A stretch of 60,594 nucleotides of DNA from an uncultured Lachnospiraceae bacterium (lineage in GTDB: Bacteria; Bacillota; Clostridia; Lachnospirales; Lachnospiraceae). The notes under the pieces were generated by a model. It saw only the letters and a list, made by a program, of their open reading frames with translations. It was not told the DNA's origin and made no database searches. Where the stretch lies: positions 1-60,594 of the forward strand of contig CADCDW010000004.1 in NCBI GenBank assembly GCA_902800325.1, in the 5' to 3' direction. Shown here piece after piece: positions 1 to 60,594 of this stretch. The translations under genes were made by a program, and so were the position numbers. Each line of letters begins with the position of its first letter. Position 1 is the first letter of the stretch.

Positions 1-483
<483 letters not shown>

Positions 484-501
484 GGAAAGGAGATAGGTTA
501 G

Positions 502-3500
502 ATGTCAGTATTTAATAATGATATGAATCAGGATCAGGATATCAATTTTGATGCGATTAAAATAGGACTTGCATCTCCTGAGAAAATCAGAGAATGGTCA
601 AGAGGCGAGGTTTTAAAGCCTGAGACTATTAATTATAGAACTCTTAAGCCTGAAAAGGACGGATTATTCTGTGAAAGAATATTTGGACCAAGTAAGGACT
701 GGGAGTGTCATTGTGGTAAATATAAAAAGATAAGATTCAAAGGTGTTGTCTGCGACAGATGTGGAGTTGAAGTAACAAAAGCGGCAGTAAGACGTGAACG
801 TATGGGACATATCGAGCTTGCTGCACCTGTATCACACATCTGGTATTTCAAGGGAATACCTAGCCGCATGGGTCTTATGCTTGATATTTCTCCAAGACAT
901 TTGGAAAAAGTACTTTATTTTGCTTCATATATAGTTCTTGATCCGGGAGAAACTCCTCTTGAATATAAGGCTATATTAAATGAGCAGGAATTCAGAAAGG
1001 CAGAGGAAGATTATGGCAATAAGTTCCGTGTTGGTATGGGAGCTGAGGCTATAAAAGAACTTCTTGCTGCTGTAGATCTTGATAAAGAATCACAGGAATT
1101 AAGAGAAGAACTTGAGGGGGCTTCAGGACAGAAGAGAGCAAGAATCATTAAGAGACTTGAGGTTATAGAGGCTTTCAGAAGTTCTAATAACAAGCCTGAA
1201 TGGATGATACTTGATGTTATTCCTGTTATACCGCCTGATATCAGACCTATGGTTCAGCTTGATGGTGGAAGATTTGCAACATCAGACTTAAATGATTTAT
1301 ACAGAAGAATAATAAATCGTAACAACAGACTTAGAAGACTTCTTGAACTCGGAGCTCCTGATATCATTGTTCGTAATGAAAAGAGAATGCTTCAGGAAGC
1401 GGTAGACGCTCTTATTGATAACGGTAGACGTGGTCGTCCTGTAACAGGACCCGGTAACAGAGCTCTTAAGTCACTTTCTGATATGCTTAAAGGTAAGCAG
1501 GGACGTTTCCGTCAGAACCTTCTTGGTAAGCGTGTTGACTATTCAGGACGTTCTGTTATCGTCGTAGGACCGGAACTTAAGATATATCAGTGTGGTCTTC
1601 CTAAGGAGATGGCGATTGAGTTATTTAAACCATTTGTTATGAAGGAACTTGTCAGCACAGACAAGGCTAACAATATAAAAGCAGCAAAGAAAAAGGTTGA
1701 AAGACTTGAGCCGGAGGTTTGGGATGTGCTTGAAAAGGTTATTAAAGAGCATCCGGTTATGCTTAACCGTGCTCCTACACTTCACAGACTTGGTATACAG
1801 GCATTTGAGCCTATCCTTGTAGAAGGTAAGGCTATAAAGCTTCATCCACTTGTATGTACTGCTTATAACGCCGACTTTGATGGTGATCAGATGGCAGTCC
1901 ATCTTCCTCTTTCAGTTGAAGCACAGGCTGAGTGCAGATTCCTTTTGCTCTCACCTAATAACCTGCTTAAGCCTTCAGATGGTGGCCCTGTTGCCGTTCC
2001 TTCACAGGATATGGTACTTGGAATCTACTATCTTACAATGGAAAAGTATGCAGAGCTTTCAGAGGAAGAATTAAAAGACGCCAATATAGTTAAAGAATAT
2101 AAGTCAAAAGATGAAAGCAAGAATATAAAGAGTCTTATCAAGGATTGTGAAGAGGGAACTGTTGAACTTAATGATTTCGTTAAGGTCAAGGTTGTTTCAA
2201 AGATGTCCAAGGATAAGCAAACAGTATTTTATAAGGATATTGTAAGCACAGCAAGAAACTTTATCGGACCTATGTTCAAGAGTACAAACCGTGCACTTTT
2301 GGCATATGAAAATGGTAAGATAACATTACACCAGAAGATAAAGGTTGAAAGATCCATAGTTACACCGGAAGGCGAAAAGATAACAAAACTTATAGATTGT
2401 ACACTCGGAAGACTCATATTCAATGAGATCATTCCTCAGGATCTTGGATTTGTGGACAGAAGTAATCCTGATAGTATTCTTGAACCTGAGATTAACTTCC
2501 ATGTTGGTAAGAAGGACTTAAAGAAGATTCTTGATAAGTGTATCAATATTCACGGTGCGACCAAGACTGCCGAAGTACTTGATGATATCAAGGCTATGGG
2601 ATATAAGTTCTCAACAAGAGGAGCTATTACAGTTTCCATATCGGATATGACAGTACCTGCAGCCAAGAAGGAAATTCTTGAGGAAGCACAGAAAGTTGTT
2701 GACAGACTCAATAAGACATATTCAAGAGGTCTTTTGACTGATGAAGAAAGATATAAGGCAGTTGTTAAGGTTTGGGAAGAGGCCGATAAGAAGCTTACAA
2801 AGGCACTTCTTGACGGACTTGACAAGTATAATAATATCTACATGATGGCTGACTCAGGTGCCCGTGGTTCTGACCAGCAGATTAAACAGCTTGCAGGTAT
2901 GCGTGGACTTATGGCAGATACTACAGGACGTACTATAGAGCTCCCTATCAAGTCAAACTTCCGTGAAGGTCTTGACGTTTTGGAATACTTCATATCAGCG
3001 CATGGTGCACGTAAAGGTCTTTCTGATACTGCACTTCGTACAGCAGACTCAGGTTACCTTACACGTCGTCTTGTCGACGTTTCACAGGATCTTATCATCA
3101 GGGAAGTTGATTGCTGTGAGGAATCAGATGAGAAGCCGGGTATGTATGTAAAGGCTATCTATAACGGCAATGAAGTTATAGAAAAGTTTGAGGATAGAAT
3201 AACAGGTCGTTATGCTGCAGAAAGCGTATTTGATAAAGATGGCAATATGATTGTTAAGAAGAATCATATGATCACTCCTAAGAGAGCAGCCAAAATTATC
3301 AAAAATGGTGTAGATGAAGATGGAGTTCCTTTCTTTGATGCAGAAGAAGGAAAGGTAAGAAGAGATGCTAAACTTAAAATTAGAACGATTCTTACATGTA
3401 AGTCACATCTTGGAATCTGCTCTAAGTGTTACGGTGCCAACATGGCAACAGGACAGCCGGTACAGGTTGGTGAAGCTGTTGGTATCATAGCAGCACAGTC

Positions 3501-4422
3501 AATCGGTGAGCCGGGTACACAGCTTACAATGCGTACTTTCCATACCGGTGGTGTTGCCGGTGATGATATCACACAGGGTCTTCCTAGAGTAGAAGAGCTC
3601 TTTGAAGCAAGAAAGCCAAAGGGACTTGCTATCATCGCAGAGTTTGGCGGTGAAGTTGAGATAAGAGAGACTAAGAAGAAGCGAGAAGTTGTTATAACTA
3701 ACAAAGAAACCGGAGAGTCAAAGGCGTATCTTATACCTTATGGTTCAAGAACCAAGGTTGTTGATGGTCAGATTCTTGAAGCCGGTGATGAGCTTACAGA
3801 AGGTTCGGTTAATCCACATGATATCCTTAAGATAAAGGGCATACGTTCAGTTCAGGATTATATGATACGTGAAGTTCAAAAGGTTTACAGACTTCAGGGT
3901 GTTGATATCAATGATAAGCATATCGAAGTCATAGTAAGACAGATGCTTAAGAAGGTTAGAATAGAAGAAAGTGGAGATACAGAATATCTTCCGGGTACAT
4001 TTGTTGATGTGCTTGATTATGCAGAAATCAACGAGATGCTCGAGGAAGAGGGTAAGAAACCTGCTGTAGGAACACAGATAATGCTTGGTATAACCAAGGC
4101 TTCACTTGCTACCAATTCATTCCTTTCGGCAGCATCATTCCAGGAGACTACAAAGGTTCTTACCGATGCCGCTATAAAGGGTAAGGTTGATCCTCTTATC
4201 GGTCTTAAGGAAAATGTTCTTATCGGTAAGCTTATTCCTGCCGGTACAGGTATGAAGAGATACAGAAGCGTTCAGCTTGATACTGGAAAAAGAGAAGAGG
4301 CATTTGACGTAGATGATGCATCAGAGTATGATGACTACGATGAAGAATATACCGAGTCTCAGGAAGAAACTGTTGAAGAAGTAGCAGTTGCTGATACTGA
4401 TGAAACAGATGACGGAGAGTAA
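502..4422 (+). CDS. rpoC: RNA polymerase beta' subunit
   Basis: This is the 1306-residue catalytic beta' subunit. The N-terminal zinc site (CHCGKY, then CDRCGVEV) is at about residues 70-95. The absolutely conserved [12 protein letters not shown] motif, which binds the active-site Mg2+, is near residue 456. The bridge-helix and trigger-loop segments ([17 protein letters not shown]) are near residue 1000. The start ATG follows a good AAGGAAAGGAG ribosome site. The protein ends in an acidic tail of about 45 residues, like the tail of the upstream rpoB product, which makes it slightly longer than many homologues. No frameshift is visible. It is co-transcribed with rpoB and ends before a hairpin terminator. 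Confidence 0.98.
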
Positions 4423-4454
4423 AATCTCTTTTGAAACAGCTTAAATAATATATA

Positions 4455-4500
4455 AAATAATGGCGTGTGGGATAAAACCTACATGCCATTATTTATATTG
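4455..4500. terminator. Bidirectional terminator between rpoC and the GT87-like gene
   Basis: A 13-bp stem (4459-4471 with 4478-4490, two G-U pairs) is extended by A-T pairs on the outside and closed by a six-base loop. A-rich sequence lies on the left and T-rich sequence on the right, so it can serve rpoBC and the convergent minus-strand gene. Confidence 0.8.
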
Positions 4501-4575
4501 TTATTGATATTTGTTTAAGGATTATTTAAATTATTTATTTTGTTATTTTGATTCTTTATCTGACTTTTTACTTTT

Positions 4576-5892
4576 TTAATTATTTTCGGCATCACCTTCC
4601 TCAGGTTTTGGATCATTTAATTCTATTCCTGCAAGTGGCATAGTAACAGTTTCTATAAAAAGCATAAATATGAACAGCATTATCACCATAGATACAAGGT
4701 ATGAGTGAAGGTAAATTTCATAACCTGTATTTTGCTTAAAGCTTATGATACAATCCTTAATCGCAAGAGGTGCCATAACAAGTACAAATAAGAATATATG
4801 CACCATATCCATGGCTTTTCTTTCCTCATCACTGTCTAAGCAGAGAATAAGCGGAATGAACAAAAGAATAAGTGAGGATTGAAGCTCGGCAAAAGGACCG
4901 GCGACCACTACAAGTGTAAGTGCCAAAACACGCTTCCATCTTGATTTGCATATGAATCCACAAACTATAAGTGATATGACAAGTATACCCCATATGATAT
5001 ATTTTAAGGGACTGCTGTTTGAAAGAGTATTATATCCAAGTGACATACATAATATATCAAGATCTGCAAATATATCGGTTCTGTAGGCTGCACCGCCTTC
5101 CTGAATCTGGTTGATAACATCAGGAATTTTCTCAAATATCTTTCCTATGATTGATAATCCTCCTACAAAAAATGAAGGAATAATATATAAAAGAATACTA
5201 TATAGAAGTGAAAACAGACTATCTTTAAAACGCTTTTCCCTAAGCAGTAAGACGATAAATATAATTGCATATGGTTTTATGGCAACAGCAAGAGCCAGAC
5301 TTAAGAGCGACAGATGCCTTTCGTATGTTTTTTCGCTATTATAATTTAATATATATAAAAACAGAAAAAACAATGCTATTATGATTATATTTCCACGTTC
5401 TAAATTATAAATCATTGGTGCTGAGAAAAGGCAAAGGAATAAAAACCATACTTTGGTGATGGTATTGCCTTTTTTTACGTTATATATGACTATGGATAAT
5501 GCAGCCGTTGTAATTGCTGCAAAAATTACGTAAATTAGGGTTGTTTCCGAAAAACGAGCAAGATATGATTTATCATAATCATATAAATCGCCATTTGCGA
5601 AGTAAGACATAAACTTAAATAATAAAATATAAAGAGGTGAATAAATTGAATATTCACCTAAATTTAATGAACTGTAAGGTTTTTTTAACAGGGAAACATT
5701 TAATGGATTAAAGAAATCCATGTATGTATCCGTATAATAATTAAATACAATTGAGTTCATTGAAAATCCTTTAGAAGCTATAACAGATATATACATGACC
5801 AGCTGCGTAAGTGTAAGTGATATAAAAAAAATACAAAAGGTTATTTTGTTCTTTTGTGCATTGGTTAGTTTTTTGGTAACAGGTTTATTCAT
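4576..5892 (-). CDS. Multi-pass membrane protein, GT87/DUF2029-like glycosyltransferase
   Basis: This is a 438-residue, very hydrophobic protein with about ten predicted membrane helices. It has features of the GT-C fold family GT87 (DUF2029). An acidic pair in the first extracytoplasmic loop (TDTYMDFFNPLN) is followed by YSPLYILLF, then an ERGN segment before a hydrophobic helix (family consensus RGQ-N), then AVAIKPYAIIF (family consensus iKP-P). GT87 enzymes use polyprenyl-phosphate sugars such as mannose to glycosylate acceptors outside the membrane. The substrate cannot be told here. The C-terminus is short and acidic. The gene stands alone, divergent from ireB, with its own promoter (5940-5968). 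The family call is by motif only. Confidence 0.6.
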   Translation of the reverse strand: MNKPVTKKLTNAQKNKITFCIFFISLTLTQLVMYISVIASKGFSMNSIVFNYYTDTYMDFFNPLNVSLLKKPYSSLNLGEYSIYSPLYILLFKFMSYFANGDLYDYDKSYLARFSETTLIYVIFAAITTAALSIVIYNVKKGNTITKVWFLFLCLFSAPMIYNLERGNIIIIALFFLFLYILNYNSEKTYERHLSLLSLALAVAIKPYAIIFIVLLLREKRFKDSLFSLLYSILLYIIPSFFVGGLSIIGKIFEKIPDVINQIQEGGAAYRTDIFADLDILCMSLGYNTLSNSSPLKYIIWGILVISLIVCGFICKSRWKRVLALTLVVVAGPFAELQSSLILLFIPLILCLDSDEERKAMDMVHIFLFVLVMAPLAIKDCIISFKQNTGYEIYLHSYLVSMVIMLFIFMLFIETVTMPLAGIELNDPKPEEGDAENN

Positions 5893-5939
5893 GGTTAAAA
5901 TACCTTCCTTTGCTTAATAATATGCTTCATATAGGAATT

Positions 5940-5968
5940 ATTTTATTTCAAAAAATATAAGGTGTCAA
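5940..5968 (-). promoter_or_regulatory. SigA-type promoter of the GT87-like gene
   Basis: On the minus strand a perfect TTGACA -35 (5963-5968) is separated by 17 bases from a TAAAAT -10 (5940-5945), about 50 bases before the start codon. Confidence 0.7.
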
Positions 5969-5998
5969 CAATAATAAATATCAATAGCAATAAATAAG

Positions 5999-6027
5999 TT
6001 GATATTTTAAATTAAATGGGGTACAAT
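5999..6027 (+). promoter_or_regulatory. SigA-type promoter of the ireB operon
   Basis: TTGATA (5999-6004) lies 17 bases from TACAAT (6022-6027), 58 bases before the ireB ATG. It points away from the GT87-gene promoter, so the intergenic gap holds two back-to-back promoters. Confidence 0.7.
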
Positions 6028-6085
6028 ATCTATAATTGGGCAAAATGCTGACTAAAGGATACATAATTATAAAGGACGTGATTGG

Positions 6086-6352
6086 ATGAATAATTTAAAT
6101 ACGCAAAACACACAGGATATTGATATCATAAAGGAAAGTACCATAGAAGTGCCGGATATATTGGCACAGGTTTACGATGCCTTGTCAGAAAAAGGATATA
6201 ATCCTGTAAGTCAGATAGTTGGATATGTAATGAGTGGAGATCCCACTTATATAACCAGCTATAAAAATGCAAGGAGCCTTATTATGAAGGCTGAACGTGA
6301 TGAAATCATAGAGGTGCTTCTTGAAAATTATATTGATACAAGACTTAAGTAA
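6086..6352 (+). CDS. ireB: IreB family regulatory phosphoprotein (UPF0297)
   Basis: This 88-residue protein matches the UPF0297/DUF965 family throughout: VYDALSEKGYNPVSQIVGYVMSGDPTYITSYKNAR, then the I-KAERDEI-E-L region and a C-terminal Y-ID-RL. In Enterococcus the homologue IreB is a substrate of the PASTA kinase IreK and lowers cephalosporin resistance. In the same position in Bacillus the gene is yrzL, followed by yrrK (ruvX) and yrzB, the order seen here. It is the first gene behind the promoter at 5999-6027. Thr residues in the N-terminal segment are candidate phosphorylation sites by analogy only. Confidence 0.93.
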   Translation: MNNLNTQNTQDIDIIKESTIEVPDILAQVYDALSEKGYNPVSQIVGYVMSGDPTYITSYKNARSLIMKAERDEIIEVLLENYIDTRLK

Positions 6353-6412
6353 AACTATCAATTATGGTATAGTCATAGTATTATAGTTTTATTTTTGAGA
6401 ATGGAGAACTGC

Positions 6413-6847
6413 TTGAGGATAATAGGTTTAGATTACGGAACAAAAACTGTCGGAGTTTCAATAAGTGATGAAACAGGTCTTATAGCACAACCTCTTCTTA
6501 CTATAGAGAGAAAGCGTGCGGACAAACTCAGACAGACATATGCACAGATTGAGAGTATTATAACAGAATACGGTTGTGAAAAAATAGTTTTAGGATTACC
6601 TAAAAATATGAACAATACTGAAGGAGAAAGAGCTGCGTCGACTCGCGAGTTTGCAGAAAATCTTGAGAGAAGAACAGGGCTTACTGTTATTTTTGAAGAC
6701 GAAAGACTGACAACAGTTGAGGCTGACAGGATTTTGGAAGAAACAGACGTAACGCACAGCAGAAGAAAAACATACATAGATAAGATGGCTGCGGCTATAA
6801 TACTTCAGGCATATCTGGACAGAGAAAAAATGTATGAGGATAAATAG
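6413..6847 (+). CDS. ruvX: RuvX/YqgF family pre-16S rRNA nuclease-like protein
   Basis: The protein begins MRIIGLDYGTKTVGVSISDE, the classic first strand of the RNase H-like YqgF fold with its catalytic Asp. It continues with VLGLPKNMNNTEGERA and FEDERLTTVEADRIL, then KTYIDKMAAAIILQAYLD with the last acidic residue. The family matures the 5' end of 16S rRNA in E. coli and is also annotated as a putative Holliday junction resolvase. I chose TTG at 6413 because a GGAG lies six bases upstream and the family starts exactly here. An ATG at 6401 in the same frame has no ribosome site. Length is 144 residues, normal for the family. Confidence 0.94.
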   Translation: MRIIGLDYGTKTVGVSISDETGLIAQPLLTIERKRADKLRQTYAQIESIITEYGCEKIVLGLPKNMNNTEGERAASTREFAENLERRTGLTVIFEDERLTTVEADRILEETDVTHSRRKTYIDKMAAAIILQAYLDREKMYEDK

Positions 6848-6848
6848 T

Positions 6849-7124
6849 ATGGAAAAAAACGAAAAAATAGTTTTTGAAACTGAAGAAGGCGATGTAGATT
6901 TTTATGTGCTTGAGCAAACGATGATAGCAGGCACCAATTATATATTAGTAACTGATGATTTGAGTAGCGAAGAAGGCAGCTTTCTAATCCTTAAGGAAGA
7001 AAAAATAACTAATTCCGAAGATGAAGAGATAGCAACCTACGGAGTGATCGAGGATGAAAATGAATTAAAAGCAGTTATCAAAGTATTTGATGAACTGTTG
7101 GAAGATATTGATTTGGAGGTATAG
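6849..7124 (+). CDS. UPF0473/DUF1292 family protein
   Basis: This is a 91-residue acidic protein of the DUF1292 (Bacillus YrzB) family: EKIVFETEEGDVDFYVLEQTMIAGTNYILVTDD, then a Glu-rich stretch and a C-terminal F-ELLEDIDLEV. Its function is unknown. The position after ireB and ruvX is conserved across Firmicutes. ATG 6849 is preferred over the in-frame ATG 6834 because GAGGA lies about eight bases before it and because the upstream ATG falls inside ruvX. The stop lies two bases before the rnj start. Confidence 0.88.
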   Translation: MEKNEKIVFETEEGDVDFYVLEQTMIAGTNYILVTDDLSSEEGSFLILKEEKITNSEDEEIATYGVIEDENELKAVIKVFDELLEDIDLEV

Positions 7125-7126
7125 TT

Positions 7127-8794
7127 TTGAAACCAGGTGACAATAAGCCGGTAAAGATTATTCCTTTGGGCGGACTGGAACAGATAGGAATGAATATTAC
7201 CGCAATAGAGTATGAGGACAGTATAATTGTTATAGATTGTGGCTTGTCCTTTCCTGAAGATGAGATGCTTGGAATAGACCTTGTTATTCCTGATGTGACT
7301 TATCTGAAGGAAAATGCTGATAAGGTCAAAGGCCTTGTGGTTACACATGGACATGAAGATCATATCGGTGCGATTCCTTATGTGGAAAATGAGATAAATA
7401 TGCCTATATATGCAACAAAACTTACTATGGCGCTTATAGAGCATAAGTTAGAAGAACACAACAATATTAACAATGTAAGAAGAAAAGTTGTATCCCATGG
7501 ACAGATTATAAATCTTGGATGCTTTAGAATAGAATTTATAAGAACTAATCATTCTATTGCAGATGCTGCTGCGCTTGCTATCTATACACCTGCGGGAATT
7601 ATAGTTCATACGGGAGATTTCAAGGTGGATTTCACTCCTGTATTTGGTGAAACCATTGATTTGCCAAGATTTGGAGAACTGGGGAAAAAGGGTGTGCTTG
7701 CTCTTATGGCAGACTCTACCAATGTTGAAAGACCGGGATATACACAGTCTGAAAAGACAGTAGGTAAAACCTTTGATAACCTTTTCAATGACAATAAAGA
7801 CCATAGAATAATTATAGCTACATTCGCTTCCAATGTGGACAGGGTTCAGCAGATTATTAATTCTGCATATAAATATGGCAGAAAAGTAGTTATAGAAGGA
7901 CGAAGTATGGTCAACATAATCAATACTGCGTCCGAGCTTGGATATATAAATATACCTGATAATACTCTTATAGAGATAGACAGGATAAAAGATTATCCGG
8001 ATGAACAGCTTGTACTTATTACAACCGGAAGCCAGGGAGAAAACATGGCTGCTTTATCAAGGATTGCAGCTTCCTTGCACAATAAAGTCACTATTAAACC
8101 GGGCGATGTAGTTATCTTTTCATCAAATCCTATTCCGGGTAATGAAAAAGCTGTATTTAAGGTTATAAATGAGTTAGAGATGAAGGGAGCACACGTTATC
8201 TTCCAGGATACGCATGTATCAGGACATGCCTGCCAGGAAGAATTAAAGCTTATGTATGCACTTACAAAGCCGAAGTATGCAATTCCGGTTCATGGTGAGT
8301 ACAGACATTTAAAGCGTCACTCGGAGCTTGCTGTTGAGATGGGCGTACCTAAGGAAAATGTTAAGGTACTTACTACAGGTGATGTTCTTGAAATATCAGA
8401 TGATACATTTAAGGTTACCGGAAGAGTACCTGCACAGGGTATCCTTGTAGATGGACTTGGAGTAGGTGATGTAGGAAATATAGTTCTTCGTGACAGACAG
8501 CATTTGTCACAGAACGGTCTTTTAATAGTTGTTGTAACGCTCGAAAGAGAGTCTAATCAGCTTTTGGCAGGACCTGATATAGTTTCCAGAGGATTTGTAT
8601 ATGTAAGAGAGTCTGAAACACTTATGGATGACTGTCGCGAGGTTATACAGGAGGCACTTGATATGTGTCTTAATAAAGGTATTTCTGATTGGAATAAAAT
8701 CAAAACAAGCATTAAGGATTCTGTAAGTGAGTTTTTATGGAAGAGAACAAAGAGAAGTCCTATGATTTTACCTATCATAACAGAGGTTAAATAA
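7127..8794 (+). CDS. rnj: Ribonuclease J
   Basis: This is a 555-residue beta-CASP metallo-beta-lactamase-fold RNase. The zinc-binding signature VTHGHEDHIGAIP is near residues 75-85. Later metal ligands lie in HTGDFKVD (about residue 165) and in HVSGHACQEE and PVHGEYRHLKRH (residues 365-400). The C-terminal domain of RNase J follows. RNase J has both 5'-3' exo- and endonuclease activity and is central to mRNA decay in Firmicutes. The start is TTG with a strong GGAGG seven bases upstream. The coding frame begins right after the DUF1292 gene and precedes ylbF, so it belongs to the same operon. Confidence 0.96.
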   Translation: MKPGDNKPVKIIPLGGLEQIGMNITAIEYEDSIIVIDCGLSFPEDEMLGIDLVIPDVTYLKENADKVKGLVVTHGHEDHIGAIPYVENEINMPIYATKLTMALIEHKLEEHNNINNVRRKVVSHGQIINLGCFRIEFIRTNHSIADAAALAIYTPAGIIVHTGDFKVDFTPVFGETIDLPRFGELGKKGVLALMADSTNVERPGYTQSEKTVGKTFDNLFNDNKDHRIIIATFASNVDRVQQIINSAYKYGRKVVIEGRSMVNIINTASELGYINIPDNTLIEIDRIKDYPDEQLVLITTGSQGENMAALSRIAASLHNKVTIKPGDVVIFSSNPIPGNEKAVFKVINELEMKGAHVIFQDTHVSGHACQEELKLMYALTKPKYAIPVHGEYRHLKRHSELAVEMGVPKENVKVLTTGDVLEISDDTFKVTGRVPAQGILVDGLGVGDVGNIVLRDRQHLSQNGLLIVVVTLERESNQLLAGPDIVSRGFVYVRESETLMDDCREVIQEALDMCLNKGISDWNKIKTSIKDSVSEFLWKRTKRSPMILPIITEVK

Positions 8795-8808
8795 ATCGAG
8801 GTTTGGCT

Positions 8809-9144
8809 ATGAGAGATGTTATAAGACAAAGCAGAGAATTAAATGAGAAGATAAAGCAGTCTGAGGAATACAGGATTTATCTTGAAACCAAGAAAGCACT
8901 TTATGAGAATGATGATTTATGCATTAGGCTTAAGGATTTTAAAAACAGAAACGAGAATCTGCAAAATAATCCTGTTTCCGATGCTTATGATGCGGTTTCA
9001 TCATTGGTGAAAGAATATGATGATTTGTTGCATAATGCTCTGGTAAGCGACTTTTTAAGAGCGGAACAAAAGATATGCAGGCTTATGCAACAGGTATATA
9101 TATCTATATCAGAAGGATTGGAGCTGGAGTACTTAGATGAGTGA
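8809..9144 (+). CDS. ylbF: YlbF family regulator
   Basis: This small helical protein (111 residues) of the YlbF/YmcA (DUF964) family begins MRDVIRQSRELNEKIKQSEEYRIYLE and contains the alternating hydrophobic pattern of a coiled-coil bundle. In Bacillus, YlbF with YmcA and YaaT forms the Y-complex that steers RNase Y and affects sporulation and competence. Here it sits directly behind RNase J, which fits a role in RNA processing, although only one Y-complex partner is visible in the window. ATG 8809 is preferred over TTG 8803 because CGAGG is seven bases before it. It overlaps the next gene by eight bases. Confidence 0.85.
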   Translation: MRDVIRQSRELNEKIKQSEEYRIYLETKKALYENDDLCIRLKDFKNRNENLQNNPVSDAYDAVSSLVKEYDDLLHNALVSDFLRAEQKICRLMQQVYISISEGLELEYLDE

Positions 9145-9616
9145 TAATAATGAACAGATAAAAAGATCACAAAACAAAAAAAAGAATGTCAATAAAAAGC
9201 CGGCAAAGAAAAAAACCAGATGGGATGAGATCATAAGAAAAGGTTTAAAACATTCATCGGGTTTTATGTTAAGTCTTTTTATAAATATTGTTATCGTATA
9301 TTTTATAGCGAGATTGTTTACATATTCGTTTAATTTTGCGTACAGTGTCTTTGGAGATGTTGCAAAGGATCCCACGGGAAGAGAATATGCAGTTATAGAG
9401 ATTCCTGCCGATTCATCTTCCTTACAGATTGGAAAAGCGCTTGAGGATAACGAAATAATAGAAGATAAATACGTATTTTGGGCAAAAGTCAGAATCAAAA
9501 ATGTCGGTGGAAAGATAAAAGCAGGAAAATATGGATTGTCTTCTTCTATGACCTATGGTGAGATAATCAATTTGATCTGTGGCATAAACGAAGAAGAAGA
9601 AGAAGAGGGGGATTAG
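9137..9616 (+). CDS. Short MltG-like protein lacking the catalytic domain
   Basis: At 159 residues this is less than half the length of a normal endolytic transglycosylase MltG (about 340-380). It has a Lys-rich cytoplasmic N-terminus, one membrane helix (about residues 46-66) and a LysM-like segment (IEIPADSSSLQIGKALEDNEIIEDKYVFWAKVR, then KAGKYGLSSSMTYGEIINLI). That matches the N-terminal domain of MltG/YceG. It then stops after a poly-Glu tail, so the domain with the catalytic Glu is absent. Position before trmR and trhP matches Bacillus yrrL. It may bind peptidoglycan or partner with another enzyme. That it does not cleave glycan is inferred from the missing domain. Confidence 0.75.
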   Translation: MSDNNEQIKRSQNKKKNVNKKPAKKKTRWDEIIRKGLKHSSGFMLSLFINIVIVYFIARLFTYSFNFAYSVFGDVAKDPTGREYAVIEIPADSSSLQIGKALEDNEIIEDKYVFWAKVRIKNVGGKIKAGKYGLSSSMTYGEIINLICGINEEEEEEGD

Positions 9617-9618
9617 CC

Positions 9619-10263
9619 ATGGCTGATATGGTAAGGATATCCTCGTTTGTAGATTCATATATAAAAGACGATAAAGGCTTGCTGAAAGATATTTATTATA
9701 AAGCTATATCGGACGGTGTACCGGTCATAAGGAAGGCTTCAAGGGAGTTTTTAAAAACGCAGTTGCTTATAAAAAAGCCTGAAAGTATTTTAGAAATAGG
9801 TGCGGCTGTGGGATATTCTTCACTTTTTATGAGTCAATATATAAGTGTAAACAGCCATATTACAACAATTGAGCTGGATGAAAAAAGAGCTGCTGAGGCT
9901 GAAGATAATATTAAAAAGCTAAAAAAAGAAAAAGTCATAAAAGTTATAAAGGGAGATGCGTTAGAGGTTATAAGTAAGCTTCCTGATGCTTCGTATGACT
10001 TTTTGTTTGTTGATGTGGCGAAGGGACAGTATATAAATTATTATGAGGATGTTATAAGGATTGCAAAGCCTGGGGCTGTGATTATATCAGATAACATACT
10101 TCAGGATGGACAAATTCTTGAATCACATTATACGGTTGAAAAGAGAAACAGAACCATACATGACAGGATGAGAGAATATCTGTATAAGATAACGCATGAT
10201 GAAAGAGTGGAAACCTCTATTTTGTCTGTTGCCGACGGTATGGCTGTAACGATAAAAAAATAG
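9619..10263 (+). CDS. trmR: TrmR-type O-methyltransferase (tRNA 5-hydroxyuridine methyltransferase)
   Basis: This is a 214-residue class I SAM methyltransferase of the O-methyltransferase family 3 type. Motif I is ILEIGAAVGYSSLFM (about residues 58-72), the acidic ribose-binding residue is in TTIELDEKRA, and the metal and catalytic segment is YDFLFVDVAKGQY followed by ISDNILQDG. In Bacillus, TrmR (YrrM) methylates 5-hydroxyuridine at tRNA position 34 to 5-methoxyuridine. The neighbouring U32-family gene encodes the probable hydroxylase, which is the main reason for this call over a generic catechol-type methyltransferase. ATG 9619 has a run of G seven bases upstream. Confidence 0.85.
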   Translation: MADMVRISSFVDSYIKDDKGLLKDIYYKAISDGVPVIRKASREFLKTQLLIKKPESILEIGAAVGYSSLFMSQYISVNSHITTIELDEKRAAEAEDNIKKLKKEKVIKVIKGDALEVISKLPDASYDFLFVDVAKGQYINYYEDVIRIAKPGAVIISDNILQDGQILESHYTVEKRNRTIHDRMREYLYKITHDERVETSILSVADGMAVTIKK

Positions 10264-10300
10264 ATTTATTTGAACAATTTAATAGAGTTTATTAAATCAT

Positions 10301-10356
10301 AAATAATAAACAACAAATAATAAACAACAAATAATAAACAACAGATGATGAACAAT
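10301..10356. repeat. 14-bp tandem repeat, three perfect copies plus a degenerate one
   Basis: The unit AAATAATAAACAAC occurs at 10301-10314, 10315-10328 and 10329-10342, followed by a degraded copy to 10356. It fills the spacer between trmR and the U32 gene and is probably slippage-prone low-complexity DNA. No function can be read from it. Confidence 0.85.
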
Positions 10357-10412
10357 AAATAATATAATAAATATTACCAAACATCTAATGCATACTAAAA
10401 AGGGAACAAAAT

Positions 10413-11693
10413 ATGGAAGATAAAAAGATAAAAAAGCCTGAGCTTTTGATACCGGCAGGAGGTATGGATACACTTAAGGTTGCCATGGATTACGGAGCTG
10501 ATGCCGTATATATGGGAGGACAGAAGTTTGGACTTAGAGCCAAAGCTGATAATTTTTCGATTGAAGAGATGAAAGAAGCGGTAAGATATGTACATTCCTT
10601 TGGAAAAAAAGTATATGTTACCGTAAATATATTTGCGCATAATGACGACATAGAGGGTGTCAGGGAATACTTTGAAACCCTTCACAATGAGGAACTTGAT
10701 GTGGGTGACACGGCTATAGATGCGCTTCTTATATCGGACTTTGGTATATTTATGCTTGCAAAAGAGATATTACCGGATATAGATATACATATAAGTACAC
10801 AGGCTAACAATACCAATTATATGACATATAACTTCTGGTATAAACAGGGCGCTAAAAGAGTGGTTGCCGCAAGAGAGCTTTCACTCAACGAGCTAAAAAA
10901 AATACGCGATAATATACCTTCTGATATGGAGATAGAAGCGTTTATGCATGGAGCCATGTGCATATCATATTCGGGTAGATGTCTTTTGTCCAGCTATTTT
11001 ACCGGGCGAGATGCCAATAAAGGAGCATGTACGCATCCGTGCAGATGGAAGTATGCGGTTGTTGAAGAAAAAAGACCGGGCGAGTATCTGCCGGTTGAGG
11101 AAGATGAAAGAGGGACATATATATTCAATTCCAAGGATTTGTGCATGATAGAGTATATTCCGGAGATGATAGCTGCGGGAATAGATTCGTTTAAGGTGGA
11201 AGGTCGTATGAAAACGGCGCTTTATGTCGCTGCGGTTACAAGAACCTATAGAAGAGCCATAGACGATTATTTTGAATCCGAAGAATTATACAGAGCCAAT
11301 ATGGATTATTACAAGAAAGAAATAGCTGCCTGCACTTACAGACAGTTTACGACAGGTTTTTATTTTCACAAGCCTGATGAAAATACACAGATTTATGACA
11401 ACAACACCTATGTCAACAACTATGTATATTTAGGCTGCATAGAAGAAATTACAGACAGTAGCGAAAATGATAAGCTTGTCACCATTCATCAGAAGAATAA
11501 GTTTACTGTCGGTGAAAAGGTAAGCGTTATGGCTTTTGATGGAACCAACATAGAAGTTACAGTAGAAGAAATATTTGATGAGAAGATGAATCCTATGGAA
11601 TCAGCTCCTCATCCGAAACAATTTCTTTATATCAAATTTGACAACATAAACGGTATTAAACCGGGCATGGTCATAAGAGTAAAGCGCCTCTAA
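10413..11693 (+). CDS. trhP: U32 family protein, probable tRNA U34 hydroxylase TrhP
   Basis: This 426-residue member of peptidase family U32 starts with ELLIPAGGMDTLKVAMDYGADAVYMGG. The family signature around residues 165-175 is EAFMHGAMCISYSGRCLLS, followed by cysteines in GACTHPCRW; conserved Cys residues bind an iron-sulfur cluster in studied members. The domain around SFKVEGRMKT is also present. In E. coli and Bacillus such proteins use prephenate-dependent chemistry to make 5-hydroxyuridine at tRNA position 34. Co-location with trmR fits that pathway better than protease activity. The stop codon lies inside a terminator stem and the gene overlaps sigK tail-to-tail by 23 bases. Confidence 0.85.
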   Translation: MEDKKIKKPELLIPAGGMDTLKVAMDYGADAVYMGGQKFGLRAKADNFSIEEMKEAVRYVHSFGKKVYVTVNIFAHNDDIEGVREYFETLHNEELDVGDTAIDALLISDFGIFMLAKEILPDIDIHISTQANNTNYMTYNFWYKQGAKRVVAARELSLNELKKIRDNIPSDMEIEAFMHGAMCISYSGRCLLSSYFTGRDANKGACTHPCRWKYAVVEEKRPGEYLPVEEDERGTYIFNSKDLCMIEYIPEMIAAGIDSFKVEGRMKTALYVAAVTRTYRRAIDDYFESEELYRANMDYYKKEIAACTYRQFTTGFYFHKPDENTQIYDNNTYVNNYVYLGCIEEITDSSENDKLVTIHQKNKFTVGEKVSVMAFDGTNIEVTVEEIFDEKMNPMESAPHPKQFLYIKFDNINGIKPGMVIRVKRL

Positions 11694-12363
11694 GTTTTAG
11701 AAGCGCTTTTTTCTCTATACGTGAAACGTATGAGCGGGATATACCAAGCTTTTTAGCGACTTCTTTTTGAGTTAGTTCATCATTGCCGTTTAGACCGTAT
11801 CGCATATTGATTATCTCCTGTTCGCGTTTATCCAAAACCTTATTGAAAATCTTTGATACATAGCTTAAATTATCGTTATGAATTATGTCGATTAACACAT
11901 TTTCATCATCATTTTTTATAATATCCATAAGGCTTATTTCGTTACCTTCCTTATCAGTGCCGATTGGCTCGTATAAAGATATTTCCCTTGCTTCTTTACG
12001 CTCCTGCCTTAGTCTCATAAGCAGTTCGTTTTCTATACATCTTGATGCATATGTTGCCAACCGGTTCCCTTTGTCTATGTCATATGTGTTAACTGCTTTT
12101 ATAAGTCCTATAGTCCCAATAGAGATTAGGTCTTCTGTGTTTCTTTCAGCTGCCTGATACTTTTTAACTATATGAGCGACCAGTCTCAGATTATATTCCA
12201 CAAGCGTATTTCTGGCTTCAATATCTCCCTGTTTGCTTAAAAGAAGATAATGACGTTCTTCATCCTGTGATAGGGGATGTTTAAAAGTATCCAAATTATA
12301 CGCCCTCATAAAATCCCTGTTTATATATGATATGAATTTTTGGAGGAAAAGTGCTTTTCCCAT
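11671..12363 (-). CDS. sigK: Sporulation sigma factor, SigK-like
   Basis: This is a 230-residue sigma-70 family protein. Region 2 reads NLRLVAHIVKKYQ, then DLISIGTIGLIKAVNTYDIDKG and ATYASRCIENELLM, the pattern shared by the mother-cell factors SigE and SigK. Region 4 ends with LTQKEVAKKLGISRSYVSRIEKKAL. Absence of a long membrane-bound pro-sequence, together with LSQDEERHYLLL at the N-terminus, favours SigK over SigE. It would direct late mother-cell gene expression. Intact coding in one frame shows no skin-element interruption. No convincing ribosome site precedes the first ATG, so the start could also be the in-frame ATG 18 codons downstream. It converges on and overlaps the U32 gene. Confidence 0.85.
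   Translation of the reverse strand: MGKALFLQKFISYINRDFMRAYNLDTFKHPLSQDEERHYLLLSKQGDIEARNTLVEYNLRLVAHIVKKYQAAERNTEDLISIGTIGLIKAVNTYDIDKGNRLATYASRCIENELLMRLRQERKEAREISLYEPIGTDKEGNEISLMDIIKNDDENVLIDIIHNDNLSYVSKIFNKVLDKREQEIINMRYGLNGNDELTQKEVAKKLGISRSYVSRIEKKALLKLRGALLL
11681..11713. terminator. Terminator embedded in two overlapping 3' ends
   Basis: Left arm 11681-11693 pairs with right arm 11697-11709 (one mismatch) and is followed by T residues on the plus strand. The left arm contains the U32 gene stop codon, and the entire hairpin is within the 3' coding part of sigK on the other strand. Confidence 0.75.
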
Positions 12364-12372
12364 TTAAAAATG

Positions 12373-12401
12373 TTGAATATAAAATAATAATAAGGTAAAA
12401 T
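12373..12401 (+). promoter_or_regulatory. Candidate SigA-type promoter of the CPBP gene
   Basis: TTGAAT (12373-12378) is 17 bases from TAAAAT (12396-12401), 50 bases before the CPBP start. Confidence 0.45.
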
Positions 12402-12451
12402 GGGTATTGTATAATAAATTTTGATTGGAATTATGACAATAAGGGACATGT

Positions 12452-13135
12452 ATGAGTATTGATTTGAAAAAAGACATTAAAATGAATGAATTGGTTGAGG
12501 GCTGGGATAAGAAAAAGGAACTTATTATGCTTGTTGGGTTTACGTATTTATGTACATACATATACGGAAGGCATCTTGATTATATTTGGAACATGAATTT
12601 ATATAGATTTCTCAAGGCTCTGATTAAAATATTAACAATGCTGCCGGCTCTTTTTTATCTCATAAAGAAGAAATATAATTTTAAAAAATTATTAATTATA
12701 AGGAGCGGTTGGGAAATAGTGATTGGCATAATAATCGCACTATTTATTACATCTGTGCTTACTACTATATGTGTTCTTCAGGGTGGAGAACTTAATTTTT
12801 CGATAAGCATAGGTAACGCTGTCTATTTGATTTTTCATTATTTTATAATAGTTGCACTTCGCGAAGAATTTATATTTCGGATAGCCATCATGTCATGTGT
12901 GGAAGATAATTTAAAAAAGCATAAAGCTTTAGCTCCGGTAATTACAGCGTTAATCTTCAGTATATGGCATATCTTTAATGGAACTATTATACAGGTAGTT
13001 ATAACTTTTTTTTCCGGACTAATCTTTGGATGCACACTATATTTTGTAAAGAAATGTAGCTTTGTTTCTGAAGTTATAGGTCATGGATTGTATGATTTTA
13101 TGGTCGTGTATATGAATGTGATTATTGATTTTTGA
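12452..13135 (+). CDS. CPBP family intramembrane metalloprotease
   Basis: This 227-residue membrane protein has about six hydrophobic helices and all three CPBP/Abi (type II CAAX protease-like) motifs. The glutamate pair is in ALREEFIFR (about residues 132-140), the first His is in FSIWHIF (about residue 172), and the second His is in GHGLYDF near the C-terminus. These residues form the metal-dependent active site in the membrane. Members process prenylated or other membrane proteins or give immunity to bacteriocins. The substrate is unknown here and no bacteriocin gene is adjacent. It is divergent from sigK and appears to be a single-gene unit before the pilus locus. Confidence 0.85.
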   Translation: MSIDLKKDIKMNELVEGWDKKKELIMLVGFTYLCTYIYGRHLDYIWNMNLYRFLKALIKILTMLPALFYLIKKKYNFKKLLIIRSGWEIVIGIIIALFITSVLTTICVLQGGELNFSISIGNAVYLIFHYFIIVALREEFIFRIAIMSCVEDNLKKHKALAPVITALIFSIWHIFNGTIIQVVITFFSGLIFGCTLYFVKKCSFVSEVIGHGLYDFMVVYMNVIIDF

Positions 13136-13153
13136 AGGTGAAATATTTTCTTC

Positions 13154-13182
13154 TTTTCAATAAACAACTTGTGTGATATAAT
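13154..13182 (+). promoter_or_regulatory. SigA-type promoter of the type IV pilus locus
   Basis: TTTTCA (13154-13159), 17 bases, then TATAAT (13177-13182) preceded by TG (extended -10). It lies 40 bases upstream of pilB. Confidence 0.6.
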
Positions 13183-13221
13183 ACGTTTAGCTAACTATAC
13201 TAATATGAGAGGGGTCTTGTA

Positions 13222-14940
13222 ATGCGCTTAAGTAGTGGAAGAAAAAAGATTCGTATAGGCGACTTGCTTGTTGAAGCCGGAGCGATAACTTCGGACGAGC
13301 TGGAAGAAGCTATTGCCTATCAAAAAGAAAATGGGGGTAAGCTTGGTACTGTTCTTGTAAATCAGGGATTTATAAGCCAGGAACTTCTTATAACAGTACT
13401 TACTACTCAGATGGGTATAGATTTCATAGAGCTTAAAGCATGTAAGCTGGATGATGATATACTTAAATTAGTTCCGGAAAATCTTGTAAACAAATATAAG
13501 GCTATTCCGATAGGTTATGATGAGAATAATCCTAATATATTAAAGGTTGCCATGGTAGATCCTATGGATCTTAATGCTATAGACGATATCGGTATAGCAA
13601 CCAATACCCAGGTTGAGCCTATGCTTGCTATGGAAGAAGATATGAATGAAACCATAGGTAAGTATTTTGGTAATGCACAGGCTATGGAAGCTGCAGAGCA
13701 GTATCGTAAAGAACGTGAATCAGATATGCTCTCCGAAGCCGAAGAGGAAGCATTAAATGAAGATATCGAGAATTCACCTATCGTTCTTTTAGTTAAACAG
13801 ATTATAGAGGGTGGAGTAAGACAGAGAGCTTCCGATATACATATAGAACCTCTTGAATCGAGTGTTCGTGTCAGATATCGTATAGATGGTGCTTTAAAAC
13901 AGGTTATGTCATACGATTATACACTTCTTTCGGCAATCAGTGCCCGTATCAAAATCATAGGCGGCATGGATATAGCTGAAAAGAGAAAACCTCAGGATGG
14001 TCGTATTACCATTATGGTAGACAGAAGAGAGTTCGATGTCCGTGTTTCTATTCTTCCTACCGTATATGGTGAAAAGACAGTTATGAGACTTACTTCCAAG
14101 GACGGTCTTACAAAACCTAAGAGCGCACTTGGATTCGGACCTCAGGAGCTTAAGGTGTTTGATGGTATACTTAGTAATCCGCATGGAATAATTCTTGTTA
14201 CAGGGCCTACAGGTTCGGGTAAATCAACTACACTTTATACATCTTTGAGCGAACTTAATACCGAAGATGTTAATATAATCACAGTTGAAGATCCTGTCGA
14301 GGCCAATATCGATGGAATCAACCAGGTACAGGTAAATGTTAAAGCAGAGCTTACATTTGCGGCTGCACTTCGTTCTATCCTCCGTCAGGACCCTGATATA
14401 ATAATGATAGGAGAGATTCGTGATGGCGAAACTGCGCAGATAGCCGTTCAGGCCGCTATCACAGGACACTTGGTTGTTTCCACACTCCATACTAACTCAG
14501 CGGCATCTACGGTTACGCGTATTATAGATATGGGTATTGAACCATATGTTGCCGGCGATGCGTTGGTTGGTGTAATTGCACAAAGACTTGTAAGAAGATT
14601 ATGTAATTCATGCAAGCAGCCAAGACTTGCAGAAGATGATGAAAAAATGATTTTAGGTGTAGATCCTGATGATGATACAGTAGTATATGAACCGGTAGGA
14701 TGTCCTCTTTGCGGAGATACGGGATATTCCGGTCGTATCGGTGTATATGAGATGATGCCTGTATCAAAAGAGCTTCAGGCGGTTATCGCAAGAGGTTCAA
14801 CTGCCGATGTAATAGAAAAGCAGGCTCTTTCAGAAGGTATGCTCACTCTTAAGATGGGAGCTGCAAAACATGTTTTGGCAGGTATAACATCTTTGGCTGA
14901 GATGAAGAAGATAACATATGAAACAGGTGACGAATACTAA
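13222..14940 (+). CDS. pilB: Type IV pilus assembly ATPase PilB
   Basis: This is a 572-residue GspE/PulE-family hexameric ATPase that powers pilin polymerisation. An MshEN-type N-terminal domain (residues about 5-150; the RIGDLLVEAGAITSDELEEA motif may bind cyclic di-GMP) leads to the ATPase core. Walker A GPTGSGKST is near residue 328, the Asp box is in the ITVEDPVE region, Walker B is DPDIIMIGEIRD and the His box is VVSTLHTN. Two CxxC pairs (CNSC about 461, CPLC about 494) form the zinc site typical of assembly ATPases. It heads the pilus locus, followed by pilT after a 27-base gap. Confidence 0.95.
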   Translation: MRLSSGRKKIRIGDLLVEAGAITSDELEEAIAYQKENGGKLGTVLVNQGFISQELLITVLTTQMGIDFIELKACKLDDDILKLVPENLVNKYKAIPIGYDENNPNILKVAMVDPMDLNAIDDIGIATNTQVEPMLAMEEDMNETIGKYFGNAQAMEAAEQYRKERESDMLSEAEEEALNEDIENSPIVLLVKQIIEGGVRQRASDIHIEPLESSVRVRYRIDGALKQVMSYDYTLLSAISARIKIIGGMDIAEKRKPQDGRITIMVDRREFDVRVSILPTVYGEKTVMRLTSKDGLTKPKSALGFGPQELKVFDGILSNPHGIILVTGPTGSGKSTTLYTSLSELNTEDVNIITVEDPVEANIDGINQVQVNVKAELTFAAALRSILRQDPDIIMIGEIRDGETAQIAVQAAITGHLVVSTLHTNSAASTVTRIIDMGIEPYVAGDALVGVIAQRLVRRLCNSCKQPRLAEDDEKMILGVDPDDDTVVYEPVGCPLCGDTGYSGRIGVYEMMPVSKELQAVIARGSTADVIEKQALSEGMLTLKMGAAKHVLAGITSLAEMKKITYETGDEY

Positions 14941-14967
14941 AAACTATATATAAAAGGAGACTATATA

Positions 14968-16020
14968 ATGTTAGATATGAAGGAACTGCTTGCATTTGCA
15001 GTAGAACAAAATGCATCCGACGTACATCTTGCTTGTGGTATACCTCCAAAGCTTCGTATAAACGGTAAGCTAACAGAGGTTGAGGTCCCGCCGCTTACAC
15101 CTGCTGATGCGGCAGAGGCGATTGGCTCCACCATGCACGAAAGACACAAGGCTATACTTAAGGAAAGAGGAGAGGTCGACTTTTCATTTGCTGCAGCAGA
15201 GACAGGACGTTTCCGTGTAAACGTATTTATGGACAGAGGAAATATGGCTGCTGCATACAGAAAGGTAGATACTCAGATTCCGAGACCGGATATGCTTGGT
15301 ATACCTGATTCGGTTGTACAGTTATATAAGAAGAAAAGAGGGCTCGTTCTCGTAACAGGACCTACAGGTTCAGGTAAGTCTACAACACTTGCTTCTATTA
15401 TTAATAAGGCAAATGAAAATCTTACCGATCACATCATAACACTTGAAGATCCTATCGAGTATGTACATAAACATAAAAAGTCGGTTGTTAACCAACGTGA
15501 GATTGGTATGGATACACTTAGTTATGCAAATGCTCTTAGAGCTGCGCTTCGTGAGGATCCTGATATAATCCTTGTAGGAGAGATGCGTGACCTTGAAACT
15601 ATATCAACTGCCATAACAGCGGCTGAAACCGGTCACTTGGTTTTCTCGACACTCCATACAATAGGTGCTGCATCAACTATCGACCGTATCGTCGACGTAT
15701 TCCCGCCACATCAGCAACAGCAGACAAGAATCCAGCTTTCGATGGTTCTTGAGGGAGTTATATCCCAGTCTCTTATACCGACGGCTGATGGCAATGGTCG
15801 AGTAGCTGCATTTGAGGTTATGCTTGCAAACCCTGCTATACGAAGTCTTATAAGAGAAGCAAAGACTCATCAGATACAGTCGACTATACAGACGAGCAGA
15901 CAGGCCGGTATGGTTACCATGGATGATTTCATTATGGAACTTTACAGAGGTGGCATTATTACAAGAGATAATGCACTTATCTATGCACAGGATCAGGTTG
16001 CAATGAAGAAGCAAATGTAG
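14968..16020 (+). CDS. pilT: Type IV pilus retraction ATPase PilT
   Basis: This 350-residue ATPase has PilT features: an N-terminal ELLAFAVEQNASDVHLACGIPP segment, Walker A GPTGSGKSTT near residue 131, an Asp box with TLEDPIEYVH, Walker B REDPDIILVGEMRD, a His box FSTLHTIGAA, and the PilT-specific AIRSLIREAKTHQI near the C-terminus (consensus AIRNLIREGK). It depolymerises the pilus to generate pulling force. There is no zinc motif, unlike PilB. Its presence suggests retractile pili capable of twitching. ATG 14968 follows AAAAGGAGA. Confidence 0.95.
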   Translation: MLDMKELLAFAVEQNASDVHLACGIPPKLRINGKLTEVEVPPLTPADAAEAIGSTMHERHKAILKERGEVDFSFAAAETGRFRVNVFMDRGNMAAAYRKVDTQIPRPDMLGIPDSVVQLYKKKRGLVLVTGPTGSGKSTTLASIINKANENLTDHIITLEDPIEYVHKHKKSVVNQREIGMDTLSYANALRAALREDPDIILVGEMRDLETISTAITAAETGHLVFSTLHTIGAASTIDRIVDVFPPHQQQQTRIQLSMVLEGVISQSLIPTADGNGRVAAFEVMLANPAIRSLIREAKTHQIQSTIQTSRQAGMVTMDDFIMELYRGGIITRDNALIYAQDQVAMKKQM

Positions 16021-16067
16021 CTTTTTGTGCAATATTAACAAAAAAATAAAAAATTATCTAAAATATG

Positions 16068-16096
16068 TTGAAAAAGTAGACATAATATTATATACT
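16068..16096 (+). promoter_or_regulatory. SigA-type promoter upstream of pilC
   Basis: TTGAAA (16068-16073) is 17 bases from TATACT (16091-16096), within the 140-base gap between pilT and pilC. It suggests that pilC and the major pilin can be expressed separately from the ATPases. Confidence 0.65.
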
Positions 16097-16160
16097 ACGT
16101 TTAGATACATATTGTTAATAATTTATTCATAATTTATAACAAAGGGTCGGAGGAGTAAGA

Positions 16161-17363
16161 ATGGCACAGTATATATGCAAGGTCATGGACCAAAACGGTA
16201 AGAGTAAGAGCCTGACCGTTGAAGCTGCTGGCGAGGATAAAGCCAGAGAGAAACTTAAGTCCGAAGGTTATATGATTCAGGATGTTAAGGAAAAAAGTGC
16301 TAAGGGCACTAAGAAAGGAAAGAAAGTTAAAGATAAAGATTTGGCTGTATTCTGTAAACAGTTTGTATCAGTTCTTAATGCCGGTGTTACGGTTATCACA
16401 GCTCTTGATATGATGGCTGAACAGATGGATAACAAAACTCTTCAGCAAGGATTAAGAGAAGCACAGGCTTACGTTCAAAAGGGTGGTACCCTTGCAGATG
16501 CATTCAAACTTAATCCCAAGATATTTCCACCTATACTCGTCAATATGACGGCTGCTGGTGAGATGTCGGGTAATCTTGAGGTTGCATTTGAAAGACTTAC
16601 AACACACTTTGAAAAGAATAACAAGTTAAAGTCTAAGATAAAGGGTGCTATGACATATCCTGTTATCATACTTATAGTTGTTTTGGCGGTAGTGGTTGTG
16701 CTTCTTTGTACAGTTATACCACAGTTCGCTGATATGTTTGCAGATATGGGTGCTGAACTTCCTAAGGCTACACAGATGTTGGTCAATTTGAGTAATTTTA
16801 TGGTGCATAAGTGGTACTTCGTTATTCTTATTGTTGCTGCCGTAGTGTTTGCGATAAAGTTCTTTGGGAAGACGGAAGTGGGATCTACTGTATATGCCAA
16901 CATAGCTATTAAAGCACCTCTTTTTGGAAATCTCACCATAAAATCTGCGGCTGCAAGCTTTTCTAGAACGTTGAGTACACTAATGGCTTCCGGTATACCT
17001 CTTCTTGATGCTATAGAGCAGGTTGCTAAGATGCAGAATAATAAGATTATCAGAGAAGGCCTTATGGATGCAAAGGTACAGGTCGCAAAAGGTTTACCAC
17101 TCTCTAAACCTATAAGAGATATGGAACTTTTTCCACCGATGCTTCCACAGATGATTAAGATTGGCGAAGAGACAGGTAATATAGAAGATATGATGGATAA
17201 GGTTGCTGACTACTACGAGATGGAGGTTGAAGCAGCGACCGATGCGCTTACAGCAGCTATGGAGCCTATGGTTATTGTACTTATGGCTGTAGTTGTCGGT
17301 GGTATAGTAATTGCAATATACTCACCTATGCTTGGTATGTATGACGCAATTGATAATTATTAA
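16161..17363 (+). CDS. pilC: Type IV pilus platform protein PilC
   Basis: This 400-residue GspF-family protein has two copies of the T2SSF domain (about residues 65-190 and 270-390), each starting with a helical bundle (DLAVFCKQFVSVLNAGV, and SFSRTLSTLMASGIPLLDAI in the second) and ending in membrane helices. It also carries the family segments AGEMSGNLE and IGEETGNIEDM. PilC sits in the membrane, bridges PilB/PilT to the pilin subunits and is rotated by the ATPase. The N-terminal 50 residues are Lys-rich. It has a promoter of its own and a strong GGAGGAG ribosome site. Confidence 0.94.
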   Translation: MAQYICKVMDQNGKSKSLTVEAAGEDKAREKLKSEGYMIQDVKEKSAKGTKKGKKVKDKDLAVFCKQFVSVLNAGVTVITALDMMAEQMDNKTLQQGLREAQAYVQKGGTLADAFKLNPKIFPPILVNMTAAGEMSGNLEVAFERLTTHFEKNNKLKSKIKGAMTYPVIILIVVLAVVVVLLCTVIPQFADMFADMGAELPKATQMLVNLSNFMVHKWYFVILIVAAVVFAIKFFGKTEVGSTVYANIAIKAPLFGNLTIKSAAASFSRTLSTLMASGIPLLDAIEQVAKMQNNKIIREGLMDAKVQVAKGLPLSKPIRDMELFPPMLPQMIKIGEETGNIEDMMDKVADYYEMEVEAATDALTAAMEPMVIVLMAVVVGGIVIAIYSPMLGMYDAIDNY

Positions 17364-17447
17364 GTTGGATATTCATCGTCAGGCGAGGATGACGGTATAA
17401 TATCATATATAATTTAAAATTTTTTAAAGAAAGAAGGAGAATGATTT

Positions 17448-18023
17448 ATGAAGAAAATGAACAACAAAGGTTTCTCGTTGGTTGAGCTTATCATCGTTAT
17501 AGCTATTATGGCTATACTTGCAGGTGCTATAGCTCCGGCACTTATCAGATATATTGATAAGTCAAGAAAGTCAAATGATGTAACAAGTGGTAAGGCTATT
17601 AAGACTGCTATTGAGTCAGCTATGACAGATGAAGATATTTTTGCATATTTAACTTCTGCTGCTGATGATAAAGTTGTTACAATTACTATCACTCCTGGTC
17701 AGGCAACTTCAGATGGTGAAGATAAAGAAGCAAAAGATTCAGGTGCTATCAAAATAGAAGGCGCAACTAAATCTACTGATATGCCTGATGATATTGACAC
17801 ACAGGCTAAGTCTGAGATTGGTACTAATATCGGTGAGAAGACTCCAAAGATTAAGTACAAGAAGGATAAGGCTGAGAAGTTTGTAGCTTATATTAACAAC
17901 AAGGGAACAATCTATGTATATGCAGTTACAAAGGATGGTGCTATTGAAGCTACAAAGCTTGGCGAAGATGGTAAGGGAGCATGGCAGCTCGTACCGGAAG
18001 TATCAAAGAAGTACAGCAAGTAA
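17448..18023 (+). CDS. pilA: Major type IV pilin
   Basis: This is a 191-residue class III-signal pilin. A short basic leader MKKMNNKG precedes FSLVELIIVIAIMAILAGAI. Cleavage after Gly8 and the conserved Glu at position 5 of the mature protein are classic. The rest is a soluble head rich in Lys, Asp and Thr, with no cysteine pair, so the head must be stabilised in some other way. It is probably the main pilus subunit: it is the smallest pilin-like protein in the locus, lies right after pilC, has a strong AGAAGGAGA ribosome site, and is followed by a hairpin that could set its transcript apart. Confidence 0.9.
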   Translation: MKKMNNKGFSLVELIIVIAIMAILAGAIAPALIRYIDKSRKSNDVTSGKAIKTAIESAMTDEDIFAYLTSAADDKVVTITITPGQATSDGEDKEAKDSGAIKIEGATKSTDMPDDIDTQAKSEIGTNIGEKTPKIKYKKDKAEKFVAYINNKGTIYVYAVTKDGAIEATKLGEDGKGAWQLVPEVSKKYSK

Positions 18024-18040
18024 TTTGCTCACAAAAATAA

Positions 18041-18081
18041 CAGTTATAATTCCACCTGATTCGCCAGGTGGAATTTAACTG
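18041..18081 (+). terminator. Strong hairpin after the major pilin gene, partial terminator or mRNA stabiliser
   Basis: An 11-bp perfect stem (18048-18058 with 18065-18075, six-base loop) is extended by six more base pairs (18041-18046 with 18076-18081) past a one-base bulge. There is no long T run immediately after it, so it may attenuate transcription or protect the pilin mRNA 3' end. Confidence 0.6.
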
Positions 18082-18131
18082 TATTTAAATTTATTATTTT
18101 TAATCTTTATTACTGAAAGGAAACGCCTCTT

Positions 18132-18917
18132 ATGAACATTGATGTGGATATTCTTGAAAAACTGCTTTATTCTGTAGTTTTTGGATTATATGGCATAGTG
18201 GTAGGAAGCTTCCTTAATGTTTTGATTTTACGAGTCCCTTTAAAGGAAAGTATTACCTTTGAAAGGTCTCATTGTATGAGCTGCGGTCATACACTTGCCT
18301 GGTATGATTTGCTTCCGCTGTTTAGTTTTGTTTTTTTAGGTGGAAAGTGCAGATACTGTAAAGAACACATATCGTTTCAATACCCGTTAATAGAAGGTTT
18401 AAATGGCGTTTTGTACATAGTACTTTATTTAAACAAAGGTATAACGATTGTTACGATACTTTACTGTTTGTGCAGCTCGGCTTTACTGGCTTTGAGTGTC
18501 ATAGACGCTCGCACACGGGAGATACCCGTTGGATTTAATATTTTTATATTTATTTTGGGACTGATTAGGCTTTTAACAGACTTAAGTCATTGGAGCCAGT
18601 ATGTAATCGGTTTTTTTGCGGTCAGCGGTTTTTTGTTTCTTCTTATCCTTGTTACCAAAGGAAAGGGTATGGGAGGAGGAGATATGAAACTCATGGCAGC
18701 AACCGGCTTACTATTGGGCTGGAAGCTTAATATTTTAGCATTTTTGTTGGGATGTGTGCTGGCGTCAGTTATACATCTTACGATGATGGCTATTAAGAAG
18801 GCTGACAGATATATGTCTTTTGGACCGTATCTTTCGGCAGGAATTTATATAGCAATGATATGGGGTGAACAGCTTGTAAGCTGGTACCTGAGTATGTGGG
18901 CTTTTAAGTCCTTATAA
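18132..18917 (+). CDS. pilD: Prepilin peptidase (A24 family)
   Basis: This 261-residue membrane aspartyl protease removes the leaders of the pilins encoded around it and, in many species, N-methylates them. The N-terminal domain has two CxxC pairs (CMSC, CRYC) that usually bind zinc. The two catalytic aspartates are in SVIDARTREIP (about residue 128) and in GMGGGDMKLMAATG (about residue 183). Around seven hydrophobic helices are visible. Its position directly after the major pilin supports dedication to this system. Confidence 0.94.
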   Translation: MNIDVDILEKLLYSVVFGLYGIVVGSFLNVLILRVPLKESITFERSHCMSCGHTLAWYDLLPLFSFVFLGGKCRYCKEHISFQYPLIEGLNGVLYIVLYLNKGITIVTILYCLCSSALLALSVIDARTREIPVGFNIFIFILGLIRLLTDLSHWSQYVIGFFAVSGFLFLLILVTKGKGMGGGDMKLMAATGLLLGWKLNILAFLLGCVLASVIHLTMMAIKKADRYMSFGPYLSAGIYIAMIWGEQLVSWYLSMWAFKSL

Positions 18918-18952
18918 TTAAAATCACTGATTAGCGAGGGAGGCTATAACGA

Positions 18953-20578
18953 ATGGCAAAAAACGGTAAAGTGTTATCTATTGATATCACAAATGAAAGT
19001 ATTACTATTATTGAATTGACTGCTTCAGCCAAGAAGCAAACTTACATTCACAATGTTATCATTTTTGAAACTCCGGAGGATGCTTATGAAGATGGAGTTA
19101 TCAAAGAACCTGACAAGATAGCTGCGGCTATAAGAGATCAGCTTGCGGCCAGAGGAATATCTAACAGAAACGCAATCTTTGTATTGTCATCAACTAAGAT
19201 AGTTAACAGAGAAGTGGTTATTCCGTTTGTAAAAGAGAATAAAATCAGAGGAATCATAAATGCGAACTCATCAGAGTATTTCCCTGTAAATATAGAGGAT
19301 TACGTGGTTTCTCATTCGGTACTTGAGACAGTTACAGATGCAGAAGGTAATAAACAGTTAAGAGTTCTTGCTGTTGCTGCACCTTCTCAGATGGTTAAAT
19401 CTTACTATGACCTTGGAACAAGAGCAGGACTCAATGTAGTATCTCTTGATTACATAGGTAATGCAATGCTCCAGCTCATTAAGACTCAGACTACTGCAAG
19501 TGCTACTACCATGGTAATCCAGTTAGGAAGTGAGTCGACAGTACTTAATATAGTACAGGGTGACAACCTTCTTCTTCAAAGAACAGTACCTCATGGTACA
19601 AATCCTGTTGTTAATGTAGTTATGGATGAAAAGGGCGTAGATGCTACTACAGCTATGACACTTCTTCAAAATGACAGACTTATAACAGTTGATTTTGATG
19701 ACAATGAGACAACAGGTGCTTTCAGATATTTGATTAACAATATTGGACGTGTAATGGACTTCTATGCATCAAAGAATCCTGATAAGCCTATCGAGGATGT
19801 TTTCCTTACAGGCGATGGAGCGCTTATAAGAGGTATAGACGGTCTCTTTAAAGTTCAGTTAAATGTAAATACACGAATCATGGACAGCTTGTACAATATC
19901 AAGTTTGACCCGAGCATAGATTTAAAGGTATACAATCCGGTATATCTTGTAACTCCTATCGGAGCGGCTTTTGCCCCTATGGATTTTGTTCCGCTTGATT
20001 CTGCGAAAACTAAGGGTGAGGGCGGCGGAAGTGCTGCAACTATAGCTTGTGCGGCAGTATTTGCAGTTGCAGTTATCGGTGCTGCTGTTATGGCATTTAT
20101 GTCAATCAAAGCAAAGAATGATGCTCAGTCTAAGAAAGAACAGTTAGAAGCGGATATAGCCCGTATAAGTGATATTGAGCAGGTTGTAAACGAAATGAAT
20201 GCTGCTGAGGCAAGGTATGTTGATGTAGCTACTATGTATAATACTACATACAGCTTAAATGAAAATGTCAGAGTGTTTATCAGCCAGCTTGAATCGAAAA
20301 TTCCTACAAATGTTGTTGTATCAAGTTTTTCGAGTGCAGCAGATGGTATTACAATTCCTGCAGTATCAACTAGTTGGGATGGAGTTGCAGACTTTATTAT
20401 GCAACTTAAAACTATAGATTGTATAGATGATGCTTATGTATCAAGCATTTCGAAAAGTGTTGATGATGGCGGTGAAGTGACATACAACTTTACTGCAACT
20501 GCTGTATATGTTGATACAAGAACGGCAGAGGATCTCGGGGTTGTATCTGATGATACGGCAACAGAGGAAGCTGAATAG
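18953..20578 (+). CDS. pilM: PilM-PilN fusion protein
   Basis: This is a 541-residue protein in two parts. Residues 1 to about 345 are an actin-like PilM domain: KVLSIDITNESITIIEL for the phosphate-1 strand, the VNREVVIPF region, QLGSESTVLNIV for phosphate-2, and DVFLTGDGALIRGI for the adenosine-binding turn. A Gly-rich linker then leads to one membrane helix (about residues 358-383), a short coiled coil and an external domain ending in a beta-rich segment, which matches the architecture of PilN. In Gram-negative pili PilM (cytoplasm) and PilN (membrane) are separate and bind through the PilN N-terminus. Here they are one chain. PilO follows, as expected. The PilN assignment rests on topology and order, not on a close sequence match. 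Confidence 0.85.
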   Translation: MAKNGKVLSIDITNESITIIELTASAKKQTYIHNVIIFETPEDAYEDGVIKEPDKIAAAIRDQLAARGISNRNAIFVLSSTKIVNREVVIPFVKENKIRGIINANSSEYFPVNIEDYVVSHSVLETVTDAEGNKQLRVLAVAAPSQMVKSYYDLGTRAGLNVVSLDYIGNAMLQLIKTQTTASATTMVIQLGSESTVLNIVQGDNLLLQRTVPHGTNPVVNVVMDEKGVDATTAMTLLQNDRLITVDFDDNETTGAFRYLINNIGRVMDFYASKNPDKPIEDVFLTGDGALIRGIDGLFKVQLNVNTRIMDSLYNIKFDPSIDLKVYNPVYLVTPIGAAFAPMDFVPLDSAKTKGEGGGSAATIACAAVFAVAVIGAAVMAFMSIKAKNDAQSKKEQLEADIARISDIEQVVNEMNAAEARYVDVATMYNTTYSLNENVRVFISQLESKIPTNVVVSSFSSAADGITIPAVSTSWDGVADFIMQLKTIDCIDDAYVSSISKSVDDGGEVTYNFTATAVYVDTRTAEDLGVVSDDTATEEAE

Positions 20579-20596
20579 TAAAGGGGGTTGATAAAT

Positions 20597-21712
20597 ATGA
20601 CACAGAATAATATAAGAGTTATTTTAATACTTCTCGCTGTTTTAGTTTTAGGCGGAGTATATATGTATGTATATAAGCCAAACACGGATGATAAGAATGC
20701 TATTGATGATGAAATCAGTACTCTTCAGTCCAGATACGATGAGCTTAAGGCTCAGGAAGTACATAGAGATGAATACGTAGCATTAACTAAAGAGTATAAT
20801 GAGAAATTTGATGAAGCAATTGAAATATTCCCTGCAACTCTCGATCAGGAAATATCTGTTATGTTTATGAAAGGCATCGAAAAAGATCAGGGAAACCTGA
20901 GAATGGATATCCAGACAGTAGGACTTGGTGAAGAAGAAAGATTTTATACGCTTGGCGGAAGTAATGTTTCTGTTGAAAGTGAATCTGATGAAGGAGAAGA
21001 GGTTGTCGCTAATGCAGATGGTTCATATGAGTGCTATAGAGCAACTTTTCCTATATCATATAAGGGTTCATATGAAGGAATAAAAGATCTTATCGACTAT
21101 ATAATGGCATACAAGTATAGAATGAATGTTACTTCATTGAATATTGCTTATGATGTGACAAATAATGAATATAATGGAACAATCACTCTTAATGCTTACT
21201 GTGTAAAGGGTGGTGACAGAGAAGCAGATAAGGTTACAACAGATGTTTCAAATGGTGTAAGCAATATCTTCTTAGGTGGTAGCGGTGCTGCTGCTCCTGC
21301 ATCAACAGGCTCAACTTCAAATGTTACTGCAAATTCAAATGATATCAAGATTACTCTTAACAATGCAGCAAACGATGCAGGTGACGGAGTTGTTGTAACT
21401 TTGGGAAATGAAGAACTTTCTTATGGTGATAATGATGTCGCAACATTAGATATAAAGATTGAAGATAAAGATGGTAAGAAGATGGCTACAGTATCTCTTA
21501 ACGGTAAAGATGTAGAGATGGATGTAAATGGTGATTCAATCGGTATATATGTTGATTCATCAGAAAGAGTAGATTCTGGTGATAAGAATGGATTGAAGCT
21601 TAATGTTTCAAATGATACTGATGTTGCTGTTGATATAAAGGTTGAAGGAGATGACAGCTCATTACCTAGATTTTCAGTAGGCAGCAAAGGTGGAACTGTG
21701 AGGGTTAATTAA
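20597..21712 (+). CDS. pilO: PilO-like pilus alignment protein with long C-terminal extension
   Basis: This 371-residue protein has one N-terminal membrane helix (about residues 8-26), a coiled coil (SRYDELKAQEVHRDEYVALTK), and a ferredoxin-like outer domain ending near residue 215 with the PilO-typical YKGSYEGIKDLIDYIMAYKYRMNV. Ordinary PilO is about 200 residues. Here about 150 more follow: an Ala/Ser/Thr linker, then a repetitive beta-rich Asp/Asn/Val segment that I do not recognise. PilO binds PilN to align the machine across the envelope. ATG 20597 is preferred over TTG 20588 because the GGGGG site is nine bases upstream of it. Confidence 0.78.
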   Translation: MTQNNIRVILILLAVLVLGGVYMYVYKPNTDDKNAIDDEISTLQSRYDELKAQEVHRDEYVALTKEYNEKFDEAIEIFPATLDQEISVMFMKGIEKDQGNLRMDIQTVGLGEEERFYTLGGSNVSVESESDEGEEVVANADGSYECYRATFPISYKGSYEGIKDLIDYIMAYKYRMNVTSLNIAYDVTNNEYNGTITLNAYCVKGGDREADKVTTDVSNGVSNIFLGGSGAAAPASTGSTSNVTANSNDIKITLNNAANDAGDGVVVTLGNEELSYGDNDVATLDIKIEDKDGKKMATVSLNGKDVEMDVNGDSIGIYVDSSERVDSGDKNGLKLNVSNDTDVAVDIKVEGDDSSLPRFSVGSKGGTVRVN

Positions 21713-21728
21713 GAGAGGATGAGGATTT

Positions 21729-23228
21729 ATGGCAAGAAAAAACAATAAAGGTTTTTCTGTAGTTGAAATTGTCATAGCCATAGCCATACTGTCGTTACTT
21801 CTTGTACCGATAGTAACTCAGATTAGTCAGACTTTAAAGACCAGCCGTATGGCAAAACAGCAGCAGTATGTCACAGACGATGCAGTTTATCTAATGGAAG
21901 ACTTTCAGAAGTCTTCCATGGACGAACTGAAGACGAAATATGGAGCTCCTGCTGAAAAGCCTGAAACTGTTGAATGTAAGATATGTGATTCAACAGGGGC
22001 AGATACAGGAAAAAAAGTCAAGTATCATGCTTACAGATATACACTTAGTAATGTAAAGATGGGACCTGAGCAAAAAGAATATTCAAGAGTTGTTATTTTA
22101 GACGATTTGGATACTGCGTTAAAAGGTTGTAATGATGGTTCCGATAAAGGTTTTAAGATGACTGAAGCAACTACTGCACCTGGCGGATTTACATTAAATA
22201 GTGAAGGCCATGCTGTTAAGTATGATGCGAATGGTTATGTTGAGAGTGCTGTGTGTGAAACTACAGAGTTAGTTAAGAATCCAAATGATGTAAACCTTGG
22301 AAATATGCAGGATATGGATAGCTCAAAGGTTGCTATAGTTCCGGGAACATCAGCAAACTTTGATGCCCAGGCTGAGAAAGCGTTTTTCTCACTCGCTATG
22401 GAGCATTTGAGACAAACAGATCCGACTGCATGGGCTCAGGCTTTGGGACATGTAAGCAGTGATAGCGTATTAAACCAGAAGTATAGTCTGGATAACAATA
22501 TCAAGCTCACAAAGGTTTATATCAATAAAGAAAATATTGATGGTAAAGATTATTATGTTGTCAGTGTAGATGTATATTATTATAACAGTGTCCTTGATGA
22601 GACATTGAGTTACAATGTATATTCACAAAAGTTCAACATGACTGAATGCCCTGCTACATATATCGAGTATCAGCCGTATGCAGCAGAGTCAAGCAAGACT
22701 GATGTAATATATGCATCAAATGAATATTTTGTGATTGATAACTATATTCCGGATGCAAAGATTTATCTTTATAAGCCATACAATGATCAGATGAAGGTAA
22801 CAAAAAATGTTGACACTTCTGACACGTCTACAGGTGAGACATTGTATAAGTTTTATACTCAGAGTACAAAGACAAATCTTGTAAAGATTCATTTGTGCAG
22901 CTTAAACAGTTATGAACTTGATGAAGAAATAACTGAAAAGAAGGAAGACGGAACAGAAGTAAAATATAAAAAGTCTTCATCGTCAGTATATACAAATATT
23001 AGTAAAGATAATTTTGATACAAGTGTTATTTCAAATACGCTTTTTGCCGATGTAAAGACTGATGATGTAGCTCATCCTAATAGAAAAGCGTATCATGGAT
23101 TAAAGTATCTTTCAGAAGATGAGAGATTCCAAAGTAGATTATATACTATAAATGTTACATTAACGCCTGTTGAAGATGAGGCGGGAAGCAATGCGGTTAC
23201 GTTTACAGGAGCAAAGGGGGAAAATTAG
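21729..23228 (+). CDS. Large minor pilin (PilV-like), 499 residues
   Basis: The leader MARKNNKG is followed by FSVVEIVIAIAILSLLLVPI, a prepilin signal with Glu at position 5 after the Gly. The helix continues into a long outer domain of about 450 residues with no recognised fold. Two CxxC-like cysteines (CKICDS, about residue 77) are in the first part. The size is far above the typical 150-200 residue minor pilin, suggesting a tip or adhesive role. The stop is followed at once by the next start codon, so it is translationally linked to the PilX-like gene. Confidence 0.75.
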   Translation: MARKNNKGFSVVEIVIAIAILSLLLVPIVTQISQTLKTSRMAKQQQYVTDDAVYLMEDFQKSSMDELKTKYGAPAEKPETVECKICDSTGADTGKKVKYHAYRYTLSNVKMGPEQKEYSRVVILDDLDTALKGCNDGSDKGFKMTEATTAPGGFTLNSEGHAVKYDANGYVESAVCETTELVKNPNDVNLGNMQDMDSSKVAIVPGTSANFDAQAEKAFFSLAMEHLRQTDPTAWAQALGHVSSDSVLNQKYSLDNNIKLTKVYINKENIDGKDYYVVSVDVYYYNSVLDETLSYNVYSQKFNMTECPATYIEYQPYAAESSKTDVIYASNEYFVIDNYIPDAKIYLYKPYNDQMKVTKNVDTSDTSTGETLYKFYTQSTKTNLVKIHLCSLNSYELDEEITEKKEDGTEVKYKKSSSSVYTNISKDNFDTSVISNTLFADVKTDDVAHPNRKAYHGLKYLSEDERFQSRLYTINVTLTPVEDEAGSNAVTFTGAKGEN

Positions 23229-26200
23229 TTGAAGAAAATAAAAAACTTATTTAAAAAACTAAAAAATAACGGCTCCAGTACCATTATGGTTGTTGTTTCC
23301 ATGGCGTTTATTGGTATAATTGTAGGAGCGCTTCTTACAGCGGCAGGGTATGCATATAGGTTAAGAATGCAGGATGTAAATGCAAGGGATAACTTCTACT
23401 ATGTAGAACAGGCGATGAATGAGATATATGCAGGTGTCGGTTCAGAGACGCTTAAGAATATGCAGGATGCATATGTATATACTGTTGAAAATATGGTATA
23501 TTATGACCTTGCAACTCAGACATATATGAAAAAAACAGACGAAGAAGCTGAAAAGATGTTTTCTGATAAGTTCATGGAGAATGTAAGTACGAATCCATAC
23601 TTCAGTGATGCCAATATTGTAGCTTCACTTGAAAAGTATATTTCAGATCCTAATGTTACCTTGGAACCAAGCAGACTTAAGGTTGAGAGAAAAGTAGATG
23701 CCAATGGTAAAATTGAACTTATCACTGTTAAGAATGTTACTCTTCAGAGAAAAGTAAAATATAAAAAAGCAATTGGTGATTATACCCAGACTATTTCAAC
23801 AGATATCGAGATAGGCAATCCGGATTTTAAGGTTTTGTTTAATTCTACCAGCGGAAGCAGTACCAATATATTTGAATTTTCACTTATTGCAGATATGGGT
23901 GTTGAAGTAGATTCGACTATGCCTGTAACCATAGCAGGTAATATCTATGCAGCAGCAGATTATTATAATAAAGATTATAATAAAAGCACATATACCAATA
24001 TGGGAGATGGAGTAACGACTCCTAAGGATGAAGATCAGGTTTTTGAAAAAACTTATTCAGACGGAGTAGAAAATGTTGATGTTAAGTACCAACATGGAAG
24101 TGTTACATCAAGAAAATATGATGGTGAAAATGCAGTTTCAAATACTTATTATAATATGCAGTCAACTATAATGAATACTACCAATGTTGCTGATGTAAAT
24201 AACAGACAATATTTTGATGGTGTTAATAAGAGAAGTATGTATTCAGGTTTCTTTGTTGATGGTACAAATGTATCCATACTTGCGGATATAGTCATTGTTC
24301 CGGGTTCTATATCAGTTATGGACAATGGATTCCTTTCAATATATGGTAAAAATGGTATGGCCATAGATGAAGCAGAAGTTTGGACTGATAATTTTATACT
24401 TGGTGGTTATAGTTCAAAAGTACCAACAAATAAAAAAGATGAAAACGATGAAATGATTTATAATTATAATGGTTCTAAAGCGGACATAAGAGCCAATATG
24501 TATGTAAGAGACGATACAGAGATTAATTCTGTTGGTTCATCATTTAAGCTTCGTGGTAAATATTTTGGATACGGAGACAGTACTTCTAAGGATAAAAGGA
24601 CTTTTGTACCTACTGTTGATCTTGAAAATTTCCAAAGAGAGTTCCTTCAGTATAATGGACACTCTCAGGTTATGGAAAACGGTAAGCCTGTAACAAAGAC
24701 TGAAAACAGAGGACATTACAACAGTAGTGCAATTATAGTTAATGGTGAAAAGTCCACATTGGATTTCACTGATGTTACATCTATTTATCTTGCGGGACGT
24801 TCATATATTGAATTATCAAAGAAAGTAGATGTTGCGGATGAAGATGAAAAAGTAACTGATTCTGATAAAAACGTACTTACCAATGTTCAGACTGTAGAGT
24901 TTAATCCTGTTAATAAAACTACAGATTCTTCAGGAAACACGGAGACTGTATTTATAAGAGATTATAAGACGGGTGAGAGTTTGTCTTTCAAGTCAAATCA
25001 GGTAGCATATATACCTATACAGTATACAGGTATTCCTACACCTGCCATAGCTCAGGATAGATCCGTATATGACTTAAATATATATGATGATTGGGGCGAT
25101 AGGGCATATGACGCAGATTTACATCCTGCTTTAAGAGGAAGTGCTTTGTTTGAAAAATACTTCCCTGAAGCAAGATTCTTAGATTCAAAAAAGGAAAAGT
25201 ATGCTATACCTTGCATTATGCAGGAAGTTTCCGGTAAGAAGTATTACTATTATGACTTTGATAGAGCATACAGATATATTGCAAGTGGTAGTGAAGGTTA
25301 TTATGCATCAGGCAGAAATCCTGTTGCTGTAAGTACTCTTGGCGCAGATTATTGTGACAACTTTGTTAAAGAGTTTCCAAGTGCAGAAGCATATGCTGCA
25401 AGCTTTATCGCTGATTATGTAAAAGAGTTGAATAACCCTGATAGTGTTATAAAGGATTATCTTACTGATATAACTGATTATGAAGGATTTGATGCGGGCA
25501 ATATTTTACTTCCTAAGTCTGATTCCACAATGTATTCAAGTGGTGCTATAACTACAAAAGAGGGTACTGATTTTAATATAGCCGTAAAAGACAGTGCTGA
25601 CTTATCTACATTATTCTCTTCAGCAAGCTATAATGTAAGTGGTTCAAGTCCGACAGCAACAGAATATTCAGATGGCCTTGAGAAAGAATATAACTATGTT
25701 AAGTGGAATCTGGGTCATATGGATGCAACTTCACTTGAAAAGAAGTATATTGATGATCTTGTATCTGATCCATCAGGTCAGTTTAGTGAAGCATCTATCA
25801 CACCGATTAATAAGTTCCTTAACTTTGATAAGATTAATTCCGTAAGAAATCTTACTCTTTCGTCAGGATATTATGCAGTTGCTTCTAATGAAACTGTAGT
25901 TGTTAATAAAACCGGTGTAGTTAAAGGTATTATATTAACAAAGGGAGATGTTGTTTTTGGAAAGGATGTTACCGGATTTGAGGGATTGATAGTTTCCGGT
26001 GGTAAAATTTATATATCCAATAAACTTCAGACTATTAATGCAAGTGCAGAGATTTGTAGAGCGATTCTTAGAGAATGTCAGTTGTCAGGTGATGATGATT
26101 GTAAGGAATTCCTCAAGCTTTTCAAGGGATATGAAGGATCAGAGATTATAGAAAAAGCTGATGATGGCGAAGCAAAAACTATTGACACTATAGACTATTC

Positions 26201-26243
26201 GGATGTTGTAAGATTCAACAACTGGATGAAGAACGTAGAATAG
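23229..26243 (+). CDS. Very large PilX-like surface protein, 1004 residues
   Basis: The start is TTG, immediately after the previous stop, with a GGGGG site inside the upstream gene. A basic N-terminus (KKIKNLFKKLKNNG) is followed by SSTIMVVVSMAFIGIIVGALL, a pilin-like or PilX-like membrane helix without the position-5 glutamate. The remaining roughly 950 residues are extracellular. They are rich in Asn, Thr, Tyr and Asp, with many short beta-strand-like runs (for example SILADIVIVPGSISVMDNG, later VVVNKTGVVKGIILTKG) that suggest a right-handed beta-helix. PilX proteins in other bacteria are about 170 residues. It may be a pilus tip or cell-contact component. That is inferred from context. 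Confidence 0.65.
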   Translation: MKKIKNLFKKLKNNGSSTIMVVVSMAFIGIIVGALLTAAGYAYRLRMQDVNARDNFYYVEQAMNEIYAGVGSETLKNMQDAYVYTVENMVYYDLATQTYMKKTDEEAEKMFSDKFMENVSTNPYFSDANIVASLEKYISDPNVTLEPSRLKVERKVDANGKIELITVKNVTLQRKVKYKKAIGDYTQTISTDIEIGNPDFKVLFNSTSGSSTNIFEFSLIADMGVEVDSTMPVTIAGNIYAAADYYNKDYNKSTYTNMGDGVTTPKDEDQVFEKTYSDGVENVDVKYQHGSVTSRKYDGENAVSNTYYNMQSTIMNTTNVADVNNRQYFDGVNKRSMYSGFFVDGTNVSILADIVIVPGSISVMDNGFLSIYGKNGMAIDEAEVWTDNFILGGYSSKVPTNKKDENDEMIYNYNGSKADIRANMYVRDDTEINSVGSSFKLRGKYFGYGDSTSKDKRTFVPTVDLENFQREFLQYNGHSQVMENGKPVTKTENRGHYNSSAIIVNGEKSTLDFTDVTSIYLAGRSYIELSKKVDVADEDEKVTDSDKNVLTNVQTVEFNPVNKTTDSSGNTETVFIRDYKTGESLSFKSNQVAYIPIQYTGIPTPAIAQDRSVYDLNIYDDWGDRAYDADLHPALRGSALFEKYFPEARFLDSKKEKYAIPCIMQEVSGKKYYYYDFDRAYRYIASGSEGYYASGRNPVAVSTLGADYCDNFVKEFPSAEAYAASFIADYVKELNNPDSVIKDYLTDITDYEGFDAGNILLPKSDSTMYSSGAITTKEGTDFNIAVKDSADLSTLFSSASYNVSGSSPTATEYSDGLEKEYNYVKWNLGHMDATSLEKKYIDDLVSDPSGQFSEASITPINKFLNFDKINSVRNLTLSSGYYAVASNETVVVNKTGVVKGIILTKGDVVFGKDVTGFEGLIVSGGKIYISNKLQTINASAEICRAILRECQLSGDDDCKEFLKLFKGYEGSEIIEKADDGEAKTIDTIDYSDVVRFNNWMKNVE

Positions 26244-26254
26244 GGGTGGTGTTG

Positions 26255-26866
26255 ATGGTTAAGATTAAAGAGAGAATTAAAAAAAGCTTAAGAGATAACG
26301 GTGGATTTTCTTTAACAGAGCTTATCATAGTTATAGCTATGATACTTATAATGACTGTTGCTTCATTTATTTCTTTGACTATCATGCATAGTGCCAAGGC
26401 AAAGGAAGCAGCAAGCTCATTTGAAAACTCACTTGCCGAGACCATAAGCTTATCTAAAAACAATGGTGTAGATAAGAATCAGAATAATGTGATTGATTCT
26501 GATGAGGAGAAATATTCTATAGGACTTAAGATATATAAGATAGGTCAGAAGTATTATCTTCAAAAATGTATATGTGAAAAGAGTCCTACAGGAAAGTATT
26601 CTGATTCGGGTTTGGATGCCACTGATCCTTATGTTAAATCTATAAATGAAGCTTCAGGAAAGGGTGTGTGCCTATCTTCATATGTAGATATAAAATTCTA
26701 TGATTTAGACGGCAACGACGCAAGCGCTGATACTTATGTTATAGCTTTTAATAGAAAAGGTGAATGTGTACTCGGATATGGTAAATATGAGTTTAGAAAA
26801 AAGACCTCAGGTGATAAGATAGTTACGGTTTCTGTTAACAAAAATGGAAGCTATATATCAAGGTAG
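26255..26866 (+). CDS. Minor pilin, GspH/FimT-like
   Basis: This is a 203-residue prepilin: a basic leader ending in DNGG, then FSLTELIIVIAMILIMTVAS with the conserved Glu. ATG 26255 is chosen over two GTG and one TTG codons just upstream because the GGGGTGG ribosome site lies at the normal distance. The outer domain has three cysteines (CICEKS region and GVCLSS). It lies between the PilX-like gene and another minor pilin, so it belongs to the set of four accessory subunits that probably prime pilus assembly. Confidence 0.8.
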   Translation: MVKIKERIKKSLRDNGGFSLTELIIVIAMILIMTVASFISLTIMHSAKAKEAASSFENSLAETISLSKNNGVDKNQNNVIDSDEEKYSIGLKIYKIGQKYYLQKCICEKSPTGKYSDSGLDATDPYVKSINEASGKGVCLSSYVDIKFYDLDGNDASADTYVIAFNRKGECVLGYGKYEFRKKTSGDKIVTVSVNKNGSYISR

Positions 26867-26883
26867 ATAAGGAGTGATGAACG

Positions 26884-27756
26884 TTGACGAAAAAAACAAA
26901 AAGCAATAACGGTTTCACCCTTATAGAATTGGTTATTGCTATAGCGATGCTTGCCTTTATCATGACAGCGGTTAGTGCCCTTATGGGAAGCAGCGTATTA
27001 AGCTTCAGAAAAAATAAGGCAAATATAAGCATACAAAATTCTGCACAATCTGCATATGATAAGCTTTCAGATACTATTATGCAGGCAAAGAGAGTAGTGA
27101 TAATTGGTTATCAATGTAGCGCAGATGTAGACTTTGATAATGCAAAACCGGGTGATGCTGCAGGCGGAACATTTACATCTCATTATTATGTTCCTGATGA
27201 GGCTACCAAGAAAGAGCTTACAGATTCAGGAATTACAGAGACAAATATAATTATTTTTTCTGATATGAGTCCTGCAGATAAGGATACGAAGATATATATT
27301 CAAAAGATGATTATAGATATCTCCGTTCCGATTGATGAGATAACGGCAGTTAATAGCAGTTATACGGAATCAACAACAGGCGTAGAAGTAGATGACAAAT
27401 TGCATGCCGGAAAAAAAGTTAAGATAAACAAGATAAGTGATGGCGTGTATGATGCAAATGATACAATGAGATGTACTTTTACCTTTGATGGAAAGAACAT
27501 GTATTATGAAAGGCAATATGCTCTTCAGATAGGTAAAAATGATGTAATGGGTGGTTCGTTTAATGAAAACAATTTATTTTCAAACGTTTTTAACTATGTT
27601 ACATCAGGTACAACTGATATAAGCGGTTGTGTTGCAACAGTTGACTCAAAGAACGGTGCCATTGGTTTGAACCTTTACTTCTATGATAAGAAAATAAGAT
27701 ATACAACAAATGGAATGGTTAAGTTAAGAAACTCAGATGTTTTAGAGAATAATTAA
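26884..27756 (+). CDS. Minor pilin, PilW/GspJ-like
   Basis: This is a 290-residue prepilin with leader MTKKTKSNNG and helix FTLIELVIAIAMLAFIMTAV including the conserved Glu at position 5. The start is TTG, nine bases after AAGGAG. The region SIQNSAQSAYDKLSDTIMQAK after the helix resembles PilW/GspJ proteins, in which a helix with QxxA/D residues follows the signal. The head domain is beta-rich and of unknown fold. It is followed after 20 bases by the giant secreted protein. Confidence 0.8.
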   Translation: MTKKTKSNNGFTLIELVIAIAMLAFIMTAVSALMGSSVLSFRKNKANISIQNSAQSAYDKLSDTIMQAKRVVIIGYQCSADVDFDNAKPGDAAGGTFTSHYYVPDEATKKELTDSGITETNIIIFSDMSPADKDTKIYIQKMIIDISVPIDEITAVNSSYTESTTGVEVDDKLHAGKKVKINKISDGVYDANDTMRCTFTFDGKNMYYERQYALQIGKNDVMGGSFNENNLFSNVFNYVTSGTTDISGCVATVDSKNGAIGLNLYFYDKKIRYTTNGMVKLRNSDVLENN

Positions 27757-27776
27757 GAAAGGGTGGTAAAAGCGAA

Positions 27777-30700
27777 ATGAAAAGAAACATGAAACTTAAA
27801 GTAACTGCATTAGTTGCGATGCTTTTTATGGCTATTGCCGTAACTTTCTTGTCTTTCTCTCATGCGGATGAGGATATACAAGATGATTCGTTGCTTACAG
27901 CTGATGCTACAACTGCGGTTGATGTTGGTTCAAAGACTAATATTGATTACATAATTATGAACTCAAACTCAACAGACCCTGATGTTGATCCGCATTATAA
28001 TATTGTGGAGATATATTCAGATACAGCTTCTGGTTTGGAAGGTTTTGCAGAAAATCTTGATTTTGAAAAATATGTCATAGATGGTTATTCAACACTTGGT
28101 GAAGCCATGAAGGGTGGAATGGTAAACTATAAGGCATATAAAACAACATCAATTACAAATGATAGTGAAGCTGAACTTATTGAAATATCTAATGCTGATC
28201 TTATATATCTAAATCAAGGCGATGTACCATTTGGAGTGGGAAATGATATATGTGAAAAGCTATATGATATATTGCATACTTATGCAGTTGGTGATTATAA
28301 GCCACTTATTATCAATAATGAAAGTAAATCTGGTGATAATAGTGAGGATGATACAAATACTCAGGAATCTATGGCTACATTGGCAATAGATGTTTTTTAC
28401 AGGGGTATGTATTATTATACTTTTGCATGGGATACATCTAAACAGTCTGTAGATGATTTTCTTACACATAATAATGGTTCTATGTATCTTGGTATAAATG
28501 GTAGGACACAGGAAGCAAAGAATAAGTGGACTACTCTTGTTAGTGAAGAAAGAGATACTGATGGTAAAGTTATAAAAGATGCTGAAGGTAATACTAATGT
28601 CCTTGATACTAAGAAGATGGCAAAGTTCCTTGTTTTAAGTGGCGAAGGTACTGCTGAAAAGAAAATGAGAGAGGAGCTTATACCAAGCACATTGGAAGAA
28701 TATAGTGTTTCAGGTTATCGCTCTGTTGAGTCAGAAGATGAATATACTTTGCCGACAGGTTCTAAATCAAAAATATACAGGACTGAAAATGAAGATGGAA
28801 GTAGTACAAAAATAAAAACATCTATTTATAATGCAAAATACACAACTCCTGATTTGATTCAGGTGGATGAAACAACTCTTGCAGATATAGAAGCCGGAAC
28901 TGTTGATTTGGGAGCTTATGATTTTATATTGATTGATGAAACTGCTGTTGGTGACATTTCAACCGATGCATACAATAAGTTGGCAGGTGCTATGTATGCA
29001 AGTGTAAGTATTGTTTATCCGGCAACTATGGGGGTTGCAGTTACTTCAACAAGTACAACTTCTCATATAGATAATCAGGAATATAATTATATTGAATTGT
29101 ACTATATGGTTGCGACAGCTGATAATCTTGCCAGATATGATAACATAATGGTTACAAGCAAGAAAGAGATTGATACTATTATAGCAGGTAAGGAGACAGG
29201 AGCTGGAGCTATAGCAACTCTTATTAATAAGTCAACTTACAGAGGAATAGGTGGTAAGGGTAGTTCTTCAAGTATGTATACGGTACTTGAAATACAACCA
29301 TGTTATCCTATAGATACTAATTTGGCAGAGAGCACTATAGGTGGAAAGGTAAAGGGGGTATATTATACCATTCCTGCCAATGTAGTTAATGATGTTGATA
29401 AGGAAAAACTCCCAAGAGATGAAAATGGTAATATTGTTGTTGAGTATTATGATTGGGAGTTATCTAAGAATAAGATAGCAGATGCAGTAGGTATTGATCC
29501 AAGTCAGGTTAATATTGTGCATATGTCTACAGAGGAGCTCGCTGCAAGTAAAGAACCAATTCTTGGAAATTATGATTTGGTTTATATCGGAGGCAATACA
29601 AGTGCATTTAAGACTGATTTAGATAAATGGCAAAGTATTGCTAACGTTGGAGGTAAAGGTAATAATGTAGGTAAAATTGGTGTAAATTCTACTGGTAAGT
29701 TGCATTTGCCTATATACACTATGTATTCGCATAACGGCGATATGGTTATTATTGATTCGGGTCCATTCGCTTCGGGTACAAGAGGAAATGGAACGCCGGT
29801 TCCTAAGGTTAAAGTTAACGGGACCTATCAGGATACGTTTGCATTATTAAATGGTAATGACATATCATTTGATAGACTTGAAGAACTTAAAGATTATGTT
29901 GATAAAGGTATGCCGCTTATAGTGGAAGAAAGTGCTGCAACTGCATATGAGAGTGTTGTAAAAAATGGATATTTACAAAATGATCTTGATCCAGATTCTA
30001 ATATGTGTAAGTTCTTTAAGTATTGTAATGATAAAGATTATATTACTGAAACTGGAGAAACAAGTGATAAGTCTAAAACAGTTCTTTGGAAAGTTAAAAA
30101 TACATCTGATGATGGATTGTTTAGCTCTGATGTAGGTTTAAAAGTGAATACTTTGGTAAAGGAATCTTATACTAGGCCAAAGCTAACAGTTACTTCTATG
30201 CCGGTTGTGTATAATTTCTATGATAAGAGCACAAGACTCGAGGACTCAAATCTTAAGTTCGTTTTTGAGGTAGCTGGTTCGTCAGATTATGAAACTAAAT
30301 TTTATATAGATGATGATGCAAACAGCTTGTTTGAGCCTACTGAAGATATGACAGATAGTGCAGACGAAGTAACAAAAAATTCGTTAAAGATTACATTAAA
30401 CAACTTCTTTGGCCCTGTTTATTGGAAACTTGAAGTGAAAGATAAAGACTCTGATATTACATCATATGTTACAGGTCTTTCTTATATCAAGAATACTTCA
30501 GGTGCAAAACAAACAGTAAGAATTCTTCAGATTATGCCTGGTTATTCTACTGTTGATAATGGAAAGACGGTGGCTAAAGTTAAAGGTCAGTATACTACGT
30601 CTTCTCCAGAAGGTGCTCAAGGTGAGGATACGCTTTTCTTCTGCCCTGTATGTCAGAGAGGTTTTGAGTTATACGAGTATTATCCTATAGCTAATACTAA

Positions 30701-32936
30701 TTCACATATCGGTATGTGGTATTATGGTACAGGAGCATATGAACAGAGCAGTACTAATCCTAATGAATCAAGGACTTCTCAGAAACCATATCTTGGAAAA
30801 CATGAGCATGTATTTGGTATTCCGTGGTATGATAGTACGCTTTCTGTTGATGGATATACAGGTATAGATGATTGGTCAACAAATCTTGCTGATGACGTAA
30901 GTGATTTGTATGATTTTGATCTTGACATAATGACTCGTAGTGACTTTGAACAGAAAGCTGTTGATATTGCAAAGGCATATGATTTTAGTGCTTTGAGTAT
31001 TGATGAAAAAAATAGCATTGTTAATTCTTATTCGATTGATGCTAGTGATTCAAATTATGTGGAGTGGACTAAACTTACAGATGTAGATGCAAAGCTTAAA
31101 TTTATTACACAGAGACACTATGAAGATTTAGCAGACGATGAATATCAACTTTATCTTGATGCCAAGGCGGAGGCTGATGCTTTAATTCCAGCATTGGATG
31201 CAGAACTTGATTTTGTAGTAAGCGAAGATGTTGGAGGCTTTGGAAAGGATTTAAGTCTTGTTCAAAAGACTAAGAATTACGCTGATATCTTTTCAGCAGT
31301 TAATAGTTCAGGTAGTGGTAGTATGCGCTATCAATATATGCATAACTCTCAGCTTAGTGCGTTGGCAAATGCATATTTTGATTACAGAGACAAGAAAGAT
31401 ATAGAAATAACGCATCATCAATTATATAAGGATTACTTGAGATATACACATCCTGATAACTGGTTGGCAGGGTCGTATGATATGATTGTAATTGGTGCAT
31501 CTGACAATTTTGCGCTGGATGATATATCTAATCCGCAGGCTTTGGCAGATTTAAAGGATTATATAGATCCTGAGAAGTATAATGGAAATATGCTTTTGTT
31601 CCACGGAGTCCTTTCACCATATGTTGATTCAGGAGCTGCAAGTTTTACTGCTACACTTAGAGAATACTTTGGTATGGATAAGAACAGAGGTCTTTCAAAT
31701 GATAATCCTAAGGCTGGTGAGTATTATGTCAATTATACTTCGTCTGATCCTGATAGGTATTTTATGACTAATCTTTCATTCAAGCCTATTACGGAAAATG
31801 GTAGGTTTGGAACATGGAGTAAAGATTTGTTTGAAGATCTTTCCTTTGGTAGTTATGCTTATTCGCTTCGACCAACAAAGTATTTGACAAAGGTTGCTTA
31901 CACCGATGCGGTTAATTTATCGTTTTCCAACCCTGGAATATCACAGTATAAATATGCGGTATCTGATTATACAACTATTTCTCAGTACTCGAGAAGCTCA
32001 AATGCTGACTATATGACTAATTTAAAAGCTGAAAAGAGTGGAATGAATTTTGGTACCGATAAAGCATCGCAAAATAATGTAGGTATTGTAACACAGTATC
32101 CATTTACACTAAGTGATGAACTCAATATATCTCCTACGCATCCACAGGAGTATGCACTTGAGTTAGATAATTCTCAAATGACAGTATGGTATTCACTTGC
32201 TGGTGGTACAAATGAAGCTAAACAGCATGGTAATAGTGGTTATTATTCGAATTCGTCTCTTTATGCAGCATCAAGAAATGATGGAGGAGATAATTACTTC
32301 ATTTACTCATTTGGAAATGTTAACTATTGTGGTGCCGGTCATGCAAAGGTAACAGGTGTAGGTGTAGATAATAATGATGAGCGTAGGCTTTATATCAATA
32401 TTATAGTTAACTCAGTTAGAAAGTCTGTTAAGCAACCGGGTATTAATGTTTATGATTACAAGACAAATAATAAAAAGAGTAAAGATGGAACCAACTATTT
32501 AATCGAGGTTAAGAATGATGATGATTGGCCAGAGTTTAGTTTTAATGCAACGGTTGATACATCTTCTGATCCAGAGAATAAATTAGAGCGTGTAAGGATT
32601 TACTATGATTTGGATTTTCTGACTGCAACAGGAAACAAGGATGCATATGTAAATGATAAATATCATATACTTATAGCTGATATGAGTAAGGATAAGAATG
32701 GTAATCCGCTTAAATCTGGAACCATATATGATGTTGGTAGGGAGTTGGCGTTATTGCAGCTTAAACCAGAATATTTCGAACCATATAATCAGGAATACAC
32801 ATATATAGTTATTGAGGTAACTGATTCATTGGGTAATATAGCTTACCAGCGTATCAAGATTAAGCTTTTGCCATACTTGTTCGAGATGACTCAAAATAAT
32901 ATTAATCAGGTTATTGACATGATTGATAAGATTTAA
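27777..32936 (+). CDS. Giant secreted protein with three related modules, probable pilus-associated surface protein
   Basis: This is a 1719-residue protein with a Sec signal peptide (basic start, hydrophobic core VTALVAMLFMAIAVTFLSF, likely cut after SHA near residue 30) and no obvious anchor. A similar beta-strand opening recurs: YNIVEIYSD (about 62), YTVLEIQPCYPI (about 501) and VRILQIMPGY (about 914). Each is followed by an acidic-end strand of the type ADLIYLNQGD (140), YDLVYIGGN (598) or YDMIVIGASD (1233). This pattern suggests repeated Rossmann- or glutamine-amidotransferase-like modules and resembles DUF5057 proteins, as far as I recall that family. A CPVC then H-H cluster (about 954-1015) could bind zinc. 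As last gene of the pilus locus it may be a tip adhesin. That is inference. Confidence 0.6.
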   Translation: MKRNMKLKVTALVAMLFMAIAVTFLSFSHADEDIQDDSLLTADATTAVDVGSKTNIDYIIMNSNSTDPDVDPHYNIVEIYSDTASGLEGFAENLDFEKYVIDGYSTLGEAMKGGMVNYKAYKTTSITNDSEAELIEISNADLIYLNQGDVPFGVGNDICEKLYDILHTYAVGDYKPLIINNESKSGDNSEDDTNTQESMATLAIDVFYRGMYYYTFAWDTSKQSVDDFLTHNNGSMYLGINGRTQEAKNKWTTLVSEERDTDGKVIKDAEGNTNVLDTKKMAKFLVLSGEGTAEKKMREELIPSTLEEYSVSGYRSVESEDEYTLPTGSKSKIYRTENEDGSSTKIKTSIYNAKYTTPDLIQVDETTLADIEAGTVDLGAYDFILIDETAVGDISTDAYNKLAGAMYASVSIVYPATMGVAVTSTSTTSHIDNQEYNYIELYYMVATADNLARYDNIMVTSKKEIDTIIAGKETGAGAIATLINKSTYRGIGGKGSSSSMYTVLEIQPCYPIDTNLAESTIGGKVKGVYYTIPANVVNDVDKEKLPRDENGNIVVEYYDWELSKNKIADAVGIDPSQVNIVHMSTEELAASKEPILGNYDLVYIGGNTSAFKTDLDKWQSIANVGGKGNNVGKIGVNSTGKLHLPIYTMYSHNGDMVIIDSGPFASGTRGNGTPVPKVKVNGTYQDTFALLNGNDISFDRLEELKDYVDKGMPLIVEESAATAYESVVKNGYLQNDLDPDSNMCKFFKYCNDKDYITETGETSDKSKTVLWKVKNTSDDGLFSSDVGLKVNTLVKESYTRPKLTVTSMPVVYNFYDKSTRLEDSNLKFVFEVAGSSDYETKFYIDDDANSLFEPTEDMTDSADEVTKNSLKITLNNFFGPVYWKLEVKDKDSDITSYVTGLSYIKNTSGAKQTVRILQIMPGYSTVDNGKTVAKVKGQYTTSSPEGAQGEDTLFFCPVCQRGFELYEYYPIANTNSHIGMWYYGTGAYEQSSTNPNESRTSQKPYLGKHEHVFGIPWYDSTLSVDGYTGIDDWSTNLADDVSDLYDFDLDIMTRSDFEQKAVDIAKAYDFSALSIDEKNSIVNSYSIDASDSNYVEWTKLTDVDAKLKFITQRHYEDLADDEYQLYLDAKAEADALIPALDAELDFVVSEDVGGFGKDLSLVQKTKNYADIFSAVNSSGSGSMRYQYMHNSQLSALANAYFDYRDKKDIEITHHQLYKDYLRYTHPDNWLAGSYDMIVIGASDNFALDDISNPQALADLKDYIDPEKYNGNMLLFHGVLSPYVDSGAASFTATLREYFGMDKNRGLSNDNPKAGEYYVNYTSSDPDRYFMTNLSFKPITENGRFGTWSKDLFEDLSFGSYAYSLRPTKYLTKVAYTDAVNLSFSNPGISQYKYAVSDYTTISQYSRSSNADYMTNLKAEKSGMNFGTDKASQNNVGIVTQYPFTLSDELNISPTHPQEYALELDNSQMTVWYSLAGGTNEAKQHGNSGYYSNSSLYAASRNDGGDNYFIYSFGNVNYCGAGHAKVTGVGVDNNDERRLYINIIVNSVRKSVKQPGINVYDYKTNNKKSKDGTNYLIEVKNDDDWPEFSFNATVDTSSDPENKLERVRIYYDLDFLTATGNKDAYVNDKYHILIADMSKDKNGNPLKSGTIYDVGRELALLQLKPEYFEPYNQEYTYIVIEVTDSLGNIAYQRIKIKLLPYLFEMTQNNINQVIDMIDKI

Positions 32937-32947
32937 ATTTAAAATAG

Positions 32948-32986
32948 ATATCCCCTTTATGAGATCATAAAGGGGATATTTTTTTG
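32948..32986 (+). terminator. Strong terminator closing the type IV pilus locus
   Basis: A 14-bp perfect stem (32948-32961 with 32966-32979, four-base loop AGAT) runs directly into TTTTTTT. Confidence 0.92.
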
Positions 32987-33025
32987 ATTTGATAGATAAG
33001 TTATGATTGATAAGTTAAAAATAGA

Positions 33026-34048
33026 TTAAATATTTATTTTTTTAATCATATTTGTCAATTCTTCAACTTTTTTTGTTAATATGGCAATAGTTTCGTCTTT
33101 TTCACTTAATTTGTCGAAAAACTCAGCAGTGACCTGATCTCTAACTTCAGCAGTGACCTGATCTCTAACTTCAGCAGTGACTTGATCTCTAACTTCAGCA
33201 GTGACCTGATCTCTAACTTCAGCAGTGACCTGATCTCTTAGTTCTTCTTTAACTTCAGCAGTGACCTGATCTCTTAATTCTTCTTTTGCTGCCCAAAATA
33301 TTCTGTCAGCTTCTGTAACTATTACATTTCCGCCCATTTTATTCATCAACTCCTTTTCATTGATATTTCCGTTTGCTACATGCCTTATAATCATTTTTAT
33401 ATAATTTCGCAGGTTTTCATATGCATATCCATCAATTAAAGATTTGTCAACAGCATTTTTTAGGAATGAAATATAATAATCAAGATCTCTCTTTACTTCT
33501 TTTAATTCTGTTTTACCTGCATTTTCATCCTTAATTATACTTTAATATCTTAGTACATAGAATGGTATAAGCACATATAGTTTCTTCTCAATTATTTCTT
33601 CTTTTGTAAAATTGCTAAGTAAGATATTGTCTGCATCATATCTAACTGTTTCACCGTTAGGAAAAATAAAAGTAATTTCAGTTTTTTTAGGTGTTTCAGA
33701 ATTACATCTTATGTAGATAACAGAGTAGAGTGGCATATTTATTGTAAGTTTTCCGTTCTCGATAATTGCTTCCTGTCTCGCAGTTAAAAATGTGTATTCG
33801 GCAATTCTTAAAGCCATTGAACCATCATTATAACTTTGACATTCAAGAAGATATTTATCGTCTCTTATCTTAATAATAAAGTCAGATATCTTTCTCTCTA
33901 CATCCGGTGTATCTTTTGATTCATAAGAATTTGTTATATATTCATCGGTTGGTAATAGTTCAAAGACTTCATCTAAAGAATAATCTTTGTCGAATTTGTA
34001 GTTTAATAAAGGTATAAAAAGTTTGGTATCAGTATAAACATTATTTTA
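33026..34048 (-). pseudogene. Broken Rpn/PD-(D/E)XK nuclease-transposase family gene
   Basis: On the minus strand one frame encodes a member of the Rpn-type nuclease family common in Lachnospiraceae. From about 34,045 it reads NNVYTDTKLFIPLLNYKF, then SLDEVFELLPTDEYITNS. The nuclease core follows: DFIIKIRDD, then YLLECQSYNDGSMALR, with the D and ExQ catalytic residues. Then come RIAEYTFLTARQEAII and, later, an RDQVTAEV repeat and a coiled-coil end. It has no start codon (a stop precedes NNVY at 34046-34048) and an in-frame TAA at 33542-33544 after FYVLRY, beyond which the frame continues unbroken. Both lesions make a working protein unlikely. The longest intact pieces are 33542-33817 and 33026-33394. 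Confidence 0.8.
33124..33279. repeat. 24-bp in-frame tandem repeat inside the Rpn pseudogene
   Basis: Copies begin at 33124, 33148, 33172, 33196 and 33220, with a sixth at 33256 after a 12-base insertion. They encode the eight-residue unit RDQVTAEV. One copy differs by a single base. Near-identity at DNA level points to recent expansion by slippage. Confidence 0.9.
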
Positions 34049-34076
34049 TTGATTATATATTTTAAAGGGGTATAAT
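34049..34076 (+). promoter_or_regulatory. SigA-type promoter of pepP
   Basis: TTGATT (34049-34054) is 16 bases from TATAAT (34071-34076), 33 bases before the start codon. It overlaps the 5' remnant of the nuclease pseudogene. Confidence 0.65.
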
Positions 34077-34109
34077 AAGTATATCAATTATTTAACGAGG
34101 TTTACTAAT

Positions 34110-35270
34110 ATGGACAGAATTTATAATCTTATGAAAAAGTTTAAGATGAATGCAATAATTCTTACGGACGGATACAATATTCATTATCTTTCCGGATACA
34201 GCGGACATACGGGTATGGCACTTATAACATTAAAGCATAAGCGTATTTTAACAGATTCAAGATATACAGAGCAGGCGTCAATAGAGGCGTCGGATTTTGA
34301 AGTGATTGATATAAAATCAGAGGGGTATGCTAAATGTATAAACAGCCTGCTTGTCGAAGAATTTTATCCTACAGCAAAAGATAGTGATAATGAAAATTGT
34401 ACACCTGATATGGTGGATAACCAGTGTAAAACCTGTGCAAACACTGTGTGTAAAGGCAATACTTTACGTGTCGGTTTTGAAAATGAAGAAATATCCTATA
34501 AACAATTCAAACAGTTTATGGATATACTTGATGATCGAATCGGTCTGATGCCACTTGATGACAAAATTAATAGTTTAAGACGTATAAAAACCGAATCTGA
34601 GATAGAAAAGATTGCTATGGCAGAGCATATCGGAGATATGGCATTTGAATATGTAAAAGGTCAGATTAAAACAGGTATGACTGAAGTGGAAGTTGCACTT
34701 TTGCTTGAAAACTATATGAGAGGTCATGGTGCATCCGGTCTAAGTTTTGACACCATAGCTGCTTCAGGTAAAAACTCTTCGCTACCTCATGCGGTTCCTA
34801 CTGAAAAGGTTATAGAAGAGGGCGATTTCCTTACTATGGATTTTGGATGTATATATGAGGGATATTGCTCTGATATGACCAGAACGGTTTTTATTGGTAA
34901 AGAACCAAGCGAAAAACAAAGGCATGTTTATGAAACTGTTCTTAAAGCTCAGTTAGAAGCGTTAAAGCTGATAAAACCCGGAGCGGTTTGCTCTGAAATA
35001 GATAAATGTGCAAGGGATATAATAGCTGATGCAGGTTATGGTGATTATTTTGGACATGGCTTAGGTCATAGTGTTGGACTCTTCATACATGAAGAACCTC
35101 GGCTTTCACCCAAGTGTCACGATATCCTCAAACCGGGCATAACTGTAACAGTTGAACCGGGTATCTATATCCCGGGTGAATTTGGCGTACGTATAGAGGA
35201 TCTTGTAGTCGTGACAGAAGATGGATATCGAAATCTTGCCGGTTCACCGAAAGAATTAATATGTATATAG
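34110..35270 (+). CDS. pepP: M24 family aminopeptidase, Xaa-Pro type
   Basis: This 386-residue metallopeptidase has an N-terminal creatinase-like domain (ILTDGYNIHYLSGYSG) and a pita-bread catalytic domain. The five metal ligands are visible: Asp in LTMDFGC, Asp in YCSDMTRTVF, His in GHGLGHSVGLFIHE, Glu in VTVEPGIYIPG and Glu in GVRIEDLVVV. Family members remove the N-terminal residue before proline. It matches Bacillus yqhT, which lies just upstream of efp and spoIIIA. Unusual here is a four-cysteine insertion at about residues 90-118 (CTPDMVDNQCKTC, then VC) between the two domains, absent from typical members as far as I know. Confidence 0.92.
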   Translation: MDRIYNLMKKFKMNAIILTDGYNIHYLSGYSGHTGMALITLKHKRILTDSRYTEQASIEASDFEVIDIKSEGYAKCINSLLVEEFYPTAKDSDNENCTPDMVDNQCKTCANTVCKGNTLRVGFENEEISYKQFKQFMDILDDRIGLMPLDDKINSLRRIKTESEIEKIAMAEHIGDMAFEYVKGQIKTGMTEVEVALLLENYMRGHGASGLSFDTIAASGKNSSLPHAVPTEKVIEEGDFLTMDFGCIYEGYCSDMTRTVFIGKEPSEKQRHVYETVLKAQLEALKLIKPGAVCSEIDKCARDIIADAGYGDYFGHGLGHSVGLFIHEEPRLSPKCHDILKPGITVTVEPGIYIPGEFGVRIEDLVVVTEDGYRNLAGSPKELICI

Positions 35271-35404
35271 TTACAGAAGCAGATATAAGTTATAATGCAG
35301 GAAAAGCAGAAGCTGAAAAAGCTGCTGATGAAAAATATGGGAAAATTATCGCTGAAAAAGATGCCATAATTGCTCAATTAACCAAGCAACTTCAAGCGAA
35401 ATAG
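35261..35404 (+). pseudogene. C-terminal remnant of a second Rpn-family gene
   Basis: A 47-codon frame starting inside the last codons of pepP reads IVTEADISYNAGKAEAEKAA, then a coiled-coil KIIAEKDAIIAQLTKQLQ. The opening resembles IVTEADRIFWAAKEE in the C-terminal part of the broken nuclease gene on the other side of pepP, and the end has the same coiled-coil style as that gene's tail. It has no ribosome site. I read it as the 3' scrap of a second family member on the plus strand, though expression as a small peptide cannot be excluded. Confidence 0.6.
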
Positions 35405-35442
35405 ATAGCCTTGTATTATCAAAAAATTCAACAAAAAAACAA

Positions 35443-35539
35443 GGAGATGGCATTCGTTAATAATTTTTTGTGCTAAGCAAATCGTGAGCGTCAGCGAGAT
35501 TTGCGTGTACCATAAAATATATTAACGAAAGCCATCTCC
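35443..35539. repeat. 97-bp palindromic element, MITE-like or efp terminator
   Basis: Arms 35443-35461 and 35521-35539 are inverted repeats matching at 18 of 19 positions. Inside them a second hairpin is formed by GCAAATC (35477-35483) and GATTTGC (35498-35504). On the minus strand the structure is followed by a T-rich run, so it could terminate efp. No transposase or obvious target-site duplication is seen next to it. Confidence 0.75.
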
Positions 35540-35587
35540 GTATTATACTTTAAAAATTCATATTTTGAAATATTATGCTTTGAAATA

Positions 35588-36145
35588 TTATGCTCTTGAT
35601 GAATATTCACCTGTTCTTGTGTCGATTCTTATCATATCACCCTGGTTGATGAAGAGAGGTACGTTAAGAGTAGCACCTGTCTCAACTGTACATGGCTTTG
35701 TAGCGCCTGTAGCAGTATCGCCCTTAACACCCGGTTCACACTCAGTAACAAGTAAGTCTACTGAGATAGGTGGCTCAACTGCAAATACTGAACCGTTGTG
35801 TGAAGCTATCTTACAGTTTTCATTTTCCTTTACAAATTTGAGTGCATCACCTATTACGTCAGCGTTGATAGCTATCTGATCATATGTTTCGCTATCCATG
35901 AAGTAGTATAAATCTCCATCCTGATATAAGTACTGCATTTCTTTTCTGTCAATATGAGCATTTTCAAATTTTTCTGTTGGACGGAAAGTCTTTTCTACAA
36001 CACCGCCACTCTTTATATTTTTAAGCTTTGTTCTTACAAATGCTGCGCCCTTTCCGGGTTTTACATGCTGAAATTCAATTATCTGGTAGATATTACCTTC
36101 TAACTCAATTGTTATACCGTTTTTAAAATCTCCTGCTGATACCAT
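35588..36145 (-). CDS. efp: Elongation factor P
   Basis: This 185-residue protein has the three beta-barrel domains of EF-P. Domain I starts [38 protein letters not shown], with Lys32 at the loop tip (PGKG) that enters the peptidyl-transferase centre and is modified in many bacteria. The C-terminal signature [13 protein letters not shown] is present. EF-P relieves ribosome stalling at polyproline. A strong AAGGAGG precedes the ATG. In Bacillus efp reads in the same direction as yqhT and spoIIIA, whereas here it is inverted between them. Confidence 0.97.
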
Positions 36146-36175
36146 AATTTTCCTCCTTAAAATCGCATATAACTA

Positions 36176-36204
36176 ATTTTAATATAAATATGGCTTTTTT
36201 TCAA
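36176..36204 (-). promoter_or_regulatory. SigA-type promoter of efp
   Basis: On the minus strand TTGAAA (36199-36204) is 17 bases from TAAAAT (36176-36181), 31 bases before the efp ATG. Confidence 0.65.
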
Positions 36205-36219
36205 CTGTTTTTTATAATG

Positions 36220-36247
36220 TAATATTTTTTTGTTTATTACATATATT
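36220..36247 (+). promoter_or_regulatory. Candidate SigE-type promoter of the spoIIIA operon
   Basis: TAATATT (36220-36226), 13 bases, then CATATATT (36240-36247), close to the SigE pattern (ATATT -35, CATA--T -10). It ends 17 bases before spoIIIAA, which is SigE-controlled in Bacillus. The AT-rich setting makes chance matches possible. Confidence 0.5.
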
Positions 36248-36264
36248 TAATTTAAAGGAGGTGC

Positions 36265-37314
36265 ATGAAGAAGGTGAAGCAGGAAATTTTAAAATTACTT
36301 TCTCCGTCAATTAAATGCCTTATAAAGGATGTTGGAATAGACTATTCCAAACTCACGGAAATAAGGCTTAGGATAAATGAACCGCTTATTTTTGTTTTTG
36401 AGGATGGTGAATATTTTCTGTGTGAAAAACGTAATTTTACTATAAATCGAAAAATTGCATATAGGGTTAATGCTGAAGATATACGTTATGCACTTGAAAT
36501 GATTTCAGAGTATTCACTTTATGCATATGAAGATGAGGTTAGACAAGGTTTTATAACTATATGTGGAGGTCACAGGGTTGGTCTGATGGGACAGGCTGTC
36601 ATGGATAATAAAAGTATAAAGAGTGTAAAGCATATTTCTTTTATAAATATAAGGATAGCACATCAGATAAAGGGTTGTGCCAATGAGGTTTTACCATTTG
36701 TGTATGATGATGACAGGGTGCTTCATACTTTGATCATCTCACCACCGGGTGGAGGCAAGACTACACTTCTTCGAGATATGGTCAGGTGCATATCAGATGG
36801 AAATGCTTTTTGTAAAGGCATGAATGTAGGTGTTGTAGATGAACGCTCGGAAATCGCAGCATGTTATATGGGTGTTCCGCAAAATGATGTCGGTATAAGG
36901 ACTGATATACTTGATGCCTGCCCTAAGGCAGAAGGTATGCTTATGATGCTTAGATCTATGAATCCTAAGGTTATAGCTGTGGATGAGATAGGCGGAAGAG
37001 AAGATATAGATGTTATATCTTATATTATCAACTGTGGATGCAGTATACTGGCAACAGTTCATGGGTATTCCATAGACGATATAAGAACCAGACCTGTTTT
37101 ACGAAAGCTTGTGGAAGAAAAAACTTTTGAAAGATATATAGTTTTGGATGGCAGATATGGTTTGCGCAAATCAAGTACAAAAAATGAAGAAAGATATAAT
37201 TTAGTAAGAAATGCTGATAAAGCGGACTTTAAAAATGGCATAGGAAGAGTTAGAAATATATTTGATGAGAGGGGAAATGAGCTATTGATAAAGTCGTATT
37301 TGCATGCAAATTGA
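36265..37314 (+). CDS. spoIIIAA: Stage III sporulation protein AA (ATPase)
   Basis: This 349-residue protein is related to secretion ATPases. The N-terminal part contains TEIRLRINEPL and YSLYAYEDEVRQGFITICGGHRVGL. The ATPase core has Walker A SPPGGGKTTLLRDM (about residue 160), the family segment VVDERSEIAA, Walker B KVIAVDEIGG and a C-terminal ATVHGYSIDDI. In sporulating cells it is thought to power the SpoIIIA-SpoIIQ feeding-tube complex in the mother-cell membrane around the forespore. It is the first gene of a complete eight-gene operon, just behind a SigE-like promoter. The AAAGGAGG site is only about three bases from the ATG, so the start may be slightly off. Confidence 0.95.
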   Translation: MKKVKQEILKLLSPSIKCLIKDVGIDYSKLTEIRLRINEPLIFVFEDGEYFLCEKRNFTINRKIAYRVNAEDIRYALEMISEYSLYAYEDEVRQGFITICGGHRVGLMGQAVMDNKSIKSVKHISFINIRIAHQIKGCANEVLPFVYDDDRVLHTLIISPPGGGKTTLLRDMVRCISDGNAFCKGMNVGVVDERSEIAACYMGVPQNDVGIRTDILDACPKAEGMLMMLRSMNPKVIAVDEIGGREDIDVISYIINCGCSILATVHGYSIDDIRTRPVLRKLVEEKTFERYIVLDGRYGLRKSSTKNEERYNLVRNADKADFKNGIGRVRNIFDERGNELLIKSYLHAN

Positions 37315-37325
37315 TTGGAGTTTGT

Positions 37326-37955
37326 ATGATTTTGACCGGCACATTGTTATATGGTATAAGTCATGCAATCAGAATGTACAAGAGAAGAGAACATCTTAAA
37401 GCTTTGGAGAGGATACTTGTATGCCTTGAAAGTGAGATAAGATACAGGCATTCGGTTATCGGTGAAGCGTTTTTAAATGTAGCTGAAAAAACAGAAAAAC
37501 CATTCAGAACATGGCTTTATTATCTGGGGGAGAGATTAAATAGCAATAGTATGAACCAAGACAACATCTATAGAAACAGATTAAATGAAGTTGATATATA
37601 CAATAATAACTTAAATAAAGTTGGTATATATAGCAATGGTTATAATAAATCTTTTTCCGATGTTGCTGAAGATGAAGTCTGTTATAATGAGAGTTTTTTT
37701 AGCATATGGACAGACTCTCTTTTTCTGTTATCATCAGATACCTGTCTTACAAAGGAAGATTTAGAAGAACTTTGTGCTATAGGACAAACATTGGGTTATC
37801 TTGATATAGAAGCTCATAAGATGGGACTCAGGCTTGAAATAGATAGTTTTCATAAGAAAATCAGTGATTATAGTGAAGGACTTAAGGATAAGATAAAGGT
37901 CTCTGTTGTTACGGGAGCTGTGGTTGGTATTTTGGTTGTAATAGTGCTGACTTAA
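37326..37955 (+). CDS. spoIIIAB: Stage III sporulation protein AB with repeat insertion
   Basis: This is a 209-residue protein with a membrane helix at each end. The core matches SpoIIIAB: RMYKRREHLKALERILVCLESEIRYR, later EELCAIGQTLGYLDIEAHKM. Related to type II secretion GspF in fold, it belongs to the SpoIIIA channel. Typical family length is about 170. The extra residues sit at 75-115 and include three copies of a 10-residue repeat (NIYRNRLNEV, DIYNNNLNKV, GIYSNGYNKS). ATG 37326 has GGAG five bases upstream and is preferred over TTG 37311. Its stop codon falls in the first unit of a 31-bp repeat array. Confidence 0.9.
   Translation: MILTGTLLYGISHAIRMYKRREHLKALERILVCLESEIRYRHSVIGEAFLNVAEKTEKPFRTWLYYLGERLNSNSMNQDNIYRNRLNEVDIYNNNLNKVGIYSNGYNKSFSDVAEDEVCYNESFFSIWTDSLFLLSSDTCLTKEDLEELCAIGQTLGYLDIEAHKMGLRLEIDSFHKKISDYSEGLKDKIKVSVVTGAVVGILVVIVLT
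37563..37652 (+). repeat. Three 30-bp in-frame repeats in spoIIIAB
   Basis: Units 37563-37592, 37593-37622 and 37623-37652 encode related Asn- and Tyr-rich decapeptides. They lie between the two conserved parts of SpoIIIAB and look like an expanded surface loop. Confidence 0.75.
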
Positions 37956-38122
37956 CAGGTGCTTTATTGTAATAGCGTTGACTTAACAGATGTTGTACCG
38001 TATTAGCGCTGACTTAACAGGTGCTTTATTGTAATAGCGTTGACTTAACAGATGTTGTACCGTATTAGCTCTGACTTAACAGGTAATTTATTGTAATAGT
38101 GCTGACTTAACAGATGTTTGGT
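37937..38122. repeat. Six 31-bp tandem repeats between spoIIIAB and spoIIIAC
   Basis: Units start at 37937, 37968, 37999, 38030, 38061 and 38092 with no spacers. A degraded seventh (38123-38153) ends at the spoIIIAC start codon. Two variants alternate, giving a 62-bp higher-order unit. All share the core TGACTTAACAG. The spoIIIAB stop is in unit one, so the array probably arose by duplicating the spoIIIAB/spoIIIAC junction. Units two and four read TTGACT, 17 bases, TATTAG, which is weakly promoter-like. Confidence 0.92.
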
Positions 38123-38152
38123 TTTGATAGTGTTGATGTAAGGGGTTTTAAT

Positions 38153-38347
38153 ATGACTATATCGCTTATATTTAAGATTGCAGCAGTAGGAATTGTTGTT
38201 GCGTTGTTGAATCAGGTTTTAAAACATTCCGGAAGGGACGATCAGGCTTATCTGGTCAGCCTGACCGGACTTATAATAGTTTTGTCGTGGATTGTTCCTT
38301 ACATATATCAGCTCTTTCAGGATATAAACAGTTTATTTAGCTTCTGA
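38153..38347 (+). CDS. spoIIIAC: Stage III sporulation protein AC
   Basis: This is a 64-residue, two-helix membrane protein: MTISLIFKIAAVGIVVALLNQVLKHSGRDDQAYLVSLTGL matches the SpoIIIAC family from the first residue. ATG 38153 has AAGGGG seven bases before it. An upstream in-frame ATG at 38114 falls in the repeat array and would add 13 unrelated residues. It is a component of the SpoIIIA complex with AD and AE. Confidence 0.93.
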   Translation: MTISLIFKIAAVGIVVALLNQVLKHSGRDDQAYLVSLTGLIIVLSWIVPYIYQLFQDINSLFSF

Positions 38348-38407
38348 TTATTTAAAAAAGCCTCCTTGGATGAGGGCTGTAAACTTATTATATGAGGAGT
38401 ATGTAAA

Positions 38408-38794
38408 ATGAATATAGGCAGTCTTATGGCTCTTATAATTATAGCTGTGATGCTGGCTTTAAGCCTTAAGAATAAGAGTCCGGAGATAAGCAGCATAATC
38501 AGTCTTGGACTATGTCTTTCGATTATAGCCTTGTGTGTTGAAAGAATGAAAATTATAGTTTTCCGTATTAAAAATATCGCTGTAAATGTGGATATAGATA
38601 AAACGTATATATTGATTTTATTAAAGCTGATTGGGATTGCTTATATATGTGAATTTGCAGCAGGTATCAGTAAGGATGCCGGATATGGTGCCGTTGCTTC
38701 ACAGATTGAGCTTATGGGCAAGCTTACGATGCTTATGGTTTCTCTGCCCGTTCTTTCACAGGTTATCGATATCATTATTAGTATGATGAGGTGA
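38408..38794 (+). CDS. spoIIIAD: Stage III sporulation protein AD
   Basis: This 128-residue membrane protein has about four helices: MALIIIAVMLALSLKNKSPEISSIISLGL, then DKTYILILLKLIGIAYICEFAAGISKDAG with the family's conserved E-A----KDAG, and a C-terminal ELMGKLTMLMVSLPVL. It follows spoIIIAC after a 60-base gap with a TGAGGAG ribosome site. Confidence 0.93.
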   Translation: MNIGSLMALIIIAVMLALSLKNKSPEISSIISLGLCLSIIALCVERMKIIVFRIKNIAVNVDIDKTYILILLKLIGIAYICEFAAGISKDAGYGAVASQIELMGKLTMLMVSLPVLSQVIDIIISMMR

Positions 38795-38798
38795 GAAC

Positions 38799-40037
38799 TT
38801 GAAAGTTAAACTGTATGGATTGATGATTTTATTTATGCTTGGGTGTGGAGGTTACAATAATTTTTGTAAGGACTATATAATAAATGCATATAATACTGAT
38901 TTTGATGAAGGAGATAATAATGATACTTATTCGTCTGATAATTCAGGTAATCAGTATTTTTACAGTGAAAATGATTTCTTTGATAGCGTATATGACAGAC
39001 TTGAATTGGATAATATTGACCGGGAGTTAAAAAATAACGGGGTTAATCTTTCGTTTAGTGTAAAGGATATGATTAAAGATATCTCAAAAGATGATACAAA
39101 GGGTATAGCTAAAAGGTTCAAAACGGCAATAATAGAAACTCTTACAGGTCAGTTAAATGACAATAAGAATCTTATGATTATGCTTATTACTGTTGTTTTG
39201 ATCGGATCTGTTTTTGTAAATCTGTCAGGCAATATGGGAAATGGTTTTATAAGTGAAAATGGTTTTTACATTACATATATTATAATCACTGCAATTTTAC
39301 TTACTTCATTTATGATAACCATGGATATGGTCTGTGATTCGATAAAGCTTTTACTTATGATGATTAAGATTATAATACCGTTTTTTGCCATAGCTGTTAA
39401 TTTTGTCGGACATGCTTCGTCCGCAGCAGCTGTGTACGAAATCATTATGATAGGTATATGGCTGGTGGAATCGGTTATTTTAAATATTATTATTCCCATG
39501 ATTAAATTTTTTGTAATAGTTACGCTGGTAAATAATCTTAATAAAGAGGATTATTTTTCAAAGCTTACCAAGCTTATAAACAGCCTTGTGAACTGGGTTT
39601 TAAAATCGGTTATTTTTTTTATAGCAGGACTAAATATTATAAAAAGTCTGATTGAACCTCAGATAGATATGCTTGGTAAAAATGCTGTAAATAAGGTAAT
39701 ATCCGCTCTGCCTTCGGGCTCTATGCTTTCTGCACTGACCGGAACTTTTTTAGGAGCAGGGATTGTTGTAAAGAACAGTATAGGAATAGCAGGTATAGTC
39801 CTGGTTGGACTTATTGTGTGTGTGCCTGTATTAAAAACATTTTTTATAATGCTTATTATAAGAATTACTGCAGTTATAATCGAACCGGTTGGAGAAAAAA
39901 GGTTTGTAGAAGGGTTAGACGGGCTGGCGCAGGGTATAAAGCTTTTACTTCTTTGTATCTTTTCTGCAGTCACATTATTTGTACTGACAATTGCTATAAT
40001 GGCATATGCGACTAATTCAGGGTCTGGTATTTCGTGA
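38799..40037 (+). CDS. spoIIIAE: Stage III sporulation protein AE
   Basis: This 412-residue polytopic membrane protein starts at TTG four bases after spoIIIAD. A hydrophobic signal segment leads to a roughly 100-residue outer domain, then at least seven membrane helices. Family segments include FAIAVNFVGHASSAAAVYEIIM and ALPSGSMLSALTGTFLGAGIVVKNSIGIAG. The N-terminal outer part contains an Asp/Asn/Ser-rich stretch (about residues 33-55). It is essential in Bacillus for SigG activity and forespore maintenance. Confidence 0.93.
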   Translation: MKVKLYGLMILFMLGCGGYNNFCKDYIINAYNTDFDEGDNNDTYSSDNSGNQYFYSENDFFDSVYDRLELDNIDRELKNNGVNLSFSVKDMIKDISKDDTKGIAKRFKTAIIETLTGQLNDNKNLMIMLITVVLIGSVFVNLSGNMGNGFISENGFYITYIIITAILLTSFMITMDMVCDSIKLLLMMIKIIIPFFAIAVNFVGHASSAAAVYEIIMIGIWLVESVILNIIIPMIKFFVIVTLVNNLNKEDYFSKLTKLINSLVNWVLKSVIFFIAGLNIIKSLIEPQIDMLGKNAVNKVISALPSGSMLSALTGTFLGAGIVVKNSIGIAGIVLVGLIVCVPVLKTFFIMLIIRITAVIIEPVGEKRFVEGLDGLAQGIKLLLLCIFSAVTLFVLTIAIMAYATNSGSGIS

Positions 40038-40082
40038 CTTGAAGAGAGAGTTGATAATAATTGAATCCGGAGGTTTTGTGTC

Positions 40083-40550
40083 TTGATTAATGCGTGGATG
40101 AAAGGACTTGTTATATATCTTATATTGTCGGGGCTTGTTATGAAACTTGTTCCGGGAAAAAGCTATGAAAGATATATTTCTCTTTATATGGGACTTATTC
40201 TGGTTGTTATTTTATCTAAACCTGTTTTGATGCTTTTTAATTCGGACAAAGTTTATGCAGACCGGCTTATGGACAGTTTTGATAATTATCTTTCTTTTAA
40301 TAGCGCATATAGTGAATTGGAGAATTATCATGACACGTATTATGAACTTGGATTAGGAGAGGCAATAAAGAAAAGGTGCGAGGAAGAGGGGGTAGTTTTA
40401 TATAAGGTTACTGTTATAACCGATAATGATAATAATATACTTGATATAACTGTATATACAGACGAAACAACAGATGAAAATTATTTAAAAAGTTTAATTA
40501 ATGATGTCTATAAATTTGATTTTGAGAGTATACATATAGTAAGACGGTGA
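40083..40550 (+). CDS. spoIIIAF: Stage III sporulation protein AF
   Basis: This is a 155-residue protein with two N-terminal membrane helices (MKGLVIYLILSGLVMKLVPG, then YISLYMGLILVVILSKPVL) and a ring-building-motif-like outer domain with VTVITDNDNNILDITVYTD. The start is TTG with GGAGG ten bases upstream. Position between AE and AG and the helix pattern make the assignment secure. Confidence 0.92.
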   Translation: MINAWMKGLVIYLILSGLVMKLVPGKSYERYISLYMGLILVVILSKPVLMLFNSDKVYADRLMDSFDNYLSFNSAYSELENYHDTYYELGLGEAIKKRCEEEGVVLYKVTVITDNDNNILDITVYTDETTDENYLKSLINDVYKFDFESIHIVRR

Positions 40551-40554
40551 GAAG

Positions 40555-41022
40555 ATGGAGCAGAATTCTTTATTTGATTTTTTTAAGGGTAAATCAAACA
40601 AGTTTATAACAGTTGTGCTGATAGGCGTGCTTTTACTTATTATAGTTATGCCTGTAAAAAACAAAAGCAGTTATAATGCTGACTCTGGCGTGGGAACACG
40701 TGACAGCAAGTATGGTATCTCCGCAGATGATTCCCAAACTTCAGCGAATCCTTATGAAAATTCTGCGGCTTATTATGAAGATAAGCTGAAGAATATTTTG
40801 GAAAAATCCTATGGAAAGGGAACTATGAGTGTTATGGTTGCCATGAAAAATGAGGAGGAATCAAAAGATTTCTATGGCAGCCAAACATGTGACAGTCCTT
40901 TGGTGGATGGAGTTTTGATAGTTGCCGATGTGAAAAGAGATGAAGCTGCAGATATAGCATTTGCGGTGTGTGCACTTTTTAATCTGCCGGCACACAAGGT
41001 GGCGGTTTTAATTAAAAAATAA
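40555..41022 (+). CDS. spoIIIAG: Stage III sporulation protein AG
   Basis: This 155-residue, single-pass protein has one helix (FITVVLIGVLLLIIVMPV), a low-complexity Ser/Asp linker, and the AG ring domain: YEDKLKNILEKSYGKGTMSVMVAMK, then SPLVDGVLIVADVKRDEAADIAFAVCALFNLPAHKVAVLIK. In Bacillus SpoIIIAG forms a large ring between the two spore membranes. It is shorter than Bacillus AG because the linker is reduced. Confidence 0.93.
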   Translation: MEQNSLFDFFKGKSNKFITVVLIGVLLLIIVMPVKNKSSYNADSGVGTRDSKYGISADDSQTSANPYENSAAYYEDKLKNILEKSYGKGTMSVMVAMKNEEESKDFYGSQTCDSPLVDGVLIVADVKRDEAADIAFAVCALFNLPAHKVAVLIKK

Positions 41023-41069
41023 GAAAATGGTATATATTTTTTGTTTTATATAAGGAGGTAGTTTATTTT

Positions 41070-41729
41070 ATGAAAAAGATTTTTAAAAAAAATCAGGTAA
41101 TTATAGCAGCTCTTACTGTATTACTTGGTGTCGCAGGCTACATAAATTTCTCGGGTGATAATGTCAATCTTGGTAAAAAGAGTAAAGACAATGGCAAGGA
41201 GGCAGAGGTATTTGCCAATTCAGATTCGGAGACTGTTGCATCCGGTACGGATGGGAAAATAGTTGCTGATGCGGAAGATGGCGAGCTTACTCTTTATGAT
41301 GTAGAAGGTGAGGAAAATATTGAGCTTAATTCAGATGAGCAGGATATAGGAGAAGCTGTCCTTACTTCCGCAGATGTAACAGGAAGTCTTGTAAATATCA
41401 GACTTAACAGAGAACAGGCTCGCTCAAAGAGTAAGGAATACTATCTTGAAATTATAAATAGTGACAGTATGGAAGAGGCAGTGGTTCAGGAAGCAACGTC
41501 AGCATATGTAAAGCTTACGGAGGATATGGAAAAGGAGGCTGATGCCGAGACTCTGCTTATGGCAAAAGGTTTTAATAATGCTATAGTTTCGATTAGCGAT
41601 AATTCTGTCGATGTTGTGGTTGACAGTACTGAGCTTACTGATATAGAAAGGGCACAGATAGAAGATATTGTTGTAAGAAAGACCGGATGCACTGTCGATC
41701 AGATTGTAATAACCTCGATGACAGACTGA
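41070..41729 (+). CDS. spoIIIAH: Stage III sporulation protein AH
   Basis: This 219-residue, single-pass membrane protein has a helix at about residues 8-26 (VIIAALTVLLGVAGYINF), an acidic linker, then the AH ring domain: RLNREQARSKSKEYYLEIIN, then GFNNAIVSISDNSVDVVVDSTELTDIERAQIEDIVVRKTGC. It pairs with SpoIIQ on the forespore side. It is the last gene of the operon. A strong AAGGAGG precedes the ATG. Confidence 0.94.
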   Translation: MKKIFKKNQVIIAALTVLLGVAGYINFSGDNVNLGKKSKDNGKEAEVFANSDSETVASGTDGKIVADAEDGELTLYDVEGEENIELNSDEQDIGEAVLTSADVTGSLVNIRLNREQARSKSKEYYLEIINSDSMEEAVVQEATSAYVKLTEDMEKEADAETLLMAKGFNNAIVSISDNSVDVVVDSTELTDIERAQIEDIVVRKTGCTVDQIVITSMTD

Positions 41730-41813
41730 TTATAATATAAATTTAAAACAGGATAATTCTTATGTAATTATATTTTATGTGATAATTTTTGCTCATTTAT
41801 ATCCGTGATTTGG

Positions 41814-41842
41814 TTGCAATATCATAAAATATTGGGTATAAT
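41814..41842 (+). promoter_or_regulatory. SigA-type promoter of the asp23-recN operon
   Basis: TTGCAA (41814-41819), 17 bases, TATAAT (41837-41842), 33 bases before the first start codon. It separates the housekeeping operon from the sporulation operon upstream. Confidence 0.75.
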
Positions 41843-41874
41843 TAGATAAATATTTTTGATAGGAGGCAATTATC

Positions 41875-42225
41875 GTGGAGGAAAATAAGATAGAGAATAT
41901 CGGAAAGATTAATATAGCAGATGATGTAGTTGCATCTATAGCAGGCATTGCAGCCATCGAGGTTGATGGAGTTGCCAGGCTTACAGGAGGAATTTCTAAA
42001 GATGTTGTAAGTAAAATGGGTAAGAAAAAACTTGCAAAGGGTGTAGAGGTTTCTATAGTTGATGGAAACGTTGAAGCAGATATCTCTGTTGAACTTGAGT
42101 ATGGAAATAATATTGCCAAGGTATCTAAAGAGGTTCAGGCTAAAGTTAAGCAATCGATTGAAACTATGACAGGACTTAATGTAACTGTAGTAAACGTCGT
42201 TGTTTCAGGGATAAAGCTTGACTAA
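41875..42225 (+). CDS. Asp23/Gls24 family envelope stress protein
   Basis: This 116-residue protein starts at GTG with a strong AGGAGG. The family core reads GKINIADDVVASIAGIAAIEVDGVARL, then VSIVDGNVEADISVELEYG and IETMTGLNVTVVNVVVSGI. Members sit near the membrane and are linked to envelope stress. In Bacillus, yqhY is at this same place before nusB and its loss gives rise to suppressors in fatty-acid synthesis genes. Confidence 0.93.
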   Translation: MEENKIENIGKINIADDVVASIAGIAAIEVDGVARLTGGISKDVVSKMGKKKLAKGVEVSIVDGNVEADISVELEYGNNIAKVSKEVQAKVKQSIETMTGLNVTVVNVVVSGIKLD

Positions 42226-42252
42226 TTTACATAGGCGAAAGCAGGTTTGATT

Positions 42253-42651
42253 ATGACTAGAAGAGGTCTCAGAGAGAACATATTTAAAATTCTGTTCAAG
42301 ATTGAATTTAATGATATTAAGGAGATGCAGGAACAGATTGATTTTTCCCTTGAAGGAATAGAGAATCTATCCGAAGAAGATAAAGCATATATCACCGGTA
42401 AGGCAGAGAAAATCATCTCTCTTATCGGTGAAATTGATGCTGTAATCAGTGATATTTCGGTAGGCTGGAATATAGAACGTATAGGTAAGGCAGAACTTGC
42501 CATACTTCGTTTAGCTGTATATGAGATTAAGTATGATGATGATATACCGTTAAATGTAGCAGTCAGTGAAGCAGTAGAACTTTCTAAAATTTACTGTGGT
42601 GAAGAGGCAGGAAGCTTTGTAAACGGTGTCTTGACAAAGCTTAATGATTGA
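42253..42651 (+). CDS. nusB: Transcription antitermination factor NusB
   Basis: This 132-residue all-helical protein contains RRGLRENIFKILFKIEF, ITGKAEKIISLIGEIDAVISD, NIERIGKAELAILRLAVYEIKYDDDIPLNVAVSEAVELSK and GSFVNGVL, the characteristic NusB series. It binds boxA RNA with NusE during rRNA transcription. ATG 42253 is chosen over TTG 42247 because of spacing from the AGCAGG site. It overlaps or abuts xseA. Confidence 0.95.
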   Translation: MTRRGLRENIFKILFKIEFNDIKEMQEQIDFSLEGIENLSEEDKAYITGKAEKIISLIGEIDAVISDISVGWNIERIGKAELAILRLAVYEIKYDDDIPLNVAVSEAVELSKIYCGEEAGSFVNGVLTKLND

Positions 42652-42652
42652 T

Positions 42653-43864
42653 ATGAAAATTTATAGTGTAGGACAGATTAACAATTATATAAAGAATCTT
42701 ATAACCCAGGATTATGTGCTGAAAAGTCTCACCATCAAAGGTGAGGTTTCTAATTGTAAGTATCATAGCCTGGGACACATTTATTTTTCCTTAAAGGATG
42801 AAACCGGTATCATACCGGCTGTTATGTTTAAGGGAAATGTACCAAACGGGCTGAAGTTTAAAATGACTGACGGACAGATGGTATTGGTAACCGGAAGCAT
42901 AGGTGTTTATGAAAGAGATGGAAAGTATCAGCTTTATGCTACATCTGTAAAACTTGAGGGTGTGGGAGATCTGCATGCTGAGTTTGAACGTTTAAAAAAT
43001 ATGCTTAACGAAGAGGGGCTTTTTGATCCGGATTTAAAAAAACCTATTCCAAGGTATCCAAAAAAAGTCGGTATAGTTACAGCGAGAACCGGAGCGGCCA
43101 TACAGGATATCTTAAACATAGCAAGAAGAAGAAATCCATATGTTGAGCTCTTCCTTTATCCGGCAAAGGTTCAGGGTGAAGGCGCTGCTGATACAATCGT
43201 AAAAGGTATTAGGAAGCTTGATGCAATGGGGATGGATACGATAATCATCGGTCGTGGCGGTGGTTCGATAGAGGATCTTTGGGCATTTAATGAGGAGAAA
43301 GTTGTGAGGGCCATATATGAGGCAAAAACACCTATTATATCAGGTGTAGGACATGAGATAGATATAACGCTTTCTGATTATGCGGCTGACCTTAGGGCAC
43401 CAACTCCTTCGGCCGCCTGTGAGTTGGCACTGCCTGATATCATGACAACCATTAATCAGGTAAGAAGTTATAAGAATTCCTTTGATAATCTGATTAAATC
43501 AAAGCTTTCGGTGTATAGACTTAAGCTGGAAAAGAATCAGCAGATGCTACTTCGGCTTAATCCCAAGACAAAACTTGAAAACCAGATTCAATATCTTTCT
43601 GAGCTTTATGACAGACTTAGAAAAAATATGGATGACAGGTTTAACAGATACAGACATAAGTTTGAACTGCTGAGTGTAAGGCTTAATGGTCTTTCGCCTT
43701 CGGCAAAGCTTATCGGAGGATTTGGCTATATAGAAAAAGAGGGCATGCCGGTTTCAGATGTCAATGATATAAAAGAAAATGATGTTATCGATATAACAGT
43801 CAGTAACGGGCATATAAGTACTGTTGTTAAGAAGGTTGAAGGTGATAAAAATGAGCAGCGTTAA
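42653..43864 (+). CDS. xseA: Exodeoxyribonuclease VII large subunit
   Basis: This 403-residue protein has an N-terminal OB fold (SLTIKGEVSNCKYHSLGHIYFSLKD), the catalytic core with VGIVTARTGAAIQDIL and IIGRGGGSIEDLWAFNEE, a motif ISGVGHEIDITLSDYAADLRAPTPSAA, then a long coiled coil and a C-terminal segment. With XseB it degrades single-stranded DNA. ATG 42653, right after the nusB stop, gives the normal MKIYSV start. An ATG nine bases earlier overlaps nusB. Confidence 0.95.
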   Translation: MKIYSVGQINNYIKNLITQDYVLKSLTIKGEVSNCKYHSLGHIYFSLKDETGIIPAVMFKGNVPNGLKFKMTDGQMVLVTGSIGVYERDGKYQLYATSVKLEGVGDLHAEFERLKNMLNEEGLFDPDLKKPIPRYPKKVGIVTARTGAAIQDILNIARRRNPYVELFLYPAKVQGEGAADTIVKGIRKLDAMGMDTIIIGRGGGSIEDLWAFNEEKVVRAIYEAKTPIISGVGHEIDITLSDYAADLRAPTPSAACELALPDIMTTINQVRSYKNSFDNLIKSKLSVYRLKLEKNQQMLLRLNPKTKLENQIQYLSELYDRLRKNMDDRFNRYRHKFELLSVRLNGLSPSAKLIGGFGYIEKEGMPVSDVNDIKENDVIDITVSNGHISTVVKKVEGDKNEQR

Positions 43865-44078
43865 GGATAAAGATTTAAATAGGATCGATAAAGAGGATAA
43901 GTTTATTATAGAAGAGGCATTTACAAGACTTGAGGAGATAAATAAATCTCTTGAAAATCCTGATACAAGCCTAAAAGATTCTCTCATATTTTATGAAGAG
44001 GGTGTAAAGCTTGTCAATGCATGTAGGGAAAATTTAGAGGGAATTGAAAAGGAGATACAGATTTTAAATGCAGATTGA
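43851..44078 (+). CDS. xseB: Exodeoxyribonuclease VII small subunit
   Basis: This 75-residue helical protein contains FIIEEAFTRLEEINKSLENPDTSLKDSLIFYEEGVKLVNACRENL, the XseB pattern. ATG 43851 overlaps the end of xseA by 14 bases with an AAGGTG site in xseA, implying coupled translation of the two subunits. The N-terminal dozen residues are a charged extension. Confidence 0.93.
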   Translation: MSSVKDKDLNRIDKEDKFIIEEAFTRLEEINKSLENPDTSLKDSLIFYEEGVKLVNACRENLEGIEKEIQILNAD

Positions 44079-44961
44079 TGTATCGGATATTGAAAAAATA
44101 ATATATAAATATATTCCAACTGCAAAAGGATATCAGCAGGATGTCTTATCAGCTATGGATTATGCATTTTCGGCAGGTGGTAAGAGGCTTCGTCCAATGA
44201 TGATGAAGCTTTGTTTCGATATGCTGTCTGATGAAACTGCATATGATGAAAGCGTTATCGGACCATTTATGGCTGCTATAGAGATGATTCATACATCATC
44301 TCTTATACATGATGATTTGCCTGCGCTTGATAATGATAATCTAAGAAGAGGAAAACCTACAGTGCATGTTAAGTATGGGGAGGATGTTGCTATACTTGCA
44401 GGAGACGGATTGCTTAATTATGCCTATGAGACTGCAGCTAAGGCTTTTACTGTAAAACCGGGGGACGTGAGAGTCGAAAAGGCATTTGCTATACTTGCAG
44501 CAAAGTCAGGTGTGTATGGTATGCTGGGTGGCCAGTCGCTTGATGTGGTTATGACAGGAAAAAAGATTAACGATGACCAGCTTGAGTTTATATATCTTTA
44601 TAAAACCTCAGCACTCATAGAATGCTCTATGATGGTAGGAGCATGTCTTGCAGGTGCAGACGACACTGTTATAGCTAAAATTGAAGAAGCTGCAAGAGCA
44701 GTAGGCATGGCATTTCAGGTTCAGGATGATATACTTGATATCAAGGGTGACGAGGCAGTAATTGGCAAGCCCACTCACAGTGATGAAAAAAATGATAAAT
44801 ATACTTATGCAACTATTCATGGGATAGAGGAATCAAAGAAGTATGTAAAGGAAATGTCGGATAAGGCAAATGGCATTATAAGAGATATAGATGTAATAAA
44901 TGATTCTGCAAGGAAAGACCTTTGCAGTCTTATTAATGCGCTTATTGACAGGGATAGATAA
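44068..44961 (+). CDS. ispA: Farnesyl/geranyl diphosphate synthase
   Basis: This 297-residue trans-prenyltransferase has both aspartate motifs: HDDLPALDNDNLRRGKPTVH (first DDxxxxD) and FQVQDDILDIKGD (second DDxxD). GGKRLRPMM, which binds isopentenyl diphosphate, is near residue 35. It extends C5 units to C15 for undecaprenyl and quinone precursors. It overlaps xseB by 11 bases and is followed without a gap by dxs, the first enzyme of its pathway. Confidence 0.95.
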   Translation: MQIDVSDIEKIIYKYIPTAKGYQQDVLSAMDYAFSAGGKRLRPMMMKLCFDMLSDETAYDESVIGPFMAAIEMIHTSSLIHDDLPALDNDNLRRGKPTVHVKYGEDVAILAGDGLLNYAYETAAKAFTVKPGDVRVEKAFAILAAKSGVYGMLGGQSLDVVMTGKKINDDQLEFIYLYKTSALIECSMMVGACLAGADDTVIAKIEEAARAVGMAFQVQDDILDIKGDEAVIGKPTHSDEKNDKYTYATIHGIEESKKYVKEMSDKANGIIRDIDVINDSARKDLCSLINALIDRDR

Positions 44962-46818
44962 ATGGGACTTTTGGATAGTATAAATGAAGCTAATGATATA
45001 AAAAAAATAAGCAAGGGAGATTATGACCGGCTTGCATCTGAAATCAGAGAATTTCTGATTGATAAGGTAAGCAAAAAGGGTGGTCACCTTGCGTCTAATC
45101 TTGGCGCAGTAGAACTTACCATGGCTTTGCACCTTTGCATGGATTTTCCTTCGGACAAGCTTATATTTGATGTGGGTCATCAGTCATATACTCATAAAAT
45201 TCTGACAGGAAGGAAAAATGATTTTGATAATCTTAGGGAATATGGCGGACTAAGCGGTTTTCCTAAAGCCTGTGAAAGTGATTCTGATGCATTTAATACA
45301 GGTCACAGCTCTACAAGTATATCTGCAGCACTTGGTTATGCGGTCGCCAGAGATTTAAAAAAGGACAATTATAAGGTTGCAGCTGTTATAGGAGACGGCT
45401 CCATGACAGGGGGTATGGCATTTGAAGCCTTAAACAGTTTATCGCAGATTAAAACAGGTTGTGTTATCATTTTAAATGATAATGAAATGTCCATTGATAG
45501 AAATGTAGGTGGTATGTCCAGATACTTAAACGGTATAAGACTCGGTGATGCATATAATGGTTTCAAATCAGGAGTTGAACAAAGCCTTCTTGCAACCAGA
45601 ACGGGTACCAAGGTAGCAAGGATACTTAAGCGTTCCAAGGATAATATAAAACAGTTCTTTGTGCCGGGTTCGGTTTTCGATGAACTGGGTGTTACGTATG
45701 TAGGACCTGTTGATGGACATGATGTTGAAAATATGGTTTCGGTCTTTAAGCAGGCCTTTAAGCTAAATAAGCCGATTATTATACATGTAAAAACAAAGAA
45801 GGGAAAAGGCTATAGATTTGCGGAGAAACATCCGGATTATTTTCATGGTATCTCTGCCTTTGATAAAGAAACGGGACATTTGATTGAAAAAAAGAATCAT
45901 AAGACTTATACAGATATATTTAAACATAAGCTGGTTTCGCTGGGTGATGCACATGAGGACGTTGTTGCAGTAACAGCTGCTATGTCTATAGGTACAGGGG
46001 TGTTTAAATTTGCGGAAAAATACCCTGACAGATGTTTTGATGTGGGCATAGCGGAACAGCATGCTGTGACCTTTGCGGCAGGTATGGCAAAGGCAGGACT
46101 TGTGCCGTACGTGGCGGTTTATTCTTCATTTTTGCAAAGAGCTTATGATCAGATACTTCATGACGTGTGTATGCAGAAACTACATGTGATTTTTGCGGTT
46201 GATCGTTCGGGGCTGGTAGGTCAGGATGGAGAAACACATCAGGGTATATATGATATATCCTATCTTTCACATATGCCTAATATGCTTGTCATGGCACCGA
46301 AAAACAGATATGAATTTGAAGCTATGCTTGATTTTGCATATGAATATGATGGACCTGTGGCTATAAAATATGCCAGAGGAACGGCATATAAAGGCTTCGA
46401 AGAGTTTAAAACACCTATAGAAGCCGGTAAAAGTGAGATTATATACGATGGAGAGGATATAGCTGTTTTATCATGTGGCAATATGCTCGAAGAAGCTTCA
46501 AAACTTTGCGATATGCTTAAAGCAGATGGAAAAAGTCCTACACTTGTTAATGTAAGATTTGTTTCATGTGTAGATATGGATATGCTCAAGGCTGTATGTG
46601 AAAAACACAGTACCATAATAACCATGGAAGAGAATATAAGTAAGGGTGGTTATGGCGAACTTGTGGCAGCCGCTATAGTTGACAGTGGACTGGATAAGGA
46701 TAGAAATATTGTTCATATAGATGCTTCTATTAAGCAGGCTGTCGTACCGCACGGCAAGATATCCGAACTTAGAGATATGCTTGGTATAAGTGCCGGTAAG
46801 ATTTACGAGAGGTTATAG
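44962..46818 (+). CDS. dxs: 1-deoxy-D-xylulose-5-phosphate synthase
   Basis: This 618-residue thiamine-diphosphate enzyme opens the methylerythritol phosphate pathway from pyruvate and glyceraldehyde-3-phosphate. Visible are FDVGHQSYTHKILTGR, the ThDP-binding GDGSMTGGMAFEALN with the later NDNEMSID, the transketolase-type middle domain with VGIAEQHAVTFAAGMA, and DRSGLVGQDGETHQG. Length is normal. It begins on the base after the ispA stop. Confidence 0.97.
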   Translation: MGLLDSINEANDIKKISKGDYDRLASEIREFLIDKVSKKGGHLASNLGAVELTMALHLCMDFPSDKLIFDVGHQSYTHKILTGRKNDFDNLREYGGLSGFPKACESDSDAFNTGHSSTSISAALGYAVARDLKKDNYKVAAVIGDGSMTGGMAFEALNSLSQIKTGCVIILNDNEMSIDRNVGGMSRYLNGIRLGDAYNGFKSGVEQSLLATRTGTKVARILKRSKDNIKQFFVPGSVFDELGVTYVGPVDGHDVENMVSVFKQAFKLNKPIIIHVKTKKGKGYRFAEKHPDYFHGISAFDKETGHLIEKKNHKTYTDIFKHKLVSLGDAHEDVVAVTAAMSIGTGVFKFAEKYPDRCFDVGIAEQHAVTFAAGMAKAGLVPYVAVYSSFLQRAYDQILHDVCMQKLHVIFAVDRSGLVGQDGETHQGIYDISYLSHMPNMLVMAPKNRYEFEAMLDFAYEYDGPVAIKYARGTAYKGFEEFKTPIEAGKSEIIYDGEDIAVLSCGNMLEEASKLCDMLKADGKSPTLVNVRFVSCVDMDMLKAVCEKHSTIITMEENISKGGYGELVAAAIVDSGLDKDRNIVHIDASIKQAVVPHGKISELRDMLGISAGKIYERL

Positions 46819-46820
46819 AT

Positions 46821-47669
46821 ATGCAGGAAAAGGCTAAGAAGGAAAGACTTGATGTCTTACTTTTAAAAAAGGGATTGGCTGCGTCACGGGAAAAGGCAAA
46901 AGCCATTATAATGTCAGGTATAGTCTATGTAGATGGCGAAAAAGAAGATAAGGCGGGGACAACATTTTCGGAAAATGCAGTTATCGAAGTAAAGGGAAAT
47001 ACTTTAAAGTATGTAAGCCGCGGAGGACTTAAGCTTGAAAAGGCGATGGCAAATTTTGAAATAAGTCTAAATGATAAGGTATGTATGGATGTGGGTTCGT
47101 CGACAGGCGGATTTACGGATTGCATGCTTCAAAATGGCGCTTTAAAAGTATATTCTGTGGATGTAGGGCATGGTCAGCTTGATTGGAAACTTAGAAATGA
47201 TGAACGTGTTGTCTGCATGGAAAAGACCAATATAAGATATGTTAAACCTGAAGATATAGATGATAAACTTGATTTTGCATCAATTGATGTTTCATTTATA
47301 TCACTTACAAAGGTTCTGCTTCCGGTTAGGGAACTTTTGAAGGAAGATGGTTCTATTGTATGTCTTATAAAACCACAGTTTGAAGCAGGACGTGAGAAAG
47401 TTGGAAAAAAGGGAGTAGTAAGAGATAAAAATGTTCATTTTGAGGTTATAGATATGGTTATCAATTATGCCGAGTCTATAGAGTTTTATCCGCTTATGCT
47501 TGATTTTTCCCCGGTTAAAGGACCTGAGGGTAATATAGAATATCTGCTTTATCTTACAAAGGATAAGAATTATCGAGAAAAAATTGAAAAAAATATCTTA
47601 AAAAGTGAGAAGATAGATATTGAAAAGGTTGTCAGTTTGTCGCATGATGCACTGGATAAAAAGGAATAA
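46821..47669 (+). CDS. tlyA: TlyA family rRNA methyltransferase
   Basis: This 282-residue protein has an N-terminal S4 RNA-binding domain (ERLDVLLLKKGLAASREKAKAIIMSG) and an FtsJ-like Rossmann methyltransferase domain (MDVGSSTGGFTDCMLQNGA, then VYSVDVGHGQLDWKLRND and SIDVSFISLTKVLLP). TlyA of Mycobacterium 2'-O-methylates rRNA; the Bacillus homologue in this place is yqxC. An older name is hemolysin A. Activity on rRNA in this organism is inferred from family. Confidence 0.92.
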   Translation: MQEKAKKERLDVLLLKKGLAASREKAKAIIMSGIVYVDGEKEDKAGTTFSENAVIEVKGNTLKYVSRGGLKLEKAMANFEISLNDKVCMDVGSSTGGFTDCMLQNGALKVYSVDVGHGQLDWKLRNDERVVCMEKTNIRYVKPEDIDDKLDFASIDVSFISLTKVLLPVRELLKEDGSIVCLIKPQFEAGREKVGKKGVVRDKNVHFEVIDMVINYAESIEFYPLMLDFSPVKGPEGNIEYLLYLTKDKNYREKIEKNILKSEKIDIEKVVSLSHDALDKKE

Positions 47670-47674
47670 AGATT

Positions 47675-48511
47675 ATGAATAAATATCTTGTACTTGCCAA
47701 TAATGATAAGGATATAGATTTGGCTTTAAGTAAGAAAATAGTTGAATATATAAAAGAAAAAGGATCCTTTGCAGATATTGTAAGCGATGTAATAAATGAT
47801 TATGACGGCATCGTGATTAAGGAAGAATATATAAAAGATGCAAAGGCGGTTATCGTTATAGGTGGAGATGGAACTATGCTTCGCGCGGCAGCAGGGCTTG
47901 GAGAACATGATATTCCTTTGCTTGGAATTAATCTTGGCACCATAGGATTTCTGACGGAGGTTGAGGTTACCAATCTTTATAATGCTTTGGACAGACTTAT
48001 GGTTAAGGATTACAGCTTGGAAAAGCGTATGATGATTGAAGGTATGCTTAAGGGTAAAAGCTACAAGTCACTAAATGATGTAGTTATTACGAGAGCCGGT
48101 TTTTCACGTATAATTGGTCTTAATATATATGTCAATGATGAACTTTTGGATACTTATGAGGCAGATGGTGTGATCGTTTCAACACCTACGGGTTCTACCG
48201 GTTATAATCTTTCTGCAGGAGGACCTATAGTAAGTCCCAAATCAAAAGCTATAGTAGTTACACCGATTTCACCACATTCTCTAACGTCAAAGAGTATTGT
48301 TTTTGATAGTGAAGATGTTATTAGAATTGAGATAGTTAAAAAAAGAAAAACTCAGGAAACTGAGGCTATAGTTTCTTTTGATGGCAGTAACAGTGAAGAG
48401 CTTTCCGCAGGGGACATAATTGTAGTAAAAAAAGCAAAAAAGGAAATAGAATTAGTAAAGCTTTATGATATGAATTTTTACAGAGTGCTTAGGGATAAAA
48501 TTGGAGGTTAG
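47675..48511 (+). CDS. nadK: NAD kinase
   Basis: This 278-residue kinase makes NADP from NAD. The catalytic VIGGDGTMLRAAAGLG is near residue 70, LLGINLGTIGFLTEVE follows, and the NAD-binding VSTPTGSTGYNLSAGGPIVSP is near residue 170. It lies between tlyA and argR, an insertion relative to the Bacillus gene order but common in Clostridia. Confidence 0.95.
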   Translation: MNKYLVLANNDKDIDLALSKKIVEYIKEKGSFADIVSDVINDYDGIVIKEEYIKDAKAVIVIGGDGTMLRAAAGLGEHDIPLLGINLGTIGFLTEVEVTNLYNALDRLMVKDYSLEKRMMIEGMLKGKSYKSLNDVVITRAGFSRIIGLNIYVNDELLDTYEADGVIVSTPTGSTGYNLSAGGPIVSPKSKAIVVTPISPHSLTSKSIVFDSEDVIRIEIVKKRKTQETEAIVSFDGSNSEELSAGDIIVVKKAKKEIELVKLYDMNFYRVLRDKIGG

Positions 48512-48514
48512 TTT

Positions 48515-48982
48515 ATGAAGCGTAATCGCCAGGAGGTTATAAAGAGTATTATTTCTACACATAATGTAGAAACACAGGAAGAGCTGCTTACCCTTCTTAT
48601 CAAAGAAGGTTTCAATACAACACAGGCTACTATATCAAGGGATATACGAGAGCTTAATTTAAAAAAAATCAGCTATGATGGCGGCAGAAAAAAATATGCA
48701 ATAAAGAGTAATTCAAAGGATAATGATGAAAGTGATGATGCATCCTATATACAGGTTTTAAAGAATAGCCTGATATCCATGGAATACTCGGAAAATATAA
48801 TTGTTATAAAAACTGTTGCCGGTATGGCTATGGCCGTAGGAGCATCTGTTGACAGGCTAAACATAAGCGAGATAATGGGCTGTATAGCAGGTGATGATAC
48901 CTTATTTATTGCCATAAGAGACAAGAAAATGGCCGAAAAGGTAATTGGAGAAATAAACGATGTTATTAAATTTGCATATTAA
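48515..48982 (+). CDS. argR: Arginine repressor
   Basis: This 155-residue protein has an N-terminal winged helix (VETQEELLTLLIKEGFNTTQATISRDIRELNLKKI) and a C-terminal arginine-binding trimerisation domain (IVIKTVAGMAMAVGASVDRL, then IMGCIAGDDTLFIAIRDKK with the Asp pair that binds arginine). It controls arginine biosynthesis and catabolism. No arginine genes are in the window. Its end overlaps recN by 23 bases. Confidence 0.94.
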   Translation: MKRNRQEVIKSIISTHNVETQEELLTLLIKEGFNTTQATISRDIRELNLKKISYDGGRKKYAIKSNSKDNDESDDASYIQVLKNSLISMEYSENIIVIKTVAGMAMAVGASVDRLNISEIMGCIAGDDTLFIAIRDKKMAEKVIGEINDVIKFAY

Positions 48983-50648
48983 AAATATAGCCTTAATTGA
49001 TGATATTGATATAGGCTTTGAAGACGGACTTAATATCCTTACCGGAGAAACCGGTGCCGGAAAGTCCATAATAATAGGCTCTTTGGGTATCTGTCTTGGT
49101 GAAAGGTTTAATAAAGAGCTATTAAGAAATGATGAAGAGGACGGGCTTATAGAGCTGATATTTGAAGTAGATAGGGAAGATATAAAGGACAGGCTTTTGG
49201 AAATGGAAATCTATCCGGATGAAGATAATCAGCTCCTGATATCAAGAAGAGTTAATAAGTCAGGAAGAACCATAAACCGTATAAATGATATGTCTGTTAC
49301 ACAGACTAAGATTAAGGAAACTGCAGGCCTTTTGATTGATTTGCATGCACAGCACGAACAGCAGACGCTTCTTAAGAAAAATAAGCATCTTGAAATACTT
49401 GATAAGTTTGGCAATGAGGAAATCGCAGTATGTAAGAGTGAGGTCGCTTCATTATATACACAATATCAGGATATTAGAAAAAAACTTGCAGATATGGATA
49501 TATCGGCAGATGAACGAATGAAAAAGAAGGATTTTATTACATACAGAATCAATGAAATAGAGTCAGCAGCCATAAAAGATGGCGAAGACATTGGTCTTGA
49601 AGCATATTATAAAAAGGCTGTTAACTCAAAAGATATACTCAGTGCCGCAGATGAAATATATCGTATAACCGGATATGATGACACAAAGTCTGCAGCCAAT
49701 GAGATAGCACGCGCTTTGGTTGCAATGAAAAGAATAGTTGAATTAGATGGTGATTTAAGTGATTCGTACAATATATTATCTGATATAGATGGATTGTTAA
49801 ATGATTTTAACAGAGATTTTTCAGAATATATGAAAAGCATGGAATTTGATGAAGCTGAGTTCAAACAGGTTGAAGACAGACTTAACCTTATCAATTCACT
49901 TAAATCTAAATATGGCTCTGATATAAAGGATATATTTTCCTGTCTTGAGGATTTAAAAAAAGAATATGATGAATTAAATCGCTATGAAGAAAGACTTGCA
50001 GAGCTTAAAGGTAATTTAAAGGATGTAGAATTAAAGCTTATTGAAAAATCAGATAAATTAACGGATATTAGAAAGAAGTATGCCGTTAAGTTATGTAAAA
50101 TGATAGAAGAGTCTTTAAAAGAACTTAATTTTATGACGGTTTCCTTTGATATGAGCTTTGAAAAGCAATCAGGTTTTTCTGAAAATGGTAATGATGAAGC
50201 ATTTTTTATTATCTCTACGAATGTTGGTGAGCCGATGAAACCATTATATGAAATAGCTTCGGGCGGTGAGCTTTCAAGGGTTATGCTTGCTGTTAAATCC
50301 TGCCTTGCCAATGAGGATGATACTCCAACACTTATATTTGATGAAATAGATGTTGGAATAAGCGGTAAGACTGCTGTAAAGGTAGCAGAAAAAATGTCAC
50401 TAATAAGTCGAAATCATCAGGTTATATGTATAACTCATCTTCCGCAGATTGCAGCTATGGCAGATTATCATTATGTGATTGAAAAAGAAGTGGAAAATAA
50501 TAAAACTATTACTAAAATAAGGAAGCTTAAAAAATCAGAAGAGATAGATGAGCTTGCAAGGATAATCGGTGGTGATGAAATAACAGAAGCCATAAAACAA
50601 AGTGCTCTTGAGATGAAAGGATTGGCAGAGAGAACAAAATTATACTGA
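48960..50648 (+). CDS. recN: DNA repair protein RecN
   Basis: This 562-residue SMC-like ATPase has N-terminal Walker A GETGAGKSIIIGSLG, the Q-loop and RTINRIN segments, a central coiled coil (about residues 150-360), the signature IASGGELSRVMLAVKS and Walker B LIFDEIDVGISGKTA, then ITHLPQIAAMADYHY. It acts early at double-strand breaks. It is the last gene of the operon, with a strong terminator 27 bases after the stop. Confidence 0.96.
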   Translation: MLLNLHIKNIALIDDIDIGFEDGLNILTGETGAGKSIIIGSLGICLGERFNKELLRNDEEDGLIELIFEVDREDIKDRLLEMEIYPDEDNQLLISRRVNKSGRTINRINDMSVTQTKIKETAGLLIDLHAQHEQQTLLKKNKHLEILDKFGNEEIAVCKSEVASLYTQYQDIRKKLADMDISADERMKKKDFITYRINEIESAAIKDGEDIGLEAYYKKAVNSKDILSAADEIYRITGYDDTKSAANEIARALVAMKRIVELDGDLSDSYNILSDIDGLLNDFNRDFSEYMKSMEFDEAEFKQVEDRLNLINSLKSKYGSDIKDIFSCLEDLKKEYDELNRYEERLAELKGNLKDVELKLIEKSDKLTDIRKKYAVKLCKMIEESLKELNFMTVSFDMSFEKQSGFSENGNDEAFFIISTNVGEPMKPLYEIASGGELSRVMLAVKSCLANEDDTPTLIFDEIDVGISGKTAVKVAEKMSLISRNHQVICITHLPQIAAMADYHYVIEKEVENNKTITKIRKLKKSEEIDELARIIGGDEITEAIKQSALEMKGLAERTKLY

Positions 50649-50674
50649 TTATAAAAAATAATACTATCAATACT

Positions 50675-50705
50675 AAAAGTACATGGATTGTTCCATGTAC
50701 TTTTT
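50675..50705 (+). terminator. Terminator after recN
   Basis: A 13-bp perfect stem (50675-50687 with 50692-50704, loop TTGT) ends in a T run. Confidence 0.9.
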
Positions 50706-50774
50706 ATATTACTTAAAATTTAAAATGTACTTTAAAAATAAAAAAGTACTTATGGATAAATAAGGAGAATCGTT

Positions 50775-51899
50775 ATGAAAAAGGTAAAAAAGGAAACCTA
50801 CAGAGCATTACTTTTATTGGTGCTTATATTTGTTCTTTCGGTATTAAATATAGTCATTAAGGATTTTTATATAGATGACAATACCAATCCTTTGCAAATT
50901 GATGTTGAGGATGTGTCAAGGGCAAATGCGGATAATGTAAGATATGAAAATCCGGCTGACATATCGAAAAAAAGTGTAAAGCCGTCGGGTTTACCTATCG
51001 GTATATATGTTAAGACTGAAGGCGTTATGGTGGTTGATACGGGCGTGGTTACAGGCTATGATGGCAGATTGTATTCACCCTGTAAGGATATTTTATATTC
51101 GGGAGATTATGTAGTAGAGATTGATGGTGAAAAAATACAAGATAAAAAAAGTCTCGTAGAGGCTGTTGACAGTAGCGATGGTAAAACTATAGATGTCGTA
51201 GTAATAAGAGATAACAATAAAATGAATTTTGAAATAGAACCGGTTAAGACTGAAGAAGGTAATTATAAACTTGGTCTTTGGGTTAAAGACGATATATCAG
51301 GTATAGGTACGCTTACATTTGTTGATGAGGATTCTTTTGGAGCTCTTGGACATAGTATAAATGACAATGACACAGGTATTATATTTAAGATATCAGACGG
51401 AGCAATCTATAATACAAATCTTATCAATATAGTAAAACCGGAAGGAAACAATCCCGGAAGGCTTGAGGGAATAATAGATTATTCTTCTACCAATGTAATT
51501 GGAAGGATTACCGGCAATACTGAGTATGGTATATCTGGATTTCTGACTCAAAATTTTGATTATTCAAGTCTGAGTGATGATTGGATGAGTATGGCTTCCA
51601 AAGAAGACGTAAATATAGGACCTGCCTATATTCTTTCTGCGGTAAGAGGCACACCGGAGTATTATGAGGTAAATATTACCAATGTCAATTATGACAGAAA
51701 ATACGGAAATAAAAGTATAGAGCTTGAGATTACAGACCCAAGACTTATTAATATAACAGACGGAATTGTTCAGGGGATGAGCGGTACACCTATTATACAG
51801 AATAATCGACTTATAGGGGCAATAACACACGTTTTTTTAAATGATTCGACAAAAGGTTACGGCATTTTTATCGAATATATGCTTGAAAAAAATGACTAA
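50775..51899 (+). CDS. spoIVB: SpoIVB family serine peptidase
   Basis: This 374-residue protein has an N-terminal membrane anchor (LLLVLIFVLSVLNIVI), a PDZ-like domain (YSGDYVVEIDGEKIQDKKSLVEAV), and the S55 peptidase domain with GIGTLTFV, the catalytic His in FGALGHSIND, and the catalytic Ser in IVQGMSGTPIIQNN. In Bacillus SpoIVB is made in the forespore and triggers cleavage of pro-SigK in the mother cell. It lies just before spo0A in nearly all endospore formers, as here. Confidence 0.95.
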   Translation: MKKVKKETYRALLLLVLIFVLSVLNIVIKDFYIDDNTNPLQIDVEDVSRANADNVRYENPADISKKSVKPSGLPIGIYVKTEGVMVVDTGVVTGYDGRLYSPCKDILYSGDYVVEIDGEKIQDKKSLVEAVDSSDGKTIDVVVIRDNNKMNFEIEPVKTEEGNYKLGLWVKDDISGIGTLTFVDEDSFGALGHSINDNDTGIIFKISDGAIYNTNLINIVKPEGNNPGRLEGIIDYSSTNVIGRITGNTEYGISGFLTQNFDYSSLSDDWMSMASKEDVNIGPAYILSAVRGTPEYYEVNITNVNYDRKYGNKSIELEITDPRLINITDGIVQGMSGTPIIQNNRLIGAITHVFLNDSTKGYGIFIEYMLEKND

Positions 51900-51916
51900 A
51901 AATGTTGTCATATTTT

Positions 51917-51926
51917 ATTGTCAAAA
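51917..51926 (+). promoter_or_regulatory. Candidate Spo0A-binding box upstream of spo0A copy 1
   Basis: ATTGTCAAAA differs at one position from the consensus TTTGTCRAAA and lies 18 bases upstream of the -35 of the adjacent promoter. Confidence 0.45.
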
Positions 51927-51944
51927 CTTGCGTTTTTTAAGGGG

Positions 51945-51972
51945 TTGTCCTTGTAAAAAAAAGAATTATAAT
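51945..51972 (+). promoter_or_regulatory. Candidate SigA-type promoter of spo0A copy 1
   Basis: TTGTCC (51945-51950), 16 bases, TATAAT (51967-51972), 35 bases before the ATG. A GAATTA at 51963-51968 also resembles a SigH -10, but the matching -35 is weak. Confidence 0.5.
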
Positions 51973-52007
51973 CACAATTAATAACAAATGTTGAAAGGAA
52001 GGATATT

Positions 52008-52802
52008 ATGAAAACCAGAGTATTAATTGTAAGACATGATTCAAAAAGCATCGAGAACATAAGAAAAAAGTTGGAAGGTAAAAATGATATTGAAATAGTT
52101 GGAACGGTAAATGACGGAAAAGTGGCTATATCATCTATAAAAAATAATTCGCCGGATGTTGTTATAATTGATTTGCTTTTACCTAATTATGACGGAATAG
52201 CTGTTATGGATGAGATTAACAAGCTTGGAGACAGGAAGATAAAATTTATGGTCAAAGCCAATACAAGTCAGATAAAATTTATAGAATCTGCTTGCAAGGG
52301 CAGATATAAGAACATATTGGTTAATGTTGTCGATGAAAGAGTGGTTGATTATGATCTTTATAATGAGATATTGAGTATCAAATCATCCAAAGCAAAGGAT
52401 GTAATGATTATTACAAAAGAAGAAAATGAGGATAATGAGCGCAACAGACTTGAGATAATGGTTACGGATATAATTCATGAAATAGGAGTACCGGCACATA
52501 TAAAGGGTTATCAATATTTAAGAACGTCTATTATAATGTCTGTAAATGATATGGAGATGCTCAGCTCGATTACAAAACAGCTATATCCTACTATTGCTAA
52601 AATGTACAATACTACACCTTCCAGGGTTGAAAGGGCTATAAGACATGCAATTGAGGTTGCCTGCAGCAGGGGAAAAGCAGATACTATAAACGAATTGTTT
52701 GGTTATTCTATAGGTGCAGGAAAGGTAAAACCAACCAATTCTGAATTTATAGCTTTGATAGCAGATAAGATTAGATTAGATAAAAAGGTTAAAAGTGCTT
52801 AG
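52008..52802 (+). CDS. spo0A: Spo0A paralogue 1, degenerate receiver domain
   Basis: This is a 264-residue Spo0A-family master regulator. The C-terminal sigma-SpoA effector domain (about residues 150-260) is fully conserved: [38 protein letters not shown] and [16 protein letters not shown] as recognition helix region, then [14 protein letters not shown]. The receiver is altered. The phospho-acceptor Asp55 remains in [13 protein letters not shown]. The acidic pair that binds Mg2+ (DD in Bacillus) is Arg9-His10 (VLIVRHDS), the switch Thr is Val (FMVKAN), and the conserved Lys-Pro is replaced (NILVNVVD). Phosphorylation by a standard relay therefore looks unlikely. It occupies the canonical place after spoIVB. 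The loss of function is inferred. Confidence 0.88.
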
Positions 52803-52812
52803 AGATATATAG

Positions 52813-52820
52813 TTGTCGAA
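52813..52820 (+). promoter_or_regulatory. Candidate Spo0A-binding box between the two spo0A copies
   Basis: TTGTCGAA contains the core 0A box TGTCGAA, placed 21 bases upstream of the -35 at 52842. Confidence 0.5.
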
Positions 52821-52841
52821 CCTGTTGCGGAAAGAAAACTA

Positions 52842-52870
52842 TTGACTAATGGTGACATTAAATATATTAT
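52842..52870 (+). promoter_or_regulatory. SigA-type promoter of spo0A copy 2
   Basis: TTGACT (52842-52847), 17 bases, TATTAT (52865-52870), within the 153-base gap between the paralogues. Confidence 0.65.
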
Positions 52871-52955
52871 CTCATTTGGCTTTTGTGAGAATGATAATTA
52901 TAGAATGCACAAAAATTCAAAAAATAAATATTAAATTCAGTTAGGAGATGACTTT

Positions 52956-53912
52956 ATGAATGACTCTAAAGTTAATATTTTAATAGCAGATTCAAAACAT
53001 GAATTGCTTACAGAACAAATAAAACATGAAATCGAGAATGTTAATATTATTTATGCGGATGATAAAGGCAGTGATATATGGGGAATGGTTAAAACCAATA
53101 AGCCTGATGTTTTGCTTATGGATGCATTTAAATATAAAGTTGATGGATTTGAGGTTGTTGAACGTATAAGGTCAGATAATGATTTAAAGAAAACAAAGAT
53201 AATATTACTTACATCTGTCGGTACACCGGGTATAATCAATATGGCCTTTGGAATTGGAGCTGACTATTATATTATGAAGCCATGTGATCCGGTTATACTT
53301 TCAAAGAGGCTGGAACAAATGGTACATATGAAAAATAATGAAAAACGATTTAAAGAAGTGGGAAAGCTGTTTATTGAAAATGGTCTGGAATATTTAAACT
53401 ATGATAAAGACGATGTTTTCGGTGATGATAATTATGATGATATATATTACACAAGTGATCATATAGATGATATGGATGTAGTTGATATAAAAGATAATGA
53501 TGATAAAAATAATATAAATGATAATAATGATGATAATGATAATAATATTTCACTAAATACTATAGAAAGTGATGTAACGGATATTATAAGGGAAATAGGA
53601 ATCCCTGCCAATATTAAAGGATATCAATATATACGAGAAGGTATAATTATGGCTATATTTGATATGAACGCGTTAAATTTCGTTACAAAGCTTCTTTATC
53701 CTACTATAGCTAAGAAGTACAAAACAACTTCCAGCAGTGTGGAAAGGGCTATAAGACATGCTATAGAAGTAGCATGGGGAAGAGGAAATTTAGAACGGAT
53801 TGAGGAAATGTTTGGATATACTGTAAGTGCAGGTAAAGGTAAACCGACCAATTCAGAGTTTATTGCACTTATTTCAGATAAATTAAGATTGGATTATAAG
53901 ATTAAAGTATAA
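52956..53912 (+). CDS. Spo0A paralogue 2, near-canonical receiver and long Asp/Asn linker
   Basis: This is a 318-residue second Spo0A. The receiver keeps one acidic residue of the pocket (ILIADSKH, Asp12), phospho-acceptor Asp56 ([12 protein letters not shown]), switch Thr86 (IILLTSVG) and Lys108 (YYIMKPCD), so it can probably be phosphorylated. Between the domains is a linker of nearly 50 residues (151-198) made almost only of Asp, Asn, Tyr and Ile. The effector domain (about 204-316) closely matches copy 1, with [16 protein letters not shown] and [17 protein letters not shown]. Which copy is orthologous to Bacillus spo0A by descent is unclear. By receiver chemistry this one is the better candidate for the active regulator. 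It has its own promoter and is followed by a terminator. Confidence 0.88.
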
Positions 53913-53940
53913 AAAAATGAGGCTTATGCCTCATTTTTTT
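53911..53940. terminator. Bidirectional terminator after spo0A copy 2
   Basis: Stem 53911-53923 with 53928-53940, loop TTAT, A run on one side and T run on the other. It serves spo0A copy 2 and the convergent small gene. Confidence 0.92.
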
Positions 53941-54139
53941 ATTCGATAACAAAGCTTCCTGTTTCGTCGTCATTGAATACATAATAAGCTGTATTTTCTT
54001 CCGGCTTAACATATAGATTTAATGATTTTAAATCAGAAGCTTTTTTACCGCTTTTTGTCCAGATTGATTTGGCCTCTTTAATAAGAGTGTCCTGATCTAT
54101 CTGTTTTCCGTAATATTCAACATAAAAAGTTGACTTCAT
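53939..54139 (-). CDS. Small conserved protein, DUF6465-like
   Basis: This is a 66-residue protein: STFYVEYYGKQIDQDTLIKEAKSIW, then KASDLKSLNLYVKPEENTAYYVFNDDETGSFVIE. The YVKPEENTAYYVFN segment resembles small Lachnospiraceae proteins annotated DUF6465, from memory. Function is unknown. The gene is credible because of a strong GGGGGG ribosome site eight bases before the ATG, a terminator after it, and a compact alpha/beta pattern. It is cytoplasmic, with no signal or membrane helix. Confidence 0.75.
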   Translation of the reverse strand: MKSTFYVEYYGKQIDQDTLIKEAKSIWTKSGKKASDLKSLNLYVKPEENTAYYVFNDDETGSFVIE

Positions 54140-54232
54140 AATACATTACCCCCCTATTAATTAATTGTTGACTTAACGTAAATATAATATAACAAATGGT
54201 AAAAAAAAGCAAGATATTATAGAAACAATTTC

Positions 54233-54261
54233 TTGTCTATTAAATTGTATTGTGGTAAAAT
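54233..54261 (+). promoter_or_regulatory. SigA-type promoter of the acidic membrane protein gene
   Basis: TTGTCT (54233-54238), 17 bases, TAAAAT (54256-54261), 40 bases before the ATG. Confidence 0.6.
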
Positions 54262-54301
54262 ATACTCTGTATATTTTTGTTTAATTGTTTTGGAGGCATT
54301 C

Positions 54302-56029
54302 ATGGACGAGAACTATCTTGATGAATTGCTCAATGCAGTTTCATCTGATGGCAAAAAAAATAAAAATAAGATAGAAGAGTCGGTAGAAAAGGATTCCGGA
54401 GTCAATATAGATATGTCAGATCTTTCAAGTTTATCTATAGATGAATTTGACGATCTGGATAATCTTGATTTGGGAGATCTGGATTTTGATGATATCGATT
54501 TTGACGATATAGATATAACAAGTCTTGACAGTAAGCCAAAGAAAAGAGTTAAAGAAGAACCGGAAGAGGATTTTTCGTTGGACGCATTGTTAGATGAGAA
54601 CGATGAGTCGGAAGATGGGCTTGATGATATGGATTTTGACTCAATGCTTGATGAAGCTAAAAAAGAGCCGGATTTTATGTCATATGTTGAATCAAAACCT
54701 GAGTCGGAACTTAAATCGGAGCCTAAACCGGAACTAATACCGGAATCTAAACCGGAATCAATACCGGAACCGACACCGAATCCGAACCCGATTCCTGAGC
54801 CAATATCTGAGCCGGAACCAATACCGGAGTCGGTATCTGAGCCGGAACCAATACCGGAGTCGGTATCTGAACCGGAACCGATACCGGAGGCAGATTCTAT
54901 AACGGAAACTGAAATCAATAATGCGGCAGGCGACAACTATAATTCGGAAAATCTCTCTGTAGATGAGATGGATTTAGACGATCTTTTCTCTGCACTTGGA
55001 ATAGAAGACGAAAGTAAGAATGAGGATGATTTTATCAACCCACAGTCGGGAAGTTCGGATGAATTGATGGGAGATTTAGCTGCATTAGGAGAGGCATTTG
55101 ATACTCCGACAGCTTCCGGAACCTTGGACAGCCTTGATGAATTTGGCTCGCTTGATGATATAGCAGATATATCAGAAGTTAAGTCGGCCGCAGGAAAAAA
55201 GGCAAAAAAAGCTAAAAAAACCAAGGATAAAACAAAGTCCAAAGATGAAAATAAAGAAAAGAAGACCTTATCTCAGATTCTTTTTGGTGAGCCTGATGCC
55301 GAAGAAATTGAAGAGGAAGAAAAGTTAAAAGCCAAAAAGGCAGCCAAGAAGGAAGAAAAAGCAAAAAAGAAGGAAGAAAATCAGGAGAAAAAAGCAGAAA
55401 AGCTCGAACTTAAAAAATCTTCAGACGAGAAGAAAAAATCTGAGAAGCTTGAGAAGAAAAAAGCAAAGGCTGAAGCTTATGAAGAAGAAGCAAAGATTGA
55501 GGCGGCGGAAAACGGAAAGCCGGTTTCAAAAGTGGTTACTGCAATCATATTTGCAGCATTTGCTATTTTGGCAGTAATTGTAATATTTGGTACCAATATA
55601 TTTAATTATAAAAGAGTTATAAAAAGAGCTGCTGATTATTTTGACAGGCAAAGATACAGGCTGGCATATGACGAGGTTGCCGGTGTTGAAGTCAAAGATA
55701 AGGATCAGGATCTTAAGGACAGAATATATACTGTTATGTATGTTCAAAGGCTTTATGAATCATATGAAAACAATATGAAGCTTAATCGTCCGGACAAGGC
55801 ACTTGATTCACTTATAAGAGGTCTGGAAAAATATGATGAGCATTATGAAGAGGCGGTGGAACTGGAAATCGTTGATGATATTAATTTATGCAGAAGCAAT
55901 ATTTTAGCGGCATTGTCAACGACTTTTGGTATATCGGAAGATACTGCATATCAGATTATGGATTACGAAGGACAGGAATATATGGATGCTCTGTCGCAAT
56001 ACAGTTTAAACGTAGTAACGGGTGAGTAG
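54302..56029 (+). CDS. Acidic, repeat-containing single-pass membrane protein of unknown function
   Basis: This 575-residue protein starts at ATG 54302 after TGGAGG. I do not recognise it as a whole. In order it has a very acidic N-terminal part with FDDLDNLDLGDLDFDD-type runs (residues about 40-75), a Pro/Glu/Ser repeat (about 140-200; SEPEPIPES units), a second acidic segment with EMDLDDLFSALG, a Lys/Glu-rich probable coiled coil (about 290-400), one membrane helix (VTAIIFAAFAILAVIVIFG, about 410-430), and a roughly 145-residue outer or C-terminal helical domain (RAADYFDRQRYRLAYDEVAG). The architecture suggests a long cytoplasmic scaffold tied to the membrane. It precedes hisH by only three bases, though a functional link is not implied. 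Confidence 0.8.
   Translation: MDENYLDELLNAVSSDGKKNKNKIEESVEKDSGVNIDMSDLSSLSIDEFDDLDNLDLGDLDFDDIDFDDIDITSLDSKPKKRVKEEPEEDFSLDALLDENDESEDGLDDMDFDSMLDEAKKEPDFMSYVESKPESELKSEPKPELIPESKPESIPEPTPNPNPIPEPISEPEPIPESVSEPEPIPESVSEPEPIPEADSITETEINNAAGDNYNSENLSVDEMDLDDLFSALGIEDESKNEDDFINPQSGSSDELMGDLAALGEAFDTPTASGTLDSLDEFGSLDDIADISEVKSAAGKKAKKAKKTKDKTKSKDENKEKKTLSQILFGEPDAEEIEEEEKLKAKKAAKKEEKAKKKEENQEKKAEKLELKKSSDEKKKSEKLEKKKAKAEAYEEEAKIEAAENGKPVSKVVTAIIFAAFAILAVIVIFGTNIFNYKRVIKRAADYFDRQRYRLAYDEVAGVEVKDKDQDLKDRIYTVMYVQRLYESYENNMKLNRPDKALDSLIRGLEKYDEHYEEAVELEIVDDINLCRSNILAALSTTFGISEDTAYQIMDYEGQEYMDALSQYSLNVVTGE
54811..54900 (+). repeat. 30-bp in-frame repeats encoding Pro/Glu decapeptides
   Basis: Units 54811-54840 and 54841-54870 are identical, and 54871-54900 is a diverged third. 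They encode EPEPIPESVS-type decapeptides within a longer Pro/Glu region. Confidence 0.9.
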
Positions 56030-56032
56030 ATT

Positions 56033-56638
56033 ATGATAGCAATTTTAGATTATGATGCAGGAAATATAAAAAGTGTTGAAAAAGCAGTAGCATATCTGGG
56101 GGAAGACGGAATCATAACCAGAGATAAGGATATTATATTATCAAGTGATAAAGTGATTTTACCCGGAGTTGGAAGCTTTGGAGATGCTATGAATAAGCTT
56201 AATGAATATAAGCTTTGTGATGTAATATATGATGTTGTGGAATCAGGAAAACCATTTTTAGGTATATGTCTCGGACTTCAGCTATTATATAAGGAAAGTG
56301 AAGAGAGTCCGGGAGCTGTGGGGTTAGGTATTCTGGATGGAAAGATAAAAAGAATTCCGGATAAGGATGGATTTAAGGTGCCGCACATAGGCTGGAACTC
56401 ATTGGATATAAAAAAAGGAGCGAAGCTTTTTGCCGGAGTTACTGATAATTCCTATGTTTATTTTGTACATTCTTATTATCTTGAATCTGATAATCCGGAG
56501 GATGTAGCGGCAACTACAGAGTACTCTGCGCATATTCATGCGTCTGTTGAACACGGAAATGTTTTTGCCTGTCAATTCCATCCTGAAAAAAGTTCAGATG
56601 TGGGTCTTAGAATTTTAAAGAATTTTATCAAAATATAA
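56033..56638 (+). CDS. hisH: Imidazole glycerol phosphate synthase, glutaminase subunit HisH
   Basis: This 201-residue class I glutamine amidotransferase has IAILDYDAGNIKSVEKAVAYLG at the start, the catalytic Cys in PFLGICLGLQLLY (about residue 79), and His and Glu in FACQFHPEKSSDVG near the end. VPHIGWNSL is also typical. It supplies ammonia to HisF in histidine synthesis. The two genes lie together, with no other his genes in the window. Confidence 0.96.
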   Translation: MIAILDYDAGNIKSVEKAVAYLGEDGIITRDKDIILSSDKVILPGVGSFGDAMNKLNEYKLCDVIYDVVESGKPFLGICLGLQLLYKESEESPGAVGLGILDGKIKRIPDKDGFKVPHIGWNSLDIKKGAKLFAGVTDNSYVYFVHSYYLESDNPEDVAATTEYSAHIHASVEHGNVFACQFHPEKSSDVGLRILKNFIKI

Positions 56639-56698
56639 GATATTAATAATAGTTACAATTGTTATTATATGCGGTGGATTCTGTTATGGAGGATAGAT

Positions 56699-57460
56699 AT
56701 GCATACTAAGAGAATTATCCCTTGTCTCGATGTAAATAACGGTCGGGTAGTCAAGGGAATTAATTTTGTAAATTTAAAGGATGCGGGGGATCCTGTATCG
56801 GTGGGTGCTGCTTACGATAAGGCAGGCGCTGATGAACTGGTTTTTCTTGATATAACTGCATCATCAGATTCAAGAAATATAGTTGTCGATATGGTTAGAA
56901 GAGTAGCGGAAAACGTTTTTATACCATTTACCGTTGGTGGGGGTATAAGAACTGTCGATGATTTTAAAGCTATTTTAAGAGAAGGTGCAGATAAGGTTTC
57001 CGTTAATTCAGCAGCGATTGATAATCCTCATCTTGTAAGCGACGCGGCCGATAAATTCGGAAGCCAGTGTGTCGTAGTTGCTATAGATGCAAGAAGAAGG
57101 GAAGATGGAAACGGTTGGACCATATATAAGCACGGAGGTCGTATAGATACAGGAATTGATGCGATTGAATGGGCTATAAAAATGGATAAACTTGGAGCAG
57201 GAGAGATACTTCTTACAAGCATGGATTGTGACGGAACAAAAGCCGGATATGATATAGAACTTACAGGGCTTGTATCTGAAAATGTTTCTATTCCGGTCAT
57301 AGCTTCCGGCGGTGCGGGAACAAAAGAGCATTTTTACGAGGCTCTTACAGTTGGCAAGGCAGATGCGGCCCTTGCAGCATCGTTGTTTCACTATAAAGAA
57401 CTTGAGATTATGGATTTAAAGAGATATCTTGCCCAAAAGGACGTTTCGATAAGATTATAG
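56699..57460 (+). CDS. hisF: Imidazole glycerol phosphate synthase, cyclase subunit HisF
   Basis: This 253-residue TIM barrel has the catalytic Asp in [15 protein letters not shown] and the second in [14 protein letters not shown]. Phosphate-binding loops ([19 protein letters not shown]) are visible. With HisH it forms the imidazole glycerol phosphate and AICAR. ATG 56699 follows GGAGG by six bases and gives the standard start, so upstream in-frame codons are not used. Confidence 0.97.
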
Positions 57461-57476
57461 ATAGGAAAACCGGATT

Positions 57477-57896
57477 ATGATAGCATTAATAGAAAATGAA
57501 ATAACAGTTGATGAATATCTGGATGTAAGATCAAAGGTAGGTTGGAAAAAGCTTTCATTGAACCAGGCGAAAAAAGCACTTGATAATTGCTTATTTAACG
57601 TGAAGGCTGTTGATGATGATGGCAATATGATTGGAATGGGACGTATAGTAGGTGATGGTGCAGTTATATGTTATATACAGGATTTGATTGTTGTTCCTGA
57701 AGCTCAAAAAAAGGGTGTAGGTAGTCTTTTAATAAAAAGACTTAAGTCTTTTGTTAGTTCATTAAAGGAAGATGATACAACTATGATGCTTTGCCTGATG
57801 TGTGCTAAGGGTAGAGAAAAATTTTACATAGATAATGGCTTTACGGCAAGACCTACCGACAATCTTGGACCGGGTATGATTATGTATTTAGATTAA
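57477..57896 (+). CDS. GNAT family N-acetyltransferase
   Basis: This 139-residue protein has the GNAT fold. MIGMGRIVGDGAVICYIQDLIVVPEAQKKGVGSLLIKRL contains the acetyl-CoA pyrophosphate loop (Q-x-x-G-V-G) and the beta-bulge before it, and FYIDNGFTARPTDNLGPGMIMYL is the typical C-terminus of small YdgE-like members. The substrate is unknown. It lies 16 bases after hisF and ends before a terminator, so it could be in the his transcript. Confidence 0.88.
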   Translation: MIALIENEITVDEYLDVRSKVGWKKLSLNQAKKALDNCLFNVKAVDDDGNMIGMGRIVGDGAVICYIQDLIVVPEAQKKGVGSLLIKRLKSFVSSLKEDDTTMMLCLMCAKGREKFYIDNGFTARPTDNLGPGMIMYLD

Positions 57897-57902
57897 AAGG
57901 AT

Positions 57903-57935
57903 AAAAAAAGCTTCGCATAATGCGAAGCTTTTTTT
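57903..57935. terminator. Bidirectional terminator
   Basis: A 15-bp stem (57903-57917 with 57921-57935, loop TAA) is flanked by A and T runs, between the GNAT gene and the convergent HPr-like gene. Confidence 0.92.
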
Positions 57936-57947
57936 GAAGTATATATT

Positions 57948-58181
57948 TTATTCTGCAAGATATGGTTTGATGGCTGCCATAATATCTTCTTCTTCATTTT
58001 CTGTATGAATATGAAGCTCGATTGGCTTGGATATATCCAAACTGAAGATACCCATGATTGATTTTGCGTCTATTACATATCTTCCCGAAACAAGGTCAAA
58101 TTCAGCATTAAATCCGCTTATATCATTTACAAAGCTTTTAACCTTATCAATAGAATTGAGTGATATCTTTACTGCTAACAT
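57948..58181 (-). CDS. HPr-like protein without the phosphorylatable histidine
   Basis: This 77-residue protein has the HPr fold: VKISLNSIDKVKSFVNDISG for the first strand and helix, then SGRYVIDAKSIMGIFSLDISKPIELHIH. The regulatory-serine segment KSIMGIFSL is well preserved (Ser41 here, Ser46 in HPr). The catalytic HARP loop is missing: no His occurs in the first 55 residues. In that it resembles Bacillus Crh, which acts in carbon catabolite control but not in sugar transport. A GAGGAGG ribosome site precedes the ATG. Confidence 0.85.
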   Translation of the reverse strand: MLAVKISLNSIDKVKSFVNDISGFNAEFDLVSGRYVIDAKSIMGIFSLDISKPIELHIHTENEEEDIMAAIKPYLAE

Positions 58182-58291
58182 ATCTAATCCTCCTCATAAA
58201 TTATTTTAATTTACAATTATTACATATTTATGATACTATAATATAAGTTTGAAGAGTAAAAGTCAATATTAACCGGGAGATTTTTGGTAAA

Positions 58292-58552
58292 ATGTCAGAA
58301 ACTTTAGTTGGAAAAAGATTTACAATTTATACACTTGGCTGTAAGGTCAATCAATATGAATCTCAGATCATGTCGGAATTACTCATCCAAAACGGGTATG
58401 AAAACGTTTCCGATTATCATGATGCGGATATTTCAATTGTGAATTCCTGTACCGTGACCGCGACAGGCGATTCGAAATGCAGAAAAGCGATCCATCGCAT
58501 CCGACGTGAAAAACCCGAAAGCATCATCATCCTTTGCGGATGTCTGCCGCAG
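58292..58552 (+). CDS. mtaB: MtaB-type tRNA methylthiotransferase, N-terminal fragment cut by a join
   Basis: The first 87 residues match MtaB/MiaB-like radical-SAM methylthiotransferases: FTIYTLGCKVNQYESQIM with the first Cys of the auxiliary cluster, IVNSCTVTATGDSKCRKAI with the second, and IIILCGCLPQ with the third. After Q87 the frame runs into unrelated GC-rich DNA and the rest of the roughly 430-residue protein is absent. Codon use shifts within the fragment, with more GC-ending codons and runs of ATC from about 58,390, so even this part may come from two genomes. The product would thiomethylate t6A37 in tRNA if whole. Confidence 0.85.
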
Positions 58553-58560
58553 GGCGGAGC
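58545..58560. other. Chimeric join 1: AT-rich Clostridia DNA to GC-rich DNA
   Basis: The mtaB frame is intact to CTG CCG CAG (58552). Beyond this the plus strand no longer encodes MtaB, and the minus strand encodes a well-conserved serine hydrolase. Base composition jumps from AT-rich to very GC-rich within a few bases. Confidence 0.9.
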
Positions 58561-59740
58561 TGCCGCCGCACATCTTGCCGTGTGCGGCGTTCAGCGCGTC
58601 CAGCACCGGCAGCAGCGAGTCGAAGTCCGAGGGCGCGTCGGAAAGCACCGCGACCGCGTAGTCGCCGCAGTCTGAAAACACGATGCCGTTGTCGGCCGTC
58701 GCCGTGGAGGCCAGGCCCTCGTTTGCGGGGTACCAGCCCGGCTTGGACCACACCGTAAAGCGGTCGCGCAAGAGCGCACCCCACGCGGAGTGGTTCGTGC
58801 GCGCAAGGCAGCCGGACAGGAGGCTGGCGCCGGGCTCGCCGGACGTGCCAAAGCGGTACACCTCGCGCCAGCAGTTCAGCATGCCCGCGGCAGATATGTG
58901 CGGGTAGTTGTAGCCGTACGCCTCCTGCGCCGCCTCGGGCGCGCGACCCTGCAGCCAGGAGCCATACACGCGGTATCCGTACGTCTTCAGCAGCGTGCGG
59001 AACGCGTCGTTGTCAGAGTCGACCAGGCACTTGGTGATGGCGCCAGAGCTCGACGCGGCGCCGCCGTGCGTGGACTCCAGGATCGCGGTCGCGTACACGG
59101 CCTTTATGCTGCTCGCGGGATAGAACTTCTGGCTGGCGTTGTACGAGGCGCCGCGTCCCGTCTTCAGGTCCACCATGGCAAAGCCCAGGTGGTAGCCCCT
59201 CGCGGTGAACGCGGCCACCGCGTCTTGCAGATGCCTGCACGTGGGCGTGGACTCGAACCCCGCCGGCGCCGTCACGCTGATGCCGCCGCTCGTGGCGAAC
59301 GTGGTCACCTTCGCGCCCGCGCCGGTGTCGAGCGCCGTCGTGTCCTCCTGGGGCGCGGCCTTCGCCTTGGCGGACGTGCTCGCGTCGGACGTGCTCGCGC
59401 CAGAGCAGCCGTCCTTCGTGGCGCCGGCCTTCTTGCCCGAGCTGCTCGAATCGTCGCGCCGCGAGCTTGCGTCAGATGCGCCCACGTCGCTGCCGGCATG
59501 GCCCGCGGGCGAGAAGATCTGCCCCCTCAGCTGCGGCGATGCCATCACGGCACCGGCGGCCACAACCGCGGCGACCGCCACGGCCACGGCAACCGTGCGC
59601 CCGCGGTGGGCGCGACGGCCACGGCGGCCGTTCTTCTCGCCCGGCGCGTCCTGCGCCAGGTGCCCCGCGTGACGGGCGTGATCCTTGCGTGCGTCTGCCT
59701 TTGCGTTGTTGCGACCCTGTGCCGCGTGTCGTGCCGCCAC
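58553..59740 (-). CDS. Class A beta-lactamase-like serine hydrolase (3' end cut by join), foreign segment
   Basis: This high-GC gene on the minus strand starts at GTG 59740, with AAGGGAG five bases upstream. The N-terminus is basic, with one membrane helix (VAVAVAVAAVVAAGAVMA) and an Ala/Ser/Asp linker. The enzyme domain has the SxxK motif in FYPASSIKAVYAT, the SDN motif in VDSDNDAFRTLL, and KPG in WSKPGWYPANEG. These are the active-site elements of the class A beta-lactamase and D-Ala-D-Ala peptidase fold. Membrane-anchored actinobacterial members are probably cell-wall enzymes. Resistance should not be assumed. It ends without its own stop at the join. The composition suggests Coriobacteriia such as Olsenella or Collinsella. 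Confidence 0.8.
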
Positions 59741-59899
59741 CTTCGCTCCCTTGCACCTGTCTGCGCGCCCCGCGCGGCGCGCGCCTGTCCACGGGCACGA
59801 GTATAGTCCGTGTGGCCACGCCCGGCGCGGCGCCGCGGCCGCCGCCATGCGCTAGACTGTGCAGGCCGCACCCATCGCAAACCCGGGAGTACACCCATC

Positions 59900-60204
59900 A
59901 TGACCAGCGCCAACAACATATCCGCATCCGCCGCCGCACCGGCGAGACGTCGCCCCATGCGCCTGCTCGCGCCGGCCGGCGGCCCAGAGCAGCTGCGCCA
60001 GGCAATGCACTTTGGCGCGGACGAGGTCTACCTGGCCGGCCGCAGCTGGGGCATGCGCGCCCGAAGCAAGAACTTCGATCGCGACCAGCTTGAGCAGGCC
60101 ATCCGCCTGGCACACGCGTCCGGCGTTGCCGTCCACCTCACGCTGAACACGCTCATGCGCGATTGCGACATTGACGCCCTACCAGACTACCTGCGCTTCG
60201 TGGA
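59900..60204 (+). CDS. U32 family protein, N-terminal fragment, foreign segment
   Basis: ATG 59900 has GGGAG upstream. The first 100 residues match U32 peptidases: RRRPMRLLAPAGGPEQLRQA, then MHFGADEVYLAGRSWGMRAR and VAVHLTLNTLMRDCDIDALPDYLRFV. The family would continue with an AGADA-type strand, but instead the frame passes into a DQNSN segment of another protein. The rest of a roughly 400-800 residue protein is lost. It is a different lineage from the U32 gene at 10413-11693, as shown by GC content and sequence. Confidence 0.85.
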
Positions 60205-60210
60205 CCAGAA
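60193..60210. other. Chimeric join 2: actinobacterial-type DNA to Bacteroidales-type DNA
   Basis: The U32 domain stops after LPDYLRFV and an unrelated sequence starting DQNSNRTIDAGE continues in frame. The likely short shared stretch is TTCGTGGA at 60197-60204. GC content falls again after the join. Confidence 0.8.
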
Positions 60211-60508
60211 CAGCAACCGCACCATCGATGCCGGCGAGCGCGCCAAACTGGTGTTTGAAATACGCAACGCCGGGCCAACGACGGTCTATAACGTGACGCC
60301 TGTGGTCGGTGTGACGGGTACGAAAAAGGTTATGGTTTCGCCTACGGCCATCGTGGCTTCCATCGCCCCCGGCCGCTCCGTGCGCTACACCGCCGAGCTC
60401 TATGGCAAGCCCAGCCTGCGCCGCGGCATGGCCGACTTCACCATCAGTTTTGCCTACGGCCAGTATCTCTACACCGTGCGCTCCTTCCAGTTGCAGACAG
60501 GACGCTGA
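60205..60508 (+). CDS. C-terminal fragment of a probable Bacteroidales protein with an Ig-like domain
   Basis: About 100 residues: DQNSNRTIDAGERAKLVFEI, then RNAGPTTVYNVTPVV, SIAPGRSVRYTAELYG and ADFTISFAYGQYLYTVRSFQL. The D-N-N-IDAGE opening followed by a beta-sandwich with N-x-G is typical of Bacteroidetes outer proteins, perhaps the C-terminal domain of caspase-like family members, but I cannot name it firmly. The 5' part is missing because of the join. The end is genuine: a TGA followed by a strong hairpin. Confidence 0.5.
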
Positions 60509-60530
60509 CTTCAGTGAAACCCTATAGACC

Positions 60531-60570
60531 AAAAGCGCGTGAAGCTACTGTAGCTTCACGCGCTTTTCTT
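60531..60570 (+). terminator. Terminator in the last segment
   Basis: A 17-bp perfect stem (60531-60547 with 60551-60567, loop CTG) followed by CTTTC. Confidence 0.85.
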
Positions 60571-60594
60571 TCGAACGGTGTTGTCAAAACCGTC

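Follow-up and report, generated by a model that had tools for sequence, protein, structure and literature searches.

A conserved tandem pair of Spo0A paralogues with incomplete phosphorylation sites in Lachnospiraceae

A genus of Lachnospiraceae carries two adjacent, full-length spo0A genes, neither of which encodes a complete canonical receiver site. This pair with incomplete sites is real, conserved, and unexpected for the field, and it is a new variant of Spo0A control. We describe it from a window of 60,594 nucleotides (the whole stretch of DNA analysed, from an uncultured member of the genus), in which the upstream gene is hereafter named copy U (copy 1 of the first-pass annotation) and the downstream gene copy D (copy 2). 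Phosphorylation of Spo0A is regarded as the gate through which all endospore formation passes, and a lineage that has sporulation genes but no complete site on its Spo0A pair makes this gate testable. Lachnospiraceae are major gut and rumen bacteria, and their spores matter for host-to-host transmission.

Locus structure and receiver residues

The two tandem spo0A frames described in the first-pass annotation are both intact (Table 1). Both proteins match the Pfam domains Response_reg and Spo0A_C, and both exceed the whole-protein cut-off of 200 bits of the NCBIfam Spo0A model TIGR02875 (U: 241.4 bits; D: 250.4 bits). Their effector domains share 67% identity over 117 residues, and their receivers 29% over 93. 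Because spoIVB lies directly before U, U is the positional orthologue of spo0A in the window; spoIVB likewise adjoins spo0A in B. subtilis. This gene precedes U in the window and in 10 other genomes of the genus, and was undetected at the other fetched loci, several of which have short flanks.

Table 1 Features of the spo0A locus, in window coordinates.
Feature	Coordinates	Strand	Description
spoIVB (SpoIVB peptidase)	50775..51899	+	TIGR02860, 309.6 bits over its cut-off; Pfam Peptidase_S55, 252 bits
Perfect 0A box TTGTCGAA	51845..51852	-	163 bases before U, within the 3' end of spoIVB
Copy U	52008..52802	+	Spo0A with dismantled receiver (Arg9, His10, Ala84, no Lys-Pro; Asp55 kept) and canonical effector; recognition helix SRVER
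Perfect 0A box TTGTCGAA	52813..52820	+	Intergenic between U and D, upstream of D
Candidate sigma-A-like promoter of D	52842..52870	+	TTGACT, 17 bases, TATTAT; 10/12 matches; 22 sites in the region against 14.3 expected, weak alone
Copy D	52956..53912	+	Divergent Spo0A paralogue; Asp12, Asp56, Thr86, and Lys108-Pro109 kept, Ser13; recognition helix SSSVER (Arg211 to Ser); long Asp/Asn-rich linker
Terminator-like hairpin	53909..53942	-	Just past D; near-palindromic, T runs on both sides; 1 found against 0.6 expected

With B. subtilis Spo0A as the reference for residue numbering, Arg9-His10 of U correspond to positions 10-11 and Asp12/Ser13 of D to positions 10/11. In the alignment, U retains Asp56; its positions 10-11 are Arg-His, its switch Thr is replaced by Ala, and Lys-Pro is missing. 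The first-pass annotation had read the Arg-His pair, the retained Asp55, and the missing Lys-Pro correctly, and had erred at the switch Thr, which aligns with Ala84 and not with a Val. D has Asp10, Ser11, Asp56, Thr86, Lys108, and Pro109 in the same numbering, including the four residues previously ascribed to it (Asp12, Asp56, Thr86, and Lys108). Two replacements in D were absent from the earlier description: Ser at residue 13, the second Asp of the acidic pair, and Ser at the equivalent of Arg211. The Spo0A_C domain of D scores 143.9 bits, yet its Arg211 is replaced, and the effector of U has Arg211 (SRVER). In receivers such as CheY, the second of the two acidic Asp residues serves as a metal ligand. 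Because D also has Ser13, a complete receiver site (acidic pair, Asp56, Thr/Ser, and Lys-Pro) is found in neither copy: U has only the Asp, and D is without the second acidic residue.

Judged by these residues, membership of the phosphorylation-activated Spo0A proteins is claimed for neither copy. The idea of a conserved Spo0A pair with divided features is borne out by the residues and by their conservation; in U, phosphorylation of the usual kind is very probably precluded, and the DNA-binding domain stays canonical. Both window copies retain the phospho-acceptor Asp and are therefore not aspartate-less receivers. The Asp/Asn-rich linker of D (positions 53340-53560) exceeds that of most of the genus by about 50-60 residues, a feature common to its closest relatives (loci L028 and L029).

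Perfect TTGTCGAA sites number five in the window against 1.9 expected, which is weak evidence from the window alone. Across the genus, 15 of 27 distinct intergenic regions carry the TGTCGAA core ahead of D, compared to a mean of 0.3 and a maximum of 4 in 500 shuffles that ignore relatedness; upstream of U, the core is present at 9 of 24 loci (shuffle mean 1.0, largest 5, again ignoring relatedness). The start of D is placed too far downstream at three long-linker loci, where the boxes counted are still inside the true intergenic region. Promoter hexamers similar to those of the window were seen by eye in most aligned U-D intergenic regions of the genus. Upstream of spoIIGA, a TTGTCGAA-like site (at most one mismatch) lies at -112 to -116 of the SpoIIGA match at 12 of 25 genus loci (raw count; 25 loci used, 5 of 30 left out), and the window's own spoIIGA has no 0A box at that threshold.

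Other parts of the window have features of their own. A small ORF at 33026-33394 (minus strand) encodes tandem DQVTAEVR repeats, and three perfect TTGTCGAA sites lie between 33111 and 34358. Positions 13222-32936 hold a cluster resembling a type IV pilus or pseudopilus system (ATPases, prepilin-like proteins, and a prepilin peptidase), followed by a secreted-looking protein of 1719 aa. The contig end (58560-60594) has about 72% GC compared to about 36% elsewhere, cuts a MiaB-like gene that starts at 58292, and continues with unrelated ORFs; it is probably a chimeric or contaminant tail of the MAG contig.

Conservation in the genus and link to sporulation genes

A whole-genome search found Spo0A_C in 29 of 37 genomes of the genus, and the adjacent pair is present in 27 of them, always in the order U then D, which rules out chance or an assembly accident. 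The first-pass annotation had named absence or frameshifting of copy 1 in close relatives as evidence against its reading. U is present in these 27 of the 37 genomes, and a broken frame turned up once among them, as a stop at codon 4 (genome G012, locus L043), with no such stop seen in the other 26. Sequencing error, polymorphism, and real loss are all compatible with this stop (loci L043/L217). Among the ten genomes in which no pair was detected are fragmented or incomplete MAGs and five that lack a detected SpoIVA; one genus genome has D alone, at a contig end.

All upstream copies readable at the pocket (25/25) have Lys/Arg-His; the remaining two of the 27 are one cut by a contig end and the G012 copy, which has Asn-His. 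An acidic residue at position 11 was found in none of the downstream copies read in the genus. D has Asp56 and Lys108-Pro109 in 21/21 aligned rows, Asp12 in at least 90%, and usually Thr/Ser at 86 (the alignments comprise 20 U and 21 D sequences, with near-identical, cut, or duplicate loci left out). Some genomes contain further copies: G023 has a third, unlinked Spo0A with a canonical receiver, and six genomes (G005, G006, G008, G011, G014, and G016) have an extra short, unlinked ORF with Spo0A_C only. The lack of a complete site therefore applies to the pair and not to the whole genome. These extra ORFs, of about 128-154 aa and with a divergent helix (TPTRVERCIRHAIEVG in the three read), are possibly phage-related.

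Of 190-210 pairs within the genus, those usable give median dN/dS values of 0.24 (U receiver, 17 pairs), 0.26 (D receiver, 15), 0.12 (U effector, 7), and 0.04 (D effector, 16). Both genes look to be under purifying selection by this measure, and a simple pseudogene was rejected on values well below 1.

The genus contains SpoIVA in 31 and SpoIIGA in 29 of its 37 genomes. Of the 27 pair genomes, 26 have SpoIVA, compared to 5 of the 10 others (Fisher p = 0.003), and 24 have SpoIIGA, compared to 5 of 10 (p = 0.02), by a test that ignores relatedness. Eighteen genomes reach 90% completeness with no more than 5% contamination; 15 of these have the pair, SpoIVA, and SpoIIGA, and G015 and G028 (99-100% complete) have none of the three. 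The remaining one, G016, a fragmented MAG, has SpoIVA and SpoIIGA with no pair detected. The pair tends to be kept or lost along with sporulation genes.

The wider clade and receiver-less Spo0A in the family

The family-wide search covered 397 genomes, with the best six candidates per genome scored, followed by targeted locus fetches; 162 sequences entered the trees (FastTree supports), with seven near-identical genus loci and identical duplicates left out. Proteins of the D type, which were picked by Ser or Cys at residue 211, form one clade of 39 sequences from at least 17 genera in the effector tree, a lower bound because second copies of G066, G102, G130, G157, G321, G383, and G407 lie outside the tree. 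The support of this clade is 1.0 on full-length sequences, 0.93 on effectors, and 0.59 on receivers. All 33 upstream partners likewise group on the full-length (0.95) and effector (0.96) trees, and show no grouping on the receiver tree. U and D are thus separate clades across 17 genera, which excludes a recent duplication within the genus.

Given the choice by residue 211, the single clade and the non-acidic residue 11 are results. Canonical single-copy Spo0A proteins (n = 63) have Asp10 in 62, Asp11 in 62, and Asp56, Lys108, Pro109, and Arg211 in all 63, so that residue 11 is acidic in 62/63 canonical compared to 0/39 D-type proteins. The D type (n = 39) retains Asp56 in 38 and Lys108 in 35, and has Ser or Cys for Arg211 in 39 and Arg for His162 in 35. 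H162R is described as a suppressor of A257V in B. subtilis (PMC9195935), indicating that site 162 matters for function. The first-pass annotation had taken copy 2 for an ordinary phosphorylated Spo0A whose threshold copy 1 retunes; this is not supported, since copy 2 belongs to a divergent clade that has lost Asp11 (39/39), Arg211 (39/39, to Ser or Cys), and mostly His162 (35/39, to Arg), and D as an ordinary Spo0A was rejected on residue 11 and Arg211. A change from Arg211 to Ser also occurs in L139 (G205) and L254 (the second copy of G407), which are unlinked and have canonical-looking receivers; L139 falls outside the D clade and is excluded from the 39, and L254 is not in the tree.

The other 16 D-type genera have the tandem arrangement with U first in 13, and in G275, G227, and G047 the two genes are on different contigs, so U and D need not be neighbours. 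Eight genera have a canonical upstream partner (G198, G278, G218, G354, G294, G275, G227, and G047), two have a partly altered one (G187 and G211), and in seven it is dismantled (the window's genus, G106, G076, G142, G167, G223, and G369). The dismantled upstream clade (support 0.945, full-length tree) has His at 11 in 24 of 25 readable members and Tyr in one; this is the usable count, because the set of 24 was picked by Lys/Arg/Asn/Gly-His and its 24/24 His is by choice. Asn replaces the phospho-acceptor Asp in 2/24 dismantled upstream copies with His11, in L128, and in 1/39 D-type proteins. SpoIVA was found in 14 of the 16 other D-type genera and is missing from G275 and G369. It is kept in G223, where U is without Asp56 and D is without both acidic residues and Lys-Pro. 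From these distributions, the likely order of events is duplication, then divergence of D, and then loss of the pocket of U within a subclade. The single canonical gene, the canonical gene with D, and the pair with both members altered provide a natural series for a change in master-regulator control.

Outside the family, a class-wide search found at least 20 genomes with two matches among the matches listed, and the three outside loci read were all canonical. The statement that Spo0A is normally single-copy is largely right and needs an exception for Clostridium thermocellum, for which two unlinked homologues are described (PMC4890492, PMC3804516).

Within Lachnospiraceae, the short Spo0A_C matches (open frames of at most 223 residues) were receiver-less Spo0A in 21 of 21 listed (L150-L169 and L250), in which a canonical effector follows a short vestige of the first strand and helix. 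L154 also retains the receiver end around Lys-Pro, which points to an internal deletion. SpoIVA scored over the cut-off in 19 of 20 receiver-less genomes tested compared to 0 of 4 Spo0A-negative controls. Sixteen of the 20 genomes have no Spo0A_C match with an open frame above 223 aa, and G039, G235, G256, and G123 also have long-frame matches of 38-116 bits. All 20 receiver-less genomes searched have at least one further short-frame Spo0A_C match. Because spoIVB was found at only 3 of 20 receiver-less loci, the orthology of these genes rests on sequence. Loss of Spo0A phosphorylation control may, on this evidence, have happened more than once.

A possible two-protein module and known systems

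The architecture of the pair is well supported, and for its joint mechanism we propose the simplest joint reading: a conserved two-protein Spo0A module (probability about 0.45) in which U would read 0A boxes without phosphorylation and D would be its specialised partner. The pair would have arisen by one old tandem duplication in Lachnospiraceae, with U as the original spo0A and D as the duplicate. The receiver of U has lost the metal-binding pair, the switch Thr, and Lys-Pro, with an effector that stayed the same in kind and should bind 0A boxes without phosphorylation. The isolated Spo0A effector is described as binding 0A boxes in the unphosphorylated state (PMC3485338), and since the U effector is intact, U should be able to act once its receiver no longer needs phosphate. 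In D, the loss of the second acidic Asp and the change in the recognition helix would both be early events; this copy also has a putative promoter to itself, with a 0A box through which Spo0A activity may feed D expression. The altered helix of D together with its strong constraint suggests DNA binding with a changed preference. D may still accept phosphate because it keeps Asp56 and Lys108, and any remaining signal input would enter via D, which in the genus also usually keeps Asp10 and Thr/Ser86. U and D may act together at sporulation promoters, either as a heterodimer, for which Streptomyces BldM-WhiI is described as a precedent with two atypical response regulators (PMC4125116), or by neighbouring occupancy. 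We put at somewhat below even odds the broader conclusion that sporulation in this lineage is launched by a Spo0A pair of which neither member is a normal phospho-switch, with phosphorylation left behind. If so, the entry decision would rest on protein amounts, pairing, or a new ligand, and other Lachnospiraceae would have reached a similar end through receiver loss.

The features of D can be read in other ways. U could be constitutively able to activate sporulation, with D under 0A-box control and pairing with U or occupying its sites as a negative feedback. The missing metal ligand and altered helix residue are what a dominant-negative partner might have, the 0A box of D fits feedback, and in the eight genera with a canonical U a non-phosphorylatable partner could damp the signal; in addition, Spo0A R211H of Paenibacillus polymyxa is described from a strain that no longer forms spores, in which DegU is mutated too (PMC9195935). 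We nevertheless consider such a brake unlikely, given that no other part measured is as constrained as the D effector (median dN/dS 0.043) and that the helix of D is nearly fixed, which suggests DNA binding of its own. The same fixed and constrained helix change would suit a division of targets, in which U keeps the sporulation genes and D, through Arg211 to Ser, reads a different site and controls other genes with no joint action, as would the separation of the two genes in three genera. However, in the genus the pair is kept or lost together (27 adjacent pairs, and the sole D-only genome has D at a contig end), and we hold independent regulons to be improbable to much the same degree as the brake.

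Less probable again, and in our view doubtful at best, is that D remains a phosphorylated Spo0A with a weakened site that carries all signalling, leaving U as a helper or relic. Asp56 and Lys108-Pro109 in all aligned genus rows of D, and Asp12 in nearly as many, would allow this. Nevertheless, the metal-ligand position 11 is acidic in almost every canonical Spo0A and in no D-type protein, and the U receiver, with a dN/dS of 0.24 and a conserved new motif, is not decaying freely. The same observations bear on the notion that U is merely a decaying pseudogene. One codon-4 stop in 27 pair genomes and a receiver that is looser than in canonical Spo0A are what such decay would produce, but 26 of 27 copies show no such stop, the new K/R-H-D motif is conserved, dN/dS is well below 1 in receiver and effector, and the recognition helix is the same in kind as the canonical one, making this the least credible of the explanations and a very improbable one.

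The module proposed here, with U and D as partners, was compared to known systems, and the openly licensed literature searched contains no description of a tandem Spo0A pair, a dismantled-site Spo0A, or a bacterial receiver-less Spo0A. Spo0A of B. subtilis and Clostridioides difficile has, like U and D, a receiver and a Spo0A_C effector, a likeness extended by the TIGR02875 matches, the position of U behind spoIVB, and the nearby 0A boxes. It differs in being described as a single gene activated by phosphorylation of the receiver Asp (PMC11210211, PMC3485338), whereas here neither copy has a complete site and Arg211 of D is replaced. Clostridium (Acetivibrio) thermocellum similarly has two full-length Spo0A genes, with only one known as needed for sporulation in the cited accounts (PMC4890492, PMC3804516); those accounts, by which we set it apart, give distant locus tags (Clo1313_1409 and Clo1313_0637), so that the genes are not neighbours, and describe no loss of the phosphorylation site. 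The receiver-less Spo0A of gut phages is described as an effector free of phosphorylation control (PMC10294663), whereas U and D are chromosomal and full-length with an altered receiver. Atypical or aspartate-less receivers such as RitR and HP1043 are described with the fold kept, the pocket broken, and acidic residue 2 often lost (PMC4395418, PMC8345958); they are without the phospho-acceptor Asp or act alone, whereas U and D of the window keep the Asp. In Streptomyces, BldM and WhiI are likewise two atypical response regulators in spore development, with WhiI described as lacking the Lys and one Asp of the pair (PMC4125116). They differ from U and D in their NarL/FixJ effectors, unlinked genes, and a heterodimer that is shown there and proposed here (PMC4125116); the degenerate phosphorylation pocket in at least one partner that marks the BldM-WhiI type is found in U and D.
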